Assembly: GCA_013288805.1 (NCBI GenBank)
Contig: JABDBE010000009.1
Location: 1-64,000, forward strand
Direction: 5' to 3'
Source of the DNA: Acidobacteriota bacterium
Lineage (GTDB): Bacteria; Acidobacteriota; Terriglobia; Terriglobales; Acidobacteriaceae
DNA: 64,000 bases
Position numbers and translations under genes: made by a program. Positions 1 through 64,000 of the stretch are shown in pieces. The notes under the pieces were generated by a model, which saw only the letters and a program-made list of their open reading frames with translations, searched no databases and was not told the DNA's origin. How positions within the stretch are numbered: position 1 is the stretch's first letter; every line of letters starts with the position of its first letter.

Positions 1-1447
1 CGCCGTGCGATGCTGATGGTGGAACTACAGTCTGGAGTGGGATGACCGCTCCCTTCACCAGCGGAGCCGATGCCCGGCTTAGCTTGCTGAAAGGTGAGTC
101 CGGTTCGTGTTTGCCATGACAGAAGCGGAACTTGCGGCCACTTCCGCAGGGACAGGGTTCATAAGGACCGCGCCTCGCGTCCTCAGCAGCGGTCAGTGAC
201 ATCACGTCGGAGGGTGGGCGGCCCCGCTTTAGCAGGTTGGCCATCGTCTGCATCGCGGGGCCGGTGTGGGTGAAGAACAGATATAAGCCGGCACAGAGGT
301 AGTTCTGGCCGGGATCGCCGTCGGACGATAGTAAAAATCGATCCTTCGGACAACCCCCGTTACAAAGGCTTCTGACTTCACAACGCTGGCATTGTGCCGT
401 CAGCGAATCGCGTTTGTCATCGCCGAACTTGCGCTGCTCGGCCGAGGCCACCAGTTTCACGAGATGCGTTTCGTGAATATTGCCGAGCTTGTAGCGCGGT
501 TCGACGAAATGGTCGCAGGAATAAACATCGCCGTTGTACTCGAGCGCAGGGCCATATCCGCACGTCGGGGCGTGGATGCACAGCAAATGGCGGCCGAAAT
601 AAGCTTCTAGCGTGACGTCGAACATCTGGACGAAGACCTCGCCAACGTCGTGCCGCACCCATTCTTCGAAGATATCGACGAGGAAGCGGCCGTATTGTTC
701 GCCTCCGACCGAGCGTTTCGTTACAAGGTTACCGGACTGCGTGTAGAACAAACGTTTGCGGCCCGGCTGTTCGCTCCAGCCCTGGTTCGCGATGTCGATG
801 GTCTCCTCCGATGCGCGCTCAACGATCGGAATGAACTGCATCCACTTCGCTCCCATCTCATCACGAAAAAAGCGGTAGACCGCGCGACCATGCTTCTCGT
901 TAGCGGCATTTACCGTGCACAAGATGTTGAACTCGACGCTGTGCTTCTGCAGGTATGCCCACCCTTGCATGACGCGGTCGAATGTACCTTTCTTGCTGCG
1001 GTCCAGCCGGTAGGCGTCGTGCAGTTCACGTGGACCGTCAACGCTCAAGCCGACCAGAAAATTGTGTTCCTTGAAAAAGAGGCACCATTCGTCATCCAGA
1101 AGAATGCCGTTGGTCTGAAAGGTGTGTTCCACAGTCTGCCCGGGCTGGCGGTACTTTTCGACGAGCTCAACTGAGCGCCTGAAAAAATCTAGTTTCATCA
1201 GCGTCGGCTCACCCCCCTGCCATGCCACGGTCACTGTGGGCGTCCGGTGCGATTCCAGCAGTTGGCGAATGTAGGCCTCAAGCGTGGCATCCGACATCCG
1301 ATTTTTCTCGTTCGGGTACAACGATTCCTTAGACAGGAAGAAGCAATATGTGCAATCGATGTTGCACGTGGAACCGCTCGGCTTCGCAAGCAGGTGAAAA
1401 GCCGGGGGTGCATGCGCCGGCCAAACGTCATCAGTGATTAGGTCCAT
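1..1447 (-). CDS. Anaerobic sulfatase-maturating enzyme (radical SAM), C-terminus cut by window edge
   Basis: This enzyme converts the active-site Cys or Ser of sulfatases to formylglycine without oxygen, in the cytoplasm. The frame is open from ATG 1447 to the left edge (at least 482 residues, no stop seen). The radical SAM cluster motif CNIDCTYC places Cys at residues 28, 32 and 35. A second cysteine set, CQRCEVRSLCNGGC (C-x2-C-x5-C-x3-C), lies near residue 352 and is followed by NYLCAG, as in known anSME/AslB proteins. Near residue 430 a CPCGSGRKFRFCHG segment resembles a SEC-C zinc motif, an extension beyond the usual catalytic part. It stands beside an arylsulfatase, its likely substrate. 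A palindromic promoter lies about 65 bases upstream. The identification is firm; the exact C-terminus is unknown. Confidence 0.93.
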   Translation of the reverse strand, partial: MDLITDDVWPAHAPPAFHLLAKPSGSTCNIDCTYCFFLSKESLYPNEKNRMSDATLEAYIRQLLESHRTPTVTVAWQGGEPTLMKLDFFRRSVELVEKYRQPGQTVEHTFQTNGILLDDEWCLFFKEHNFLVGLSVDGPRELHDAYRLDRSKKGTFDRVMQGWAYLQKHSVEFNILCTVNAANEKHGRAVYRFFRDEMGAKWMQFIPIVERASEETIDIANQGWSEQPGRKRLFYTQSGNLVTKRSVGGEQYGRFLVDIFEEWVRHDVGEVFVQMFDVTLEAYFGRHLLCIHAPTCGYGPALEYNGDVYSCDHFVEPRYKLGNIHETHLVKLVASAEQRKFGDDKRDSLTAQCQRCEVRSLCNGGCPKDRFLLSSDGDPGQNYLCAGLYLFFTHTGPAMQTMANLLKRGRPPSDVMSLTAAEDARRGPYEPCPCGSGRKFRFCHGKHEPDSPFSKLSRASAPLVKGAVIPLQTVVPPSASHG

Positions 1448-1510
1448 TTGAGTATCCCATTGCGTGACGGCAACCAGTCCACTGCGGGTCCTGATTGTCC
1501 GCGTTGCAAT

Positions 1511-1556
1511 AGACTAGGTTCGGATGAAGCAGTTGTGTAACTGTCAAAACGTACAG
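1511..1556 (-). promoter_or_regulatory. Class II-type promoter of anSME gene
   Basis: Read on the minus strand: CTGTACGTTTTGACAG, 24 bases, then TAGTCT. It lies 64-109 bases before ATG 1447. It fits the window-wide palindrome plus TA-box signature; spacing here is one base longer than the common 23. Confidence 0.75.
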
Positions 1557-1701
1557 GGTGCGGGGTCGGGATCTGGAACGGGTAGGCGTCGCCGCTATGC
1601 GCTCTCGGCAACAGCAGAACGAAAGCGGAGTAACGTCATGGGTGAAAAAGAAGACGCCCTGGAGTGGGGAAGGTTACTGTCTCTTACTTAGTTGTGACTC
1701 G

Positions 1702-1731
1702 GACCGGCAGTCCCGCGTGGGACTGCCGGTC
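1702..1731 (-). terminator. Hairpin after arylsulfatase gene
   Basis: A perfect 13-bp stem (1702-1714 with 1719-1731) closes a 4-base loop, 11 bases past the arylsulfatase stop. There is no T-run on the minus strand, so termination is inferred from position and stem strength. Confidence 0.6.
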
Positions 1732-1741
1732 ACGAGCGGGG

Positions 1742-4117
1742 TTACTGTCGAGCCATGGCGATGTTGACGGCTTCCTCCGGCGAGACGAGGTGATCGAGGC
1801 TCACGGCGTCCTCGGCAATGGCGAGCTGCACGCCCTTGACGTGACCCGTAAACTCGTTCCCGCGCGCCCCGTAGTCCGGCGAGACGGGGGATCCGTTGTC
1901 CACTCCCACGTCGCAGCCATCATCGGCGGAGAAGACCATGGCTGCCGTTACTGCGACCTGGCCCTCCCCGACTTTCTTGCCATCCACGTAGAGTGTCGCG
2001 ATACCACCCTTGCCAAGGCCACCACCGGCGTAGGCAAACTCCATTCGCACCTGGTGCTCACCCGGAGGTAGCAAGCTGTTCGATTCGGCATAAAATTGGT
2101 GAATGCCAAGGAAGTTGTAACAGTATTTAAGTTTGCCGCCCTTCGCATAGAGGCTCCAGCCACCGATGTTGCCGCCTTGGGCGACGATGACGCCCTCAGC
2201 TCCGGTTGCGGGTACAACGATCTCAGCGGTCACCGAGTGCGACTTGTTTTTCAGATTAAGCACCGAGTTTTCAGACAAACGGCCCATGCTGCCAAACAGG
2301 ATTTGGGATTTGCCCTTGATTAACTGCGGTCGCCCTGCGGTATCTGAGTTAAGCCGTGCGCCTAGATTGTCATCGAGAGGTAGTACGTTATACCGTGTCG
2401 CCTCGATCAGCCACAGGCGCTGCAGATCGTGCAATTTTTCCGGCATCTGCTTGGACAGATCGTTTGCCTGGGTCCAGTCTTTATTGGTGTCGTAGAGTTC
2501 CCAGACATCATCGTCAAATGCGGGAGTTTTCTCGCCGATGAGGATCCAAGGCGTCTTGTGGCGTGTGACTGCAGTCCAGCCCTTGTGGTAGATGCCACGG
2601 TTGCCGAACATCTCGAAGTACTGTGTTTCATGTTGCTCGGCTGCCTTGGCATCGTTGAACGCATACGCCATGCTGACGCCCTCGATCGGATGCTGCTGCA
2701 CTCCATTGACGAAAAGCGGTTGGGGCAGTCCGGCCACTTCCAGAATGGTCGGCGCTACGTCAATGCAATGACAGAACTGGGTGCGAAGTTCACCTTTCCC
2801 CTGGATTCCCTTGGGCCAGTGGACGATCGTACCGTTGCGCGTGCCGCCCCAGTGGGAAGCGACCTGCTTGGTCCACTGGTACGGCGTATCCATGGCGTGC
2901 GCCCAGCCCACGGCAAAGTGGTTGTAAGATTCCGGCCCGCCCAGTTTGTCGAGGTGAGCCATCAAGAACTCAGGAGTCTCCAGTGCTGACGCACCGTTGA
3001 AGTTGATCATCTCGTTGTAGGTGCCGTGCAGAGTACCTTCGCCGGATCCACCGTTGTCGCCGATGATGTAGTAGATGAGCGTGTCATCGAGCAGGCCGAG
3101 TCTCTTGATCCCATCGATCACGCGGCCGACGTGGTGGTCGCAATATTCCATGAACCCGGCGTAAACCTCCATCTGCCGGATGAGCACGGGTTTAAGCGCA
3201 GCAGGCATCTCATCCCATGCTGGAATTTCTTTGTGCCGCTTGGTGAGTTGGCAATCTTGAGGAATGACGCCTAGTTTTTTCTGGCGAGCGAAGGTCTCTT
3301 CGCGCAGCTTGTCCCAACCCTGGTCGAATTTGCCTTTGTACTTATCTGCCCATTCTTTCGGGACGTGATGCGGGGCGTGAGTCGCGCCTGGGGCGAAGTA
3401 CACAAAGAACGGTTTGTCGGGAATGAGCGCCTTCTGCTGCCCAATCCAGTTGATCGCCTTGTCCGTCATGTCTGCCATGAAGTGGTAACCCTCTTCGGGC
3501 GTCTTCTTGGGTTCGACCGGTATCGTGCCTTCATAAAGAGATGGATACCACTGGTGCGCCTCGCCGCCTATGAAACCGTAGAAATATTCGAATCCCCCTC
3601 CGCCCGTAGGCCAGGAATCAAACGGGCCAGCGGGACTGGTCTCCCAGACAGGCACTTCGTGACACTTGCCGAACTGCGCTGTTGCATACCCGTTGAGCTT
3701 GAGAGTCCGTGCGAGAGGCGCGCAGGTGTTTGGCAGAAGCGAGTTATACCCTGGTGAGCCACTGGCGATTTCGGTGATGCCACCCATGCCAACTGTGTGG
3801 TGATTGCGTCCCGTCAACATTGCCTGTCGAGTTGGCGAGCATAAGGCTGTAGTGTGAAAGCGGTTGAATTTCAGGCCACCAGAAGCCAAGAGTTCCGCAG
3901 TCGGCGTGTAACACGGCCCACCGAAGGCGCTGGAGGAGCCAAAGCCAGCATCGTCAATCAGGATCACGAGAACATTTGGCGCGCCCTTGGGCGGACGCAG
4001 TTGGGTGATTGTAGGGTATTTGTTCTCCGGATCCTTAGCGTCGTACAACATCAGGCCGGAACGTGGTGGATCTGGGATAGGAAGAACTGTTCGTTCAACT
4101 TTTTCTTGGTCACTCAT
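1742..4117 (-). CDS. Arylsulfatase, AtsA-type, 791 aa
   Basis: Type I sulfatase hydrolysing sulfate esters. It has no signal peptide and is probably cytoplasmic. Visible features are the metal-binding DD at residues 55-56 (VILIDDAGFG) and the Cys-type sulfatase signature CSPTRQAMLTGR, with Cys93 as the residue converted to formylglycine. Length matches the roughly 780-790 residue AtsA-like family. It lies downstream of a palindromic promoter and next to an anaerobic maturase, with an FGE 5 kb away. The Cys-type signature can be served by either maturation route. Substrate cannot be deduced from sequence. A strong hairpin follows the stop. Confidence 0.95.
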   Translation of the reverse strand: MSDQEKVERTVLPIPDPPRSGLMLYDAKDPENKYPTITQLRPPKGAPNVLVILIDDAGFGSSSAFGGPCYTPTAELLASGGLKFNRFHTTALCSPTRQAMLTGRNHHTVGMGGITEIASGSPGYNSLLPNTCAPLARTLKLNGYATAQFGKCHEVPVWETSPAGPFDSWPTGGGGFEYFYGFIGGEAHQWYPSLYEGTIPVEPKKTPEEGYHFMADMTDKAINWIGQQKALIPDKPFFVYFAPGATHAPHHVPKEWADKYKGKFDQGWDKLREETFARQKKLGVIPQDCQLTKRHKEIPAWDEMPAALKPVLIRQMEVYAGFMEYCDHHVGRVIDGIKRLGLLDDTLIYYIIGDNGGSGEGTLHGTYNEMINFNGASALETPEFLMAHLDKLGGPESYNHFAVGWAHAMDTPYQWTKQVASHWGGTRNGTIVHWPKGIQGKGELRTQFCHCIDVAPTILEVAGLPQPLFVNGVQQHPIEGVSMAYAFNDAKAAEQHETQYFEMFGNRGIYHKGWTAVTRHKTPWILIGEKTPAFDDDVWELYDTNKDWTQANDLSKQMPEKLHDLQRLWLIEATRYNVLPLDDNLGARLNSDTAGRPQLIKGKSQILFGSMGRLSENSVLNLKNKSHSVTAEIVVPATGAEGVIVAQGGNIGGWSLYAKGGKLKYCYNFLGIHQFYAESNSLLPPGEHQVRMEFAYAGGGLGKGGIATLYVDGKKVGEGQVAVTAAMVFSADDGCDVGVDNGSPVSPDYGARGNEFTGHVKGVQLAIAEDAVSLDHLVSPEEAVNIAMARQ

Positions 4118-4190
4118 AGAGAAGCTTCCTTCCTTTGAAATGGGATATTCATGCCGCGACGAGGAGGCGGGCGTACTCGTCTCGATCTCA

Positions 4191-4235
4191 AAGCTACGGT
4201 TTCCACGCCAGCGAGGTAACTGTCAGAAGTTACAG
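4191..4235 (-). promoter_or_regulatory. Class II-type promoter of arylsulfatase gene
   Basis: Minus strand: CTGTAACTTCTGACAG, 23 bases, TAGCTT. It ends about 73 bases before ATG 4117. Matches the shared signature exactly in spacing. Confidence 0.8.
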
Positions 4236-4398
4236 CCGTCGACAGGACTCCTTCCAAATGGCGGCAAAGGGATCTTTACGGTCACGCCGAACGAGTCGCG
4301 GCTACTTCGCGAAAGTGCAGCGATCTCCTCCCCTGCGGTTTGCTCTGTGCCTGCAGGAATCCTGGCTAAAGGGACTACCAAAAAGATCCGCCCGCAAT

Positions 4399-4638
4399 TT
4401 AGGACGGAGATTTCGGCGCATGCTCGTCGCAAACAGCTGCCATAGCGCCGACCTCTTTCACGCAACCAAGCACATGGGTGGCAATATTGGGACAGCCGGG
4501 GTGGTCGCACAAATATTCTGTTAGCAGCTCTTCGCTTCCGTCCGCAGTTGTGAGGCCGGTCTTAATCGTTATCTGAGGAATGGCAAATCCCCTTAGCGAA
4601 CTTCTTATAATCTGACGGGCAGAGGAGTTTTTGCGCAA
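4399..4638 (-). CDS. Small Cys/His-rich protein, unknown
   Basis: A 79-codon frame with TEYLCDHPGCPNIATHVLGC and a later CDEH, a Cys/His arrangement that could bind one zinc. I have no firm family for it. The start is uncertain: the longest form begins with TTG at 4638, there is no clear ribosome site, and no ATG precedes the Cys motif. No palindromic promoter precedes it. It may be a real small gene or a remnant. Confidence 0.4.
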   Translation of the reverse strand: MRKNSSARQIIRSSLRGFAIPQITIKTGLTTADGSEELLTEYLCDHPGCPNIATHVLGCVKEVGAMAAVCDEHAPKSPS

Positions 4639-4780
4639 GTGGTTTCTTGTGTCCCAGATGATGTGGCTTCGGAAGTTGATGCGCAGGGCTTGCCTACCGG
4701 CGAAGCAGGGGTTTGAGTGCGCATTCGTAATTGGGAAATATGTACTGGAAACACCGAAAACTTCTTATCTTGTTTTCTGG

Positions 4781-5080
4781 CTAGCGCCAGTATCCTTTGT
4801 AAAATACCCAACCGCCTCCGCTTTGGACCCAGCGTGGAGATACCCAAATAACATTCGCGCGTGGTGGACGCACCCAACGCCCAGCCACCCACACATAACC
4901 GTTACCATTCCAACGCTGGTACCCGCCAACCCAGACATAACCAGGTGCGGGTGCGACTCCAACCACCCCAACTCGAACCGGCGGAGGTGGCGCAATCCGA
5001 ACCAGAGTCTGTGCAACTCCGATCGCCCCTGCCAGCAGCACCACTCCCAAAAGAACGGCTGGGGTGAAATTCTTTTTCAT
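4781..5080 (-). CDS. Secreted YXWXGXW-repeat protein
   Basis: A 99-residue protein with a clear signal peptide (residues 1-23, ending AIGVAQ) followed by a valine/proline-rich stretch. Aromatic repeats of the type YVWVGGYQRW, YVWVAGRW and GWVFYKGYW follow. Such YXWXGXW repeat proteins are small periplasmic or surface proteins of unknown function. ATG 5080 is preceded by AGGTAGAAGGAAATT. It is a single-gene unit with its own palindromic promoter 45-89 bases upstream. Confidence 0.85.
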   Translation of the reverse strand: MKKNFTPAVLLGVVLLAGAIGVAQTLVRIAPPPPVRVGVVGVAPAPGYVWVGGYQRWNGNGYVWVAGRWVRPPRANVIWVSPRWVQSGGGWVFYKGYWR

Positions 5081-5124
5081 AATTTCCTTCTACCTTTAAT
5101 TGTTAGGGATCAGAGCTTGGGCGG

Positions 5125-5169
5125 AGGCTATATCCGCGGATGAGGCGGGTGAACTGGCAAAACTTACAG
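5125..5169 (-). promoter_or_regulatory. Class II-type promoter of YXWXGXW gene
   Basis: Minus strand: CTGTAAGTTTTGCCAG, 23 bases, TAGCCT. Points left to ATG 5080. On the plus strand no TA box follows, so it is unlikely to serve the divergent gene. Confidence 0.78.
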
Positions 5170-5189
5170 TAACCCGCTCGAGGAATCGC

Positions 5190-5987
5190 ATGAACGGTAT
5201 TTCTGCCAGTCGCGTGCCTTTCTGCGTTGGATTAGAAAGGGAGGTACGGCGTCTGGTGCTGCACGGCGTGAACTCGGCAACAGCAATTCAGCATCACGTT
5301 TTACAAACTACTGTGCAACACTCAATTGCAGTCTCGCTTGCCGTTATTGCCTTGACGATCGTCACCCATGCGCAAGACGACTTGTCCGTTTTCAAGACAG
5401 AAGCCACAAGCGCATTTGTGTGGGGAGAGGATAGCCTTCGAGGGGCGGTGTCCTCGAGCGTCCTGGACCCGGTAACCGGCAATGCAATCCACAGGCTGAA
5501 CCACGGAGGAGTTGAAGTGAGTTCGAAGGCTGGATTCGAGACCGTGGGCTCCGGGGGAACTGGCGAGCTGCTGAGTTTTACGACCACGATTGTCAACAAC
5601 ACGGAGTCTGACCTGTCCGTGCGACAAGGCGGAGCCAGCGTTGATGGGCGTATCGCTCTGCCGCTAGCGGTCGTACACACCAAAAAAGGTCTCAGCAAAA
5701 AACAGCGCAATCAGGTGCGGGAACTCGCCAGCATGAATTGCTTCTCCAGCGGCTTTCTTCCCCACGAAACTTTTTTGTCTCCGGACGCCTCATCGAAAGT
5801 CTTTACCGTAACTCAAAAAAAAGCTCTGACCGTTTCATTCGTCGCTAAAGACCCGCGCTACTACTCCGTTCTGTGCTCGGCGGAAGGTTGCTTTCCGAAA
5901 GGAACGATACGCTTCTCGGTTACGGTCAACAGCACTGATTTCGTGTTTATTTGGCCGGGTCGAGCCATGGTTTATTGCGGTAAGTAA
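5190..5987 (+). CDS. Probable secreted protein, unknown
   Basis: Open frame of 265 codons from ATG 5190, which has GAGGA six bases upstream. A hydrophobic stretch (AVSLAVIALTIVTHA, about residues 46-60) followed by QDD looks like a signal peptide, which would put the true start closer to it, for example GTG 5313. The mature part is Ser/Thr/Val-rich, possibly beta-structured, with four cysteines near the C-terminus (MNCFS, VLCSAEGCF, VYCGK). I do not recognise the family. It has no palindromic promoter in its own direction. Confidence 0.6.
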   Translation: MNGISASRVPFCVGLEREVRRLVLHGVNSATAIQHHVLQTTVQHSIAVSLAVIALTIVTHAQDDLSVFKTEATSAFVWGEDSLRGAVSSSVLDPVTGNAIHRLNHGGVEVSSKAGFETVGSGGTGELLSFTTTIVNNTESDLSVRQGGASVDGRIALPLAVVHTKKGLSKKQRNQVRELASMNCFSSGFLPHETFLSPDASSKVFTVTQKKALTVSFVAKDPRYYSVLCSAEGCFPKGTIRFSVTVNSTDFVFIWPGRAMVYCGK

Positions 5988-6032
5988 ACAGTAAAGCCGA
6001 AGACGCAGCCAATACAGGATGTGACCCCTCCG

Positions 6033-6512
6033 CTAATGGTAGATGTAGGCCGCCATCATCGCGCTGGCAGTGATGGCGGCGAGGATCCACACCGTTGCGA
6101 CTACGATGGGAGAAAGGACCGAAGCTTTCCATCCAATCTCTTCTTTCCTACGCGTCTCGGCGACATCCGCGAGCTGGCGGCATTCCGCCAGGACGTCCGC
6201 TGGGGTGATCCTCCGAAGCAGCTTTACTGCCACGAACAGAATCACGAAATCGTCCAAAGTTCCGATTACCGGGATGAAGTTTGGGATGAGCTGAATGGGG
6301 CTCAGCACATACCCTGCGGCGCAGGCTGCCACCATCCTTGCATACCAGCGCGAGCGGCGATGTTTCAGCACAAAATAGAAAACATGCGCCTCTTTCTGGA
6401 GTTGCTGCGCCCGACGTCTCCAATTCGCTGCCAATGCAGATTCGGATTGAGCCATGTTGGGAGCCAGCCACAGAGTCGAGTTCTTGCTTTGAACGACTTC
6501 GCCGTCCACCAT
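6033..6512 (-). CDS. DUF1232 (YkvA-type) membrane protein
   Basis: A 159-residue protein carrying the DUF1232 core YVLSPIQLIPNFIPVIGTLD around residues 68-87, preceded by a basic amphipathic segment and followed by a C-terminal transmembrane helix (VVATVWILAAITASAMMAAY). The family is membrane-associated and of unknown function. A downstream start, ATG at MAQSES (about 6455), is also possible. It is monocistronic behind a palindromic promoter. Confidence 0.85.
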   Translation of the reverse strand: MVDGEVVQSKNSTLWLAPNMAQSESALAANWRRRAQQLQKEAHVFYFVLKHRRSRWYARMVAACAAGYVLSPIQLIPNFIPVIGTLDDFVILFVAVKLLRRITPADVLAECRQLADVAETRRKEEIGWKASVLSPIVVATVWILAAITASAMMAAYIYH

Positions 6513-6593
6513 AAAAATCCGGCCCCTACTTTACGACTTAGTCCTCGGTGCCGCTACTGGCAAATCTGACAGCGAAAGCGGATCCTCGCAGTC

Positions 6594-6639
6594 TTCGTAA
6601 GGGCAGGACTGAAATCGATAGACCTGTAAATTCTGACAG
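6594..6639 (-). promoter_or_regulatory. Class II-type promoter of DUF1232 gene
   Basis: Minus strand: CTGTCAGAATTTACAG, 24 bases, TACGAA. About 82 bases before ATG 6512. Confidence 0.7.
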
Positions 6640-6920
6640 TTGCGTCGCACCCGGTTTGGGGGTATAAGCGTCTTGTCTGCCGGACCCGGCTCGACTACCT
6701 AGGGCTGCAAGAAACACCCGACGCTGCAATGAGGTCATGAAATGCGAATTGCCTCGACTGCTTTTTGCCCGCCGCCCACGATGTATCCGCGAAAACCCGG
6801 GATCGTTTTGCTCGCCCAGGATTTGAAAATGCTGATTGACCGGCTGGCCCGCGTCGCCAAGACATTGCACCGGCATTAACGTTGCCCCGGGACTGGTCGT
6901 TCAGCGAATCTCGTTCCTGC
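6640..6920. other. Intergenic stretch without recognisable gene
   Basis: Between the DUF1232 promoter and the end of the DUF202 gene I see no convincing coding frame, hairpin or repeat. The open frame on the minus strand here has no recognisable motif and is probably fortuitous. Confidence 0.5.
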
Positions 6921-7343
6921 CTAAAACGGTCCGTGCCGCAGCAGAACCCCGTAAAACGTGAGGATTCCGATCAGGATGACAGCCATTGCTACCATGAACG
7001 AGATAGACCACACATGCCGCGCCTGCGATGCCCCAACCTCGTTCAGAAAGCGCCGGTGCTGCCAGGCTGCGGCCGCTAGCGCCACGGTACCAAGAGCGAT
7101 CAGGGTTAATCCCAGATTGCGCGGCGCCTGCGGACGGCGGATATTACCGGCGGCAATTTCTTCGGGCAAATATTGGAAGAATTTGTAAATGCTGAAACCG
7201 AATCCGATCATCGAAAGGGCAGTTCGGATCCATGCCATCAGCGTTCTTTCCGACGCGTTCACCGTGCGCAGCAGAGCCAGATCGGTTCGCTGTTCAGCGA
7301 GAAGCGTTCCCCTATCTTTTGGTGGAGTTTCGACGGAGCTCAT
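6921..7343 (-). CDS. DUF202 (YidH-like) membrane protein
   Basis: A 140-residue protein with the DUF202 hallmark NASERTLMAWIRTALSMIGF near residues 28-47 and three predicted transmembrane helices (about 37-55, 74-92 and 110-132). ATG 7343 is chosen because AGGAAAG precedes it and the protein then begins just before the domain; a longer in-frame form exists but overlaps the upstream gene. The start overlaps the upstream stop by four bases, so translation is likely coupled. Last gene of a four-gene membrane-protein operon. Function is unknown. Confidence 0.88.
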   Translation of the reverse strand: MSSVETPPKDRGTLLAEQRTDLALLRTVNASERTLMAWIRTALSMIGFGFSIYKFFQYLPEEIAAGNIRRPQAPRNLGLTLIALGTVALAAAAWQHRRFLNEVGASQARHVWSISFMVAMAVILIGILTFYGVLLRHGPF

Positions 7344-7771
7344 GAGACTTTCCTCAGGGTGGCGGGCGGCTGCCCATCGTGTTGACGGCGCATGATTATC
7401 AGCCGAGCCACTCGCATGGCCGGCCCGCGCAGCATTACGTAAGGTACGATCGCCAGAACGAAGGCGACGATTACCATCTCTCCGAAATATAGGGCTTGCA
7501 ACTCGATGAGCTGATACACGGCGTCCAGCACAAGCGCGAAAATGAACAGCTTGCCAATACGCTTCCACGCTTCCTTGACCATGTCCGCACGTTCAGGGGG
7601 ATTTGAGATCAGTTCCCAGAAGTATGGTGGTCTGCCGGCCTTGGCATCTGCGATGCCCGAGCGAATCGCGAAGAACGCCGCCGTGCACGGCTGGAGCACC
7701 AGTCTGAACTTCATGGGCCCGGTAACACGAGCCAGCAATTGAGTTCCGACGCGTTCCCACATGCCATCCAT
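7340..7771 (-). CDS. Conserved membrane protein, unknown
   Basis: A 143-residue protein starting MDGMWERVGTQLLARVTG with a strong ribosome site (GGAGGAGACC) before ATG 7771. An amphipathic N-terminal part (residues 1-50) is followed by two transmembrane helices (about 66-86 and 92-112) and a basic tail (RLIIMRRQHDGQ). I recognise the general look of this widespread short protein but cannot name a family. It sits between UPF0126 and DUF202 genes in the same operon. Confidence 0.8.
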   Translation of the reverse strand: MDGMWERVGTQLLARVTGPMKFRLVLQPCTAAFFAIRSGIADAKAGRPPYFWELISNPPERADMVKEAWKRIGKLFIFALVLDAVYQLIELQALYFGEMVIVAFVLAIVPYVMLRGPAMRVARLIIMRRQHDGQPPATLRKVS

Positions 7772-7841
7772 AAGGTCTCCTCCTTTTTTAACCAGGCGAC
7801 AGCGACGGATCAGTTCGAGTCGCCCAGTTTCCAGAAACCGT

Positions 7842-8555
7842 TCACCTGTGCGCGACCTTGCCGGCTGCGGGCGCGACAATGGGCACGACCTCCGAGTTTT
7901 CGTCAGGGCAGGGGATCGGCACAATTGACGGCCAGTGCTCCCGGACGGCTAAAATGCGGAAGACGAACGCAACCGCAACGGCTGTGAGCGTCACGGGAAA
8001 GAACGAGTCGCGCCCCTTTTCCCACACCGCGAGCAGCGTGTACACCGTGCTTGCCAACAGCGCTGCTGTAACGAGTTGCTCCGATGGCCTCACAATCTCC
8101 GGCGTGACTCCGGAGAAGAGGTCGATCAAAACCCCGCCGGCGGTGGTAGCGATCAGCCCCACCAGGATCGCCGTCCAGATCCCCAAATGATGATCGAGCG
8201 CCTTATGCGCGCCCAGGATCGCAAACCATGGCAATGAGAAAGACTTGAAAAACGCCAGCGTCCGCGTGCGGAATCGCTCCTCTCTGGTTGCGGAGTAGCG
8301 ATAGATCGCGAGCCCCAGCAAACCCATCAGGAGACACACGAGAAGATACTTAGGATCCTGGAGCGGCGCGGGGACGTCATTGAGCAAAATGTCGCGCGTC
8401 ACACCGCCGCCGATCCCGCCGAAGAAGGCCATGATCAGCAGTCCCATAACCGTATAGCCGCGATTGTGCGATGGCTGTCCCGCAAGGAGCACTCCGTACA
8501 GCGAGTTAATGCCGGCGGAGAACATGTCGACTTGTGGAAAGTTCGGTAAGGTCAT
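7842..8555 (-). CDS. UPF0126 (TRIC/YicG-type) membrane protein
   Basis: A 237-residue integral membrane protein with the UPF0126 motif FGGIGGGVTRDILLND (residues 45-60) and a second, more degenerate copy of the repeat (TTAGGVLIDLFSGVTPEI, about 138-155). Bacterial members include glycine-transporter-like and TRIC-like channel proteins; the cargo here is unknown. The hydrophilic C-terminus ends in VVPIVAPAAGKVAHR. It lies in an operon with DUF1622, an unknown protein and DUF202. Confidence 0.88.
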   Translation of the reverse strand: MTLPNFPQVDMFSAGINSLYGVLLAGQPSHNRGYTVMGLLIMAFFGGIGGGVTRDILLNDVPAPLQDPKYLLVCLLMGLLGLAIYRYSATREERFRTRTLAFFKSFSLPWFAILGAHKALDHHLGIWTAILVGLIATTAGGVLIDLFSGVTPEIVRPSEQLVTAALLASTVYTLLAVWEKGRDSFFPVTLTAVAVAFVFRILAVREHWPSIVPIPCPDENSEVVPIVAPAAGKVAHR

Positions 8556-8606
8556 TTCAGTTTCTCCTCAAAACGGCTCGACGCTTCCGATTGTCAGGCG
8601 GACATA

Positions 8607-9011
8607 TCAAGTCCTCCCCGCAGATGCGTATACAGGCTTTCGAGCCTCAACCACTCCTGCGTCTTCCCGCTCGGCGGCCACTGCCGCCGATTGCCACGGC
8701 CAATGGCCTTCGATTTCGACGACCACGGACCAGCTAAGAAATGTTCGGACCAACACCAACCCGCCGAGGATCCCGACGCTTTTGGCAGTCTCGTCCAGCA
8801 AAATCGTGCGAATCACATCTGCAGCGATCAGGAACTCGAGCGATAACAAGAGTGAACGACCCAGCAGTTTCTTATATGCAGGGTATGGATCCGCGACTCG
8901 CCTCAAGAATTGAAGAAGAAAACGAACGGAACCATAGATGATCGAGACGACGATGATAGACACCGCCAGATCCTGGATTCCCTGGGATGCTAATTCAATC
9001 CATTCGCGCAC
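8607..9011 (-). CDS. DUF1622 membrane protein
   Basis: A 134-residue protein with the DUF1622 core: an N-terminal helix (LAVSIIVVSIIYGSVRF), LLGRSLLLSLEFLIAADVIR and VRTFLSWSVVVEIEGHWPW. Three helices are expected. The function of the family is unknown. It is the first gene of the operon running left to 6921, with a palindromic promoter 60-104 bases upstream. Confidence 0.88.
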   Translation of the reverse strand: MREWIELASQGIQDLAVSIIVVSIIYGSVRFLLQFLRRVADPYPAYKKLLGRSLLLSLEFLIAADVIRTILLDETAKSVGILGGLVLVRTFLSWSVVVEIEGHWPWQSAAVAAEREDAGVVEARKPVYASAGRT

Positions 9012-9070
9012 GTTGCTTATCCTGATCGCGGGAACTCCGCGCGAGACACTAGATACGTTTCATCATGCGG

Positions 9071-9115
9071 AGGGTAAGGCGCAGGAATGGAGGCTACAAC
9101 TGTCACATCTGACAG
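9071..9115 (-). promoter_or_regulatory. Class II-type promoter of DUF1622 operon
   Basis: Minus strand: CTGTCAGATGTGACAG, 23 bases, TACCCT. Nearly perfect inverted repeat. Confidence 0.78.
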
Positions 9116-9141
9116 GGGCGCGGTTTGCCCCAATTTCCATC

Positions 9142-10134
9142 TCAGTCTGTGGCCGCCTGCCGTGAAATGCAGCGGAACCCGATGTGGTTCATACTCGTGT
9201 CGACCATCTGCGGCTGGCGTGCCGCCGGACGATAACGCAAACAGTAGTTGGGCGCGCACAGATGTGAGCCGCCCTTGACAACCTTGCGCGGAATCCGGAA
9301 CTGCGCCTGCGCTGCATCGAAGCTCTTGGCTGACGACAGAATCCGGGGATTCAGCGCCGGACCGCAACAAGGCTTAACCACCTCGTCCGCGTGGTGCGGG
9401 ACAAACCAATCGCTGGTCCATTCCCAAACGTTGCCCGCCATGTCACACAAACCATAGCCGTTCGGCGGAAAAGATCCGACCGGAGAGGTTCCTTCATAAC
9501 CATCTTCGAGCAGGTTTTGCCAGGGGAACTCTCCTTGCCAACTGTTGGCCATCGCTTTGCCGCCCGGCGAAGGGTCATTGCCCCAGGTAAACTTTTTTCC
9601 ATCGAGCCCGCCGCGAGCGGCAAACTCCCACTCCGCTTCGCTTGGCAGGTCTTTTCCTGCCCAGTGTGCGTAAGCTTCGGCGTCTTCATAGGCGACATGA
9701 ACCACGGGATGTTTTGCAAGGCCTTCGACCGAGGATTGTGGTCCCAGCGGATGGCGCCAACTCGTTCCCGGCACCCAAGCCCACCAGTTGAAGTAATCTC
9801 GTAAATCGACAGGGCCGGCACTTTTCTGAAAGAGCATGGAGCCGGGCACGAGATTCTCGGCAGGGGCACCTGGAAAATCCGCGGGATTCAGCGGGCGTTC
9901 ACAGAGCGTGATATAGCCGGTCGCCTCCACGAAGCGCGCGAACTGTTCGTTCGTAACCTCATAGCAATCCATCCAGAAGCCGTCCACGCTCACTTCATGA
10001 ACTGGCCGCTCCTCAGGATAAAAGTCTTCGGAACCCATGCGAAACGTTCCGCCGGGTATCCAAGCCATACCTGAGCGTTGTGGGTTGGCCGTCGCATCGG
10101 TTGTCTGCGGTTCAGCTGTTATTTGCGATTTCAT
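9142..10134 (-). CDS. Formylglycine-generating enzyme (FGE/SUMF1-type)
   Basis: Converts the sulfatase active-site Cys to formylglycine using oxygen. The FGE-sulfatase fold is visible throughout: IPGGTFRMGSEDFYPEERPV near the N-terminus, then LPSEAEWEFAARGG and GNVWEWTSDWF. The catalytic segment GGSHLCAPNYCLRYRPAAR carries both cysteines in the L-C-x4-C-x-R-Y-R arrangement of true FGEs, unlike many SUMF1-domain proteins that lack them. ATG 10134 is chosen over GTG 10161, because the palindrome at 10184-10199 would put transcription start near 10150. No signal peptide. A sulfatase and an anaerobic maturase lie within 8 kb. Confidence 0.92.
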   Translation of the reverse strand: MKSQITAEPQTTDATANPQRSGMAWIPGGTFRMGSEDFYPEERPVHEVSVDGFWMDCYEVTNEQFARFVEATGYITLCERPLNPADFPGAPAENLVPGSMLFQKSAGPVDLRDYFNWWAWVPGTSWRHPLGPQSSVEGLAKHPVVHVAYEDAEAYAHWAGKDLPSEAEWEFAARGGLDGKKFTWGNDPSPGGKAMANSWQGEFPWQNLLEDGYEGTSPVGSFPPNGYGLCDMAGNVWEWTSDWFVPHHADEVVKPCCGPALNPRILSSAKSFDAAQAQFRIPRKVVKGGSHLCAPNYCLRYRPAARQPQMVDTSMNHIGFRCISRQAATD

Positions 10135-10183
10135 TCTGTTTCCGTCGGATAAACAGTTCACTACGATTACGGCCGTTTAGCAC

Positions 10184-10199
10184 CTGTCACTTCTTACAG
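10184..10199. promoter_or_regulatory. Palindromic site between FGE and kinase genes
   Basis: CTGTCACTTCTTACAG lies in the divergent gap. Neither direction has a good TA box at 23-24 bases (TGAACT leftward, GCGACA rightward), so it may serve one gene weakly or both. Confidence 0.55.
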
Positions 10200-10328
10200 T
10201 TGTAGGGTCCATTCACTCGACGGCGACAATCACAGCGCCGGTTGGGTCTGCCACTGAGGCACGAATTACCCGACGCGACTGACATTATTACCAGTATGCG
10301 CGCAAATACCCGCACCCTATCATCAACT

Positions 10329-12764
10329 ATGCCTCAAGCGCACTCCACTACCGGGCAAACCATCTCGCGTTATCACGTCCTCGAGGAGCTAGGAAGCGGT
10401 GGCATGGGCGTAGTCTACAAAGCCCGGGACAATGAGCTCGGACGCTTGGTCGCTTTGAAGTTTCTGCCTGAGAGTGCGGCCCAAGATCCCATTGCCCTGG
10501 AACGTTTTCGCCGTGAAGCGCGCGGTGCTTCCGCACTCAATCATCCGAACATCTGCACTATCTACGAAATCGGCAAACACGAAGGCCAGGCGTTCATCGC
10601 CATGGAGTACCTGGACGGCGTGACGCTGAAATATCTGATCGCCGCAGGCACGTTGGATATAGAGCGCGTGGTCGCGATTGCGATTGAGGTTGCCGATGCG
10701 CTCGATGCTGCGCATAGCGAAGGCATCCTTCATCGTGACATCAAACCCGCCAACATCTTCATCACCAAGCGGGGACGCACCAAGATTCTCGACTTTGGCC
10801 TGGCGAAAAGTGTTCTGCCGGAGGATCGTGCAAGCGAGATTGCGGCGCAAGCGACACAAGCTCTCTCTTACGTCCCCGAAGAACATCTCACCAGTCCGGG
10901 GATTGCGTTGGGAACGGTCGCCTACATGTCCCCCGAACAGGTACGGGCCAGAGCACTGGACGGTCGCACCGATTTATTCTCTTTCGGTATCGTTCTGTAC
11001 GAAATGGCCACGGGGAGACTGCCTTTTCAAGGAGCCAGTTCGGGTCTTATCACGGAAGCCATCCTCCACCGCGATCCGGTGGCCCCCATCCGCCTAAATC
11101 CCGACATCCCGGTCGCGCTTCAAGAGGTGATCCACAGAGCCTTAGAGAAGGACAGAGATCTGCGTTATCAGCACGCTGCTGATATACGAGCCGAGCTGCA
11201 GCGGTTAAAGCGAGATACAGATTCGAGCAGGAGGGCTGCGCAAGAAGACACAGAATCTGGCCTGGTACCGAGCGCGGGCCGTTTGTCCTCGGACAGCAGC
11301 AAGAGGACACGAGCTTCCTCTGCGCACAGCGCTGCCCTCCGCCCACAACGAGTCTCCAAGATCATTGACTCGCTCGCAGTTTTGCCCTTCGAAAATGCCG
11401 GCGCCGAACCGGACCACGAATACCTCAGTGACGGGATCACGGCGAGTCTGATCAATATCCTGGCGACGATACCGAAACTGCGAGTGATCGCGCAGAGCAC
11501 CGTATTTCGTTACAAGGCCCGAGAAATTGATCCGCAAGCTATCGGTCGTGAGCTCAATGTGCGCGCCGTGCTCACCGGAAGAATGATGCAAAGCGGGAGC
11601 TCTTTGCGCATTGGGACTGAATTGGTCGATGTGGCCACGGGCTCTTTGCTGTGGGGTGCACAATACGATCGCAAGCCCGGTGACATCTTTGCCGTGCAAG
11701 ATGAAATTTCCAACGAAATATCCGAGAAATTACGATTGCAGTTGACCCGGGCAGAGAAGAAGCGATTAAGAAAACGTCACACCGAGAACGACGAAGCGTA
11801 CCGGCTTTACCTGAAAGGTCGTCACTACTGGAACAAGTGGACTGAAGATGGGTTCTACAAGGCGATCGAGCAGTTTCAACAGGCAATCGCGATAGATCCC
11901 GGCTACGCGCTAGCCTACGCCGGTTTGGCCGATTCTTATGTACTCCTGGGATGGAATAGCTATCTGCCACCGAAGGCAGCGTTTCCCAAAGGTAAAGCGG
12001 CGGCAAAGATCGCCCTGCAGCTCGACCCGGATCTTGCGCAAGCCCACACCCCCGTGGCGGCCCTGTTGTGGCTCTACGATTGGCAATGGGAAGAGGCTCA
12101 GACAGAATTCAAGCGCAGCCTCGAACGGGATCCCACCTACCCGACCGCAAACCATTGGTATGCCGAATATGTAATGACCATGGGACGACATACAGAAGTT
12201 ATGGCCAGAATGAAGAAAGGCCAGGAACTCGATCCGTTGTCGTTAATTATCAACGTCGCAGTCGGCTGGGCCTTGTACTTTGCCCGCCAATACGACGAAG
12301 CCATAGAACAACTCCGCCAGACCGTCGAACTGGACCCAAACTATCCGGTCACGTATTGGATTCTCGGCTTGTTGCTCAGGAAGACGGGCCGCTACGAACT
12401 AGCTATTGCCGAGGGAGAGAAGGGGGTAAAGCTGTCAGGCGGAAGCCCTCTGATGCGCGCTGCACTGGCGCACACCTTCGGCACGGCCGGTAGGACAAAG
12501 GAAGCGCTGCAGATCCTCGATGAACTAACCGAACTAGGAAAGCAAAAATATGTCGCAGCGTACTTCTTCGCTGGAATCTACGTCGGTTTGGGGGAAAACG
12601 ATCGCGCGATCGAATACTTGGAGCGGTCCTACGAAGAGCATTCTCACTGGCTCATCTATCTTCACATAGATCCGAGCATGGACGCCCTGCGTGACGACCC
12701 GCGGTTCCAAGACCTATTGCGGCGTGTCGGTCTTCCCGTACTGAAGTCCGCGATCTGCGCTTAA
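10329..12764 (+). CDS. Ser/Thr protein kinase with TolB-like domain and TPRs
   Basis: An 811-residue cytoplasmic kinase. Kinase domain residues about 14-290: glycine loop GSGGMG (22-27), VALK lysine 44, HRDIKPAN (Asp137) and DFG (155-157), then SPE in the activation loop. All catalytic residues are present. A linker follows. Next comes a TolB/FlgO-like domain (about 344-470, [11 protein letters not shown] to [10 protein letters not shown]), then a C-terminal tetratricopeptide array (about 485-790). No transmembrane helix is seen. This architecture is frequent in Acidobacteriota. The start is uncertain: ATG 10329, ATG 10296 or TTG 10242, none with a good ribosome site. ATG 10329 gives the usual short lead into the kinase domain. 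Confidence 0.92.
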
Positions 12765-12927
12765 AGCATTAGGATGGCAGAGTATGCGGGACCTCGCAGC
12801 AACGCCACATGATTTCCTCCGCGCTTACCACCGAGCCACGATGTCGATGCTGTCCGAACAACTACTGGCCTTTCCCTTCGGGATGTGCGGATTAAGAGTC
12901 GATAAGCGTTTCGCACATACTCTGCTC

Positions 12928-12972
12928 CTGTAACTTTTGACAGTTTCTGATGTGCCAAACCCTCGCTACTGT
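12928..12972 (+). promoter_or_regulatory. Class II-type promoter of 13004 operon
   Basis: CTGTAACTTTTGACAG, 23 bases, TACTGT. The predicted transcription start is about 25 bases before ATG 13004. Confidence 0.78.
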
Positions 12973-13003
12973 GACGGCTGGCTAGCACATTGAGGAGACC
13001 CGA

Positions 13004-13735
13004 ATGTCGAAGGATAAAGGTAGACCGACAGTTGGAACCGACGGGCTCGCGCTGCCAATCTTGCCCCCGGAACGGGACGCGCGCGTTTGGGCACGACTGG
13101 TGCGTGTGATGTTCTACACTCCAGGTTTTTTGGCGCTGCTTCTGCTCAAGGCGGGCGAGCCGGAGGCCTTTGGCATCACCGTGGAGTTGCTGATGTTATC
13201 CAGTGCGGCAGCCATCGTCGGCGGACTGTACATCGGAACGCAATCATCGGGCGGGGGCGCCGATGGCTCGTCCCAGATCAGCACCTGGAGCGGTTCGCTG
13301 GTAATCGAGTTGCTCGCAGTCGTGCCATTATTGTGTGCCCTTCCATCGCTTTTCCACGAACTGGCGCACAGTCGGCTGCTACACGCAGCAACTCCTGGCG
13401 CCCTCGACGTGGCGCTTGGTGCCTCGGAGTTGCTGCCAATGGTGGCAATCCTGCCATTCATCCTCTACCAACTCGCGGGCTTCGGCACCCTCTCCTTCGT
13501 CGTGCCGAAGCGGGTGAACTGGGCTATCAACATCGGAATTCTCTTCCTGATCATCGCCAGTTATATCGCCAACCGTGAGGGTGCTTATGGTCTGGAAAAG
13601 AGATTTGCTTCGACTCTGGTGGTTGCCATGGCGGTTACCGTGTTCTATGGCGTGCTCAAACTAAGGCAGATGCAGATGACTTACGACGAGAAGTGTCCGC
13701 CGAAGGGCCATCAGATGGCCGCGAAGGCTGCTTGA
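13004..13735 (+). CDS. Polytopic membrane protein, unknown
   Basis: 243 residues with about six hydrophobic helices (roughly 33-50, 58-78, 98-116, 142-162, 170-190 and 200-218) and hydrophilic ends. ATG 13004 follows GAGGAGACCCGA. I do not recognise the family. It stands first in a two-gene unit with the following secreted protein and has its own palindromic promoter. Confidence 0.75.
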   Translation: MSKDKGRPTVGTDGLALPILPPERDARVWARLVRVMFYTPGFLALLLLKAGEPEAFGITVELLMLSSAAAIVGGLYIGTQSSGGGADGSSQISTWSGSLVIELLAVVPLLCALPSLFHELAHSRLLHAATPGALDVALGASELLPMVAILPFILYQLAGFGTLSFVVPKRVNWAINIGILFLIIASYIANREGAYGLEKRFASTLVVAMAVTVFYGVLKLRQMQMTYDEKCPPKGHQMAAKAA

Positions 13736-13736
13736 A

Positions 13737-14345
13737 ATGTCATTCCTGCTCAAGCTGATCGACCCTATGTCGAATCGGCGCGAGCTGGCGAGGATGCGGG
13801 AGACAACGATGGCGAATAAAAATCTAACTCCTTGGATGGTGACGGTATCGACGCTTCTTCTGATTCTTTGCGCGATCACCGCGATTGATTCTGGCGCTAG
13901 CTCGCGCAAACAGCTACCGCCGTCATTGACCGGCAGGTTTGTAGCCCAAGTGGACGGCCCTCCCATCACTGGTTTTGGTTTGAATCAGCAGACTTATATT
14001 TTCCAGCAGTTCTCGCCTTTCGGGACGCAATTTGTGACCGTATCCGACACATTCCTCATATATCAGCCCCACCTGCCGAGCATTGGTCTCGATTATTCAA
14101 AGTCCTACAAACTCACGGCGGCAAGGAATGAGAAATGCGATGACACGCTGGAAAACATTTCAAGGCGTTTTGTATTTGATTCGCACGGTCGCTTCGTGGA
14201 AATGAAGTACGCACTAACCTACGCCAAGAATTATCCTTCTCTCACGCTGCCTTGGCAGAGCCCGTTGCCATGCTATGTCGTATCCCCGGTGCGACCCGGC
14301 GCAGCGGTCATTACTGAAGCAACCCCAGAAACCGTAGCACAATGA
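13737..14345 (+). CDS. Membrane-anchored or secreted protein, unknown
   Basis: 202 codons starting one base after the upstream stop, which suggests coupling. Alternative starts are ATG 13794 and ATG 13809, the latter with GGGAGA upstream. A hydrophobic segment (WMVTVSTLLLILCAITAI) near residues 33-50 is a signal or anchor, followed by a soluble domain with two cysteines (EKCDD, PLPCYV) and no recognisable motif. Confidence 0.65.
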   Translation: MSFLLKLIDPMSNRRELARMRETTMANKNLTPWMVTVSTLLLILCAITAIDSGASSRKQLPPSLTGRFVAQVDGPPITGFGLNQQTYIFQQFSPFGTQFVTVSDTFLIYQPHLPSIGLDYSKSYKLTAARNEKCDDTLENISRRFVFDSHGRFVEMKYALTYAKNYPSLTLPWQSPLPCYVVSPVRPGAAVITEATPETVAQ

Positions 14346-14377
14346 TCAGTTCAGATTCCATAAAGTTTGTCGTGGTG

Positions 14378-14422
14378 CTGTCACAATTGACAGTTGAAGA
14401 ATGCTTGATTGTCGGTGATGCT
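14378..14422 (+). promoter_or_regulatory. Palindromic promoter of 14539 unit
   Basis: CTGTCACAATTGACAG, a perfect inverted repeat, then 23 bases and GATGCT, a weak -10. About 115 bases before ATG 14539. Confidence 0.65.
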
Positions 14423-14538
14423 GCCGGTGTAAAAATCGCTGGGACGTTCCTGAAGAACAGATCGTTTGCAATCGCGGCGTTCCGCGAAATAACCATAGCG
14501 CAGTAACGCAGCTCAAATTCTTCAAACCGGAGGACTTT

Positions 14539-15141
14539 ATGCACGGACAAGTAAAGGTGGCAGAAGTACTGAGTCGTACCGTGCTTCTGTTGGGATTACT
14601 CGTCGTTGGAAGCACTCTCGGCATTGCCGGAGAAAAGAACGAAACGATCGAGGCGACGGCATTCGGCACGGGCACGCAACTAGGGGCAAATATTGGGGTG
14701 ACATTAAACATCTACGAATTCTCGACTCCGGCAGACAAGCAGATACTGATTCAGGCGTATGAGAAAGGCCAGAATCAGGGGTTGGTAAACGCCCTGCAGA
14801 GAATGAAGGCAGTCGGCCACGTCGAGATTACTGGCACGCTCGGCAATGATTGTTCCTATATCAAAATGATTCCGACGCCGACGGGACGAAAGATTGTTTT
14901 TGTGACCAATCGCCAGATCAGATTCGGTGAAGCGTTCTTCGACACTCAGTCTCAATCTTTCAACCTCACTGCCGGAATCGTCGAAATCAACGATCAGGAT
15001 AAGAGCAAGAGCACTGGCGTCTTGTATCCCGCGGCCCAGCTCATCCTCGACAAAGAAGGCCAACTGCAATGGGATCTTAATCAGAACCCATGGAGACTGG
15101 CTGACGTTCTTGATTGGAAGGGAACGCCCGGGGTCAACTAG
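14539..15141 (+). CDS. Secreted protein, unknown
   Basis: 200 residues with a signal peptide (VLLLGLLVVGSTLGIAG, cleavage near residue 31). The mature domain is predicted soluble and ends in an LADVLDWKG segment. GGAGGACTTT lies just before ATG 14539. I recognise no family; the composition suggests a periplasmic protein. It is followed by another secreted protein 97 bases downstream, probably on the same transcript. Confidence 0.75.
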   Translation: MHGQVKVAEVLSRTVLLLGLLVVGSTLGIAGEKNETIEATAFGTGTQLGANIGVTLNIYEFSTPADKQILIQAYEKGQNQGLVNALQRMKAVGHVEITGTLGNDCSYIKMIPTPTGRKIVFVTNRQIRFGEAFFDTQSQSFNLTAGIVEINDQDKSKSTGVLYPAAQLILDKEGQLQWDLNQNPWRLADVLDWKGTPGVN

Positions 15142-15238
15142 TGGGTCAGCGCGATCACGACGCTGTTCGTAAAACGTTCCTGGTTGACGTAATTCGGATC
15201 TCCTCCGTTGGCTTAGACGGAGAATCTTGAGGCGCAAT

Positions 15239-15715
15239 ATGAAATCTCATCCGTATTTCAAAATCAGTTGTGGTTGGCTATGTCTGGCGCTTCTGTGGTT
15301 GCCGAGCAACGCAACTGCTCAGTCGAAGAGCAGCAAGTACGTTTGCGTGGAGGTAAATCCCGCGCAACTATGCACCGGCGCTAACACATGCGGATCCGCT
15401 ACCAATCCCTGCACCGTGGATGTGAAACGGACCGAGGATTCCGCATCTGCCACTCCCAGCATTCCGAACGCAAAGGGTAATTCACTTTTCTGCGTAAAGG
15501 TCGGAACAACGGTTACATGGAACAGCACGGGGAAGGATAACGGCTTTGTTGTCGATGTTGGCCCAGCGTCTCCGTTTGAGCCGGCTGGCGCCATCATCGG
15601 CGGCTCCGATCGCTCTGTCTCAGTTGTAGCGAAGCGGCCGGGATGCTTTAAGTATTCCGCGGGAGCTTGTCAATCTGGGGCGACTTTACGGAATGTGCGG
15701 AACAGCGAATGCTGA
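15239..15715 (+). CDS. Secreted Cys-rich protein, unknown
   Basis: 158 residues, signal peptide 1-27 (ending NATAQS). The mature part has eight cysteines (for example YVCVEV, QLCTGANTCG, NPCTVD, LFCVKVG, PGCF, GACQS, NSEC), suggesting disulfide bonds. The segment around GTTVTWNSTGKDNGFVVDVG is faintly cupredoxin-like, but I see no copper-ligand set. ATG 15239 is chosen because GAGG lies nine bases upstream. Confidence 0.7.
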   Translation: MKSHPYFKISCGWLCLALLWLPSNATAQSKSSKYVCVEVNPAQLCTGANTCGSATNPCTVDVKRTEDSASATPSIPNAKGNSLFCVKVGTTVTWNSTGKDNGFVVDVGPASPFEPAGAIIGGSDRSVSVVAKRPGCFKYSAGACQSGATLRNVRNSEC

Positions 15716-15929
15716 GTTTATCGTGACAAATGGCAACTGAATATTCTAACCACACAAGTTCCAGGGACGTGCCCGGAACGCAGCGAAGCCAGCCTGCTCT
15801 TCACGAAAATGCTTGCGGCTTAAAAACCTTGTCAATGACCAATCTTAGGACTTCGGAAAGCTGATCGCGCCTTGCCGTGAGCAGTTAGTCGGACGGCCTG
15901 TCGAATCGCTCATCCCCTTCGACTTGGAC

Positions 15930-16013
15930 TACCAAATCATAAGGGTGCTCGGCGTTGAACGCGACGCGGAATTATTTAAGTACGCAGTCAGAAACCACGT
16001 GGTGGCCATTTAG
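15930..16013 (+). pseudogene. C-terminal remnant of NarL-type response regulator
   Basis: This frame, ending TAG at 16011-16013, encodes VLGVERDAELFKYAVRNHVV. It matches the C-terminus of the intact regulator at 27201-27845 (VLGVKSNAELVKYAVRNHVI). No receiver domain or start precedes it, so it is a decayed or recombined paralogue. The rest of 15716-16179 shows no gene. Confidence 0.75.
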
Positions 16014-16179
16014 CCGACGCCACTCGTGATTTTCTGCCCAACGAGCCTCTATGTGAGCCGCGGTGTTTCCTACTTTGCTTGTCTTCTTTAGTGGATGGAA
16101 CGAGAATTCCTGCCAACCCGAGTGGAATAGGACATATTAATAACTTCATTGTGCTTTTGCCGGTTGCGGTTCGTCCACC

Positions 16180-16225
16180 CTGTAATAAATGACAGTTCTC
16201 TGACGTGCGAAGTCTTGAGTAGAGT
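16180..16225 (+). promoter_or_regulatory. Class II-type promoter of 16268 gene
   Basis: CTGTAATAAATGACAG, 24 bases, TAGAGT. The predicted start is about 35 bases before ATG 16268. Confidence 0.75.
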
Positions 16226-16267
16226 CGAGCTGTCACAATCTTGATCAGCGAAGGTCGGAGGAATGCA

Positions 16268-16897
16268 ATGAAAGTACGTAGCGTGTTTCTGATAGGCGCT
16301 GTTGTGTTGCTTGGACTGACAGCGTTCGCTCAGGACTACTCCAAGTTCGAAGTTACTGTGGACTATAGTTACGTCCGCTATAGCCCAAGCCATGCTTATG
16401 TGAAGAACAGCTACAGCCTGAACGGAGCCGGTGGGTCTTTCGACTACAACTTTACCCGGTACATTGGTGTCAAGGCGGAATTCGAAGGGTACGGTAGCAA
16501 TACTCAAAACTTCTCAGCCCCTCCAGGATCGGTCCTTTGTCCCACCGGTTGCGCTGGGAGCGTCCAGGCAAACATGTTTACATATCTCTTTGGACCGCAG
16601 ATCGGAATTCGCACCGGAAAATTCCGGCCCTTTGCCAATCTCCTGTTTGGGGGAGCGCATTCCAACTTCTATGCGAACGTGCACAGCCTCACGGGGGGCG
16701 CCGCCGTTGCGCCGGCAGGCAACACCTTTGCGATGATTTTTGGCGGTGGCTTCGATATTCCGGTGAACCACTCGGGTACGATCGCAATACGGCCGGCCGA
16801 GGTCGATTACTTCTACACACGGTTCAACAATTCGCAGACCGGCGCTCAAAGCAATTTCCGGTATCAAGCCGGCGTAGTTTTCAACTTCGGCAGATAG
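16268..16897 (+). CDS. Outer-membrane beta-barrel protein
   Basis: 209 residues with a signal peptide (residues 1-21, ending AFAQ). Alternating beta-strand segments follow, with a C-terminal strand YQAGVVFNFGR ending in an aromatic-rich motif typical of eight-stranded OMP beta-barrels (OmpA/opacity-porin type). ATG 16268 is preceded by GGAGGAATGCA. A single-gene unit with promoter and a terminator-like hairpin. Specific role unknown. Confidence 0.85.
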   Translation: MKVRSVFLIGAVVLLGLTAFAQDYSKFEVTVDYSYVRYSPSHAYVKNSYSLNGAGGSFDYNFTRYIGVKAEFEGYGSNTQNFSAPPGSVLCPTGCAGSVQANMFTYLFGPQIGIRTGKFRPFANLLFGGAHSNFYANVHSLTGGAAVAPAGNTFAMIFGGGFDIPVNHSGTIAIRPAEVDYFYTRFNNSQTGAQSNFRYQAGVVFNFGR

Positions 16898-16915
16898 GCG
16901 CTGCACAACTCAAGT

Positions 16916-16943
16916 CAGGGGGAACTGTTCGCAGTTCCCCCTG
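16916..16943 (+). terminator. Hairpin after barrel gene
   Basis: A perfect 12-bp stem (16916-16927 with 16932-16943) closes a TTCG tetraloop, 18 bases after the stop. No T-run follows; stem strength and position suggest a terminator or 3-prime stabiliser. Confidence 0.65.
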
Positions 16944-17065
16944 CGGTTCCACGCATAACGCGTTACGATAAGGAAATCTACTTGCAGAAACTGTGGTTTG
17001 GCTACCCAGGTATTCCTTTCGGACGCGATACAGATTACGCTACTCCTTAGTTTGTAGGTTGATGT

Positions 17066-17284
17066 ATGCGCGAGATGTTGGACCCTGAAGAAATCGGCGG
17101 CGAAACGATTCGAATTGGTGATTGTTTTGTGTGGTCAGAGATCTATTATCTCGACTCTCCAACGGATTACCGTGAGTACATCCCCAACAGAGAACCCAGC
17201 TCTACACGAATTGAAAGTGTAGTGGGACAGAATTGCGTTTGGGGCCCAAAACGGATTGAACCGTGGTTGCAGCAAGATGATTAG
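17066..17284 (+). CDS. Short open frame, doubtful
   Basis: A 72-codon frame with acidic composition and no known motif, without palindromic promoter or clear ribosome site. Kept only because no other gene covers the region. Confidence 0.25.
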   Translation: MREMLDPEEIGGETIRIGDCFVWSEIYYLDSPTDYREYIPNREPSSTRIESVVGQNCVWGPKRIEPWLQQDD

Positions 17285-17910
17285 GTTTTTACAGAGCTGA
17301 CGAACATTAGCTGGACGCTTGCTGAACTCGACCCGTTCGACATGGGTCACCCTTCGTTCTTTTCCATCCCTTGAGAGCGAGCGCTACAACTTTGATCCCC
17401 CGCATCCGGCGGCAAGTTACAAACCAGCATCCCAGTGCGAACCGGGGCGTAAGATTCGCGAGTTTCTGCGGCAGTCGGCCTTTACTAGAACTCATCAGCA
17501 CCCTTCGGCTAATGCTCAGCGTTTCCGACCAATCGCTCGGAAGCATACCGGAAATTTATTACTCTCCCCGTTTGGTAATCACAATTGCGCTTTCCGGCAG
17601 TTCACCGCACAGCTGAACCCTAACAGCGTTGCGTGGCAGTCTCTCGGAAGGTGTGCAGCCCTCCGAACGATATAGCAGCTCACAAAGGTTATACGCACGC
17701 GAGTAAGGCAGGGAATTGAAACAAGGTCCAGAGATCCAGCTCAAGTTCTCGGGCCAGGGCGCCTCCAGGAAGATCGAATGCCTTCAGCGGAATGGAAGGG
17801 CACTCGGGTGGATTTGGCGGCTTGGGCAGTTGTTCGTTCGAGACACGGCTGGCCAAAGGCCACGAAGATGCCACCAAGGCCCCAACCGCGCGGCGAGTCC
17901 AAAAGAGAGC
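17285..17910. other. Intergenic stretch without recognisable gene
   Basis: More than 600 bases between the doubtful frame and the terminator at 17911. I see no palindromic promoter, repeat or supported frame. A plus-strand transcript ending at the hairpin could be a non-coding RNA, but nothing shows that directly. Confidence 0.4.
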
Positions 17911-17939
17911 GGAGGCGCACACTCGGCGCCTCCGTTTTT
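17911..17939 (+). terminator. Rho-independent terminator
   Basis: Stem GGAGGCGC/GCGCCTCC with a seven-base loop, followed on the plus strand by GTTTTT. It lies 20 bases past the end of the minus-strand OmpA gene and has an A-run on that side, so it may work in both directions. Confidence 0.75.
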
Positions 17940-17958
17940 GAAGGAAAAGAACGGGCTG

Positions 17959-18903
17959 TTAGTTCCCGCCGGCGCTGGCGACAACGATGCCCTTATTCAC
18001 CAGCAGTTTGACCTCGGCCCTGCGATTTTCGCCTCGCCCGGAAGCCGTCTCGTTGGAGGCTACGGGGTTGGTCTCACCCATTGCGCCAGGCGCGACAATG
18101 CGACCAACTGGAACGCTGCACTCCTGAAGGAGATAGGCGACGACTGCCTGAGCGCGTTCCTTGCTTAGCACCTGATTGCTGGAAGCGGTACCCACGGAGT
18201 CGGCAAAGGCTGCAACCTGGATCACGTAGCCCTTTCCGTAGGCGGTGGCCTGCTTTGCTAAATCCGCCAGTGCATTTCGGTCCTGCCCCGAAATGCTGTA
18301 ATCTCCGGTGGCAAAGTACACGGTATGCTCGCCCTTCACGACAAAGTCACCCAGCTCAGAAAAGCGCTTCTTGGTGTCTTGCGCAACTGTGTCAATGCTC
18401 GCCTGGTTGGCTGCGATGTCTCGATTCGCCGCTGCGATGGCTGCGTCGGCGGCTGCCTTGTTGGCCGCAATTTCAGCATCGGTCGCCTCCTTATTGGCTT
18501 GGTAGGCTTCCATATTCCTTGATTGCTGTTGAGCGGTCGGGTTCAAGCCGGCCTGAATCACTTTAGCCAGGCTGAGATCGTCTCGATCGAACGTGATGGT
18601 GTCCGCCGTCACCTGCGTCTGATCACCCGTTCCTTCGTACCTTAGTTTGAGTCCGGGGATCAGGACCTCTTGACCAACTTGCTTTTTCCGGGCGCCCAGC
18701 CCTACCGGGTGTTGCACTTTCGTATCAGCCGTGAGAGTCACGGTTACAGCTGCATCATCGTCAGTTTCCACGGTCAGGGTGTTCCCTGAGCGCAGGGTGA
18801 TCACTCCTTTGCCTTTTATCTTGTCGCCGGCCTGTGCCGATCCCAAACTCAAGAGGCACATTGCCAAAAGACTCATCGCAATACCGATTCTTCTACCGAT
18901 CAT
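17959..18903 (-). CDS. OmpA-family envelope protein with Ala/Asn-rich coil (paralogue 1)
   Basis: 314 residues: signal peptide 1-25 (ending GSAQA), then a domain of about 100 residues (DKIKGKGVITLRSGNTLTVE onward) that looks like a small beta fold. An Ala/Asn-rich helical linker follows (NKEATDAEIAANKAAADAAI). The C-terminal OmpA-like peptidoglycan-binding domain comes last (VYFATGDYSISGQDRNALAD to GRGENRRAEVKLLVNKG). The same architecture occurs at 21820 and 39472. ATG 18903 is chosen because GGAGGAAGGACTT precedes it. It probably tethers the envelope to peptidoglycan; no barrel is visible. Confidence 0.9.
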   Translation of the reverse strand: MIGRRIGIAMSLLAMCLLSLGSAQAGDKIKGKGVITLRSGNTLTVETDDDAAVTVTLTADTKVQHPVGLGARKKQVGQEVLIPGLKLRYEGTGDQTQVTADTITFDRDDLSLAKVIQAGLNPTAQQQSRNMEAYQANKEATDAEIAANKAAADAAIAAANRDIAANQASIDTVAQDTKKRFSELGDFVVKGEHTVYFATGDYSISGQDRNALADLAKQATAYGKGYVIQVAAFADSVGTASSNQVLSKERAQAVVAYLLQECSVPVGRIVAPGAMGETNPVASNETASGRGENRRAEVKLLVNKGIVVASAGGN

Positions 18904-18964
18904 AAGTCCTTCCTCCATTCTCATGCGCTATGCGCAAGTGCTAGATGTTTACCGCTCGATACGG

Positions 18965-19010
18965 ATGTTATGGGCACAGGGCACGTGCCGAGAACTGGCA
19001 AAAGTGACAG
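18965..19010 (-). promoter_or_regulatory. Class II-type promoter of OmpA paralogue 1
   Basis: Minus strand: CTGTCACTTTTGCCAG, 24 bases, TAACAT. About 62 bases before ATG 18903. Confidence 0.75.
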
Positions 19011-19137
19011 GGGAGCAACATTCCGGGACGCAGCTAAAATAAGTGGATTGTCAGCGACCCAGGTCGGCCGATGAGAATGAAGGTGTATTCTTATTCAATC
19101 TAGCTGCCCACATCTCAGCGAACGGGGGTTGGTAGAT

Positions 19138-19530
19138 ATGTTCGCCGGAACAAGAAACCATTCGGAAGCAGTAGTTCTTCCTTTCTGGAATGCAGTCTTC
19201 TGCCTGGATTGCGAGGTCATCAGCAACGGTCGAGGTGACGAGTGCGCCGCGTGCAAAAGCCGCGCACTTGTGAGCCTGGCTCGAATGCTCGAGGGGAGTT
19301 TGCTCGCGCATAAGGCACAGCAGGGGGGTGGATCGTTCGACATCACGATTACAATTGAATTGCCGCAGATGCATGCCAAGAGCTTGACCACTGTTGTGGA
19401 GAGGTTGACCAGTGTGATTGGCCCGAAGCTCGCATTGGACCGGGCGTCGTTCCACATCGATGTGGAGCCGGCAGTAACCAAACTCGACCTGCAGCCGTCG
19501 CTCTGCTTTCCAGAACGGGATGCCGCATAA
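19138..19530 (+). CDS. Zinc-ribbon-like protein, unknown
   Basis: 130 residues from ATG 19138 (GGGGG upstream). A Cys4 pair, FCLDCEVISNGRGDECAACK, near residues 21-40 forms a likely zinc ribbon and is followed by SRALVSLARMLEGSL. The rest is a soluble alpha/beta stretch with no known motif. I recognise the ribbon layout from acidobacterial hypothetical proteins but no function. No palindromic promoter. Confidence 0.65.
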   Translation: MFAGTRNHSEAVVLPFWNAVFCLDCEVISNGRGDECAACKSRALVSLARMLEGSLLAHKAQQGGGSFDITITIELPQMHAKSLTTVVERLTSVIGPKLALDRASFHIDVEPAVTKLDLQPSLCFPERDAA

Positions 19531-19676
19531 ACAATTGCTATGACGTGGGTCGTCCCGGCGGAACGGTTGCCCCGAATTCTCTCGCGTACGATCAGCACTG
19601 CATTGCTTATTGGAGGCCATCTCAAGCAGGGCCGAATTGTCTGCGTAAGCACGCCGGGTTGTGACAAAACCAAGTA

Positions 19677-19721
19677 CTGTTTGTTCTGACAGTGGCAGAC
19701 GGTGGGTTCAGTGACTAACTT
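19677..19721 (+). promoter_or_regulatory. Class II-type promoter of 19848 gene
   Basis: CTGTTTGTTCTGACAG, 23 bases, TAACTT. The same 16-mer recurs at 36322-36337. Confidence 0.75.
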
Positions 19722-19847
19722 GTCGTGGTGAGTTGTAATTTCCGTCGTGGTTCTATCCAAGGGCAAGCCAGTCACTACTGTTTGAGCCGCGGCGCCAACC
19801 CATAAGATGCCGACGCAGTGGATTTTCAGAGACACAGGAGATCGCTT

Positions 19848-20570
19848 ATGAGACAGAGGGCACGGCACGTTTTCAGCAGCACACTAACCTCGATCATTCT
19901 ATTTGCTGTCGCAAGATTCGTCGTTCCAGTCAACGCACAAAGTCCGGAATTGCAGCAGCGCGTCGCAGAGGTCAAAGAGTCAGCCATGCAAAACAAGCAG
20001 GCCCTCGCGTCGTATAGCTGGATGGAACAGGTCACGATCAGCCTGAAGGGCGAACAGAAAAAACAGGAGCACTTCCAGGTGCGGCTGGGACCAGACTTGA
20101 AGCCAGTGAAGACGTCGCTTGATCCCCCTGCCGAAGCGGCTCCCCAGGGGGGACGGCTGAGACAGCATGTCGTAGCGAAGAAGAAGGAAGAATACCAGGA
20201 CTACGCACAGCAGATGAAGGCCTTGGCACAGCAGTATGTGCCGCCGGACAAGGATTTGCTGCAGCAGGCGTTTGCGAACGGGAATATCACGCTGGGTCCA
20301 GCCGCAGGTGCTCCTAATGTAATTCAACTCGTGATCCATAACTACCTGAAACCGCAGGATTCGATGACCTTGGTCTTCGACAAAGAGCAGAAGCAGTTAC
20401 TTCAGATTCAGATTGCTTCCTATATGGATGATCCGAAAGACGCGATGAATTTGACGGTGCAGTTCAGCCGCCTGCCGGGTGGGCCGAATCACATCTCCAA
20501 TATGGTGATCGACGGAGTCAGCAAACAATTGAACATTGCCATTCAGAACTCGAACTACCAGCACGTCTGA
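19848..20570 (+). CDS. Secreted protein, unknown, 240 aa
   Basis: Signal peptide 1-30 (ending VVPVNAQS), then a Gln/Lys-rich helical region (ELQQRVAEVKESAMQNKQAL, KKEEYQDYAQQMKALAQQYV) and a C-terminal part rich in beta strands. ATG 19848 follows CAGGAGATCGCTT. It resembles hypothetical periplasmic proteins of Acidobacteriota; no catalytic motif is seen. Confidence 0.78.
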   Translation: MRQRARHVFSSTLTSIILFAVARFVVPVNAQSPELQQRVAEVKESAMQNKQALASYSWMEQVTISLKGEQKKQEHFQVRLGPDLKPVKTSLDPPAEAAPQGGRLRQHVVAKKKEEYQDYAQQMKALAQQYVPPDKDLLQQAFANGNITLGPAAGAPNVIQLVIHNYLKPQDSMTLVFDKEQKQLLQIQIASYMDDPKDAMNLTVQFSRLPGGPNHISNMVIDGVSKQLNIAIQNSNYQHV

Positions 20571-20650
20571 CGAATGGAGATGGTCGAATGCAGCACTCAG
20601 CTTAACGCACAAAGGAAATTGGCCCGCGGGCTGGTCATTCGTGATCGCGA

Positions 20651-21136
20651 CTACAAGCCGCTACTGAGAAACTGCTTGCCGTCAAGAACCGCTTCCGCCG
20701 CGGCCAGCAACTCGCTCGCGGCCTTGGTTTTTACCACGTAGCCATGGGCACCAGAGTTGAAAGCCTTCTGCACCACGTCGGTGGAAGATTCCTGGGTCAC
20801 GAAAATTATTTTGGATTCCGGCGCGACTTGTCGAATTTGTTGAGCTGCCTCAATTCCATTCAGAGTGGGAAGGCCAATATCAAGAAGAATCAGATCCGGT
20901 TGCAGCTCTTTGGCCTTCTGAACCGCTTCTTCTCCGTCGGCTGCCTCGCCGACGATCTGCAAGTCAGATCTTCTTGCTAGCGCCGAACCGATAAATTGGC
21001 GAAACGGGGGAAAATCCTCAACCACGAGGACGCGGACTAGCGACACGGAGGAACCACGTTTTTTCGGTCGAACTTGAACGTTCTCCATGCCAGAGAGGGG
21101 CTCAAACTTGATCATATTATAGCCATCATCTCCCAC
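20651..21136 (-). CDS. Receiver-only response regulator
   Basis: Up to 161 residues with one complete receiver domain (about 33-155): acidic pair in VVEDFPPF, phospho-acceptor Asp86 in LILLDIGLP, FVTQESS and YVVKTK with the conserved lysine. No DNA-binding or enzymatic output domain follows. The start is unclear; GTG 21136, ATG 21115, ATG 21088 and GTG 21046 are all in frame and none has a convincing ribosome site. It is close in sequence to the receiver of 48971-50005. It probably acts by protein interaction or phosphotransfer. Confidence 0.85.
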   Translation of the reverse strand: MGDDGYNMIKFEPLSGMENVQVRPKKRGSSVSLVRVLVVEDFPPFRQFIGSALARRSDLQIVGEAADGEEAVQKAKELQPDLILLDIGLPTLNGIEAAQQIRQVAPESKIIFVTQESSTDVVQKAFNSGAHGYVVKTKAASELLAAAEAVLDGKQFLSSGL

Positions 21137-21183
21137 GATTGGAAATTGTCAATTACCCAAAAGTGCTGCTCCTGGGGCAATCC

Positions 21184-21198
21184 GTGTAACTTTTACAG
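21184..21198 (-). promoter_or_regulatory. Shortened palindromic site upstream of receiver gene
   Basis: CTGTAAAAGTTACAC on the minus strand keeps both half-sites but with seven rather than eight bases between them, and has no TA box at 23 bases. Possibly a decayed or low-affinity copy. Confidence 0.35.
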
Positions 21199-21664
21199 CG
21201 CCGGCCCTTTCGCCATTTGCGGTGGATTCGATGCACAAATGCGGATTCCCGTTGTCGTCGGTATATTTCCATTGCTGTCTACCCTCGCGAGGTCGCCGAG
21301 GTCGCCTTCGCTGGGCTTTCGTTGTGCGTGAGAAGTAATCTCTCGCCGCGTTTGAGGTTTGGCCGTTTCGCACTCTTACCCACGGCTTGTGAGGTTGTTG
21401 CGAAAAATCGTGCCGTCCGCAAAGGCGGACTTGGCTTTTTCCGACTCTGCCTTCCCCGGCGCTGCCGTGCCGGGCTTTCGGAGTCCGCCGTTACTCGGCT
21501 GGAACGAAGTTTGTCCCATCACGGCGTTTGATCGAGTTTCGTAGCAGACTCTTATGCCGTGGGCTGCATTCTTACTCCGCTCTGCGGCTAAAACCGGACA
21601 GCCTTAATTCCACGGCGTGGGCGAAATTGTGGTGCTCACGCACACACTTTCGCGCTGGATCGCG
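21199..21664. other. Intergenic stretch, one weak hairpin
   Basis: No supported gene. A short stem (GTCCGC/GCGGAC, 21415-21430) followed by TTGGCTTTTT could be a weak plus-strand terminator. Confidence 0.35.
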
Positions 21665-21709
21665 CTGTCATTATTGACAGTGGGCAGGGCAGAAAAACTT
21701 CCCTAGCAT
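21665..21709 (+). promoter_or_regulatory. Class II-type promoter of OmpA paralogue 2
   Basis: CTGTCATTATTGACAG, 23 bases, TAGCAT. One of the best copies; near-identical layout to 39352-39396 before paralogue 3. Confidence 0.85.
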
Positions 21710-21819
21710 CCCCTCATCACCTGGTTCCGAGCAGCAACTGGGTGAATCGGTTCGCACAAGTTCAGGAGCAAGGTTCACGAAAGGACAAGCTGATGAAGCA
21801 CATTCGAAAGGACAAAATC

Positions 21820-22767
21820 ATGAAGAACAGTCGATGGACGGTAGTCTGCACCGCAGTTCTGTGCATGCTTTGTGTCGCAGTGGCATATGGAGAGACGAAC
21901 GGCAAGAAAGTCAAGATCAGCGGACTGATTACCGGCCGAGATGGAGAAAATCTGACGGTTAGAAATCCCAAGACATCAGAAACCGTTGTGGTGGCCTTGA
22001 CCGACAGTACCAAGGTCCAGATTCCCAAGGGCATTTTCAAACTCCGACATTCGGAACAGGCTGTCACTGCCCTCATTCCGGGATTACAGGTCACAGCTGA
22101 AGGGATCGGCGACGAGAAGCGGATCGTGGCCGACACCATCAGGTTCTCGAAAGACGATTTGCGTTTGGCCGAGACCATTCAGGCTGGTTTATCTCCGACG
22201 CAGGCGCAGCAGGCGACCAATACCGCCAACATTGCAACCAACGCGCAGGGGGTTGCGGCTAACAAAGAAGGCGTCGCCGCGAACGCGGTTCAGAATGCGT
22301 CGAACAAAGAGCAGATAAGCGCAAATCAGGGCCAGATCGCAGCCAATCAACAGGATATTCAGGCGACCACCCAGCGCTTCTCCCAACTGTCGGAATATGA
22401 CACGAAGGGGACCTCAACCCTTCACTTCGCAACCGGAAGCGCAAAACTTTCGGCAGAGGATCAAGCCTCTTTGTCACAACTAGCCCAGAGCGCGACCAGC
22501 CTGACGGGCTACATCATCCAGGTAAAGGGTTTTGCCGATTCCTCCGGTACTGCCGCCATGAACCAGCAGTTGAGCATGGATCGAGCGCAAGCGGTGGTCG
22601 CGTACCTGTTGCAGAAGTGCAATGTCCCTTTGCGGCACATTGTGGCGCCGGGAGCGATGGGCATCGCTGACCCCGCGGCACCCAATGAATCAGCGAGCGG
22701 GCGAGCAGAGAACCGTCGCGTGGAGGTCATGGTACTGGTGAATAAGGGAGTAGCAGGAGGAGCGTAG
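21820..22767 (+). CDS. OmpA-family envelope protein with Ala/Asn-rich coil (paralogue 2)
   Basis: 315 residues: signal peptide 1-24 (CVAVAYGE), N-terminal beta domain (KVKISGLITGRDGENLTVRN), coiled linker with NxxxxANxxxVAAN-type repeats (GVAANKEGVAANAVQNASNK), then OmpA-like domain (LHFATGSAKLSAEDQASLSQ to GRAENRRVEVMVLVNKG). It is very similar to 39472 and more distant from 17959. ATG 21820 is chosen by alignment to paralogue 3. An upstream ATG at 21793 has an almost duplicate ribosome site (GAAAGGACAAG versus GAAAGGACAAA), so a tandem duplication of the start region is visible. Confidence 0.9.
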   Translation: MKNSRWTVVCTAVLCMLCVAVAYGETNGKKVKISGLITGRDGENLTVRNPKTSETVVVALTDSTKVQIPKGIFKLRHSEQAVTALIPGLQVTAEGIGDEKRIVADTIRFSKDDLRLAETIQAGLSPTQAQQATNTANIATNAQGVAANKEGVAANAVQNASNKEQISANQGQIAANQQDIQATTQRFSQLSEYDTKGTSTLHFATGSAKLSAEDQASLSQLAQSATSLTGYIIQVKGFADSSGTAAMNQQLSMDRAQAVVAYLLQKCNVPLRHIVAPGAMGIADPAAPNESASGRAENRRVEVMVLVNKGVAGGA

Positions 22768-22970
22768 AGAACGGGCCTACGGTGAAGCCCGAACAGCCCA
22801 GGTCTGCAGTGCGCGCCGTTTCTGAGTACAACCTCAGGGAATGTATTCAGTGGCGGCGCGCAGGAATGCGCCAAATTCTTTCTCGGTCCGGCCTCGAACT
22901 GAGTGCGTCGGTTTCTGAAAGTGTCTGCGAATTCTGGACAGATCTGGTTTGTCTTTGCAGGGGGTGAAAG

Positions 22971-23246
22971 ATGGTTAACTCCGACGAAGTTGTTTTTGCG
23001 TGGGCCATCGGGAAGGCTTCGCTGATCGTGATTGCATCCTTCAGCAGCCTGGTCTACGTCGCGTGGGCAGGGACGCACAAGACAAAGTGGAAGAAAGCCC
23101 CGCAGGCTGCTCGTACATTTTTCGGCGGCGTCTTCAGCCTGAGGACCGGGAGATTCGGGAACGACATCGGTGCAAGCAAATCGAAGGAGTCTCGAGAGTC
23201 AGGGCTTATTGGGAGTAATCCCACTCGTGAGTCGGTGTTTTCTTGA
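22971..23246 (+). CDS. Small protein with one hydrophobic segment, doubtful
   Basis: 91 codons from ATG 22971, preceded by GGGGGTGAAAG. A hydrophobic segment (LIVIASFSSLVYVAWAG) lies near residues 18-34, then a basic tail. No family recognised. Position just before the histidine kinase could mean a shared transcript. Confidence 0.4.
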   Translation: MVNSDEVVFAWAIGKASLIVIASFSSLVYVAWAGTHKTKWKKAPQAARTFFGGVFSLRTGRFGNDIGASKSKESRESGLIGSNPTRESVFS

Positions 23247-23270
23247 TCTTGATGAAACAGAAAGCACATT

Positions 23271-26200
23271 TTGGTCTGTTTATTGCGCAAAATTCGCGAC
23301 GACGTAATCCCAAACTCTGGAACCTCCCGGTGCGCGCTGATTTGTGTCCTGTGTTTCGCGATAATGCCCGCGAGCGCATCGGCGAATGCCAAAGCCGGGC
23401 TGTTGCCAGCGCGACAGCAAATTGACGTCCTCTTTCTTTCCTCGTTAGATCCGGACCTGCCCGATGTCACCGCCATGGTGGAACAGGCCGAGGCCCACAT
23501 TCTTGGTGGTTCCACAAGACCGGTCCACTTTACCTTTGAATACCTTGAGTCTCCTTCATCGTTCTCGGACCCGTCCCGGAAACAGGCAACGGCTTCCTAC
23601 CTCCTCGAAAAGTACGGGGGGCAGACCTTCGATCTGGTGGTTGCCATCAACGAGGAAACGGTAGGTCTTGCGGAACAGATTCGACAAAAACTGTTCCCGG
23701 GTGCGGCCCTCTTGTTCTTCGTGGCGGATCCGAAAGATCCTTCAATCTGGCTGAAGCCCCATGCGGCAAGAACGGGCGTCGTCCGGCAGACGAATTCCTC
23801 ACTTACCCTTCAGTTGGCGTTGCGGCAGAACCCGGGCGCTTCCCACGTGATTGTGGTTTCCGGTTCGTCCGACGCCGAAAAATCCGAGATGGAGTTAGCG
23901 CGCCAGCAATTCCTCGCCTATGGATCGAATCTGGACTTTCAATATTTGGTCGATCTCCCGTTCTCAGAATTGGGGCCACGGCTGGCGCATGTCCCGCCCG
24001 ACAGCGTCATCGTGTTCCTCGATTTCATAACAGACTCCCGCGGTGAGCAATTTATTCCGGCGCGCATTCTCCCCGACATTGCCAAGGAAGCGAATCGACC
24101 GATCTACGGAACGTTCTCCTCCGTCGTAGGCAGTGGGGTAGTGGGAGGCAGCGTCGCTGTTCTGGGCGAAGTGGGGCAAATCCTGGGCAATGATGGGGTG
24201 CGGATTCTGAAGGGAGCTAAGCCAGAGGATATCGCGGTTGCAAACGGCGACTTCCAGCACTACGTAGTCGATTGGCGTCAGCTGCGCCGCTGGGGAATTC
24301 CGGACAATCAGATTCCGAAAGGAACCGAAGTCCGCTATTGGCAATACTCTCCCTGGGAGCTTTACCGCCGGAGGATCCTCGGCCTTTTGGCAGCCCTGCT
24401 TATCGAAACACTGCTGATCGTTTTGTTGCTTCGTAATGTGGCCACGCGTAAGTCGGCTCAAGTTGCTCTGATCCGAAAAGAGAAAGAACTCGCAGAAGCA
24501 CAGCGGCTGGCACGAGTCGGCAACTGGCTGTGGGATCCTGCGAGTAACGAGGTTACCTGGTCGGAGGAGCTTTACCGCATCCTCGGAATTGATCCCGGAT
24601 TGCCGAAACCCGGCATCAATGAAATCGAGCGGTTCTTCAGTCCGGAAAGTATAAGCCGGTTCAATGCTGCGATCAAAGAAGCTAAGACGACTGGCTCAAT
24701 TCCAGAGATCGAGGTGGAGGTCATACGTCCGGACGGCAGCAAAAGATGTGTCAGCGCTTGCGGTGAAGCAATACGCGATGCCAGCGGCCGTATTACTCAT
24801 TTTCGCGGCACGGCTCAAGACATCACCGGTCGTAAGAAGTTCGAAGCTGAACTGCGTGACAGCCAGCGGCGCCTGGCAAGTATTGTTGATTCTGCGATGG
24901 ACGGAATTATCGCAGTCGATGACAAACAAGTGGTCTTGTTGTTCAACCCAGCCGCCGAGAAGATTTTCGGTTGCGCCGCGCCCGATGCCATTGGGAGTTC
25001 GATCGAGCGTTTTATCCCGCAGCGTTTCCGAGTCGAACACGGCGCGCATCTTCGCCGCTTCGGGGAGACTGGCGCCACCAGCCGGACTATGGGCACTCCC
25101 GGTGCACTCTGGGCCTTGCGCTCAAACGGCGATGAATTTCCTATTGAGGCCTCAATCTCACACGCTGAGGACGCGGGCAAGAAACTGTTCACGGTAATCA
25201 TCAGGGACGTCACCGAGCGTCGCAACGCGGAAGAAGCTGTGGCGGAAAGCGAGAAACGCTTTCGTTTGATTGCGAATACCGCTCCTGTGCTGATCTGGAT
25301 GGCCGGTTCAGACAAGACGTGCAACTATTTCAATGAGTCCTGGCTGGCATTCACCGGCCGGAGTCTGGAAAAGGAGCTCGGCAATGGCTGGGCTGAGGGG
25401 GTACATCCAGAAGACTTGCAGACGTACCTGGATACATATGCTCGAGGGTTTGATAGCCACAAGGAATTCAGGATGGAGTACAGGCTTCGCCGCCACGATG
25501 GAGAGTACCGCTGGGTTCTCAACATATGTGCACCCAGGTTCAATGGCGATGGTTCCTTTGCCGGATACGTGGGCTGCTGCATTGATATAAGCGATCAGAA
25601 GGAGGCAAAAGCCGTCCTTACCGACCTAAGTAGCCGGCTGATACATGCGCAAGAGGAGGAGCGAGAGCACCTGGCGCGCGAGTTGCACGACGACATCAAT
25701 CAAAGGCTGGCGTTGTTGGCCAACAGAATTCAGGAATCTGATCAGGCTGCGTCGGCGCATACCGATTTGTTGCAGAAGAAGGAACTGCGGGAGATTTGGC
25801 GACTGACCAATGAGATTGCGACTGACATTCAACACATTTCTCATCAGTTGCATCCCTCCAAGCTGCATTATCTCGGATTCGCCGCAACCGTTCGTGACCT
25901 CTGCAGGGAAGTTGCTCATCAGCACAAGATTCAGGTCGAGTGTACGGTTAAGGATCTGCCTGTGGACCTCGATGAAAACATATCCCTCAATTTGTTCCGG
26001 ACGGTGCAAGAATCATTGCGAAATGTAGTTAAACACAGCCAAGCCCATTACGTGAAAGTGGCATTGAATTGCCAAGGAAATATGCTTCAGTTGCGCGTTT
26101 CCGATGATGGAGTTGGATTCAATTCCGAGCAGGTATCGGGTGCTCACGGTCTCGGACTGGTAAGCATGCGGGAGCGTATGCGTTCCGTGGGCGGCGAGCT

Positions 26201-26357
26201 TTCTATCTGGTCAAGGCCATTCCTGGGTACCCAGGTGGAAGGGCGGGTTCCGGTTCCCAAGAACGCCGCGAACAAGGTAGACGATCCCGCGAGTGACCGA
26301 AGGCTTCAGGGTCAACGGTCGTCGACAGTCAATTTTGACAGTGGTCGAACCTACTGA
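23271..26357 (+). CDS. Sensor histidine kinase with ABC-substrate-binding-like sensor and three PAS domains
   Basis: 1028 residues in the longest form (TTG 23271; the start is uncertain). Order: signal peptide (about 18-40), ABC substrate-binding-like periplasmic domain (50-350), one transmembrane helix (369-388), PAS domains at about 410-525, 535-655 and 660-780, HisKA_3 dimerisation domain with phospho-His806 (ARELHDDINQRLALLA), and HATPase with QESLRNVVKHS and DDGVGFN/GLGLVSMRER. HisKA_3 kinases usually pair with NarL-type regulators, and one lies 0.8 kb downstream. The third PAS and kinase core closely match the kinase at 27855-29828. No palindromic promoter precedes it. Confidence 0.93.
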   Translation: MVCLLRKIRDDVIPNSGTSRCALICVLCFAIMPASASANAKAGLLPARQQIDVLFLSSLDPDLPDVTAMVEQAEAHILGGSTRPVHFTFEYLESPSSFSDPSRKQATASYLLEKYGGQTFDLVVAINEETVGLAEQIRQKLFPGAALLFFVADPKDPSIWLKPHAARTGVVRQTNSSLTLQLALRQNPGASHVIVVSGSSDAEKSEMELARQQFLAYGSNLDFQYLVDLPFSELGPRLAHVPPDSVIVFLDFITDSRGEQFIPARILPDIAKEANRPIYGTFSSVVGSGVVGGSVAVLGEVGQILGNDGVRILKGAKPEDIAVANGDFQHYVVDWRQLRRWGIPDNQIPKGTEVRYWQYSPWELYRRRILGLLAALLIETLLIVLLLRNVATRKSAQVALIRKEKELAEAQRLARVGNWLWDPASNEVTWSEELYRILGIDPGLPKPGINEIERFFSPESISRFNAAIKEAKTTGSIPEIEVEVIRPDGSKRCVSACGEAIRDASGRITHFRGTAQDITGRKKFEAELRDSQRRLASIVDSAMDGIIAVDDKQVVLLFNPAAEKIFGCAAPDAIGSSIERFIPQRFRVEHGAHLRRFGETGATSRTMGTPGALWALRSNGDEFPIEASISHAEDAGKKLFTVIIRDVTERRNAEEAVAESEKRFRLIANTAPVLIWMAGSDKTCNYFNESWLAFTGRSLEKELGNGWAEGVHPEDLQTYLDTYARGFDSHKEFRMEYRLRRHDGEYRWVLNICAPRFNGDGSFAGYVGCCIDISDQKEAKAVLTDLSSRLIHAQEEEREHLARELHDDINQRLALLANRIQESDQAASAHTDLLQKKELREIWRLTNEIATDIQHISHQLHPSKLHYLGFAATVRDLCREVAHQHKIQVECTVKDLPVDLDENISLNLFRTVQESLRNVVKHSQAHYVKVALNCQGNMLQLRVSDDGVGFNSEQVSGAHGLGLVSMRERMRSVGGELSIWSRPFLGTQVEGRVPVPKNAANKVDDPASDRRLQGQRSSTVNFDSGRTY

Positions 26358-26370
26358 GGCCCGATAGCAT
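26326..26370 (+). promoter_or_regulatory. Class II-type promoter inside kinase 3-prime end
   Basis: CAGTCAATTTTGACAG (one mismatch to consensus), 23 bases, TAGCAT. It overlaps the last codons of the kinase gene and would drive the receiver gene at 26479 separately. Confidence 0.75.
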
Positions 26371-26478
26371 CTGTGAAGGTTGCTCTCCGGATCCGCACCC
26401 TCTGGCAACCCTGCTGGCGTCAACGTGGGTTGGCCGGGTACGAATTTCGCGGCCGCCACTTTTCGAAGGGAGGGCCTT

Positions 26479-26898
26479 GTGCCGAGAACAACTGTAGTCC
26501 TGGCCGACGACAACTGTTCCGTCCTTGCTCATGTCGGCCATATGCTCGAAAGAGATAATATTTACCAGGTTGTCGCTGCAATATCGGACCCGACAGCTAT
26601 CGTCCGAGAATGCCTACAGCTCAGACCCAATATCATCGTCCTGGACATCTCGATGGGGGAACTGAGCGGGATTGATGTCGCGCGACAACTGCGAGATTCG
26701 GGGAGCACGGCCAAGATCGTCTTTCTCACCGTGCATGATGATACCGATTATATGAACGCCGCAATCGGCGCCGGCGGCTCGGCATACGTGGTGAAATCAC
26801 GCCTGAGCCTGGACCTGTTTTCCGCCATCAATGCAGTGCTTGCCGGCAAGGTATTTGTGTCGGCCAGCTTGTTGAATGAACCTAGCACACAGGTGTGA
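26479..26898 (+). CDS. Receiver-only response regulator
   Basis: 139 residues from GTG 26479, which has GGGAGGG seven bases upstream; longer forms read into the promoter. A complete receiver domain: VLADDN acidic pair, IIVLDIS with the phospho-acceptor Asp, FLTVHDDTDY, and YVVKSR with the conserved Lys. No output domain. It sits between a HisKA_3 kinase and a NarL-type regulator and probably shares or competes for phosphoryl groups. Confidence 0.87.
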   Translation: MPRTTVVLADDNCSVLAHVGHMLERDNIYQVVAAISDPTAIVRECLQLRPNIIVLDISMGELSGIDVARQLRDSGSTAKIVFLTVHDDTDYMNAAIGAGGSAYVVKSRLSLDLFSAINAVLAGKVFVSASLLNEPSTQV

Positions 26899-26932
26899 AA
26901 GCGGCACATCCCCTGGATCAGCTCGGAGTTGA

Positions 26933-26977
26933 CTGTCACTAATGACAGTTGTGCCGTCGTTTTGCTGCTCTTAGTCT
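26933..26977 (+). promoter_or_regulatory. Class II-type promoter of NarL-type regulator
   Basis: CTGTCACTAATGACAG, 23 bases, TAGTCT. About 220 bases before ATG 27201, leaving a long leader in which I see no gene. Confidence 0.8.
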
Positions 26978-27200
26978 CAACAGCAAAATCACGTGGGCAG
27001 CTCGGAACTCTGGCCGTGCGCAGTAAGCAGGAGTGGGTTGAAGTCGTCTTTAAAGGCCGCCCGTTCCGCCTCAGCTCCAGAGCCGCGCTAGAATTCGCCA
27101 GCGATTGAATCTTGACGGAAGTGGGATGTGGGAGTAGTGTTAGGAACCACACGGAACTACACCCCGCAACCACCTAAATTTCCAGCTTGAGGGTAGGGCA

Positions 27201-27845
27201 ATGATTAACCGTTCCCGCATCTTAATCGCCGACGACCATACTCTTGTGGCCGAGTTGTGCAAGCGACTTCTCGAAGCCGAATTTAACGTAATCGGAGTGG
27301 TCAGTGACGGCCGCGCCTTGGTGCGCTCGGCCCGAGAATCGAAGCCAGACGTGGTCGTGCTCGATATCGCCATGCCGGTTCTGAATGGTCTGGACGCAGG
27401 GCGGCAATTGAAACTACTGCTGCCAGCCGTCAAGTTGGTGTATCTGACGATGAATCCTGACGTGGAGGTAGCTGCGGAAGCGTTCCGCCTCGGTGCCTCG
27501 GGATACCTTCTCAAGACTTGTGCCGCGGCTGACATCGTGCTCGCGGTTCGCGACGTGTTGCGGGGTAAATCGTATATGTCTAAGGCTCTGCCTTACGAGA
27601 CGATCAATTTCCTCCGACGGCAAGACAAACAACTGATTCAGGAAGACGAGCGTCTCACCGAAAGGCAGCGAGAAGTGCTGCAATTGCTGGCCGAGGGAAA
27701 GGTAATGAAGGAAGTCGCCGATATCCTTAATATGACGACCCGCACAGTTGCCTATCACAAGTATCGAATGATGGAGGTACTTGGCGTTAAAAGCAACGCG
27801 GAATTGGTCAAGTACGCGGTCAGGAACCACGTGATAGCCGCGTAA
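27201..27845 (+). CDS. NarL/LuxR-type response regulator
   Basis: 214 residues. Receiver domain 5-120 with acidic pair DD11-12, phospho-acceptor Asp55 (VVVLDIAMPV) and Lys105 (YLLKT). A LuxR/GerE helix-turn-helix follows at about 148-210 (LTERQREVLQLLAEGKVMKE, TVAYHKYRMMEVLGVKS). ATG 27201 follows GAGGGTAGGGCA. It is the only regulator in the window with a DNA-binding domain and is itself preceded by the shared palindrome. It converges with the kinase at 27855 (nine bases between stops). Confidence 0.95.
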   Translation: MINRSRILIADDHTLVAELCKRLLEAEFNVIGVVSDGRALVRSARESKPDVVVLDIAMPVLNGLDAGRQLKLLLPAVKLVYLTMNPDVEVAAEAFRLGASGYLLKTCAAADIVLAVRDVLRGKSYMSKALPYETINFLRRQDKQLIQEDERLTERQREVLQLLAEGKVMKEVADILNMTTRTVAYHKYRMMEVLGVKSNAELVKYAVRNHVIAA

Positions 27846-27854
27846 GCTGTTCTG

Positions 27855-29828
27855 CTATCCGACCGCGCGGATCGAATCGCTTCCCGGACTAAGCGGCACG
27901 CTAACGTGGACCGCAGTACCTTTTTCGGGTTGCGTCACGATGGCGAGAGTTCCGTTCAACAATTTCAGACGTTCCTCCATGCTGACGAGCCCGAGTCCCG
28001 GGCCCTGCTTCGCCGCTTCGCGATCGAAGCCAACACCTGGATCGCTAACGGTCAGGCGAATCTCCTCCGAAGTTCCCCACAATCGCACCTCGAAATGCCG
28101 TGCGCCACTGTGTTTCACCGAATTGTGCAGGGCCTCTTGCAAGACTCGGAACAGGCAAAGAGAAATGTCGGGCGACAAATGATCGGCCAAGTCGTGAGTT
28201 TTGAAGTCAACTCCCACTTTTTGCTGCTGGGCGAATTCCCGGCAGAAACCCCTCATAGCTGCAGCAATCCCCAGATACTGCAGTTTTGCCGAATGTAACT
28301 CGTGCGACAAGGATTGGATATCCGTGGCTATCTCCGAAGTCTGCTTGTGAAGTTCGCCGATTCGGTAGCGGATCCGGGGCAAATTGGGAGGGTCCTGATG
28401 CAGTTGTTCCAGCTCGACGGCCAATAGTGCGAGACGCTGACCGATATCGTCGTGAAGATCTCTGCCGATCCGTGTACGTTCTTTCTCTTGCGCTTCGAGC
28501 AACCTTCGGTTGACGTTTGTGAGCGCTTCTTCCGCCCGCTTGCGCTCGGTCATGTCGATCCCGATCCCGATGTAACCGATAAAGGAGCGATCCTGATCGA
28601 AGCGCGGCACGCCAATGTCGACCACCCAGCGATATTCTCCATCGTACCGTCGAAGCCGATACTCCATCCTGAATTCCTCACGAACATCGAAGCTCCGGCT
28701 ATAGGTGTCCATGCATCTTTGCAAATCCTCAGAGTGAACTCCTTCCGTCCAACCGTTACCAAGTTCGGAGTCTATGGATCGGCCAGTGAAGTCAAGCCAG
28801 GGCTTATTGAAATAGGTGCAAAGCTTATCGGGGCCCGCCATCCAGATCAGCGCAGGTGCAGTATCGGCCATTAATCGGAAGCGTTTTTCGCTTTCGCGGA
28901 AGGCGCGTTCAGTCCTTTTTTGTTCTTCCATCAGAACAGCAAGAAGCATGAAAGTTGCTGCGGTGAAAAATAAGAAGAGCTGCAGGGACATCACATTAGT
29001 GAGCGGCTCGGATGTGGTAAAGGGGCCGCGACCGTGGACCGCGCCCCAAATCGACAGCAGAGCGACCAGGACCATCGAGGTACTGATTCCCGCCAAACCA
29101 AAACGCAACGCGGACCATAGCAGAATTGGAAGAAGGGAATACAGTAGAACCGGCGAACTGATTTGCTTTGGAGCCGCGAAAGCCACGTAACCCAAAATGC
29201 TCAACCCGGCGATCAAAGCGGTGGCTTCCAGGTAAAAGGCGCGTGACTTCCGGGACCATGTCAGCCCTATACTGGCCCAGCTCAAAATGGCCGGCGTTAC
29301 AGTGAGGAGGGCCAGCGCCTCTGTAAAGAAACCAATCCTCCAACGGATCCAGTAGTCCCCGCTGAAAGCGGCCGTGGCGATAAATGCTGCCGCCAGTGGG
29401 GCGAGGAGAACCGCAAACAGTGAATACCGTGTGAGAGACCTTACGCTATTCAACCGGACTGGACCGCTGAAGAAGTAACTCACTCCGAAAGCTGCGATCA
29501 GAACTTCGACTGTGTCGGAAACAATCAATATAACTGTTGGACGAAGCGTCAAGCCGGCTTGTGCATCGTAGAGAACAAATCCTGCCAGGCCTGCGGCGAG
29601 CACAATCGACCACAGTCTGTGCGGCGTTAACAGCAAAACCGCAACCAGAAGTGCGCAGCCAGGCCAAAGTGCCCAGAGCATCTGAGGCCGAAGCACAAGT
29701 AAACCGCCTAGCCGCGCAGTGAGATAGGACAGGGAAGCGACGAGGCAAGCCAGGATCGCGGAGTGCAATAGGGAATCAAGATTCGTTTTGCCCCACGGCA
29801 GGCGACCCCGAATGAAACTCATACACAC
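27855..29828 (-). CDS. Sensor histidine kinase, MASE1-like membrane sensor with PAS
   Basis: 657 residues. N-terminal eight-helix MASE1-like membrane sensor (about 20-300), PAS domain (312-430), HisKA_3 with phospho-His459 (IGRDLHDDIGQRLALLA), and HATPase with LQEALHNSVKHSG and DPGVGFD/GLGLVSMEERL. The PAS and kinase core are close to those of 23271-26357, so the two kinases differ mainly in sensor. No palindromic promoter of the shared type was found upstream. Confidence 0.93.
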   Translation of the reverse strand: MCMSFIRGRLPWGKTNLDSLLHSAILACLVASLSYLTARLGGLLVLRPQMLWALWPGCALLVAVLLLTPHRLWSIVLAAGLAGFVLYDAQAGLTLRPTVILIVSDTVEVLIAAFGVSYFFSGPVRLNSVRSLTRYSLFAVLLAPLAAAFIATAAFSGDYWIRWRIGFFTEALALLTVTPAILSWASIGLTWSRKSRAFYLEATALIAGLSILGYVAFAAPKQISSPVLLYSLLPILLWSALRFGLAGISTSMVLVALLSIWGAVHGRGPFTTSEPLTNVMSLQLFLFFTAATFMLLAVLMEEQKRTERAFRESEKRFRLMADTAPALIWMAGPDKLCTYFNKPWLDFTGRSIDSELGNGWTEGVHSEDLQRCMDTYSRSFDVREEFRMEYRLRRYDGEYRWVVDIGVPRFDQDRSFIGYIGIGIDMTERKRAEEALTNVNRRLLEAQEKERTRIGRDLHDDIGQRLALLAVELEQLHQDPPNLPRIRYRIGELHKQTSEIATDIQSLSHELHSAKLQYLGIAAAMRGFCREFAQQQKVGVDFKTHDLADHLSPDISLCLFRVLQEALHNSVKHSGARHFEVRLWGTSEEIRLTVSDPGVGFDREAAKQGPGLGLVSMEERLKLLNGTLAIVTQPEKGTAVHVSVPLSPGSDSIRAVG

Positions 29829-30334
29829 CTTCGATTATGTGCAACGATTTCCAGCCGACAGATCATTGGCACGCGGAACTTTGCTCTTCCCTCATTCACA
29901 CTCACAATGTTACGTTCGCCAGTCACTCAGCAAAACAGGCCTAAGCCGGAGAGTGGCTTATCAGGAAGTTCGGAAGGTGACAAAGCCCTAGCCCCCGGAA
30001 TAATACAGCATGGGACAAAGGTTTGGCACGGAGCATGCCGATACGGCAAAAGTGCGCTTTCCGCGACTCACCTGAAAGCGGATCTTGTTCCGCATACTGG
30101 CTGCCTTGGTGCAGATACGTCGAACTTTCGTCGATTCACTGACTCGTCTCTGCGGATACAAGAATTAACGGCTATCTTCGCTGGAAATGCCGCATATCAG
30201 CAGCTGCAGCTCGACATCTACCTCGAAATGATCGATTCCATGCCGCCGCTTTTTAGCTGCTATTCGTAATCTCGCTACCAACCTGCGTAGACGATCGTGA
30301 CAAGTGAATCTGACGATTCTCGTCTTTTTAGAAA
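29829..30334. other. Intergenic stretch upstream of kinase
   Basis: About 500 bases with no supported gene. An open frame on the plus strand lacks motif, ribosome site and promoter and is probably fortuitous. Confidence 0.4.
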
Positions 30335-30350
30335 TTGGCAAAAGTGACAG
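30335..30350 (+). promoter_or_regulatory. Palindromic site upstream of MetA-type barrel gene
   Basis: TTGGCAAAAGTGACAG, two mismatches to consensus. The hexamer at 23 bases is TTCCCT, so the -10 is not evident. Confidence 0.55.
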
Positions 30351-30508
30351 TTACCGTGAATTTCAACTTGTGTTTCCCTTACCTGGAACAGCTGTCGAGG
30401 TCAATAAAAGCAGAAAAAATGCCGTAAACGAAACTCTTCACAAATACCGGGTGCTAAGAGATGCGGGCCGCAATGTTATTGCCCGCACCTCAGGAAAGGG
30501 AAGAACGA

Positions 30509-31546
30509 ATGTCATCACGAATGAAGTCCGTAATCTGGGCACTCGCACTCATGGCGATCGGATTTGCCTCGCCCTTACTTGCTCAACAAAAGGGACAATG
30601 GGTGCCCGGACAGTTTGGTCTCAACGCCGGAGTGATTCCTGATCCCGGCGTCACCTACGCTAACCTGGCGCTCAATTACTCCGCTGGCCAATTGAACAAC
30701 TCCAACGGAGATCGCATTCTTCAAAATGTTACCGGGAACTATTCGTTCTGGGTGGACGAGAATATTTTTTACTACGTCCCGAACCACAAATTCCTGGGAG
30801 GGTATTTCATGCCCTATGTCGTGCTCTCCTATGCAAGCGGTTCGGTAGTGGCGGCTCTACCTCCTCTCTTACCCGGGGCCACATCCGGGATTAACCTTGG
30901 AGCAGGAGGGTCCGGTTTTGCCGACATGTACGTCCAGCCGTTTAATATGGGTTGGCATTTTGGCAAACGAGTCGACTTCGTCGCGGGGTACGCCTTTACG
31001 GCACCAGTCGGCCGGTACACAGCAGGAGCCAGCAATAACGTGGGCTCGGGATATTGGGGAAACAATATAACCTCGGGAACAACTCTCTACATCACCAAGA
31101 ACAAGGGGACCACCGCAAACCTCGCCACGGATTGGGAAATCCACGGGCAAAAAACGGTCGCCAGCCCGGTGACTGGTCAGTTGAGCAAAATAACGCCCGG
31201 CGAAGCCTTCACCATGGAATGGGGAATTGGGCAGGTTCTACCATTAAAGAAGAATATGAGCCAACTGGCGCAACTCGGATTGGTCGGATACGACCAATGG
31301 CAGGTCACGAGTAATGGCGGCAATTACTTGATAGCAGGGATTCCCGTCGCCGCGAGCAGAGTTCCATACTATTCCGTGCAGGCCATTGGCGTTCAGGCCA
31401 ATTACATTCTCCCGACGAAGAATCTGGTGGCCTTCTTCAAGTATTACAACGAGTATTCGGCGAAGGCTCGTCCAGAAGGACGTACGTTCGTGTTCGGCTT
31501 TTCCTGGACGCTCAAGATCCCAAAGACGCCGCCTCCGAAGAGTTAG
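30509..31546 (+). CDS. Outer-membrane MetA-pathway-type channel protein
   Basis: 345 residues: signal peptide 1-25 (ending PLLAQQ), then long beta-rich sequence with Gly/aromatic strands and the C-terminal strand TFVFGFSWTLKIPKT. It resembles the SphA/MetA family of outer-membrane proteins annotated with phenol-degradation pathways, but no degradation genes are nearby, so the name gives only fold. ATG 30509 follows AGGAAAGGGAAGAACGA. A related barrel lies at 62149. Confidence 0.85.
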   Translation: MSSRMKSVIWALALMAIGFASPLLAQQKGQWVPGQFGLNAGVIPDPGVTYANLALNYSAGQLNNSNGDRILQNVTGNYSFWVDENIFYYVPNHKFLGGYFMPYVVLSYASGSVVAALPPLLPGATSGINLGAGGSGFADMYVQPFNMGWHFGKRVDFVAGYAFTAPVGRYTAGASNNVGSGYWGNNITSGTTLYITKNKGTTANLATDWEIHGQKTVASPVTGQLSKITPGEAFTMEWGIGQVLPLKKNMSQLAQLGLVGYDQWQVTSNGGNYLIAGIPVAASRVPYYSVQAIGVQANYILPTKNLVAFFKYYNEYSAKARPEGRTFVFGFSWTLKIPKTPPPKS

Positions 31547-31776
31547 TCGTATCCGAACTGGCTGAGGTGAAAAAGGATTTGTGAGTGCGATGCGAATCCG
31601 AGCTGAACAATAAACTAAGGTTGGATGCGACGGGAGATTTGCGCACTCGGTCAGCTCCCCTTGCCGCTGATTATCCGATCTCACCGTGGCCTTGCCGTCG
31701 AGCTTCCGATAGTTACTCTGCGGCGAACTCACGCCGTGGCAAGCGTCTGGCTTCCTGTCAATCTGCGGGGAAACAG

Positions 31777-31821
31777 CTGTCAGTTTTGCCAGTACTCACA
31801 CAGTCAAGAGTTCCTTACGAT
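31777..31821 (+). promoter_or_regulatory. Class II-type promoter of D15-like barrel gene
   Basis: CTGTCAGTTTTGCCAG, 23 bases, TACGAT. The predicted start is about 105 bases before GTG 31933. Confidence 0.75.
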
Positions 31822-31932
31822 TTACTTGATCCCTCGCTGTAGAGGTCGCCCCGTACAACATGCAAATGGAAACGCTCATCCATTCCGGACTTCTGTAGCA
31901 GATTAAGAACACCAGGTCCGAGGCGATGCGAT

Positions 31933-33522
31933 GTGGGATCAGGAGTGCTCCCGTTGGCGATTCCGATTCCGGATGTGCATAGCGGGATCCCAGAGGCTCG
32001 GGAGGCAAATGTTGTGGGAATTGTCTCTATTTCCGTGTTAGAAGGCAGGCACGCTGTGAAGACGGTTAGCGTCGCGTGTCATCGGTTCTTCTCGGATCAA
32101 AAACAGATCGCGTTGAACCAATTGGCCGACAGCTTGGGCAATCTGTGTTCCCGGCAGGCATTGCCCATGCGCATCGCGCAATGGTTGTTGGCGAGTTCGC
32201 AGCTCCGGCCTGTGAAGACCGAGGAACGACGATTGCACGATGAACAGGATAGCCCGTTGCCAGATAACGGGAGAAGGTCCTTTTATAGGGTGGTATGGCT
32301 TGGTCTAGTCTGCGGGATATTATTTTCTTCTTTAGGACCTGTTAAGTTGCATGCCCAGTCCCAGCCCGAAGATCCCCGGCAAACTTCACAACCAGAATCG
32401 CCGGATGTTCCGGCGAAACCTCAGGCCAAATTGTCCAGCCGTCAGGACAGCGGAGCGACGGGCCAGTCACTCGCACCTGCCGAAAGCAAACCGGCGACTG
32501 AAAAGGCCAAGAAAAAAGAGCCTCGTGGGGCTTTTGTTCCTGCTCCTCTCCCGATTTCCAGTCCAGCGATCGGTGTCGGAATTATCCCCGCGCTGGGCTA
32601 CATCTTCCCGTTTAGCAGGAACGACAAGATTTCTCCCCCCTCCGTCTTAGGAGCGGCTGGCATGTTCACGAATAACGGTAGCCGCGGTTTCGGCGTGGGT
32701 GCGGACCTATATATGAAAGAGGACACTTATGAGGTCACCTCCGTCTATGCTCGCGGCAATGTGAACTACGATCTGTACGGCAGTGGAATTTTCGAGGGAC
32801 GTAAGCTGCCGCTGATTCAAACAGGCGAGGTTTTCCGCGCAGAAGTTTTGCGCCGGACGTGGTGGAAAGTCTTTGTTGGACCGAGATTTTGGACTGGGAA
32901 CTCGTTTGTTACGATAGCGCCAACAAATGGCGAACTTCCTAACCTTCCGTCGGGCGTCGGGCTCCACACGGTCATGAGGGCTTTGGGCTTGCGGATGATC
33001 CGCGACACTCGACCCAATCAGTTCTTTCCTACAGCGGGAGAAAAGATCGAATTCACCGGTGATTTTTTCATGCAATCGCTGGGCAGTAAATATTCCTTCC
33101 AGGCGTATCGATTCACCTTCAGCAAATACAAAAGTCTGGGTAAGAATCAAGTTCTTGCCTACAATCTGTTTGGCTGCGGGACCGGCGGCCAGCCACCCTT
33201 TTATGGAAACTGCATTTATGGGATACAAAACCAATTGCGAGGATATACGCCTTTGAAGTACCTCGACCGGTACCTGGCGACTACACAAGTAGAGTATCGC
33301 CTGACATTGCCGAAGGGGTTTGGTCTGGCGGTATTCGGGGGTCTTGGCGGAGTGATCGCCGGATCAAGTCAAGTGCTGTTTAAGAATGACCACTTCCTGC
33401 CCGATGTAGGTGGAGGGCCGAGATATGAGTTGAGTAAGAAATATCACGTCAATCTTCGCACTGACTTCGCCAAGGGCAGGGATAGTTGGACTTGGAGCAT
33501 GGGCGTCGGCGAGGCTTTTTGA
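31933..33522 (+). CDS. Surface-antigen (D15/BamA-like) outer-membrane protein
   Basis: Up to 529 residues. A signal-peptide-like segment (VVWLGLVCGILFSSLGPVKL) is at residues 120-139 of the longest form, so the true start is probably further in, for example TTG near 32262 with AGGAT upstream; GTG 31933 and ATG 32167 remain possible. A Pro/Lys/Glu-rich linker follows, then a beta-barrel with strands such as YVDLYGSG-like and LKYLDRYLATTQVEYRLTLP, ending GRDSWTWSMGVGEAF with the terminal aromatic of OMPs. No POTRA domain is evident. It probably forms a Bac_surface_Ag-type barrel. Confidence 0.8.
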   Translation: MGSGVLPLAIPIPDVHSGIPEAREANVVGIVSISVLEGRHAVKTVSVACHRFFSDQKQIALNQLADSLGNLCSRQALPMRIAQWLLASSQLRPVKTEERRLHDEQDSPLPDNGRRSFYRVVWLGLVCGILFSSLGPVKLHAQSQPEDPRQTSQPESPDVPAKPQAKLSSRQDSGATGQSLAPAESKPATEKAKKKEPRGAFVPAPLPISSPAIGVGIIPALGYIFPFSRNDKISPPSVLGAAGMFTNNGSRGFGVGADLYMKEDTYEVTSVYARGNVNYDLYGSGIFEGRKLPLIQTGEVFRAEVLRRTWWKVFVGPRFWTGNSFVTIAPTNGELPNLPSGVGLHTVMRALGLRMIRDTRPNQFFPTAGEKIEFTGDFFMQSLGSKYSFQAYRFTFSKYKSLGKNQVLAYNLFGCGTGGQPPFYGNCIYGIQNQLRGYTPLKYLDRYLATTQVEYRLTLPKGFGLAVFGGLGGVIAGSSQVLFKNDHFLPDVGGGPRYELSKKYHVNLRTDFAKGRDSWTWSMGVGEAF

Positions 33523-33581
33523 GGAAAACAGCCGCGGCTCCTTGCAGTGCCGCTTCTAGAGGTTGGCGAAAGCAATGCCCG

Positions 33582-34151
33582 TTAATTCAGATCACCATCT
33601 TTATAGTACTTGGTGCTCTTGGCTGTGAGTTCGAGGGCGAGGCCCTTGTCGGTGAGTTGATACATCCAAACGCCGTCGGAGACCGACGCCGCCCCCGCCA
33701 TCGCTCCGCCCTGAGTCCCGGTGGTCGCTGCGGCTGTAGCTTGTCCGCCGAATTGCCACCCGGAGTTCACGAAGCTATCGAACGCCTTTTCTGTGTCGAA
33801 AACGAAAATTACGCTGAACTTCTTCACGCCCATACCGAGACCCGCTTGGAGTTCGAGCATCTTCATGAAAGTTTCTTTCTTGGTCTTATTGTCGACGGCC
33901 ATGCCTTTTCCATTGCCGGAGCCGGCGATTAAGATTTTCACTCCCAGGTTGCTAAAGACTGCATATCCGGCTCTGCCTTCGACTGCCAATTTGGCGTTGG
34001 GCTGTGCTTTGTAGAGGCGTTGAAGTGTGGCATCCGCCATGTTGCGGATGTCTTTCTGCTTCTGTGCGATCTTGGAATCGGCAGCGTATGCCGCTACCCC
34101 AAGTGCGCAAACCAGCGCGGCGACGAGGAGGCTTTTCAGTTTTGTTTTCAT
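33582..34151 (-). CDS. SYLF (Ysc84-type) lipid-binding protein
   Basis: 189 residues with signal peptide 1-23 (ALGVAAYA) and the SYLF domain, for example GYAVFSNLGVKILIAGSGNG and LGMGVKKFSVIFVFDTEKAF. Family members bind phospholipids; bacterial secreted ones are poorly known. ATG 34151 follows AAAGGGGCAACG. No shared palindrome precedes it, so it may be expressed independently of the regulon. Confidence 0.88.
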   Translation of the reverse strand: MKTKLKSLLVAALVCALGVAAYAADSKIAQKQKDIRNMADATLQRLYKAQPNAKLAVEGRAGYAVFSNLGVKILIAGSGNGKGMAVDNKTKKETFMKMLELQAGLGMGVKKFSVIFVFDTEKAFDSFVNSGWQFGGQATAAATTGTQGGAMAGAASVSDGVWMYQLTDKGLALELTAKSTKYYKDGDLN

Positions 34152-34252
34152 CGTTGCCCCTTTTGCTGATCTTTGAGTTCACAAGGGCCCGCCCGCACCA
34201 CTTACAATCCCCGCTGAAACCAAAATCAATCGAGGACTCACAATTGAACTGT

Positions 34253-34350
34253 CGCAGCGCCGCACGGCTTGCGGAAAAACGCCCAGCGTTGGAGTTTTGA
34301 AGGCTTCGAGTCGCTGACTTTTGTTTTTCCGCAAGCTCGAAAGCGCTGCG
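34253..34350. repeat. 98-bp palindromic element
   Basis: Two nested inverted repeats: CGCAGCGC (34253-34260) with GCGCTGCG (34343-34350), and CTTGCGGAAAAA (34268-34279) with TTTTTCCGCAAG (34324-34335). They are separated by 7-base mismatched segments on each side and a 44-base centre. It lies just past the OmpA stop at 34385. A third TTTTCCGCAA copy follows at about 34366. It could be a terminator, a REP-like element or a small mobile element remnant. Confidence 0.7.
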
Positions 34351-34384
34351 TCACCCAACATCGAAGTTTTCCGCAACCTTAAAT

Positions 34385-36145
34385 CTAGTGTGCCGACGCC
34401 GGGTCGTCAGGAAGCTTGCTCTTTTCCGCCGCGAGCGTCACGACTTCTTTCTGTCCGAGCCAATTGCTGTCTGCCAGGACTTTAGCCTCCGGTGCATCAC
34501 CCGGAAAATATTGGGTTGAGCGCACATCCTTAGGTAGCAGCACTATGTCGACGCGGCGGTTGTAGGCCCAACCGAGCGCTTGTGGACCGACATTCGGGAG
34601 CTTGTTTGGGTTTTGATCGTGCAATGACGCGACTGTGCTTGCGTCTAGCTGCTTCGTGTCTCCATATGCCTCGGTCTCGATCTTGCTGTCCGGAATCCCT
34701 TGCGACACAAGGTATTGCTTGACCAGATTTGCGCGTCGTTCGCTGAGGGGTTTGTTCCTGGCATTCGAATCGCGCTCGTCAGCATTGCCCGCGACCGTGA
34801 GGTGCGCATCCGGGTTGTATTCCAGATACTTCTTGAATCCCTCTGCAGTGCGATCCAGCGACTGCTTCTGACTCTGAACCAAACCCTCCTCAGGATGGCG
34901 TGCCTCAGGGTAGCCGGTAGGAAAAAATACGCTCACCAGCGGAACGTCGGGTATCGGCTCGATCGAACCGGTCACATGGATTGACGCGGTGTGAGTATCC
35001 GTGCCGCCGCAATCGTTCTTGGCAGTGAGAGTGAACGTCTTAACCTCGTCGACCGGGCCGTTGGTTTCCTGCTTAGGCGTAGCGGCAACAGATTGCGTAC
35101 CGTTGGTGGCTACCGATCCCAAGGGATCAATACTGACCGAGCTGGCGTTGGTCGCCGTCCAACCCAAATTTGCAGAGCCCTGCTCGATCACCTTGTCGCC
35201 GATTCGGCGGTAGTGAAGTTGAGCTGGGGATGCATCGATCGAGCTCTGGATCGTTGAATTGACATCGACCGGCGCGGATGAGGTTACGCTTCCGCCGGGA
35301 CCAGACGCTACAAGATGGTAGGTAGTTGCGTTCTTCGGTTGTACCGAAAGGTTTCCGCTCGGATCAACTTGTTTCAAAGTTTCCGAGTCGGCGGTAATGG
35401 TTCGCTGCACAGTTTCAGACGTCTGCCAGGAGACGCTGGTTGAGTCTCCGCAATTGATCTTTGCAGGCGAAGCACTGATATTTCCGCTGACCGGAGGGAT
35501 TGCGATGGTTGCGCTGGCCACACCGGCTTTGAATCGAGCAAGGGAATCAATGGTCGCGCCTCCGTGCCAGGGTTTGGTTTTCTGCTTGCCGCTCGGTACG
35601 TACAAAATAACCCGCTGATCGGCGGGAACGTTGACCGAACCGGACCATAACTCTTGCGAGCCTTGATTCACTACCGTGACTTCGTGAGTTCCGGCAGGAA
35701 CAATCAGTTCCTGCGTGCAACAGGCGAATAGGGCACCCGAATTGTCGAATTCGTCTCCATGCCCGACAAAATACTCTGGCGCCTTGCCATTCAGGTAGAT
35801 GGCAGCGCGTGGAGCACCCTCAATCTGAATACGTCCCCAAGGACCCGAAACCGGACCGGAAACAGCGGCTAATTCAAAGGTCAGGTCCGCATTTTTCCCT
35901 GCGGTAAGCGAAACCTGGCGGGTCTCAGGCTTATAACCATAGTTATAGACGCTGATGGTGTGATCGCCAGGCGGGACCTTAATAGTTCGACTGCTGTCGC
36001 CGAACGGCGTCCCATCCACAAAGATGTAGGCCTGATGAGGCTTCACAACGACTCGTACCTTCGCGTTCTGGCCAAATGATCCGGTTGCCGCGAATAGAAG
36101 AAGCGCGGCCATTGTCAGAAAGTAACGATATCCTTTGTAGCGCAT
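34385..36145 (-). CDS. PEGA-domain OmpA-family protein
   Basis: 586 residues: signal peptide 1-25 (ATGSFGQ), PEGA domain (about 28-95, VDGTPFGDSSRTIKVPPGDH), a second PEGA-like stretch (about 100-195), Ig-like region (220-395), and C-terminal OmpA-like domain (about 405-545: NADERDSNARNKPLSERRAN, then AYNRRVDIVLLPKD). The peptidoglycan-binding Asp/Arg signature is intact. It is probably a periplasmic scaffold linking surface glycans or lipids to peptidoglycan. ATG 36145 follows AGGAGGACAAACAC. Confidence 0.9.
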   Translation of the reverse strand: MRYKGYRYFLTMAALLLFAATGSFGQNAKVRVVVKPHQAYIFVDGTPFGDSSRTIKVPPGDHTISVYNYGYKPETRQVSLTAGKNADLTFELAAVSGPVSGPWGRIQIEGAPRAAIYLNGKAPEYFVGHGDEFDNSGALFACCTQELIVPAGTHEVTVVNQGSQELWSGSVNVPADQRVILYVPSGKQKTKPWHGGATIDSLARFKAGVASATIAIPPVSGNISASPAKINCGDSTSVSWQTSETVQRTITADSETLKQVDPSGNLSVQPKNATTYHLVASGPGGSVTSSAPVDVNSTIQSSIDASPAQLHYRRIGDKVIEQGSANLGWTATNASSVSIDPLGSVATNGTQSVAATPKQETNGPVDEVKTFTLTAKNDCGGTDTHTASIHVTGSIEPIPDVPLVSVFFPTGYPEARHPEEGLVQSQKQSLDRTAEGFKKYLEYNPDAHLTVAGNADERDSNARNKPLSERRANLVKQYLVSQGIPDSKIETEAYGDTKQLDASTVASLHDQNPNKLPNVGPQALGWAYNRRVDIVLLPKDVRSTQYFPGDAPEAKVLADSNWLGQKEVVTLAAEKSKLPDDPASAH

Positions 36146-36211
36146 GTGTTTGTCCTCCTAAGACTCAGTGCAGTTCCCAGCCTTGACTGCGTTCATGATC
36201 GCTAACACGGA

Positions 36212-36256
36212 ATGGTATGGGGGCGCTTCTGGTCTGAGAACTGTCAAAGATGACAG
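36212..36256 (-). promoter_or_regulatory. Class II-type promoter of PEGA-OmpA gene
   Basis: Minus strand: CTGTCATCTTTGACAG, 23 bases, TACCAT. Divergent from the site at 36322. Confidence 0.78.
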
Positions 36257-36321
36257 GGTAAAAGCATCGGATTGCAGATCCTGGCCTACGTGATCGTGGT
36301 CTGAGCTGAGAACGGCATCGA

Positions 36322-36366
36322 CTGTTTGTTCTGACAGTGGGAAGTCGACGCTAGATCAGTTACGGA
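36322..36366 (+). promoter_or_regulatory. Class II-type promoter of 36375 gene
   Basis: CTGTTTGTTCTGACAG, 23 bases, TACGGA. The hexamer overlaps the first ATG (36366), placing the transcript start near ATG 36375. Confidence 0.68.
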
Positions 36367-36374
36367 TGATGAGT

Positions 36375-36821
36375 ATGAAACGCTGGTTTGATCTGACATT
36401 CCGTCCTTTTTTTGTTCTCACTGGCGCAATCACGGCATTGGGCGCTCTCAATGCGTTTTGGCCGCGGTGGACGGTAGAGAAGGTCGAACTCATTCCGTTC
36501 AGGCAGGACTACATTATTATTTTGCAGCACTGGGGAATCTTGCTCGGATTGATGGGTATTTTCATGATCGTCGCGGCCTACTCCCCGGCTTGGCGTGATC
36601 CGATTCTCATCTACAGCGCCCTGGAGAAAGCTTTCATTGTTTACTTGGTGATGGCGAACGTTCGGCGCCCCTATTCACGGGGCTTCTGGGCGGGCGCCGC
36701 GATGGATGCCACGGTTGTTCTCTACACAATCGTCTACTTCTTATTCGCGCTTATGAAACAACAAAGACCTCTGACCCCTCTGCCCAAACAGGATACGGTT
36801 CGTTCAATTGCCACCCTGTAA
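36375..36821 (+). CDS. Small integral membrane protein, unknown
   Basis: 148 residues from ATG 36375, with four predicted helices (about 11-30, 48-69, 78-96 and 106-127). In-frame ATGs at 36366 and 36369 fall within or beside the predicted -10 box, so 36375 is preferred and the mRNA may be leaderless or nearly so. No ribosome site is seen. It resembles a four-helix DoxX-like layout, but I see no defining motif. Confidence 0.7.
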   Translation: MKRWFDLTFRPFFVLTGAITALGALNAFWPRWTVEKVELIPFRQDYIIILQHWGILLGLMGIFMIVAAYSPAWRDPILIYSALEKAFIVYLVMANVRRPYSRGFWAGAAMDATVVLYTIVYFLFALMKQQRPLTPLPKQDTVRSIATL

Positions 36822-36831
36822 CAAGTGACAG
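36816..36831 (+). promoter_or_regulatory. Palindromic site upstream of 36907 gene
   Basis: CTGTAACAAGTGACAG overlaps the end of the upstream gene. The hexamer at 23 bases is TGCACT (36855), a weak -10. Confidence 0.62.
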
Positions 36832-36906
36832 TGGGCACTCGTTCGCAGCCATGATGCACTGGCCGCGGTATATGGAAGTCAAGATTTGCTATTCAGAATT
36901 CGAACT

Positions 36907-37854
36907 ATGCGCCATATGAGCTTCTATAAGAACTGCTCCATCCTGGCGCTGGTCGTCGTTCTCGTGGCCACTGTTCCGCTTATTGCGCAAGATACGCCGA
37001 TCGGCGTGCCGGGAAATGAGGTTGCAACTCAGGAAACCCCAGCAGCAGCGGTAAATACTGATGCCTTGAGAAAAGCGGCACAGAATCCTGTCGCTAGCCT
37101 CATCAGCGTGCCCGTGCAAAATAACAACAACTTCGGCATCGGTCCGGATGACCGCACCCAGGATGTACTGAACATTCAACCCGTTATTCCGGCGCGTGTG
37201 AGCGAGAACTGGAATCTCATAACCCGCATTATTACTCCGATTATTTTTCAACCGACGTCGAGCCAACCCGTCAACCAGGGAGGGTACGGATTCGGAGATT
37301 TGAACCCGTCGTTCTTCCTGTCCCCAGCGAAACCGGGAAAGGTAATCTGGGGCGTCGGACCGACATTCTTATTGCCGACGGCGACCAATTCTGTGTTGGG
37401 GCAGGGAAAGTGGAGCATCGGGCCTTCGGTTGTAGTGCTGGCACAGCCGGGGAAATGGACGCTGGGTGGATTGGTGAATAACGTTTGGTCATTCGCCGGG
37501 CAATCCAGCCGGCCAGCCGTAAACCAGATGCTGTTCCAATACTTCATCAACTACAACCTGAACAAAGGCTGGTACATCACCTGGCAGCCCACGCTGACGG
37601 CGAACTGGGAAGCGAGCAATGGAGGTCGATGGGTTGTTCCAGTCGGAGGCGGCGTGGGCAGAATCATGAGATTGGGATTCCAGCCTGTAAATCTCACAGC
37701 GCAATTTTATGCTAACGCCGTTCATCCTCCGGGAGCTTCACCTTGGGGCCTGCGGTTACAAATTGCATTCCTGTTTCCGAAGCTCTCCAAGGAGCAGCAG
37801 ATGATGATGATGCAGCAAAAACTGAAACAGCTGGAACAACAACCACAGAAGTGA
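36907..37854 (+). CDS. Outer-membrane transporter-like barrel protein
   Basis: 315 residues from ATG 36907 (alternative ATG 36916). Signal peptide (ALVVVLVATVPLIAQ), then beta-rich sequence with GYGFGDLNPSFFLSPAKPGK, LLPTATNS and QPVNLTAQFYANAVHP, and a short C-terminal coil rich in Met/Gln (QQMMMMQQKLKQLEQQ). It is of the MetA/neuromedin-U-like transporter type often seen as outer-membrane barrels. No clear ribosome site. Specific substrate unknown. Confidence 0.82.
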   Translation: MRHMSFYKNCSILALVVVLVATVPLIAQDTPIGVPGNEVATQETPAAAVNTDALRKAAQNPVASLISVPVQNNNNFGIGPDDRTQDVLNIQPVIPARVSENWNLITRIITPIIFQPTSSQPVNQGGYGFGDLNPSFFLSPAKPGKVIWGVGPTFLLPTATNSVLGQGKWSIGPSVVVLAQPGKWTLGGLVNNVWSFAGQSSRPAVNQMLFQYFINYNLNKGWYITWQPTLTANWEASNGGRWVVPVGGGVGRIMRLGFQPVNLTAQFYANAVHPPGASPWGLRLQIAFLFPKLSKEQQMMMMQQKLKQLEQQPQK

Positions 37855-37922
37855 ATTGAGCAGAGCCGACGGGGCTGGGCTGGAGGATCTACGTCGAGCG
37901 ACGTCGAGATTGGAGAATGACG

Positions 37923-38105
37923 ATGAACATCTACTACTTCCCCCACCCGACTCTGCAGGCGATGTTTCTTTTGGACGAAACCGACGATGATCTTCAGGCG
38001 GCAATTGCATTGGCCTTGATGAATGCGCGGAAAACGGATTCTGAGATTGACAGGTATTGGGCCGCGGTAGCGGATGCTCTCACGCGAAAGGAACTGGAAA
38101 ACTGA
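37923..38105 (+). CDS. Small protein, unknown
   Basis: 60 codons from ATG 37923, with GGAGA eight bases upstream. Acidic helical protein (LDETDDDLQAAIALALMNAR). It lies 68 bases after the barrel gene and 79 before the channel-like gene, so it may be in an operon with them. No family recognised. Confidence 0.45.
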   Translation: MNIYYFPHPTLQAMFLLDETDDDLQAAIALALMNARKTDSEIDRYWAAVADALTRKELEN

Positions 38106-38184
38106 TTTCACAGCGTGGCGGACTTGACGTTTTCCGATTCGCCCGGGCAATCCGGATGGGCCGAGGACCAGTAAAGAGGTCTTG

Positions 38185-38694
38185 ATGAGAATTGAACTGG
38201 ACGCTCTCAGTTCCTTGTTCATGCCGACGGTATGGCGCGCTGATTGGGAGTGGGGCTTGCCGTTGATCGTAATAACGGTGGTCATTCATGTTTTGGGACT
38301 CCGCTTGGTGAACGTTAAAGGCGTCAACCTGTACACCCGCGAGAGAGACAAGCGCCATCCCACGATTGTTTTCGCGTTGGTCATAAGCGGCGTGATCTTG
38401 TTTGCCACCGCTTTGCACGGGGTGGAAGCAGGCCTATGGGCGGGTTGCTACAAGTTTCTCGGCGCTCAACCTGATTTCAAGTCCGCAATGCTCTATTCAC
38501 TAGGGGCAATGACCACCTATGGGTCGGGTCTGCGTCTGGATGACCGATGGCGACTCATGGGAGCGATCGAGGCGTTGAGCGGGTGGCTGTTGTTCGGACT
38601 GACCACAGCGTTTTTGTACAGCGCGATTCAACAGTGTTTTCTAATGGAGACACGCTCTCAGAGCGCGAAATCCGAGGTCGCAAGTAATGTCTGA
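38185..38694 (+). CDS. Ion-channel-like membrane protein with altered filter
   Basis: 169 residues: three to four hydrophobic helices with a pore-loop-like segment MLYSLGAMTTYGSGLRLDDR followed by the last helix (GAIEALSGWLLFGLTTAF). The order resembles bacterial two-helix potassium-channel-type proteins in which TTxGYGD precedes the final helix. Here the filter reads TTYGSG, with the expected Val and Tyr replaced, so potassium selectivity is doubtful. AAGAGG precedes ATG 38185. Confidence 0.72.
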   Translation: MRIELDALSSLFMPTVWRADWEWGLPLIVITVVIHVLGLRLVNVKGVNLYTRERDKRHPTIVFALVISGVILFATALHGVEAGLWAGCYKFLGAQPDFKSAMLYSLGAMTTYGSGLRLDDRWRLMGAIEALSGWLLFGLTTAFLYSAIQQCFLMETRSQSAKSEVASNV

Positions 38695-38731
38695 AATAAC
38701 ACCGAACATCTAGTTTGCTCACAAAATTCAC

Positions 38732-38850
38732 AAGCAGAGCCACCATCACCCACCAGGCAGCGACATCCGTGAGCGATGGGTGGAGATTGTTGAGGCGGTT
38801 GTGCTGGCGATGGTAGCGATCGCAACTGCATCGAGTGGCTACCGGGGCGA
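38732..38850 (+). pseudogene. Remnant of membrane-protein gene related to 54553
   Basis: The frame encodes RERWVEIVEAVVLAMVAIAT followed by SSGY. It matches EIVEALVLAVVAISTAWSGY near the N-terminus of the intact protein at 54553-55236. No start or continuation is present, and downstream sequence shifts frame. The remaining bases to 39070 show no supported gene. Confidence 0.7.
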
Positions 38851-39070
38851 AATAGGATGTGCTCTTGACTCAGCAGTACAAGCTCACCTCGAGGGTCACA
38901 GTGACGTCGCAAGAAAAGGCGACGTTAGCGGGCCGAGACCACGACATCCGATACCCCAAACAACTCGAAAAAAGCGAAGCCGCGGTAGTGACGTGATCTT
39001 CCACGGCTTCGTGGGTAGAGAAGGCTCTCCGTCCTTCTTCAGGGCGAAGAGCAACCTGATGAAGTAAGTC

Positions 39071-39115
39071 AGCGTACCTGTCAAACTCGGCCATCGAACC
39101 TGTCAAAATTGCTAG
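39071..39115 (-). promoter_or_regulatory. Orphan class II-type promoter pointing left
   Basis: Minus strand: CTAGCAATTTTGACAG, 23 bases, TACGCT. No recognisable minus-strand gene follows; it faces the decayed region 38700-39070. Confidence 0.5.
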
Positions 39116-39351
39116 CGTGGTGGTAAAAACAGCGTGCACAAGCGGTGATCAGAAACCGCTACTCACAAACCGCCTGCCTGCGAGAAACGTGTTTACAGCC
39201 GCTAACAGGTCCCTTCCTGCCGTCATTTTCCGGGAATCCTTTTAGGGTGTTTCTGGGTTGCACAGTGTTGCACGTCAACAATGTCTTGTGCGTGGTAGAG
39301 CTCTGTTTGCTGCTGAACAAATCTGCTTCCGAAGCGAGCGCTAACTCCAGG

Positions 39352-39396
39352 CTGTCAGTATTGACAGTGGGCATGGCAAGGAAAGGTGCTTAGCAT
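39352..39396 (+). promoter_or_regulatory. Class II-type promoter of OmpA paralogue 3
   Basis: CTGTCAGTATTGACAG, 23 bases, TAGCAT. Shares extended flanking bases (CAGTGGGCA) with the paralogue 2 promoter. Confidence 0.85.
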
Positions 39397-39471
39397 TTCT
39401 CGATAGGTGGTACGCGACTAACCACCCGAGCGAATTTGCTCGCGCAATTTCAAAAGCGAGAGGACAAGATC

Positions 39472-40416
39472 ATGAGGAACAGTAAAGGGATCGTAGCGTG
39501 CACGGCACTTCTGTTTGTTCTGTGTGCCGGGTTCGCATATGGCGAGTCGAACGGAAAGAAAGTCAAAGTCAGCGGACTGATTACCGGTCGAGACGGAGAA
39601 GATCTGACGCTGAAGAACACTAAGGATCAATCAAGTGTCGTTGTGGAATTAACCGACTCGACGAAGGTTCAAACACCGAAAGGCTTGGGCTTGCGCAAAG
39701 CGGAGCAGTCAGTTACCGCTCTGATTCCGGGATTGAAGATTCAAGTCGACGGGATGGGCAGCGACAGCCACGTGGTGGCGAAAACCATCACGTTCTCCAA
39801 CAACGATTTGCTTCTAGCGGAAACCATCCAGGCCGGCTTAAGCCCGACCCAGGCACAGCAGGCAGTCAACAAGGCCAACATTGCCGCCAATGCACAGGGG
39901 GTTTCGGCCAATAAAGAAGGGGTTGCCGCGAACGCAGTACAAACGGCTTCTAACAAAGAGCAGATCAGCGCAAACCAGGAGCAGATCGGAGCCAACCAGC
40001 AGGACATTGCAGCCACGACCCAGCGCTTCTCCGAGCTTTCGGAATACGACACAAAGGGGACGGCAAACCTTCTCTTCGATACCGGAAGCGCCAAACTCTC
40101 GACGCAGGACCAAACCTCCTTGACGCAGCTGGCGCAGAGCGCGATCAACCAGAAGGGCTACATCATCCAAGTAAAGGGCTTTGCGGACTCCACCGGCACC
40201 GCCGCCATGAACCAACAGTTGAGCATGGATCGAGCGCAAGCGGTGGTGGCGTACCTGTTGCAGAACTGCAGCGTTCCTTTGCGCCACATTGTGGCCCCGG
40301 GAGCGATGGGGATTGCTGATCCTTCAGCGCCTAATGAGACAGCCGCCGGACGGGCACAGAATCGCCGCGTGGAAGTCAAGGTGTTGGTGAATCGCGGAGT
40401 GGCAGGCGGAGCTTAG
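39472..40416 (+). CDS. OmpA-family envelope protein with Ala/Asn-rich coil (paralogue 3)
   Basis: 314 residues with the same order as paralogue 2: signal peptide 1-24 (CAGFAYGES), beta domain (KVKVSGLITGRDGEDLTLKN), coil (GVSANKEGVAANAVQTASNK), OmpA-like domain (LLFDTGSAKLSTQDQTSLTQ to GRAQNRRVEVKVLVNRG). ATG 39472 follows GAGAGGACAAGATC. The similarity to 21820-22767 extends over the whole protein and into the promoter, indicating a recent duplication. Confidence 0.92.
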   Translation: MRNSKGIVACTALLFVLCAGFAYGESNGKKVKVSGLITGRDGEDLTLKNTKDQSSVVVELTDSTKVQTPKGLGLRKAEQSVTALIPGLKIQVDGMGSDSHVVAKTITFSNNDLLLAETIQAGLSPTQAQQAVNKANIAANAQGVSANKEGVAANAVQTASNKEQISANQEQIGANQQDIAATTQRFSELSEYDTKGTANLLFDTGSAKLSTQDQTSLTQLAQSAINQKGYIIQVKGFADSTGTAAMNQQLSMDRAQAVVAYLLQNCSVPLRHIVAPGAMGIADPSAPNETAAGRAQNRRVEVKVLVNRGVAGGA

Positions 40417-40606
40417 ACAACTCGTTGCCATAAGGCTTCGATGCGGGCCGTCAAGGGCAGTACTCGTCCGACTCCCACAGGCTCGGGGTTGTGCTGAACG
40501 GCTCGAGCACCGCGATGGGCAATTATTTCATGCGCCCTGTCGTTTCGATGCTCGGTTCAAAGCATAGCCTCGAGTTTGGCGATTGCGCCAATAAAGGGTG
40601 TCCAAA

Positions 40607-41497
40607 ATGAACGCGGTTTCCTCGATCGAATTGCGTCCCTTCCCGGTTCGGACGGCACTGGTTGTAGGTGGTGACTCAGAAATTGAGAGAGAGTTGCGGG
40701 ACATTCTCGACCCTGATGCCTGGGCAATCCAGCGGGTCCCGAACAATGCGACGGCGCTCCTCACGGCACAGAAGAAAGGCTTCGATCTGATCTTGACCAG
40801 CGAGAAGACCTCAGGGAGGGAGGACATCGAATTGCTTCGCAAGATCCGGCGTATCCGTCCTCATACCCGCTTGATCATTTTGGCCGACGAAAGCACTCCT
40901 GGGGACGTAATCACATCGATGCGCGAACATGCTTTTAGTTATTTTTCCAAGGGATATTCCCCCGACGCCTTGGCCGTTATGATTCGGCACGCAATGGAGG
41001 AGCCCTGCTGGGACGACGGTATCGACGTACTCTCGGCAACTCCGGAATGGATTCGTATCCTGGCTCGATGCGACCTTAAGACGGCGGATCGCGTACTGCA
41101 GTTCTTCGATGAGATCGCGGAGTTGCCGACCCTGGAGAGAACCGCCGTGGGTATGGCTTTTCGGGAAATGCTGGTCAACGCGATTGAGCACGGCGGGCGG
41201 CTTGATCCCAACCAGCAAGTCGAAATTTCTTATATACGCGCTCGCCACATGGTCAGTTGCCGCATCAGCGATCCGGGTGAAGGATTTACGTTGGACGAGA
41301 TTCCCCATGCGGCCATTGCCAATCCATCAGACGATCCGGTGAGGCACGTCGAGTTTCGCAACGCGCAGGGCATGCGCCCAGGTGGGTTCGGGGTTCTGCT
41401 CGCGCAAAAGCTCGTCGATCAGCTTGTCTACAGCGAGCAAGGCAATGAAGTCGTGCTCATCAAATATCTCGACCTGGAGCCGCGGCAGGCGGAATGA
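40607..41497 (+). CDS. Degenerate receiver fused to anti-sigma-type ATPase
   Basis: 296 residues from ATG 40607 (AAAGGGTG upstream). Residues 10-130 follow a receiver fold (TALVVGGDSEIERELRDILD, LIILADEST, FSYFSKGYS), but the phospho-acceptor Asp position reads DLILTSEK, so phosphorylation is unlikely. Residues about 150-290 form a HATPase_c_2 domain of the RsbW/SpoIIAB type (FREMLVNAIEHGGRLDP, ISDPGEGFTLDEI, PGGFGVLLAQKLVDQLVYSE). It may be a serine kinase/anti-sigma-type switch protein. The last codons overlap the next gene (ATGA). Confidence 0.85.
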   Translation: MNAVSSIELRPFPVRTALVVGGDSEIERELRDILDPDAWAIQRVPNNATALLTAQKKGFDLILTSEKTSGREDIELLRKIRRIRPHTRLIILADESTPGDVITSMREHAFSYFSKGYSPDALAVMIRHAMEEPCWDDGIDVLSATPEWIRILARCDLKTADRVLQFFDEIAELPTLERTAVGMAFREMLVNAIEHGGRLDPNQQVEISYIRARHMVSCRISDPGEGFTLDEIPHAAIANPSDDPVRHVEFRNAQGMRPGGFGVLLAQKLVDQLVYSEQGNEVVLIKYLDLEPRQAE

Positions 41498-42246
41498 GAG
41501 CTGTAGCAACCACGATGGCCCATCGTCGGAAAGAGTATTCTTCGGTGAGACTCAAGTCCCGCGCGCTTCTGCCTCTGCTGTTTGCGCTTGCTTCGCTTGC
41601 CTGGGCGCAGGATGCAGACAAAACCAACCCTCCTGACAGCGAACGTGTTTTTGGCGTTGTGCGAACCTTCGGTATCACGAACGACAAGAACGCCGAGCCC
41701 CTCACGCCGCGAGGTAAGTTCCGCATCTTCCGGCAAAACGTGACTGATCCGTTCACGTTTGTTGGGACCGCAATTCAGGCTGGAATCGGACAGGCGACAA
41801 ATGATTTCCCATCTTACGGCCAAGGCGCGGCGGGGTACGCGAAGCGATATGGCGCGGCGGTCGCCGATTTCGCTACTGGTGAGTTTATGAGCACGTTTGT
41901 TTTTCCGACACTGTTGCATGAGGATCCCAGGTACTTCCGGGAGGGCGAGGGAAGTTTCAAAAGGCGGCTGGGGCATTCGCTCGCAAGCGCATTCGTGACT
42001 CGCACAGATTCAGGACGCGCCACCTTCAATTGGTCCAATTCGTTGGGGAGAATTGCTGCGGGCGGCGTTTCCACACTGTATTATCCAGCGGAGGATCGGA
42101 GCGTAGGGTTGGTGTTCTCCAGAGCAGGCATCGGCATCATCTTCGGAACGGCGGGAGCCGTTTTCTCGGAATTTGGACCTGATCTCCAACGAAAGTTCTC
42201 CAAAAAGAAGAGTCAGAAACCAACTCAGGAACTCCCGCCTCAATAG
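41494..42246 (+). CDS. Secreted or outer-membrane protein, unknown
   Basis: 250 residues overlapping the upstream stop, so translation is probably coupled. A signal peptide-like segment (ALLPLLFALASLAWAQD) starts near residue 24 and is followed by a Gly/Phe-rich region (IQAGIGQATNDFPSYGQGAA, STFVFPTLLHEDPRYFREGE) and a basic C-terminus. The pattern is familiar from acidobacterial hypothetical proteins but has no named function. Pairing with the anti-sigma-type protein is notable. Confidence 0.78.
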   Translation: MRAVATTMAHRRKEYSSVRLKSRALLPLLFALASLAWAQDADKTNPPDSERVFGVVRTFGITNDKNAEPLTPRGKFRIFRQNVTDPFTFVGTAIQAGIGQATNDFPSYGQGAAGYAKRYGAAVADFATGEFMSTFVFPTLLHEDPRYFREGEGSFKRRLGHSLASAFVTRTDSGRATFNWSNSLGRIAAGGVSTLYYPAEDRSVGLVFSRAGIGIIFGTAGAVFSEFGPDLQRKFSKKKSQKPTQELPPQ

Positions 42247-42264
42247 TGGGCTGGTAATGTTTGT

Positions 42265-42978
42265 TCATTGCTTTTCCACGGAAAAATACAGATACATTGC
42301 AAGACCGACTGAGTTCACTTGCTGATTCGGACGCTTTCCGGTGTTGTTGTCATGCTCGTAGTAAGGATTGAACTCTACATGCTTTCCTACCGGCAGCAGG
42401 GTGCCGAAGTAAAGGGACGTGGTGCTCCATTTCTCGTACTGGCTCTCGTAGAAGGGTTCAACGGCAGCATACGGTATTAGATGATAGGAGTAAATGGCGA
42501 CCGTCCTTTCGAGAGTGAGTTTGTTGCGATAACGCCAGGAGAACTTGCCATCCTTCCAGTCGAGATCTGCGCGGTTTCGGTCGAGAATCAGAAATTTGGC
42601 CGTCAGGGGAAGGTGAGTGGTTACCGACATCAAAAGCCGATTTTCGGGAGCGGCATTCGGAGCAGTGATGTATCGGTATCCAGTCTCAAACACAAGTGGT
42701 CTGGCCTTGGCGTCGTCCGGGTCGTAGGCAGTGATTCTTTTAAGTTTGAGCAGGGGTTTGAGGTAAAACTGGATACTCGGTCCCAACGTGGCTTGGGTTG
42801 GATCGCCGCCTTCTCGATCGTCTTTTGCCTGGAAATAAGTACGAACCATTGAGTTGAGCGTGAGGTAGCTATCGACCTCGGGCAGGAATTGAACGGATTG
42901 GGCGCCCAACGACGCACTGGTAAAAAAAAGAAACAACGCGATTTTCAGCCAATGCTTAGAGTTTCGCCGCTCTCTCAT
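42265..42978 (-). CDS. DUF2490-type outer-membrane protein
   Basis: 237 residues from ATG 42978. Signal peptide (LKIALFLFFTSASLGAQ), then beta-strand-rich sequence with RNKLTLERTVAIYSYHLIPY, EPFYESQYEKWSTT and a C-terminal strand ending in YLYFSVEKQ. ATG 42996 is also in frame, but the predicted -10 ends at 43000, which would put transcription start at or after it; 42978 is therefore preferred. DUF2490 proteins are small barrels of unknown function. Confidence 0.83.
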   Translation of the reverse strand: MRERRNSKHWLKIALFLFFTSASLGAQSVQFLPEVDSYLTLNSMVRTYFQAKDDREGGDPTQATLGPSIQFYLKPLLKLKRITAYDPDDAKARPLVFETGYRYITAPNAAPENRLLMSVTTHLPLTAKFLILDRNRADLDWKDGKFSWRYRNKLTLERTVAIYSYHLIPYAAVEPFYESQYEKWSTTSLYFGTLLPVGKHVEFNPYYEHDNNTGKRPNQQVNSVGLAMYLYFSVEKQ

Positions 42979-42999
42979 AGATATCGCTTTCGTCATGCG

Positions 43000-43044
43000 A
43001 GACTAGTTGCCGTTGTATCGTCTTCCAACTGCCAGTTCTGACAG
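43000..43044 (-). promoter_or_regulatory. Class II-type promoter of DUF2490 gene
   Basis: Minus strand: CTGTCAGAACTGGCAG, 23 bases, TAGTCT. On the plus strand TTAATT follows at 23 bases, so it might also serve the divergent gene at 43170. Confidence 0.78.
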
Positions 43045-43169
43045 GTGTGTGTCCCGCACGATGCCACTTAATTTGTTTGAGAGTGCGTGAAGAGGAATTT
43101 CGTGCGTCTTGAGGCCATAAGCTCCCATCGAGGCGGTCGCGCTCCGGCCGGAAACCATGAGGGAACAAA

Positions 43170-44249
43170 ATGCAAGACATCAGTGTCCACGATCAAAGTT
43201 GGTATTCACATTGCCCCGTTTTGCTGGTGTTGCTCGCCTTCACATTGAGCTCGATTTGCTTTGCGCGAGAAAAGAAAGACGTTGTCCAGTTCGTTAACGG
43301 CGACCGCATGACTTGCGAGATCGTCAGGCTCGAGAAGGGCTACTTGTATGTCAAGCTGGCGGTCGGTGAAGGCACAGTTTCGCTGGATTGGTCCAAGATT
43401 AGCCACATAGAAAGTCCTCAGACTTTTGTGGTCGCGGATAAGACAGGAGCGCGCTACACAGGCAGCCTGCAGAGTACGGCTGAAGGAAAGGCTCCAGAAG
43501 AAGTGCAGTTGCAGGTGACGGAACCCTCCGCAAGCGAGGTGATCCCGGCCAAAGATGTTGTTGAGCTTCACACCACAGACCCAGGCTTCTGGCCGAATCT
43601 GCACGGCGGAATGGACGCCGGAGTCAATTACTCCAAACAACAAAACCGTACACAATACAACTTTCAAACGAATGCACTCTTTGAGCGGGCAAAGTGGTTG
43701 GCTTCAGGAAACTATGAATCCAGTTTCAGTGGCGGAGGGAATATCTCTGATCTTCGCAACGAGGTACGACTGAATATCACTAGACAGTTGCTATCGCCGC
43801 GAAACTTCTATGGGGGACTCGCAGATTTCTTACAGAGTGACGAGCAACAACTCGACTTACGTACGACTCTTGGAGGCGCGGTGGGGCATATGTTCAACTA
43901 CACGAACAATAGTTTCATTGCCGCTTTTGTCGGCGCGGACTGGAACGGGGAACGCTACTCCGCCGCGGCCACGGTCGGCCGTACAGGAAATAGTGCCGAA
44001 GCAATCTTGGGAACTCAGGTGAATTTTTTCCGCTTCAAGACTACCAACATTCTAGCGGACGCTCGCCTTTATCCGAGTCTGACCGATCCTGGACGTGTCC
44101 GTTTTGACCTTAATGCTTCACTGAAATTGAGACTGGCAAAAGATTTGTACTGGAGGCTTGGCTACTATCTCAATTTCGACAGCCGCCCGCCAAATAATCT
44201 GCCCAAGAGTGACTACGGGTCCACTTCCAGCCTGGGATGGGTGTTTTAG
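43170..44249 (+). CDS. DUF481-type outer-membrane protein
   Basis: 359 residues: signal peptide (LLVLLAFTLSSICFA), an N-terminal beta domain (FVNGDRMTCEIVRLEKGYLY), then a DUF481 beta-barrel with repeating strands (LFERAKWLASGNYESSFSGG, LRLAKDLYWRLGYYLNFDSR) and C-terminal SSLGWVF ending in Phe, as in OMPs. The family is known from salt-induced outer-membrane proteins. Divergent from the DUF2490 gene. Confidence 0.88.
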   Translation: MQDISVHDQSWYSHCPVLLVLLAFTLSSICFAREKKDVVQFVNGDRMTCEIVRLEKGYLYVKLAVGEGTVSLDWSKISHIESPQTFVVADKTGARYTGSLQSTAEGKAPEEVQLQVTEPSASEVIPAKDVVELHTTDPGFWPNLHGGMDAGVNYSKQQNRTQYNFQTNALFERAKWLASGNYESSFSGGGNISDLRNEVRLNITRQLLSPRNFYGGLADFLQSDEQQLDLRTTLGGAVGHMFNYTNNSFIAAFVGADWNGERYSAAATVGRTGNSAEAILGTQVNFFRFKTTNILADARLYPSLTDPGRVRFDLNASLKLRLAKDLYWRLGYYLNFDSRPPNNLPKSDYGSTSSLGWVF

Positions 44250-44270
44250 TGCGTAAGTTCTCTAGTCAGT

Positions 44271-44315
44271 TTGTCAAAACTGACAGTTGCTGGGCGCGGG
44301 TCCTTGACCGAGCAT
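44271..44315 (+). promoter_or_regulatory. Palindromic promoter of first DUF3300 operon
   Basis: TTGTCAAAACTGACAG, 23 bases, GAGCAT (a TAGTAC lies five bases further). About 64 bases before ATG 44379. Confidence 0.7.
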
Positions 44316-44378
44316 AGTACCCGGGCAATTGCTCCAGCCACACTCGAAAATGTGGTTTGTCCGGGCGGGAGAAAACGC

Positions 44379-45863
44379 ATGATTACGAATTTGGTGAAAC
44401 AGGTTCTGTGCGCGACGTTATGGGTGCCGCTGATCCTTATTACGCCGTTTGAAGTGGGAGCTCAGCAATCGGCGCCCCCTGCGTCCGCCGGTTACTCTGG
44501 ACAAGGCGCGCCGCTATCCCCGGACGAATTGCAGCAACTGGTTGCGCCGATCGCGCTATACCCTGACGCTTTGGTCGCACAGGTTCTGGCAGCCGCGACC
44601 TTCCCCGATCAAGTTGCTTTCGCCGCCAGTTGGCTGCAGCAGAACGGTAATCTCACGGGAACGAATCTCATGCAGGCGGTCGACGCACAGCAGTGGGATC
44701 CAAGCGTGAAGGCCCTTACACAATTCCCGTCGGTGCTCGGCAATTTGGCGCAGAACCTCAGTTGGACCTCCGCATTAGGGGAGGCGTATCACACACAGGC
44801 CGGGGACGTCATGGCGGCGGTCCAGGTTTTGCGGGCCAAGGCGTTGGCTGCCGGAAACCTCAAGTCAGGATCACAACTCACGGTCGTGCAACAGTCGCCG
44901 CAAGTCATCGTGATTCAATCTGCGAATCCGCAGGTCGTGTATGTCCCTATGTACAACCCCGCGGTGGTTTACGGCTACCCGTATGTAACTCCTGGATACA
45001 GTGCCGCGACTGTGGCCGCCACCGGCATCCTTGCGTTTGGAGCCGGAATCGCTGTGGGCGCGATGATGAGCGGGGGATGTTGCGGGTGGGGATATAGCAG
45101 TTGGAACTGTGGTTGGCACGGCACTACGACGGTGGTGTATCGCGGTGGTGCGTACTACGGAAATGCTGCGTGGCACGGTGGCTACTATGGCTCCGGTGTG
45201 GCGCGCTACGGCACCAGCTACAACCCGTCTACCGGGACCTATGCCCGAGGCGGAACAGTCTCCAACGGATACGGGAGCGCGAGCGCTGGTAAAGCATACA
45301 ACCCCTCCACCGGAACCTATGCCCGCGGAGCGTCAACCTCCAACGCTTACGGCACGCAGAGCGCTGCCCAAGCTTACAACCCAAGGACCGGGGCATACGG
45401 CCAGACTCAGCAAGGTTCCAATGCCAATGGAAGTTGGGGGAGCTCGACGGTCTCGAAGAATGGCAACACGGCGTACAGCCAGCATCAAACGACGTCTCAA
45501 GGAACGACTGGGTCGATACAAACCTCGAACGGAGGCTCCGCCTACGGCGCGTCGGGTAAGTACAACAGCGGTGCGGTTGGTCAGACCGCAAACGGCAACA
45601 AATACGCGTCCGCGAACGGCACCCAATACAAGAATACGGGCAGCGGCTGGCAGAGCGATAAGGGTGGAAGCTGGAACAACGTGCAGAAACCTACCAGCTC
45701 GCCGAGCGGCTGGGGACAACAGGAGAGAAGCGGCGGATCGTCGGCTTTCGGCGGTGGCGGCGGAGGGTGGGAAAACAAGACCGCTAGCGCTCGTGGTTCG
45801 GAGAGCCTGGGCGGTGGTGGTGGCTGGGGCGGCCGCTCCGGCGGCGGTGGTTTTCGGAGATGA
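44379..45863 (+). CDS. DUF3300 protein with repeat-rich Gly tail
   Basis: 494 residues: signal peptide (ITPFEVGAQQ), DUF3300 domain (about 45-210: LVAPIALYPDALVAQVLAAA, PQVVYVPMYNPAVVYGYPY), then a transmembrane-like GILAFGAGIAVGAMMSGGCC. Three imperfect repeats of YNPSTGTYARG type follow, and the C-terminus is very Gly/Ser-rich. Function of DUF3300 is unknown; it is commonly paired with DUF2950, as here. ATG 44379 follows GGGCGGGAGAAAACGC. A second DUF3300-DUF2950 pair occurs at 57436. Confidence 0.9.
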   Translation: MITNLVKQVLCATLWVPLILITPFEVGAQQSAPPASAGYSGQGAPLSPDELQQLVAPIALYPDALVAQVLAAATFPDQVAFAASWLQQNGNLTGTNLMQAVDAQQWDPSVKALTQFPSVLGNLAQNLSWTSALGEAYHTQAGDVMAAVQVLRAKALAAGNLKSGSQLTVVQQSPQVIVIQSANPQVVYVPMYNPAVVYGYPYVTPGYSAATVAATGILAFGAGIAVGAMMSGGCCGWGYSSWNCGWHGTTTVVYRGGAYYGNAAWHGGYYGSGVARYGTSYNPSTGTYARGGTVSNGYGSASAGKAYNPSTGTYARGASTSNAYGTQSAAQAYNPRTGAYGQTQQGSNANGSWGSSTVSKNGNTAYSQHQTTSQGTTGSIQTSNGGSAYGASGKYNSGAVGQTANGNKYASANGTQYKNTGSGWQSDKGGSWNNVQKPTSSPSGWGQQERSGGSSAFGGGGGGWENKTASARGSESLGGGGGWGGRSGGGGFRR

Positions 45864-45938
45864 GCCCGGGCCGGTCCCGAGCGCGACGAAACTCGGCGCT
45901 GGTGAGGTGCTTCACATTCGATGTTCTGGAGGATGAGT

Positions 45939-46874
45939 ATGTCACGCGACATCGGGAGAATTGCAAACTGGGTACTTACTTTGGGGCTAATCGTTCTCCT
46001 TGCCGGCTGCAACAAGTCCGATACGCCTTCGTTGAAAACGTTTGCTTCCCCTGAGGACGCGGGCAACGCCCTGCTGGAGGCGGGAAAGGCGGGAGATCAA
46101 AACGCGCTTCTGGCAATTTTTGGTCCGGAATCGAAGGACCTTATCTCTTCCGGGGACGCCGTGCAAGACAAGGCCACCGTCGCTGCATTCATAGCGGGGT
46201 ATGCGCAAATGCACCGCTGGCGCAAGATGCCCGATGCCAGCCAGATCCTACTGGTTGGAGCCGACAATTTTGCCTTCCCGATTCCGCTGAGGAAAAATGA
46301 CGGCGGGCAGTGGTTCTTCGACACGGGTGCGGGAAGAGATGAAATCCTGGCGCGACGAATTGGCCGAAATGAACTGGCAGCCATCAATGTTTGTGGAGCG
46401 CTCGCCGACGCCCAAGCCAAATACTTCGTCGAGCGTGGCGACCTTGGGGGCACCAAGCAATATGCCTTGAAATTCATCAGCGATAATGGTCAGCAGAACG
46501 GCTTATATTGGGCAGCGCCAGACGATCAGCCTCAAAGCCCACTCGGTCCGCTGGTAGCGTTTGCGACTGATGAGGGGTATAGCGCAAAGCCAAATTCTCA
46601 CATGCCTTTCCACGGCTACTTCTTTCATATGCTGACTAAGCAGGGCAGTCACGCCAATGGCGGCGCCAAGGACTACGTGGTCGACGGGAAGATGACCGGT
46701 GGATTCGCATTCGTGGCGTATCCAGCGCAATACCGTAATTCTGGAGTGATGACATTCATCATCGATCAGGATGACGTGCTGCTACAGAAGGACTTGGGAA
46801 AGACCACGGCGGAAACAGCCACTGCCATGACTGAGTTCGATCCCGATGACAGTTGGAGTGTGGTACAGGAGTGA
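45939..46874 (+). CDS. DUF2950 lipoprotein
   Basis: 311 residues from ATG 45939 (GGAGGATGAGT upstream). A lipobox LAGCNKS marks a lipoprotein. DUF2950 features: FASPEDAGNALLEAGKAGDQ, FIAGYAQMHRW, WFFDTGAGRDEILARRIGRN, YFFHMLTKQG, and GGFAFVAYPAQYRNSGVMTF near the C-terminus. Paralogue at 58761-59714 lacks the lipobox Cys. It lies directly after DUF3300. Confidence 0.9.
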   Translation: MSRDIGRIANWVLTLGLIVLLAGCNKSDTPSLKTFASPEDAGNALLEAGKAGDQNALLAIFGPESKDLISSGDAVQDKATVAAFIAGYAQMHRWRKMPDASQILLVGADNFAFPIPLRKNDGGQWFFDTGAGRDEILARRIGRNELAAINVCGALADAQAKYFVERGDLGGTKQYALKFISDNGQQNGLYWAAPDDQPQSPLGPLVAFATDEGYSAKPNSHMPFHGYFFHMLTKQGSHANGGAKDYVVDGKMTGGFAFVAYPAQYRNSGVMTFIIDQDDVLLQKDLGKTTAETATAMTEFDPDDSWSVVQE

Positions 46875-47035
46875 CTGAGGGATCTCGACGAATCTACTTG
46901 TCACGAACAAGACTGACAATCCGGCGGTAACACGTACAAGCCTCTATCGGATCTGGCACAATCAGCGGATCTGCTGCATCATAGCGAAGCCGGGCAATTG
47001 TGGCGTTGTCTCAAAGATAACGGTAGTGGCACCGT

Positions 47036-47791
47036 ATGAAGAACGCGATGGATTTTCCATTCACCGTCTCTGTCTTGTGTTTCGTGGCACTGTGGCTCTC
47101 GGCCCGAATCGGTTTCTTCTTTGCTAAAAGGCGACCGTTGCAAACAGACCAGCGGGATGACTTCAACGTTGTCCAAGCCGGCGCTCTGACACTCCTGGGC
47201 CTGCTTATCGGATTCACGTTTTCGATGGCTATCGGCCGATACGATCAGCGCAAAAACTATGAAGAAGCAGAGGCCAACGCGATTGGCACAGAATACGTTC
47301 GCGTCGATGTGCTGCCTGCCGCGGATGCCGTGAAGGTGCGCGACCTGCTTAGACGATATCTTGACCTGCGCGTACTTTTCTACACCGCCACGAACGGGCA
47401 ACAGCTTCAGCGGATCAATGCCGATACCGCCCAACTGCAGAACCAGCTGTGGTCCGCCGTGGAGGTTGACGCGCCAGTTCAGCCAACACCCTTAACGGCC
47501 CTGGCCCTCGCGGGGATGAACGACGTATTAAATTCGCAGGGTTACACCCAGGCCGCCTGGTGGAACCGCATTCCACTTGAGGCCTGGGTCCTGCTGCTAT
47601 TGATCTCCGTCGGCTGCAACCTGTTAATCGGCTACGGCGCGCACCGAAAGAGCCGGTTGTTTATGGTGTTGCCGCTCGCCGTGTCCGTCTCATTTTTTCT
47701 CATAGCCGATATTGATAGCCCGCGCGGTGGGATCATTCGAGTCCAGCCGCAAAACCTGATAAGCCTCGCTCAGGGCCTGACTCCACAATAG
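47036..47791 (+). CDS. DUF4239 (bestrophin-like) membrane protein
   Basis: 251 residues: N-terminal helices (SVLCFVALWLSARIGFFFA, LTLLGLLIGFTFSMAIGRYD), a long soluble central region starting RKNYEEAEANAIGTEYVRVD, and C-terminal helices (WVLLLLISVGCNLLIGYGAH, LPLAVSVSFFLIADID). The DUF4239 pattern is clear; proteins of this family are loosely compared to bestrophin anion channels but not proven. No palindromic site of the usual spacing is present upstream. Confidence 0.85.
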   Translation: MKNAMDFPFTVSVLCFVALWLSARIGFFFAKRRPLQTDQRDDFNVVQAGALTLLGLLIGFTFSMAIGRYDQRKNYEEAEANAIGTEYVRVDVLPAADAVKVRDLLRRYLDLRVLFYTATNGQQLQRINADTAQLQNQLWSAVEVDAPVQPTPLTALALAGMNDVLNSQGYTQAAWWNRIPLEAWVLLLLISVGCNLLIGYGAHRKSRLFMVLPLAVSVSFFLIADIDSPRGGIIRVQPQNLISLAQGLTPQ

Positions 47792-47806
47792 CCGACCATC
47801 GCTGCA

Positions 47807-47851
47807 CTGGCATTATTGACAGTCGTCCAATCCTCCTCTGCCCGATAGCGT
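47807..47851 (+). promoter_or_regulatory. Class II-type promoter of 47953 gene
   Basis: CTGGCATTATTGACAG, 23 bases, TAGCGT. The predicted start is about 95 bases before ATG 47953. Confidence 0.78.
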
Positions 47852-47952
47852 GAATACGAAACGTGGCTAGTGTAGTTGTCTTCGGAACCCTTTGGTTCCG
47901 ACGATCTAAAAATCGCAGCTGGCGTCACGCAATACAAATAAGGAGTGGATCT

Positions 47953-48636
47953 ATGAGCAGGCAAGTGACGAGGACATCATTAATTTTGTCTGCCTTTCTG
48001 GCCGTTGCATGCTTGGCGTCGCCTCAGACTGTGCAGCAGAACGGAAAGCTCACAATAAGCGGTCAGCCCGGGGATGCGGCTGTGACTCAGATAAATGGCA
48101 GATCCTATGTCGACATCGAGGCGCTGGCGCGACTGACGAACGGCACGCTTCACTTCAACGGACCTCAGATTCTGTTGACCCTGCCTGCTTCCGCTGCAGT
48201 TACGCCGGCAACCACGCCATCCAGCAGCCAACCGGCAGATCCAGGATTTTCGAAAGAGTTCTTGAAGGCCGGCATCGAAGAAATGTCTGTGATTAGAGAA
48301 TGGCGCAGCACACTTCTCAATGCAGTCCAGAACGGCTACCCGGTAACGGACGCCGTTGTTGCCGGTTTTCACGGCCAGGCGGCTACAAACCTTAGACTGG
48401 CATCCGTGGCAGCGTCGACGGATTCCGATCAACAAGCCTTTCAATTGCTCAGCAACGAGTTCGACAACATGCAAAAGTTAAGCAACAAGATTGTCACCAG
48501 CCGCGAGAACATGAATTACATCGCTCCAAACGCCCTGAAGAATGATCCCCTGTACCAGCAAATCCTGAACTGTGCTCGCTCGCTGGGCTCCATGGCCTCC
48601 AGCGGCCAGTTTCAAGATGATGGGTCGTGCCATTGA
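47953..48636 (+). CDS. Secreted protein with Cu-amine-oxidase-N-like domain
   Basis: 227 residues from ATG 47953 (AAGGAGTGGATCT). Signal peptide (ILSAFLAVACLASPQ), then a stretch VTQINGRSYVDIEALARLTN and LHFNGPQILLTLP resembling the copper-amine-oxidase N-terminal domain, a Thr/Ser/Pro-rich linker, and a helical C-terminal part. No catalytic domain is present. Function unknown. Confidence 0.75.
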   Translation: MSRQVTRTSLILSAFLAVACLASPQTVQQNGKLTISGQPGDAAVTQINGRSYVDIEALARLTNGTLHFNGPQILLTLPASAAVTPATTPSSSQPADPGFSKEFLKAGIEEMSVIREWRSTLLNAVQNGYPVTDAVVAGFHGQAATNLRLASVAASTDSDQQAFQLLSNEFDNMQKLSNKIVTSRENMNYIAPNALKNDPLYQQILNCARSLGSMASSGQFQDDGSCH

Positions 48637-48970
48637 ACCCCCGCCACGAACTCCCGAGAAGAATTTTGCTAAAGGTGTCCCCCGGGTTGTCGATTACAAA
48701 TCCAGCGCGACTAATTTGCGTCGCTTGGGTTTTACGTTGTTGAGCGCGAGGTTGATGGCACCACGGAGGGACGTGCGCTTCTGAGTCTGGCGACGTGGTG
48801 CACGTAGTGTTGTGCTGGTCTGGCACCCCTCTCGATTTAGAGAGAGTAATGACAAAACTAAAGCTTTACTGCAACTTTCGGGCTATTGACGCCGCGGATG
48901 AACGAGATGATGATCGGTTGATGCCGGTTGCAACGTGTGCGGTTCCACCGAATGAAAGGCTGGTACCTGC
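48637..48970. other. Intergenic stretch without recognisable gene
   Basis: No supported gene, repeat or canonical palindrome. The receiver-MEDS gene that follows must use some other promoter. Confidence 0.4.
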
Positions 48971-50005
48971 ATGTCATCCGTCCGCGTATTAGTGGTCGAT
49001 GATTACGAACCATTCCGTCGATTCGTACGTACGACTCTGGAGAAAAGACCGGAGTTACAGATCGTGCGAGAGGCGTCAGACGGGCTGGAAGCGGTTCGTG
49101 CGTCGGAGGAACTGCGACCGGACCTAATTATTCTCGACATCGGACTGCCGACGCTGAATGGAATCGAAGCCGCTCGCCGAATCCGCAAGCTCTCCGCCGA
49201 ATCCAAAATACTCTTTGTAAGTCAAGAATCTTCCTGGGACGTGGTGCAGGAGGCCCTCAGCTCCGGGGGGCTAGGTTACGTTGTTAAGGCCTATGCTGCA
49301 CGCGAACTCGTAGCCGCTGTGGAGGCGCTTTGTCAGGGCGGACAATACATCGGTAGCGGAATCTCAGATCCCAATCGCACGGGCGTCACTCCGGCGCAAA
49401 ATCCCAAGCGCTTGTTCGACCGGGAGCCTATTCCGACGCCTTCGCGCGGAAATGGCGCGGGCAGCCACGCAGTTCAATTCTATGCTGACGATGAGTCTCT
49501 CTTGGTTGGATTCACTCGTTTCATCGAAGCCGCGCTGAAGGTTGGGAATGCAGTCGTCGTGGTCGCGACCGGGTTACACCACAACCATCTTGTGCAGCGT
49601 TTGCAAGCACGAGGTTTGAATATCGGCGCTGCCATCGGACAGGGGACTTATATCCCGCTGAATGTTGCCGAGACCCTCTCGACGTTCATAGTCGACGATC
49701 TACCCGACCCAGTCCGATTCCACAAGGTTGCGAGCGATCTGCTGGCAACAGCGGCTAAGGCGGCCAAGGGAGAAAATCCTCGAATTGCAGCCTGTGGCGA
49801 ATGTGCACCCACTTTATGGGCGCAGGGTAACGCGGACGCCGCGGTTCAGGTCGAACACCTCTGGGACGAAATAACTAAGATAACTAACATCGATATTCTC
49901 TGCGGTTACGTGTTGAGCACCTTTCAGCGCGAACAGGAAAGCCAGGTCTACGAAAGAATCTGTGCCGAACACTCGGTTGTTTACCCCAGTGAGCGGGACG
50001 AATAA
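48971..50005 (+). CDS. Response regulator: receiver plus MEDS sensory domain
   Basis: 344 residues. Receiver domain 3-120 (VVDDYEPF acidic pair, phospho-Asp in LIILDIGLPTLNG, FVSQESS, YVVKAY). A linker follows to about 165, then a MEDS-type domain (HAVQFYADDESLLVGFTRFI, AVVVVATGLHHNHLVQRL) of the kind found in DcmR-like sensors. No DNA-binding domain. The receiver is close to that at 20651. ATG 48971 follows GAAAGGCTGGTACCTGC. Confidence 0.88.
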   Translation: MSSVRVLVVDDYEPFRRFVRTTLEKRPELQIVREASDGLEAVRASEELRPDLIILDIGLPTLNGIEAARRIRKLSAESKILFVSQESSWDVVQEALSSGGLGYVVKAYAARELVAAVEALCQGGQYIGSGISDPNRTGVTPAQNPKRLFDREPIPTPSRGNGAGSHAVQFYADDESLLVGFTRFIEAALKVGNAVVVVATGLHHNHLVQRLQARGLNIGAAIGQGTYIPLNVAETLSTFIVDDLPDPVRFHKVASDLLATAAKAAKGENPRIAACGECAPTLWAQGNADAAVQVEHLWDEITKITNIDILCGYVLSTFQREQESQVYERICAEHSVVYPSERDE

Positions 50006-50098
50006 TCTCGGGGACATTCCGGCACATATGGGTCCCGAAGTAATTTCAACGGCCTTTCTCCTAACAGGCAAAACAGTTTCTTGCCTTTCCCATTCTCT

Positions 50099-51367
50099 CT
50101 AAATCGCTGAACGCACTGAGCGGTCGAACACTAGCTGGTCATGCCACCAGAGTCGTTCAAAGAACGAGCGGGCCATGTCGGCGTTACGATCTGCGGGGGG
50201 CAACGTCGTTTTCACGATGTCGCTGATGCTGCGAACCCCGTCAATCGAGTCGAACAAACGCTTTTCGGCGGGAGTGATTGGCAAGAACAGATCTCTGTAG
50301 GTGTGTGTCTGGTTGATGAGAACGGCCGAGGCCCCGCGAGGCAGTCGGTCTTGAACGCAGATTGTGTCGGACATTCGAATGGGTACGAAGCGCAGCCAGT
50401 CATCACCAGAAAAACTGAGTTGCTGTACATTGCTGGAGTTGTCGCTTCGGTGAACAATTATGCTATGGCGAGCCATCGTACCCCGAAACAGTTCGATCGC
50501 GGCATACTGCTCTGCCACGGAAAGGCGCGCCAGTTGGCTCGCCTGAGGGATCCTGGCGATGGCGCCGCAGTAAACGGAGTAAGGCGCTTGTCTCACCCAA
50601 CGGCCGAATTTCAGTCCAGCCTTCTCGATAAAGTCGAACAATTGCGGAACGGAGTAGGCGCGGTCTTGTGGATGCAATAGTGCATCAGCGAGCGCCGCCT
50701 CATGCCGAAAATCCGGTGCCTGGCTCAACAGGCTTTCAAGGGGGTGCCCGGGAGGCAATGCACTCAGCGCGCTCTTCAGATCGCGAATGTCTGCATCTGT
50801 TGCACGAATACCGATTCGTCTGCAGAAATCCTGCAGCATATAAATGCCGGCCCGTCCGTAAGGCGCGTACACCATCAGGTGCATCGCTCCGTTTGGTTCA
50901 AGTACGTTGCGCAGAGCCTTGAGGCCTGCGTCCGGGTCGGCGAGATGGTGAAGAACCCCGGTGCACACAATCTGATCGAAGCTCATCCCCAAATCGCTCA
51001 CTCGCTCAAGGGGGAACCTGTGGACCTCGAGATTTTTCAGGTCGTATTTTTGTTTAAGCTGCTCGGTGCGGAGCACACTCGTGGCGCTACAGTCGATGCC
51101 GGTAACTTTCGCCGCCGGCCAGCGCAGTGCGTGCTTAGCTGCCTGAGATGTTCCGCAGCCAGCAACGAGAATGGTTTGGTCTTCGCGATAAGACTGACTG
51201 GGCCAGAACAGATGATAGTCGGCGCGGCGTCTCTGCGGGTCTTGCCAAAGCTGCTTATATTTTTCCAGGTTATCGACCGGCGGAGGGTAGGGATAACGGT
51301 CGTAAAAGTCACGAACTTCCTCGGCTACATCAGGTAACGGCGAAAGATGTTCAGCTAGTTGGTTCAT
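50099..51367 (-). CDS. Class I SAM-dependent methyltransferase with C-terminal extension
   Basis: 422 residues from ATG 51367. N-terminal YDRYPYPPP lead-in, SAM-binding motif LVAGCGTSQAAKHAL (about 68-82), acidic motif in VTGIDCSATS and GVLHHLADPDAGLKALRNVL (motif IV-like). The extra C-terminal 150 residues end in KTTLPPADRNADMARSFFER and have an unclear role. Substrate not deducible. A TTG 12 bases upstream is also in frame. No palindromic promoter. Confidence 0.85.
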   Translation of the reverse strand: MNQLAEHLSPLPDVAEEVRDFYDRYPYPPPVDNLEKYKQLWQDPQRRRADYHLFWPSQSYREDQTILVAGCGTSQAAKHALRWPAAKVTGIDCSATSVLRTEQLKQKYDLKNLEVHRFPLERVSDLGMSFDQIVCTGVLHHLADPDAGLKALRNVLEPNGAMHLMVYAPYGRAGIYMLQDFCRRIGIRATDADIRDLKSALSALPPGHPLESLLSQAPDFRHEAALADALLHPQDRAYSVPQLFDFIEKAGLKFGRWVRQAPYSVYCGAIARIPQASQLARLSVAEQYAAIELFRGTMARHSIIVHRSDNSSNVQQLSFSGDDWLRFVPIRMSDTICVQDRLPRGASAVLINQTHTYRDLFLPITPAEKRLFDSIDGVRSISDIVKTTLPPADRNADMARSFFERLWWHDQLVFDRSVRSAI

Positions 51368-51379
51368 AGCAACCCGCAA

Positions 51380-51799
51380 TCATGCCGATTTTGCAACCAA
51401 TTTCTTATAGCCAGTGAACTCCTCGCCTGGCTTGACGTTCGGGTATTGGGCGACACTCTTCATCGCACTGTCCAAGGTAGGGCAAGATAAGTTCGAACAT
51501 CCACCCGTTGTCCATTTGGGCGACGCGACGATCGGCTTTTCGATGCTCTCGCTATAACGAAGCGATATCTTGATATTGTGCCACTTGACAGACATCAGCG
51601 ATCCGTCAGACCCGAGAAACAGAAAGTCTCGCGACCACTTTCTTTGCCTTCGCCAGCATGAGGCATCGACTCCGTCCATTGGCCGGTCGGTGGGTAGCTT
51701 ATCCCAAGCTCCCGCAAGAGTCGCGAATGTCCTATACCAGTCGTGTGCGGAGAGCACCTCCTCGGCGATCACTCCGGCTGGAGGAATCGACCAATTCTC
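51380..51799 (-). pseudogene. Decayed C-terminal fragment of an arylsulfatase
   Basis: The minus frame reads PPAGVIAEEVLSAHDWYRTF, GSDGSLMSVKWHNIKISLRY, then MKSVAQYPNVKPGEEF, segments typical of the C-terminal half of arylsulfatases. The catalytic N-terminal half with CxPxR is absent. The junction between SPKWTTGG and the last segment looks deleted. It lies 13 bases upstream of the methyltransferase start. Confidence 0.8.
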
Positions 51800-51852
51800 A
51801 AAGAGTGTACTCTCGCCCGTGGCTATTGAAAAACCCCTCTTTCACTTTCTGA

Positions 51853-51897
51853 CTGTCACTTCTACCAGTAGCCAACGCAAGGAAGCACGCCTAGTGT
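51853..51897 (+). promoter_or_regulatory. Class II-type promoter of small gene 51998
   Basis: CTGTCACTTCTACCAG, 23 bases, TAGTGT. It points right, about 100 bases before ATG 51998; no TA box is found in the direction of the sulfatase relic. Confidence 0.68.
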
Positions 51898-51997
51898 GCG
51901 GATAGCCGTTTCTTTGTCGTCCGCCATTTAACTGAGGACGTAGGTTCGCTCTCCTCTTCACCACGGGATGCAAGAAGGTCCAAAGAGAGGAATGAGC

Positions 51998-52186
51998 ATG
52001 AGTAATCCCAAGCGAAACATCATTGATGTCCGCAACCGGCCATCGCTCAAGGCCTACAAGGGCTTGTTCGACCCCAAGATTAATGTACTCATGAAGAGCC
52101 ACGTGATCGTCAAGAATTGCGGGGCAAACACGAGTTCGCCCGCCATAGAAATGGGTGTAGACAAGCCCGCTGCAATGGAGCGGTAG
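51998..52186 (+). CDS. Small protein, unknown, promoter-supported
   Basis: 62 residues from ATG 51998 with AGAGAGGAATGAGC upstream. Basic N-terminal half (NIIDVRNRPSLKAYKGLFDP), then VLMKSHVIVKNCG. It has no family I know. The case that it is real rests on the correctly oriented palindrome plus TAGTGT box and the ribosome site. Confidence 0.55.
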   Translation: MSNPKRNIIDVRNRPSLKAYKGLFDPKINVLMKSHVIVKNCGANTSSPAIEMGVDKPAAMER

Positions 52187-52294
52187 CGGAAATGGATCGA
52201 CGAGGCGAGCGCGATTGCCGTAAGGCGGTGCACTGCAATCTCTCAGGCGGGGTCAGCTTGTCTAGTGCGACTATGCGTCTCTTAAAGGAATCAA

Positions 52295-53260
52295 ATGTCG
52301 AAGAAGAACGGCCACAAACACAAGAAGGACATACAGGACAAGGGCGACAAGAAGTCCAAGCAGCGAGATTCGCCAATGGCAGCCTCGGGATCAGCTTATG
52401 CCGACGGCGCGCCTCTAGACCGCGTGCAGTATCTGGAAGCCAAGCTCATATTGAAGCCCGATCGCTTCACTTCGGTGCAGAGTTTCCGCGACTTCGGAAA
52501 GATTGTGAAAGGTACGGCGAAGAGGCTTGATGTTGGTTTCATCGAAGACCGTGAGGCTGGGCTAAGACCAGAAGTCCGGGAGATCCTGTTCGGCGACACT
52601 CCTGATTTCCGGCTGTACAACAACGCGTTCATCCTGCGACGGCGCATCTGCTACGTGGATGGTTTTCCCGTGGGCGATCCAGAGATCGTCTTCAAGTTTC
52701 GCCACCCAGATGAGCAAAAAGCGACAGCCATGGACGTGCGGCCCAAGATCGCCGGTAAGTACCGAATCAAGTTCAAGGCCGAGGCGCTTCCTCTGAAGGA
52801 TGAGGTCGGGGGATATCGCATCCTGTACTCACACAACTGCCAGTTCGGATTGAGCCAGATGCACGACGCGGATCGGACCTCGATGGCCACTCTATGCAGA
52901 GTGTTCCCGGCTCTCGCCGCGATCAAGAGGGACGATGGCGAGAAGATAAGCCTGGTGAACGAAGGCATTGTGGAAGAGGTGCTGCTGCCGCTGGGTCAGC
53001 TGGATTTCGGAAAAGGCGTCCTTGCCAAGTGCGACATCGGATTGTGGCGCACACGCGGCGAGCATAAGTCTCTGGTAGGAGAGTTTGCGTTCCAGGTAAA
53101 GTTCGATCACAAAGAGGACGTAGCTGAAAAGCAGAAGAAACTGGCCGCGCAGTTCTACGTGACTCTGCAAGAGGACGTCCGGGATTGGCTTGCGCTCGGC
53201 GTGACCAAGACGGGCATGGTCTACCGCCTCAAGGGGAATGAGCCCCAAAGCCATGAGTGA
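52295..53260 (+). CDS. CYTH-like domain protein, possibly nucleotide/polyphosphate-related
   Basis: 321 residues, Lys-rich N-terminus (KKNGHKHKKDIQDKGDKKSK), then a domain (about 44-300) with LEAKLILKPDRF, RLYNNAFILRRRICYVDG, PEIVFKFRHPDEQ and KYRIKFKAEALPLKD. Alternating charged residues on beta strands fit a CYTH/triphosphate-tunnel-like fold, an inference from pattern rather than a firm hit. It starts an operon with two ChrA halves. ATG 52295 follows AAAGGAATCAA. Confidence 0.6.
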   Translation: MSKKNGHKHKKDIQDKGDKKSKQRDSPMAASGSAYADGAPLDRVQYLEAKLILKPDRFTSVQSFRDFGKIVKGTAKRLDVGFIEDREAGLRPEVREILFGDTPDFRLYNNAFILRRRICYVDGFPVGDPEIVFKFRHPDEQKATAMDVRPKIAGKYRIKFKAEALPLKDEVGGYRILYSHNCQFGLSQMHDADRTSMATLCRVFPALAAIKRDDGEKISLVNEGIVEEVLLPLGQLDFGKGVLAKCDIGLWRTRGEHKSLVGEFAFQVKFDHKEDVAEKQKKLAAQFYVTLQEDVRDWLALGVTKTGMVYRLKGNEPQSHE

Positions 53261-53864
53261 GACGGCCGCGAAACTCGTTTTGCAACGGGGAGCCGAGTCT
53301 GCCATAGCGTCGGCTGAAGTCTCAATTGGCCAAATCTTCCTCGAGTTCCTGATCATCGGAGCCACCAGCTTTGGCGGTGTCGTGCCGTACCTTCGCGGCA
53401 GCCTCGTGACCAAACGGCATTGGGTCGACGACAAAGAATTCGTGGAGATGCTGTCCATCAGCCAGAGTCTTCCCGGCCTGAACGCCACGAATATGGCGAT
53501 CCTGGTGGGCGACAAGCTGCGTGGTGCGCTCGGCTCTATCGCGGCGATCATCGGCATCTGCCTGCCGGGCGGTGTGCTCATGTACGTCGTCGGTATGTTC
53601 TACCGCATTCACGGAGACCACGACTTTGTCACGGCCGCGTTGAAAGGTGTGGCGGCGGCGGCGGTTGGGCTGATCCTGTTCACGGTTGTGGGGCTCAGTA
53701 AGAAATCGCTCGCAGGAAAATTTGATTTCGTTTTCATGGCACTGACTGTGATTTCCGTGAACCGGTTGCACCTGTCGGTTCCACGCACACTGGTAGCCGT
53801 TGGCCTGTTGGCGATACTCTTCCATCGGCCTCGCAAAAAACAGAAAGAGAGTGCGACTTTATGA
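53253..53864 (+). CDS. chrA: Chromate transporter ChrA, N-terminal half (split form)
   Basis: 203 residues (longer form from ATG 53238 possible). One ChrA half: FGGVVPYLRGSLV with the conserved FGG, then SISQSLPGLNATNMAILVGD matching the QxxPGPNxxN-type motif, and about five helices. In full-length ChrA two such halves are fused; here they are separate overlapping genes. The start overlaps the upstream stop. Probable chromate or sulfate-type oxyanion efflux; sulfur context suggests possible sulfate-related roles, not shown. Confidence 0.88.
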   Translation: MSETAAKLVLQRGAESAIASAEVSIGQIFLEFLIIGATSFGGVVPYLRGSLVTKRHWVDDKEFVEMLSISQSLPGLNATNMAILVGDKLRGALGSIAAIIGICLPGGVLMYVVGMFYRIHGDHDFVTAALKGVAAAAVGLILFTVVGLSKKSLAGKFDFVFMALTVISVNRLHLSVPRTLVAVGLLAILFHRPRKKQKESATL

Positions 53865-54388
53865 ACCAGATTCCGGCACTCGTTCGCGTGTTCGCGTATC
53901 TGTCGATCCTTACCGTCGGCGGGGGCATGGCGGCATTCCCCGAAATGAAGATTCTGACTGTCGAGGTCCACAAGTGGCTTACCTTCCCACAGTTGATCCA
54001 TCTGTACAGCGTGGGGCAGATGGCCCCAGGCCCCAACATGATGATGATCTTGGTCATCGGACAATGGGCTGGCGGAATCCTCGGCGCGATCGCCGTCCTG
54101 GCTGCTTTTTTCGGGCCGACTGCTGTGCTCGCATTTGTGGTCGCCCGGTTATGGAAGAAGCTTGAGAGATGGCCGTGGAGAACGTCGATTCAGCAGGGGC
54201 TTGCGCCAGTATCGATTGGGCTGCTGCTGGCCGGCTGTTTCACCATGGCAAAAGGCGCAATCTCCGGCGTGGAAACAGCAGCGATTGCGGTTGGTGTCCT
54301 GTTGATTCTGCAACAGTACAAAATCAATCCGGCGCTGCTGGTGGTCGGCGGTGCGGTGCTTGGTGTGTTCTCATTCATGCCCAAGTGA
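53861..54388 (+). CDS. chrA: Chromate transporter ChrA, C-terminal half (split form)
   Basis: 175 residues overlapping the first half by four bases (ATGA). VGGGMAAFPEMK and YSVGQMAPGPNMMMILVIGQ are the second-half counterparts of the ChrA signatures; five to six helices follow. Together with the first half it forms a short-chain ChrA pair likely acting as a heterodimer in the inner membrane. Confidence 0.9.
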   Translation: MNQIPALVRVFAYLSILTVGGGMAAFPEMKILTVEVHKWLTFPQLIHLYSVGQMAPGPNMMMILVIGQWAGGILGAIAVLAAFFGPTAVLAFVVARLWKKLERWPWRTSIQQGLAPVSIGLLLAGCFTMAKGAISGVETAAIAVGVLLILQQYKINPALLVVGGAVLGVFSFMPK

Positions 54389-54552
54389 TGGCAGAGAAGG
54401 GAAGCACTGGATTAGCGGGTTGCGCCACTGAATTCGGAGTTGTGATCAGGAGCGCCAGAAAAGACTCCCGCGCCGAGATCGGCAATCAAGTGCGCGCGTC
54501 TGCTGGAGATACTGCCGTCAGGTCCATAGCTGTCGCGTGCTGGCAGACCGCT

Positions 54553-55236
54553 CTATGCTCGGGGCAGCGTGAGGACGTGGTAAACCGGAAAGCACAGCAG
54601 GAAGGCAGCGATCACTAGCAGCCCTAATCGGACAGCATGAGTCTTGAAACGCTGGCTGATCGCCATCAGCAGCAGCACGGTTGCTAGCGTCACCGTTATT
54701 CGCACATATTGGTCGGAGAGTTGCCGGCCTCGCGTGCCTTGCTCGAATACTTCTGTGGCTTGGTCGTTCAACTTGGCCGCCTCTTCCGTCTTGGAGCTTC
54801 GGTATTCCTCCATCAACTGGGGGCCCGGCGGAGCATTGGGGTTGTTGAGTGGGTCAGTCTTCTTCCAGGCTTCAAACGCGGGACGAAACTCGGGGAGGAA
54901 ACGCCGTTCAAAAAGGTCGGCGAGCTTCTTGTCGCCGTGAGCTTCGGCTTTCAGCCATTCAACCACCGTCGAAGCGTTATACAAACGCTCCTGATTCGCG
55001 TAGGTGGCAGCTCCCTCGGCTTGAACTCGCAGTTTGCTTGCTTGGCCGTACAGTTCTGACTGATGCCCCGTCCAAAGCGCTGCCTGATAGCCGCTCCAGG
55101 CAGTGCTGATAGCGACTACCGCGAGCACCAAGGCCTCGACGATCTCCAATATTTCGTGTCTCAAAGACTGCGACGATTCTTTATGCGCGCTTAGGTGGTG
55201 AGCGATTTCAATGTTCGCACCTCCAGCTTCGGGCAT
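54553..55236 (-). CDS. Membrane protein, DUF4337-like, unknown
   Basis: 227 residues from ATG 55236 (GGAGGTCTATTCA). One N-terminal helix (EIVEALVLAVVAISTAWSGY), a soluble Lys/Glu-rich middle, and two C-terminal helices (VTLATVLLLMAISQRF, LGLLVIAAFLLCFPVYHVLT). The layout matches DUF4337-type proteins; I am not sure of the family. A decayed relative lies at 38732. Confidence 0.72.
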   Translation of the reverse strand: MPEAGGANIEIAHHLSAHKESSQSLRHEILEIVEALVLAVVAISTAWSGYQAALWTGHQSELYGQASKLRVQAEGAATYANQERLYNASTVVEWLKAEAHGDKKLADLFERRFLPEFRPAFEAWKKTDPLNNPNAPPGPQLMEEYRSSKTEEAAKLNDQATEVFEQGTRGRQLSDQYVRITVTLATVLLLMAISQRFKTHAVRLGLLVIAAFLLCFPVYHVLTLPRA

Positions 55237-55298
55237 TGAATAGACCTCCTGGAAAACGCCTTCGGCCAATTAAATCAAGATTCGAACTTCAATGCATA

Positions 55299-55314
55299 CT
55301 GGCAATAGTGTCAG
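55299..55314 (-). promoter_or_regulatory. Palindromic site upstream of 54553 gene
   Basis: Minus strand: CTGACACTATTGCCAG, two mismatches. At 23 bases lies ATTTAA, an AT-rich but atypical -10. Confidence 0.5.
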
Positions 55315-55476
55315 TCGTGTCCGGTAATCGGAGCCGGGGACTCATTTCTGCCGCCATTCCGATAGGAAGCGATAATGTTCGTGTGGCTTGGGTATCCCCA
55401 CCTTCACTGGAAACCTTGTCTGAGCGGTCTCTTTTTGACGATTTCTGGATTTTGCTCGTACCTCATCTCCTAACTC

Positions 55477-55641
55477 TCATGCGACACGTGGCTCTTCGGA
55501 GACGGCCGTTAATGAGCGGTCGGTGACCACTTTCGATAAGTCGTATTCCTTCTCGCAGTCGCCGATCTCCATCTGGGGAAGTCCCAGGGCGTGTAACTCT
55601 CGGACGACGTCATCGTGGTAACGCAATCCGGCACGTCTTCC
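55477..55641 (-). pseudogene. Coding remnant after truncated glucosidase, unknown
   Basis: The same frame continues past the TAA at 55642 and reads LRYHDDVVRELHALGLPQME and YDLSKVVTDRSLTAVSEEPR before a stop at 55477. It looks like a C-terminal piece of some protein; I cannot name it and it does not obviously belong to the glucosidase. No supported gene from here to 55270. Confidence 0.4.
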
Positions 55642-56625
55642 TTACGCATTCACGCTTCGACCATACCGCGACCCTGCCCATTTTCGCCGAAAATGCGTGG
55701 ACGCCGATGGCGGATGTCGGTTCGGAACCCCGTAGAGCTTTTGTGTGTTCGTTTCGTTGTCCGTGAAGATTGGCTGGCCGTCTGGCTCCGCGTACAAGAT
55801 GCGCTTCCCGAGCCGGTAATCGAACATCAGGTTCTTGAGTGCCTCGTCGCCGGAGTCGTCCGCAACCAGGCTGATCGCCCCTTCGGCGGCAGGGCCTTCG
55901 CAAATGGTTGGCTCCGGACCTGGAGGATCCGTCCAAGCCCACGTATTCCGGAACCATAGATGGGGAAGGATGTGCAACGGTGCGGGCTCCGGACCACGAT
56001 TAAAGGCTTCGATGCGGATACAAAGGTCCTCGCCCGAGGCCTTCGCATACTCGACAAAAACGTCGAAGTAGCGGTTCTCGTCGAACACGCCTGTTTCCAG
56101 AAGCTCAAACTCAAATCCACGGCCGCCCCGTTTTCGATTCTCATCTAGAAGCCACTCGTAGGGGAACGTAGCCTGTGGGTATTTATAGAGGTACTTCATG
56201 TAGGAGTGGGTGGGAGTGCTGTCGACGTAGAAGTAGTACTCCTTCACATCCTCGCCGTGGTTGCCCTCGCCGGGAGTGAGGCCGAAGGCGCGCTCTTTCA
56301 AGATGGGATCCTGCCCGTTCCAGAGAGCAAGACTGAACACTAGGAGCTGATACCGGTCGCAAATCGCAGCCAACCCGTCTTCACCCCAGCGGTAAGCCTT
56401 GCTGCGAGCCATGTCGTGAGAAAGGAAATCCCACGCCGCTCCATTCGGGCTGTAGTCCTCGCGAACAGTGCCCCAGGAGCGTTCACTGACGTAGGGGCCC
56501 CACCGGCGCCATCGGAGAGGCTTGCCTTGCGTTTCGAGAAGTCGACGGCCTTCTTCCGTCAGGCCCACTGGACTCTGTGCAGGTGCGGTCTGCTCTATTG
56601 GCTTTATCAGTGTGGGGGCACTCAT
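55642..56625 (-). pseudogene. Truncated MGH1-like glucosidase
   Basis: 327 residues from ATG 56625 (AAGGAAAATGCC). The N-terminal third of a roughly 900-residue (alpha/alpha)6 glucosidase type is clear: [75 protein letters not shown]. The family reading is lost after [14 protein letters not shown], where the sequence changes register and stops at 55642. The catalytic domain is missing, so it is probably nonfunctional although its promoter remains. Confidence 0.72.
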
Positions 56626-56753
56626 GGCATTTTCCTTTTCGCTTCGGCCGATACCGTCACTCGGAGTTAGCCGAAAATGTAGCGACCTGGGGATATCCCT
56701 GCTTCTAATGCGTTCTGGAGAGGGGATTGCATACTCTGAGGAACACCACAATT

Positions 56754-56798
56754 ATCGTGCGTGGCTCTTCACTTCAACACAACTGGCAAAATGTACAG
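56754..56798 (-). promoter_or_regulatory. Palindromic promoter of glucosidase remnant
   Basis: Minus strand: CTGTACATTTTGCCAG, 23 bases, CACGAT (a TAATTG lies five bases further). Leads to ATG 56625. Confidence 0.62.
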
Positions 56799-56883
56799 TG
56801 GCGTGATGAGAGGCGTTTCGATTTCTACGTCTAGGGTTTCAATTCCGGCCAAGCGACCGGCGACTGCTGTAATAAGTCATTTG

Positions 56884-56990
56884 AAGATCCTCTCTTTCTC
56901 TTTAGACCTGCTGCCGTTCGCTGGCATTGGCTTCCTATGGTTCATTGCCGGTGGTGCGCGACCGTCAAGCCTGAAGCTGCGCGTAGGAGT
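56884..56990 (+). pseudogene. Possible membrane-protein remnant
   Basis: The plus frame encodes LDLLPFAGIGFLWFIAGGAR, resembling a transmembrane segment of short hypothetical membrane proteins. It is cut on both sides. The rest of 56991-57198 shows no supported gene; a further coding-like stretch LANDADFVVLVKYLPIGSSV sits at about 57127-57186. Confidence 0.35.
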
Positions 56991-57198
56991 ATGATCTGGC
57001 GATTCTGGACGGGAGTGGCCAGCCAACTCGGAAACGCGGAACCGACGCATCGCGTCCGCTTTATCCGAGAGCAAACAAATTCATGTCACACGCGGTCTCT
57101 GACATGGTTTGGAGATTTTGGAAAGGCTTGCCAACGATGCGGATTTCGTTGTCCTGGTGAAGTATCTGCCGATCGGTTCCTCAGTCGTCGCCATTGAA

Positions 57199-57243
57199 CT
57201 GTTATTTTTACTAGTTCCGCACCCTGTTGCTGACCAATATTCT
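57199..57243 (+). promoter_or_regulatory. Degenerate class II-type promoter of second DUF3300 operon
   Basis: CTGTTATTTTTACTAG (right half CTAG instead of ACAG), 23 bases, TATTCT. Correct spacing supports it despite the weak half-site. About 190 bases before ATG 57436. Confidence 0.5.
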
Positions 57244-57435
57244 CATCCATAAATCATCGAAGCTCTGTTGACGAGCAATCGGACGCAGGAGTTTCTTCGA
57301 GCGAAATGCCGTTATGGACCACGCGCGGTTCGTACAGGCGGATGACCAACTCTGCATGCTCTTAAATTTCGGAGCGGCGCAGAGAATTCGCAGTAGCAAC
57401 ATCGGATCTACGGCGCGGACGGAGCGTGCAGAACG

Positions 57436-58698
57436 ATGACGACTTCGAAACAAATGACTGCGTTCCTTCTGATCTGGACTCTGGCCATCGCGACCTGTCC
57501 GCTAGAGGCCAATGCCTACCAGACGACGCCAGCTGCCCAAGCTCAAGCCGGGCAGTCGGCTGAGCAATTGGAGCAGCTGGTTGCACCCATTGCCCTTTAC
57601 CCGGACGCTCTCGTGGCCCAGATTCTGGCTGGCTCGACTTATCCGACGCAAATCGTCGAAGCGGACCGCTGGATGCAGAAAAACGGCAACCTGAAGGGCG
57701 AAGACCTGGCCAAGGCAGTCGACCAGCAACCGTGGGACGAGAGCGTGAAAGCACTGACGCAATTTCCGGCCGTGCTCGACAACATGAGCAACAATCTATC
57801 CTGGACTTCTGCTCTGGGCGACGCATATTTCAACCAGCAGGCGGACGTGATGAAGGCAGTACAGGAATTACGCAGAAAGGCAAAAGACGCGGGCAATTTG
57901 AAGACTACTCCGCAACAGACGGTCACCACGCAGGGCGCGGGGAGTCAAACTACTATTATCGTCCAGCCTGCCAATCCCCAAGTCGTCTACGTTCCCACTT
58001 ACAACCCTACCGTCGTCTATGGCGCACCCGTGCCTGTCTATCCCGGTTACAGCGGGGCGGATGTAGCGGCCGCAGCCGTTATCTCGTTTGGCGTAGGAAT
58101 GATGATCGGGGCTGCCATCAACGGTGGAGGATGCTGCGGGTGGGGATGGAATTCCTGGAACTGCAACTGGCGCGGCGGGACTGTCATTTACAACCGCAAC
58201 GTATACGTATCCAGGAGCAATGTGTTTGTGAATCGGAATTCCTACTATCGCAACCCCAACAACTATCCGAGACCGACGCCGTATGGCGGGAACACCAACG
58301 TTAACCGCAGCGGAAACTCCAACGTAAATCGCAGTGGGAATACGGTGAATCGCGGCGGCAACATGAGCGGGAACACAGTTAACCGTGGGGGCAATACCAT
58401 AAATGTCAATCCGGGCGGGAACACCAATACGAACAGGCCAACCCAATTGCCCGCGAACACCAATAAGCCAACTCAATTGCCTGCGAATCGCGGCAACATG
58501 CAAAACAACCAGGCGCAGGTCGAAAATCGGGCGCAGAACAATGCCGCCCGAGGATATGGCGAGAACCGCGACGCTGGGACGAAGTCCGGTGCTTTCAGCG
58601 GGTACGGCGCAGGGGGCAGCACAGCTGCGACGCAATCACGAGGGCGATCGAGTTATACCGGCGGGGGTGGGACGGCGCGCACCGGTCGGAGCAGATAA
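57436..58698 (+). CDS. DUF3300 protein with Asn/Gly-rich tail (second copy)
   Basis: 420 residues: signal peptide 1-27 (CPLEANAYQ), DUF3300 domain (about 40-195: LVAPIALYPDALVAQILAGS, PQVVYVPTYNPTVVYGAPVP), a Gly-rich hydrophobic stretch (VISFGVGMMIGAAINGGG), then Asn/Gly repeats (NTNVNRSGNSNVNRSGNTVN) and a Gly/Arg-rich end. It shares the domain with 44379 but its tail is different, so the tail diversifies faster. Confidence 0.9.
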   Translation: MTTSKQMTAFLLIWTLAIATCPLEANAYQTTPAAQAQAGQSAEQLEQLVAPIALYPDALVAQILAGSTYPTQIVEADRWMQKNGNLKGEDLAKAVDQQPWDESVKALTQFPAVLDNMSNNLSWTSALGDAYFNQQADVMKAVQELRRKAKDAGNLKTTPQQTVTTQGAGSQTTIIVQPANPQVVYVPTYNPTVVYGAPVPVYPGYSGADVAAAAVISFGVGMMIGAAINGGGCCGWGWNSWNCNWRGGTVIYNRNVYVSRSNVFVNRNSYYRNPNNYPRPTPYGGNTNVNRSGNSNVNRSGNTVNRGGNMSGNTVNRGGNTINVNPGGNTNTNRPTQLPANTNKPTQLPANRGNMQNNQAQVENRAQNNAARGYGENRDAGTKSGAFSGYGAGGSTAATQSRGRSSYTGGGGTARTGRSR

Positions 58699-58760
58699 CT
58701 AAGGATGGCCCATCCCTGAGGCATACAACGATCCGACGCGCGCGAATGGAGGAGTTGCCA

Positions 58761-59714
58761 ATGTCGCAGCTGTCGTCTAGCCCGGAAAGCAGGACAAATC
58801 GTATGGCAAATGCGGGCTTTGTCGTGCCCATGTTAGTTCTCATTTTGACAGGCCTTGGGTTCGCCCAGCAGGCCGGTCAGAAAACCTTTCCGTCTGCTGA
58901 GGACGCAAGCCAGGCTCTATTCGCTGCCGCTCAAAGCGGCGACAAGGAGGTGTTGCTCGATATTCTCGGACCGGCCGGAGCTTCGATCGTCTCCTCCAGC
59001 GACGACGTACAAGACAAGAATAGTAGAGATGAGTTCGTCGCCAGGTACCAGCAGATGCATCGATTCGCAAAGGAACCAGATGGGACCACAACCCTTTATG
59101 TTGGAGCTGAGAATTGGCCAGTCCCCTTACCACTGCTTAACAAAAGTGGAGTTTGGTACTTTGACACCGAAGAAGCATCGAAAGAAATTTTGTTCCGCCG
59201 GATTGGCAAGAACGAGTTTGCCGCAATGGAGGTCCTGGATGCTCTCATAGATGCCGAGAACGATTACTACAGCCAGTCGCGTGATGGCAAACCTCAGCAA
59301 TACGCGCCGAAGTTTGCCAGCGACGAAGGCCAGCATAACGGACTGTACTGGAAGACATCCGAGGGTGAACAGGAGAGTCCCGCCGGCCCGCTGGTTGCTT
59401 ATGCCGCTGGCGAAGGATACAGCAAAAACCAGGGCGAGGGACCTTCTCCTTTCCACGGCTACTACTATCGGATCCTGACCGCACAAGGAAAGAGTGCGCC
59501 CGGCGGTTCCAAGAGTTACATCGTGAACGGCGACATGACCGGCGGCTTCGCCCTCCTTGCCTATCCCGCTGACTACCGTTCCTCAGGGGTGATGACTTTC
59601 ATCGTCAATCAGGATGGAGTCATTTACCAGAAAGACCTCGGTCCCAAGACAGCCGAACTGGCCAGCACTATAAAGGAATACGCGCCGGACAAAACCTGGC
59701 ACAAGGCGGAGTGA
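58761..59714 (+). CDS. DUF2950 protein (second copy)
   Basis: 317 residues from ATG 58761 (GGAGGAGTTGCCA). A signal peptide (VPMLVLILTGLGFAQQ) without lipobox Cys replaces the lipoprotein signal of the first copy. DUF2950 motifs: PSAEDASQALFAAAQSGDKE, FVARYQQMHRF, WYFDTEEASKEILFRRIGKN, HGYYYRILTAQG, GGFALLAYPADYRSSGVMTF. Paired with DUF3300 as at 44379-46874, indicating duplication of the unit. Confidence 0.9.
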   Translation: MSQLSSSPESRTNRMANAGFVVPMLVLILTGLGFAQQAGQKTFPSAEDASQALFAAAQSGDKEVLLDILGPAGASIVSSSDDVQDKNSRDEFVARYQQMHRFAKEPDGTTTLYVGAENWPVPLPLLNKSGVWYFDTEEASKEILFRRIGKNEFAAMEVLDALIDAENDYYSQSRDGKPQQYAPKFASDEGQHNGLYWKTSEGEQESPAGPLVAYAAGEGYSKNQGEGPSPFHGYYYRILTAQGKSAPGGSKSYIVNGDMTGGFALLAYPADYRSSGVMTFIVNQDGVIYQKDLGPKTAELASTIKEYAPDKTWHKAE

Positions 59715-59850
59715 TCTTAGGTGCCCTTGCAGCAATTCCTGTAACTATTTTCATGCTTCGTTCCTGTCGATACGATTTGCAGTGCCAAGTCGACAGCGCG
59801 ATGTGCTGGCGCCGAAGGCTGCGTTACACCGCATCTCTGTTCCAACAAGA

Positions 59851-60612
59851 CTACTGTGCTGTGCGACCTACAACCGATTTGAGAACTGTACTCGTCTTCG
59901 AACTTTGGCTGGCGCTTACCGACAGGCCTTTGGTATTCACGAGCCGTCGCAACTCCCCGTATGTCGCCGGGCCTTTGCCCGGACCGACCTTGGTGGAAAG
60001 CTCCAGAATCGTGCCCGCGGGCCATTCCCAAAACTCCAGCGTGAGTTTGTCGAAGGGAGGCTGAGCCCTGGTGTCCCATCCGGTTGATCTGATGCTGGCG
60101 ATTCTCCTCACCCGGCTCCAATCAATCGAGATCTGAGTTTCCCTTATCAATTTCTTTTGTCCGTCGCTGAGCAGGTTGGAAATATCGTGACCCGCGTCAG
60201 GTACCTGCGATGCGTCGTACTTCTTCCGAATCGAGTAGGACGTGGTCTCTTCGCCGCCTGTCAATTCGTTCTCGCACTTGAAGTCCTCGTGCCCGTGGGT
60301 GGGGTCCCGAAACTTCTTGGCTTCTGGTGGTCGCACCTTGACTGTGAGATCGTCATCGCCACCCTGCCGAACACGAATGATCAACCCCTTCGATAGCAGA
60401 TCGAGGGCGTCCGTATCGAAGAAATAAACCTGACCGGTCGTTTCCTTCTCAAGCTTGAGCGATGCGATGGCTGCTGGTGCCTCCGCCGGCAAAAGCAGCA
60501 GCTTGACTTCAACCGCGCATATTTCCTGTCCATGCAGCGCGCAACTCACAAGCAGCACGGCGCATATCCAGACAGTGCGAGAGGCAGCACCGTGTTTTAG
60601 CACGCTTGCCAT
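59851..60612 (-). CDS. Secreted CYTH-like domain protein
   Basis: 253 residues from ATG 60612. Signal peptide 1-30 (WICAVLLVSCALHGQEI), then a CYTH-like domain: AVEVKLLLLPAEAPAAIASL, VYFFDTDALDLLSKGLIIRV, DDLTVKVRPPE with alternating charged beta strands. CYTH domains (adenylyl cyclase/thiamine triphosphatase type) normally act in the cytoplasm on triphosphates; export is unusual. The domain call is from pattern. Confidence 0.65.
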   Translation of the reverse strand: MASVLKHGAASRTVWICAVLLVSCALHGQEICAVEVKLLLLPAEAPAAIASLKLEKETTGQVYFFDTDALDLLSKGLIIRVRQGGDDDLTVKVRPPEAKKFRDPTHGHEDFKCENELTGGEETTSYSIRKKYDASQVPDAGHDISNLLSDGQKKLIRETQISIDWSRVRRIASIRSTGWDTRAQPPFDKLTLEFWEWPAGTILELSTKVGPGKGPATYGELRRLVNTKGLSVSASQSSKTSTVLKSVVGRTAQ

Positions 60613-60796
60613 ACAACCTGCGTGAAACCAGTCTTTCGACCCGGAGTAGATATTAATCTTAGAACACGATTGAGTAACAGTGCCTGGGCTAAGATGGAAC
60701 ACGAGACAGCCCTTACTGTTGTAAAACATCGTCTCCACGAACTGGGAAAATCTGGTTAGAGATTTCGCCGGTCCGCGTAGTCTTGCCTGATTGGCC

Positions 60797-60842
60797 CTGT
60801 AACTTTTAACAGTTTCGAATTCAACGAAGACCCTCCTACACT
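60797..60842 (+). promoter_or_regulatory. Class II-type promoter of 60903 gene
   Basis: CTGTAACTTTTAACAG, 24 bases, TACACT. About 60 bases before GTG 60903. Confidence 0.72.
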
Positions 60843-60902
60843 AGGATTTGTTCTCACGCGACAAACGGATTTTGGGAAGCGCCGCAGTGCAGGAAGGAAA
60901 CC

Positions 60903-61889
60903 GTGTGGTGGATCAGCTACCGAGGTGAGGGCAAGGCGGGCGTTGAAAACATCGGCGTGTTCGAGGATGACGGCTCTCCCCGCAAGAAGCATCCCCTATT
61001 GCTTGATACGTCGTCCGATGCCTTCCCGTTGCACATTGCTCGCGGCTTCGCGCTGGTTGGCGATGATCTCTACATTGCCAACGCCTGGCGCAAGGACAGC
61101 CATATTGCCCGGTATCGCCGCCACGGCGACAGTTTCCACTTCGCCAACGTAGTGGTGACAACCAAGCACGTTTCGGCGATGGTCCACCCTTTCGACGTAG
61201 AGCTCGGCGACGACGGCCGCCTGTACGTATCGTGCCAGGATACCAACACCGTCCTGGCCATTTTGCCGAAGACACGCAAGCCCGCGCCAGTGGCGCTTGA
61301 CCTCCGCAAGAGTTTTCCCAACGGAAACTTCCTTCCTGGCACCCTGGTCGCCTCCAGCCAGGGCCGGCTTCCGGAAGTGGGCGACCGCGCTCCGCTGGAC
61401 GTGCCGTCACCGCGGGGCCTCGAGGTAGTGCTCGACGAGCACGGCAGACCCCGCCACTCGGTGCGCGGGATCATTGTGCACCGCCAGCTACTCTACGTGG
61501 CCGACGAGGCGGGGGACGTCCTCAAGATCTTCGAGATAAAGTCGGGGCGACTCGTGGCGCACATCAAGGGGAAGAAGCTCACGAAGCCCGTGCACCTCAT
61601 TCTGCACGGCGAGACGCTGTACATCGGGTCCGCGGGGACCGGCAGCATCCTCGCCTACGACATCCCCAGAGTGGCCCCGCGCGGCAAGCTCAAGGCGCGC
61701 GTGGTAATCGACGGGAAGCTCAAGGCCCCGTCCGGCTTTGCGATCGGCCCGGACGGCGATCTCTACGTTGCCGAACGGTTCGATCAGAGGGTCCGGCGCT
61801 TCTCCGCCAAGGGAAAGAAAAAGGGGACGTTTATAGACGAGCTCCCGGACATACCGGAGTTCCTGATGTATGTGCCTGATCGGGCGTAA
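60903..61889 (+). CDS. Beta-propeller (NHL/SMP-30-like) protein
   Basis: 328 residues from GTG 60903 (AAGGAAACC upstream). Repeating blades: DDLYIANAWRKD, DDGRLYVSCQDTN, RQLLYVADEAGDV, GETLYIGSAGTGS, DGDLYVAERFDQ. A six-bladed propeller with no signal peptide. No catalytic residues can be assigned. Its third-position GC looks higher than that of neighbours, a possible sign of recent acquisition. Confidence 0.8.
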   Translation: MWWISYRGEGKAGVENIGVFEDDGSPRKKHPLLLDTSSDAFPLHIARGFALVGDDLYIANAWRKDSHIARYRRHGDSFHFANVVVTTKHVSAMVHPFDVELGDDGRLYVSCQDTNTVLAILPKTRKPAPVALDLRKSFPNGNFLPGTLVASSQGRLPEVGDRAPLDVPSPRGLEVVLDEHGRPRHSVRGIIVHRQLLYVADEAGDVLKIFEIKSGRLVAHIKGKKLTKPVHLILHGETLYIGSAGTGSILAYDIPRVAPRGKLKARVVIDGKLKAPSGFAIGPDGDLYVAERFDQRVRRFSAKGKKKGTFIDELPDIPEFLMYVPDRA

Positions 61890-62148
61890 AACATCGTGTC
61901 GATGCTCACAGCGTCGAAAACATGCTGGTGGCTGGCGAAATATCTCTGTATCACTCATTGAAGTGTAGCGGTTTTTGAGCAGCCAATGTTTTGGAGTAAA
62001 TCCGCTGGTCGGTCCCACTGGTGAACCGATGAAATGGGTCCGACTTGAAAGACCTGCCATTGAAATCTATTGCCATGGAGACCCTCCCTGGAATCATGTG
62101 CTTGATTCTCGTCTAGCAAGCGAGTATTTTTTTGATTTTCCTATCGAT

Positions 62149-63087
62149 CTAGTTCGGTCTCCCCATCCAGCCATACTGCCAAGCGAACGACACACTCTGA
62201 TAGTTCCCGCCAAACCGGACATACGCGCCATTGCCGTAGGAAAATTTCAGACTCTGATGCTGGCTTACCGGGATTGAGGCTGTCACTCCGAGGCGAGAGC
62301 TTGTCTGAAAAGTCTTATTGTTCGCTATGCCGTTCAAACTGGTGCGACCGCCGAACCAAAAATTGCCGTCTAGCGAGAGCCAGAGCCGAGGCTTTACGTC
62401 GTAACTCAGGTGCCCTTCGAAGGAGCCGATGGGTTCTTGCGAGCGAGACTGGGTCCCGGGAAAGAATTTGTTGTGTGAAAAGAAATCTGGGTTCGTTCCG
62501 TAGAACCACGCAGCCGCATATGCATCGAGCAGCCAAGATCCCCAGCGTTTGGAATAGCCAAATTCGGGTTTGAAGGCCCAGTGGTTGGTGCCCCAATTGA
62601 TCAGTTTCGTCGGGTCGTATTGACCTGTGGGAGGCACTACCTTCAGACTTACGCCGAGCAGTGTCTTTTGCTTCCACTTCAAGTATTTTGCCACCGGCAT
62701 GGCCGGACCACCCTTAAGATTCACCGAGAACCGAAAGGCTGAATCCAGAAGGCCAGAGCGGTAGATTTTTCCCTCCGCGCCCTGCACTGTTCCCTGGAAA
62801 TTCCCCAACGCGTAGGGCAGCGCGGCGGTGATGTTGGCGGAGCGGCCAAAGACACTTAACGAGTGATAGTAGCTGAAGATTGCTACGTGGTACGCCCCGG
62901 TGGCGCCCGTAATTGGCGTACCGGCTAAGATAATGCTGCCGTCGTAGAACGAATAGGTCAAGGTAATCGCATTTGAGTGCAGGGGAGTGATGACATACGC
63001 CCGCGGAGACAGGTCCTGAGCGCAAAGCGATTCCAAAGAGGCTGCCACCATCGCGACCGACAAGACGAGTTTGACGAAAGGCTGCAT
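62149..63087 (-). CDS. Outer-membrane MetA-pathway-type channel protein (second)
   Basis: 312 residues from ATG 63087 (AGGAAATCGTGAGA); a GTG six bases upstream is also possible. Signal peptide (VAMVAASLESLCAQ), then beta-barrel strands (VITPLHSNAITLTYSFYDGS, FRFSVNLKGGPAMPV, FAWQYGWMGRPN). Same broad family as 30509 but divergent. No degradation pathway nearby. Confidence 0.83.
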   Translation of the reverse strand: MQPFVKLVLSVAMVAASLESLCAQDLSPRAYVITPLHSNAITLTYSFYDGSIILAGTPITGATGAYHVAIFSYYHSLSVFGRSANITAALPYALGNFQGTVQGAEGKIYRSGLLDSAFRFSVNLKGGPAMPVAKYLKWKQKTLLGVSLKVVPPTGQYDPTKLINWGTNHWAFKPEFGYSKRWGSWLLDAYAAAWFYGTNPDFFSHNKFFPGTQSRSQEPIGSFEGHLSYDVKPRLWLSLDGNFWFGGRTSLNGIANNKTFQTSSRLGVTASIPVSQHQSLKFSYGNGAYVRFGGNYQSVSFAWQYGWMGRPN

Positions 63088-63093
63088 TCTCAC

Positions 63094-63577
63094 GATTTCC
63101 TGATAATGCGGTCAAGGGGGTCGGCGGCAGGGAAGATCATCGCTGATCGCCATCTCCCCGTCTCTCAGGTTTGCTCAAAGTCACGTCGCGGTTGTTTCGG
63201 CCTGCATCGTGAAGGACCGAGTTTGGAGAGAGCGGACAGCAACGCTCAAGCTCTCCGAGAAAAGATCGCGTTCGGTCGCTGCCGCCTCCCAGCCGCGACC
63301 GAGCCTGTCCTGAACGTTGCCCGGTAGGCAGGCGATTACCAGTTGGGGTTGATACGCTCCCCGGGCGGGAAATAGATTCCTGCGGTCCACGGATTTGATT
63401 GAGGAGCAGCTTCAAGTCAGCCGCTGGCGTCGCCGGCCGCTTCGCAGGGCTACCTTCCAGGCGGAAGCTTACGCGTGCTGTCATTTCCGAGGTGGTCGAG
63501 TTGGGAAAACGAAATCACACGGCGAATAGGAGTTCACGGTCGCAAGCCAGTTCAACACTACGGTAGCTCTTTTGGAC
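63094..63577. other. Intergenic stretch without recognisable gene
   Basis: Open frames exist on the minus strand but show no motif, ribosome site or signal peptide. Nothing else structured was seen. Confidence 0.4.
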
Positions 63578-63593
63578 CTGTCACTTTTGACAG
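63578..63593. promoter_or_regulatory. Palindromic site of unknown direction
   Basis: CTGTCACTTTTGACAG, near-perfect. At 23 bases to the right lies TGTAAT, to the left TGAACT. It could serve a second start for the 63890 gene or a leftward transcript. Confidence 0.5.
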
Positions 63594-63788
63594 GGAAGGG
63601 ACAGGCGCTCCCCGGCTGTAATTGTAGAAATCGCCGTTACGCTCAAAATCTTCGTGCTGCGGTCAAAACGTGTGGTCGCTTGCTTACAACAGCGACCAAT
63701 CCAACCATAACAGTCCATGAACCGGAACTTTCCCTTTGTGCTGCCATTCCTGGCGTCGACCCGCCCGACCAGAAACATTTTCTTCCGA

Positions 63789-63833
63789 CTGTCACTATTG
63801 GCAGTTCTCACGGGCAGGGCACTGCGATAGTTT
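63789..63833 (+). promoter_or_regulatory. Class II-type promoter of right-edge arylsulfatase
   Basis: CTGTCACTATTGGCAG, 23 bases, TAGTTT. About 57 bases before ATG 63890. Confidence 0.78.
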
Positions 63834-63889
63834 GCCCCCGAAGGCGGCCAACCGGGTTGATCGAGAAGCGGAACGAAAGGAAAAAGCCA

Positions 63890-64000
63890 ATGCCGGCAGC
63901 TCAAGCGACGAGCAAGAAACCCAACATCATCATGATCATGAGCGACGATGTCGGAACTTGGAACATCAGTGCGTATCATCGCGGAATGATGGGTGGGCGC
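63890..64000 (+). CDS. Arylsulfatase, N-terminal fragment at window edge
   Basis: ATG 63890 follows GAAAGGAAAAAGCCA. The first 37 residues, with KKPNIIMIMSDDVGTWNISA, show the DD metal-binding pair and aromatic context of the sulfatase N-terminus; HRGMMGGR follows as in close arylsulfatases. The catalytic CxPxR lies beyond the window. It is a second sulfatase of this locus group. Confidence 0.85.
   Translation, partial: MPAAQATSKKPNIIMIMSDDVGTWNISAYHRGMMGGR

Follow-up and report, generated by a model that had tools for sequence, protein, structure and literature searches.

A NarL/FixJ-type response regulator as the probable reader of a clustered palindrome in an acidobacterial genome

The stretch of acidobacterial DNA analyzed here (64,000 nucleotides, hereafter the window) carries repeated copies of the palindrome CTGTCA-N4-TGACAG, and the question raised by this locus is which protein reads them. 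The original prediction regarded a CRP/FNR-type protein as the better fit and placed a NarL-type regulator, encoded from position 27201, second. Judging from sequence comparisons, we propose that the palindrome is very probably bound by a phosphorylated dimer of the 27201 protein, which would activate a nearby regulon consisting largely of envelope proteins.

Palindrome copies and promoter geometry

In the window, CTGTCA-N4-TGACAG, taken as the operator, occurs in seven exact copies and in 21 copies when at most one mismatch is allowed. With up to three mismatches, 53 matches were obtained versus 24.8 (sd 4.7) in shuffled sequences, none of the 100 shuffles containing as many. The genome assembly from which the window derives (3.53 Mb in 203 contigs, 54% complete) has eight exact copies, all of them on the window's own contig (C9, 72,279 bp), and the reversed-pattern control has none. 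Similarly, 29 copies with at most one mismatch were found in this genome, of which C9 holds 22 and another contig, C26, holds three, compared with two for the control. The palindrome is no chance repeat.

On C26, a second, smaller cluster (C26:14001-34000, locus L012) consists of one-mismatch sites which likewise have TAnnnT 23 nt away and precede two ORFs, one for an IS110-type transposase and the other for a DUF892 (YciF-like) protein. The strong local clustering of the palindromes, together with the C26 copy preceding a transposase ORF, would be consistent with non-regulatory repeats which a mobile element has dispersed. However, 25 of the 31 window sites with at most two mismatches are intergenic, though listed genes cover 76% of the window, and their spacer varies. 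Furthermore, once the flanks are oriented, little is conserved beyond the box, the T which follows it and the TAnnnT element at its 23-nt distance. When 97 sites from other genomes were oriented in this way, their consensus (CTGTCA-ntt.-TGACAG-TT) likewise showed little conservation further out. The probability left to a mobile repeat is virtually negligible. The sites and the promoter element considered in the window are the following:

4220..4235, minus strand: one-mismatch palindrome, TAGCTT at 23 nt, 103 nt ahead of sulfatase ORF 1742-4117
9100..9115, minus strand: exact palindrome, TACCCT at 23 nt (minus strand), no listed ORF start within 420 nt
12928..12943, plus strand: one-mismatch palindrome, TACTGT at 23 nt, 61 nt ahead of ORF 13004
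14378..14393, plus strand: exact palindrome, 146 nt ahead of ORF 14539, no TAnnnT at 22-25 nt
21665..21680, plus strand: exact palindrome, TAGCAT at 23 nt, 62 nt ahead of OmpA-family ORF 21742
26326..26341, plus strand: one-mismatch palindrome inside the end of ORF 23271, TAGCAT at 23 nt, 39 nt ahead of the REC-only gene 26380
26933..26948, plus strand: exact palindrome CTGTCACTAATGACAG upstream of 27201 (pattern match)
26972..26977, plus strand: -10-like TAGTCT, 23 nt past the palindrome; predicted 27201 promoter, leader of ~220 nt
31777..31792, plus strand: one-mismatch palindrome, TACGAT at 23 nt, 141 nt ahead of an Omp85-family ORF
36241..36256, minus strand: exact palindrome, TACCAT at 23 nt (minus strand), 96 nt ahead of PEGA-OmpA ORF 34385-36145
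39352..39367, plus strand: exact palindrome, TAGCAT at 23 nt, 69 nt ahead of OmpA-family ORF 39436
43029..43044, minus strand: one-mismatch palindrome between the divergent ORFs 42996 (TAGTCT at 23 nt) and 43170 (DUF481)
47807..47822, plus strand: one-mismatch palindrome, TAGCGT at 23 nt, 41 nt ahead of ORF 47863
63578..63593, no strand assigned: exact palindrome overlapping a listed sulfatase ORF start, no TAnnnT at 22-25 nt

A -10-like element stands at a fixed distance from the palindrome. Of the 50 flanks of palindromes (at most one mismatch) in the window's own genome, 17 have TAnnnT at 23 nt, the background being on average 0.39 TAnnnT per spacing (spacings 0-49, outside 21-24). In other genomes, it was found at this distance in 48 of 196 flanks, with a background mean of 1.5 and a largest value of 6 outside 21-24 (two flanks were counted per site and identical flanks were merged). 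The element is present at five of the seven exact window sites. The promoter of perfect spacing which had been predicted at 26933-26977 was recovered, CTGTCACTAATGACAG at 26933-26948 being followed, after 23 nt, by TAGTCT at 26972-26977, and the two sites singled out for binding assays, at 21665 and 39352, indeed match the palindrome exactly, are followed by TAGCAT at the same distance and precede OmpA-family ORFs. If the first T of TAnnnT is read as position -12, the palindrome center falls at about -43.5. Within the leader, between the 26933 promoter and 27201, a short open frame (27016-27108; GTG, 30 codons, TGA) may be a leader peptide or may have arisen by chance.

The ORFs directly behind window sites include members of the OmpA family (18924 on the minus strand, 21742 and 39436 on the plus strand), one PEGA-OmpA ORF, Omp85-family, small beta-barrel, sulfatase and DUF481 ORFs, and several without known family, while a DUF892 ORF lies behind a C26 site. 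One site lacking TAnnnT at 22-25 nt lies between two divergent ORFs, one sulfatase-modifying and the other kinase-TPR, and two further ORFs, a DUF3300 ORF and a second sulfatase ORF, have listed starts which overlap sites. Loci of other genomes which encode relatives of the 27201 regulator repeatedly contain DUF4136, sortase, BON, VWA and ion-channel ORFs. Because of the families of the ORFs behind the sites, the regulon may have a role in envelope stress or surface remodelling. Contig C9 also carries three sulfatase ORFs and a sulfatase-modifying-factor ORF (1742-4117 and 9142-10161; 3572-5449 and 6704-8164 of locus L011).

The 27201 protein and its genomic neighbors

The gene proposed to encode the palindrome reader is surrounded by other signaling genes and has a truncated relative upstream:

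27201..27845, plus strand: proposed palindrome reader, NarL/FixJ-type response regulator, 214 aa, ATG start, REC + GerE
26380..26898, plus strand: stand-alone receiver without helix-turn-helix, adjoining the regulator (Pfam)
23271..26357, plus strand: PAS-rich HisKA_3 histidine kinase, candidate partner (Pfam)
27855..29828, minus strand: MASE1-PAS-HisKA_3 histidine kinase, convergent neighbor, candidate cognate kinase (Pfam)
15930..16013, plus strand: C-terminal end of a sister-regulator relic (alignment to the 27201 protein)

The 27201 protein matches Pfam Response_reg at residues 7-116 (2.6e-24, 85.9 bits) and GerE at residues 151-206 (3.5e-16; 59 bits for a cut-off of 23.5). The acceptor Asp, the acidic pair, the Thr and the Lys of a receiver domain are all found in this protein, D11, D12, D55, T83 and K105 being invariant across 16 of 16 aligned response regulator sequences (27201 included). 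Its C-terminal GerE (LuxR_C-like) helix-turn-helix assigns it to the NarL/FixJ group, and the REC + GerE architecture is shared with NarL from E. coli and with VraR, DevR, DesR and RcsB. By sequence, VraR, NarL and DevR are its nearest full-length solved relatives, while among the 25 matches listed no NCBIfam equivalog cut-off was reached (the best being MctR, with 143.7 of 300 bits). Mechanistically, 27201 is an ordinary NarL/FixJ regulator.

Two HisKA_3 kinases (23271-26357 and 27855-29828) are encoded near 27201 and are candidate partners. The homology group of the 27855-29828 kinase is represented in 26 genomes, the window's own included, among the loci which were clustered; these were chosen for a relative of the regulator, whose frequency there is set by this selection. 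In the same clustered loci, the homology groups of DUF2950 and DUF3300 are present in nine and eight genomes, respectively (own included), and the DUF3300-DUF2950 gene pair occurs twice in the window (44271-46874 and 57436-59714).

Among the Pfam-scanned ORFs of C9, a scan which covered small and overlapping ORFs in part, 27201 alone has a DNA-binding helix-turn-helix, in line with the earlier statement that it is the sole DNA-binding regulator here. The other REC proteins of this contig (26380, 20651 and 48971) and the REC-HATPase protein 40598 have no helix-turn-helix according to Pfam. The latter (40598-41497), a receiver fused to an RsbW-like HATPase_c_2 domain, is a possible partner-switching link on the same contig. 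The relic of a sister regulator previously noticed at 15930-16013 is real: a frame ending in ...DLDYQIIRVLGVERDAELFKYAVRNHVVAI and a stop aligns to the C-terminus of 27201, with 16 of the last 22 residues identical, as counted by eye.

A mechanism can be proposed on this basis. A neighboring HisKA_3 kinase would phosphorylate 27201, which would then dimerize. The phosphorylated dimer would bind CTGTCA-N4-TGACAG through its GerE helix-turn-helix and, located at about -43.5 in place of a -35 hexamer, would recruit RNA polymerase to the TAnnnT -10 element, activating rather than repressing transcription. Some twenty C9 genes would thus be switched on, among them outer-membrane, OmpA-family, sulfatase and DUF481 genes, as well as 27201 itself and the stand-alone receiver 26380.

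Candidate readers of the palindrome

The co-occurrence of the palindrome with relatives of the regulator was assessed across 398 genomes of the same family, relatives being called at E<=1e-52. An exact palindrome is present in 31 of the 49 genomes with a relative versus 41 of the 349 without (Fisher 2e-14; 7.6e-14 when the window's own genome is removed), and 107 of the 155 exact sites fall in these 49 genomes. Fifteen of the 16 genomes with at least three exact sites encode a relative. Conversely, 18 of the 49 genomes have no exact site, and in G254, which has three exact sites, no relative was detected.

Proximity points in the same direction. A relative of the regulator lies within 5, 10 and 20 kb of 11, 18 and 20, respectively, of the 41 exact sites listed in 11 other genomes, whereas an HTH_Crp_2 gene lies within these distances of two, four and eight of the same sites. 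The matches listed for this count comprise 23 relatives of the regulator versus 85 HTH_Crp_2 genes, i.e. about four times as many, and the count covers the 18 site-bearing genomes except G121, G198, G313, G380, G400 and G406. The other 21 of the 41 sites are more than 20 kb from a detected relative or on another contig.

These data bear directly on the possibility that a CRP/FNR-family protein reads the palindrome. Such proteins commonly bind palindromes near -41.5, and both the palindromic site and the class II-like layout are similar to those observed here. HTH_Crp_2 genes are also found near exact sites in G278 (contig C165; site 6599, CRP gene 7799-8452) and G145 (contig C3; site 420206, CRP gene 421302), and near sites or on contigs encoding a relative of the regulator in six further instances (G193:C129, G147:C1, G121:C7, G053:C34, G400:C12 and G406:C195). 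Yet the eight HTH_Crp_2 matches of the window's own genome, which is 54% complete, include none on C9 or C26. Similarly, one palindrome-neighboring CRP clade (E<=1e-40) was detected in eight of the 398 family genomes, seven of them encoding a relative of the regulator, and in four of the 16 site-rich genomes versus 15 of 16 for the regulator; CRP genes were searched for in the own genome and 17 others, and this single clade across the 398. In addition, T-C occupies the half-site positions at which CRP and FNR sites carry their G-A core, which counts against this family. The CRP-type genes beside sites may merely accompany them or be controlled through them, and are less likely to read them. 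On locality, co-occurrence and proximity, a CRP/FNR protein was dropped as leading reader and such a reading is very unlikely. The original ranking is therefore reversed: 27201 becomes the leading candidate rather than the second one, owing to co-occurrence, proximity and the helix split described below, while the better fit attributed to CRP/FNR was not supported, none being encoded on C9 or C26 and four of the 41 sites listed having a CRP-type gene within 10 kb, versus 18 for the regulator.

Sites also adjoin the regulator genes themselves. Among 123 distinct genes encoding relatives of 27201, a site with at most one mismatch was found within 400 bp upstream of 14 and within 300 bp downstream of 24, versus means of 0.15 and 0.10, respectively, for permuted palindromes (partial matches were removed, one of each near-identical pair was kept and repeated loci were merged; one of the match listings comprised the best 80 of 564). 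Adjacent sites occur in records labelled Lysobacterales, Planctomycetota, Chromatiales and Gammaproteobacteria and in other classes of Acidobacteriota; taxon labels outside Acidobacteria come mostly from metagenome bins and may be wrong. The ORFs beyond ten adjacent sites differ, encoding YceI, beta-barrel, carbonic anhydrase, SpoIIE-PAS and choloylglycine-hydrolase-like proteins, kinases and, in three instances, proteins without family. The locus of Granulicella sp. L46 (L108) has four exact sites. Upstream autoregulation as a conserved rule was rejected: a site with at most two mismatches precedes three of the 19 genes at 60% identity or more, a set which includes the 27201 gene, and nine of the 23 genes at 50-60% identity. 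Adjacency on either side of the regulator is the better description.

When 6-4-6 inverted repeats followed by TAnnnT at 22-24 nt were collected from 36 stretches around relatives of the regulator (L016 and L036 being neighborhood only), CTGTCA was the top half-site (37), ahead of CTGGCA (14) and CTGTTA (8). Some loci depart from this pattern. In G149, which encodes the closest relative (83%), a 5.4-kb contig has only two 2-mismatch sites, and in G032 (66%) the 30 kb around the regulators hold only 2-mismatch sites, the single exact site being far off. Three loci with exact sites and no regulator detected (L092-L094) have neither TAnnnT at 22-24 nt nor a neighboring site with at most one mismatch, and these sites look as expected for chance copies; several exact sites in genomes encoding the regulator are also without TAnnnT.

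Another GerE-type regulator could read the sites, with 27201 being a mere neighbor or target. The genome being 54% complete, such a reader could be missing from the assembly, or it could be encoded on C26, which has three one-mismatch sites. Two GerE matches are located on this contig, a regulator (L012:4150-5220) with 25% identity in an alignment of the helix-turn-helix and a short frame (C26:22486-22644); their distances to the nearest site are ~1.1 kb and 4.6 kb. Against this, members of the 27201 clade, the one followed across genomes, are found next to palindromes repeatedly, in many genera as well as in records from other phyla, and of the 25 GerE matches in the own genome, 27201 is the only one on C9. 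A reader of this kind seems most improbable, and 27201 is retained as the proposed reader. Some genomes have several paralogues of the 27201 clade, and more than one clade member may read sites.

Related operators, the recognition helix and the spread of the pair

The operator resembles targets of other GerE-type proteins. The target of NarL, like the one proposed for 27201, is a 16-bp inverted repeat, although that of NarL has a 7-2-7 arrangement; at E. coli ogt, NarL activates from such a repeat centered at -44.5 (PMC7419079), compared with about -43.5 predicted for the 27201 sites. AfeR, a quorum-sensing regulator from Acidithiobacillus ferrooxidans, is a LuxR-type protein with a GerE helix-turn-helix. 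Its 18-mer afe box, GCTGTCAA-NN-TTGACAGC, contains CTGTCA-N4-TGACAG (PMC3759942). Similarly, the cep box CTGTAAAAGTTACCAGTT, read by CepR in Burkholderia cenocepacia, has CTG-N10-CAG and a trailing TT, as here (PMC1766932).

These likenesses raise the possibility that a LuxR-type acyl-homoserine-lactone receptor reads the palindrome, which would then be a lux box. The palindrome core is the afe-box core and resembles the cep box, and lux boxes overlap the -35 region (PMC1766932, PMC3759942), as the palindrome does in its predicted position; a lux-box-like operator overlapping -35 is common to both readings and thus not diagnostic. The receptor itself is hardly represented: of 18 genomes with palindromes, 14, the own genome among them, have no Autoind_bind (PF03472) match, and the others have weak partial matches (E 1e-5 to 1e-4) in G026, G198, G313 and G406, that of G026 being on another contig than its sites. 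Such a receptor is extremely improbable as reader. Likewise, 27201 was rejected as a LuxR-type quorum-sensing regulator, as it has Response_reg instead of Autoind_bind; unlike LuxR-type readers, the proposed reader has a phospho-receiver and no acyl-homoserine-lactone domain. We infer that the lux-box likeness is a property of the shared GerE fold.

The 27201 protein differs from NarL in its proposed half-site (CTGTCA) and in its recognition helix, TVAYHKYR versus TVKVHVKH, and position 184 aligns with the Lys of the NarL TVKVH helix, which we take to be Lys188, a DNA-contacting residue. Among loci fetched by protein similarity alone (genome_contigs loci), a subset free of site-based locus choice, a site lies within 5 kb in 41 of 55 loci with Ala184 and in none of the 26 with Glu184. 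Over all loci, merged and filtered as for the adjacency count, the same distance gives 59 of 91 for Ala184, a count inflated because some loci were fetched for nearby sites, and 0 of 35 for Glu184. The split persists below 56% identity (39 of 54 versus 0 of 35) and in records labelled outside Acidobacteria (14 of 17 versus 0 of 15). Within the Ala184 group, proteins which also have Gly181 have sites in two of 13 loci, and those without Gly181 in 57 of 78. In a tree built without the helix columns, the Ala/Glu split amounts to two changes, with two independent pairs, too few to give an independent-pairs test any power, so that kinship and residue effect are inseparable, and Fisher values ignore kinship.

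A different operator was also searched for at loci with a KPG-type helix (P/T-G before TVAFHKY), and none was found: ten such loci (L019, L020, L061-L065 and L067-L069) have no exact or one-mismatch palindrome, and among 6-4-6 repeats with TAnnnT in 13 stretches around regulators of this type no half-site comparable to CTGTCA emerged.

Tentatively, and with somewhat less than even expectation that this broader view will hold, the 27201 clade and its lux-box-like operator could form one inherited or transferred unit present in Acidobacteriota and in further phyla, represented by records which carry the labels Nitrospira, Planctomycetota, Lysobacterales and other Proteobacteria. A phospho-receiver protein would have adopted the operator code that LuxR proteins use in quorum sensing, or would have arrived at it independently; Ala or Glu at the position of NarL Lys188 would mark the split in operator use; and some hosts would carry dense islands with about twenty operators around the regulator's own gene. 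The operator, the unusual degree to which the regulon is local and the wide occurrence of regulator and operator together appear new, since no description of this pair, of the operator sequence or of TVAFHKY was found in the open-access literature, subscription papers being mostly outside this search.

If correct, these predictions provide an operator and a regulon for a response regulator subfamily which 49 of the 398 genomes examined from one acidobacterial family encode and which also occurs outside that family. To our knowledge, few regulons have been mapped in Acidobacteria, a soil phylum. They also offer a helix-to-operator rule for GerE domains, based on position 184, and a proposed case in which a two-component regulator reads a lux-box-like operator. 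Of the two candidate readers, the 27201 response regulator ranks first for purification. A further arrangement was observed in an Acidobacteria bin (L131), where tandem palindromes, in pairs 16-18 nt apart (7030-7061 and 7912-7945), lie beside a relative of the regulator and are possible double-dimer operators.
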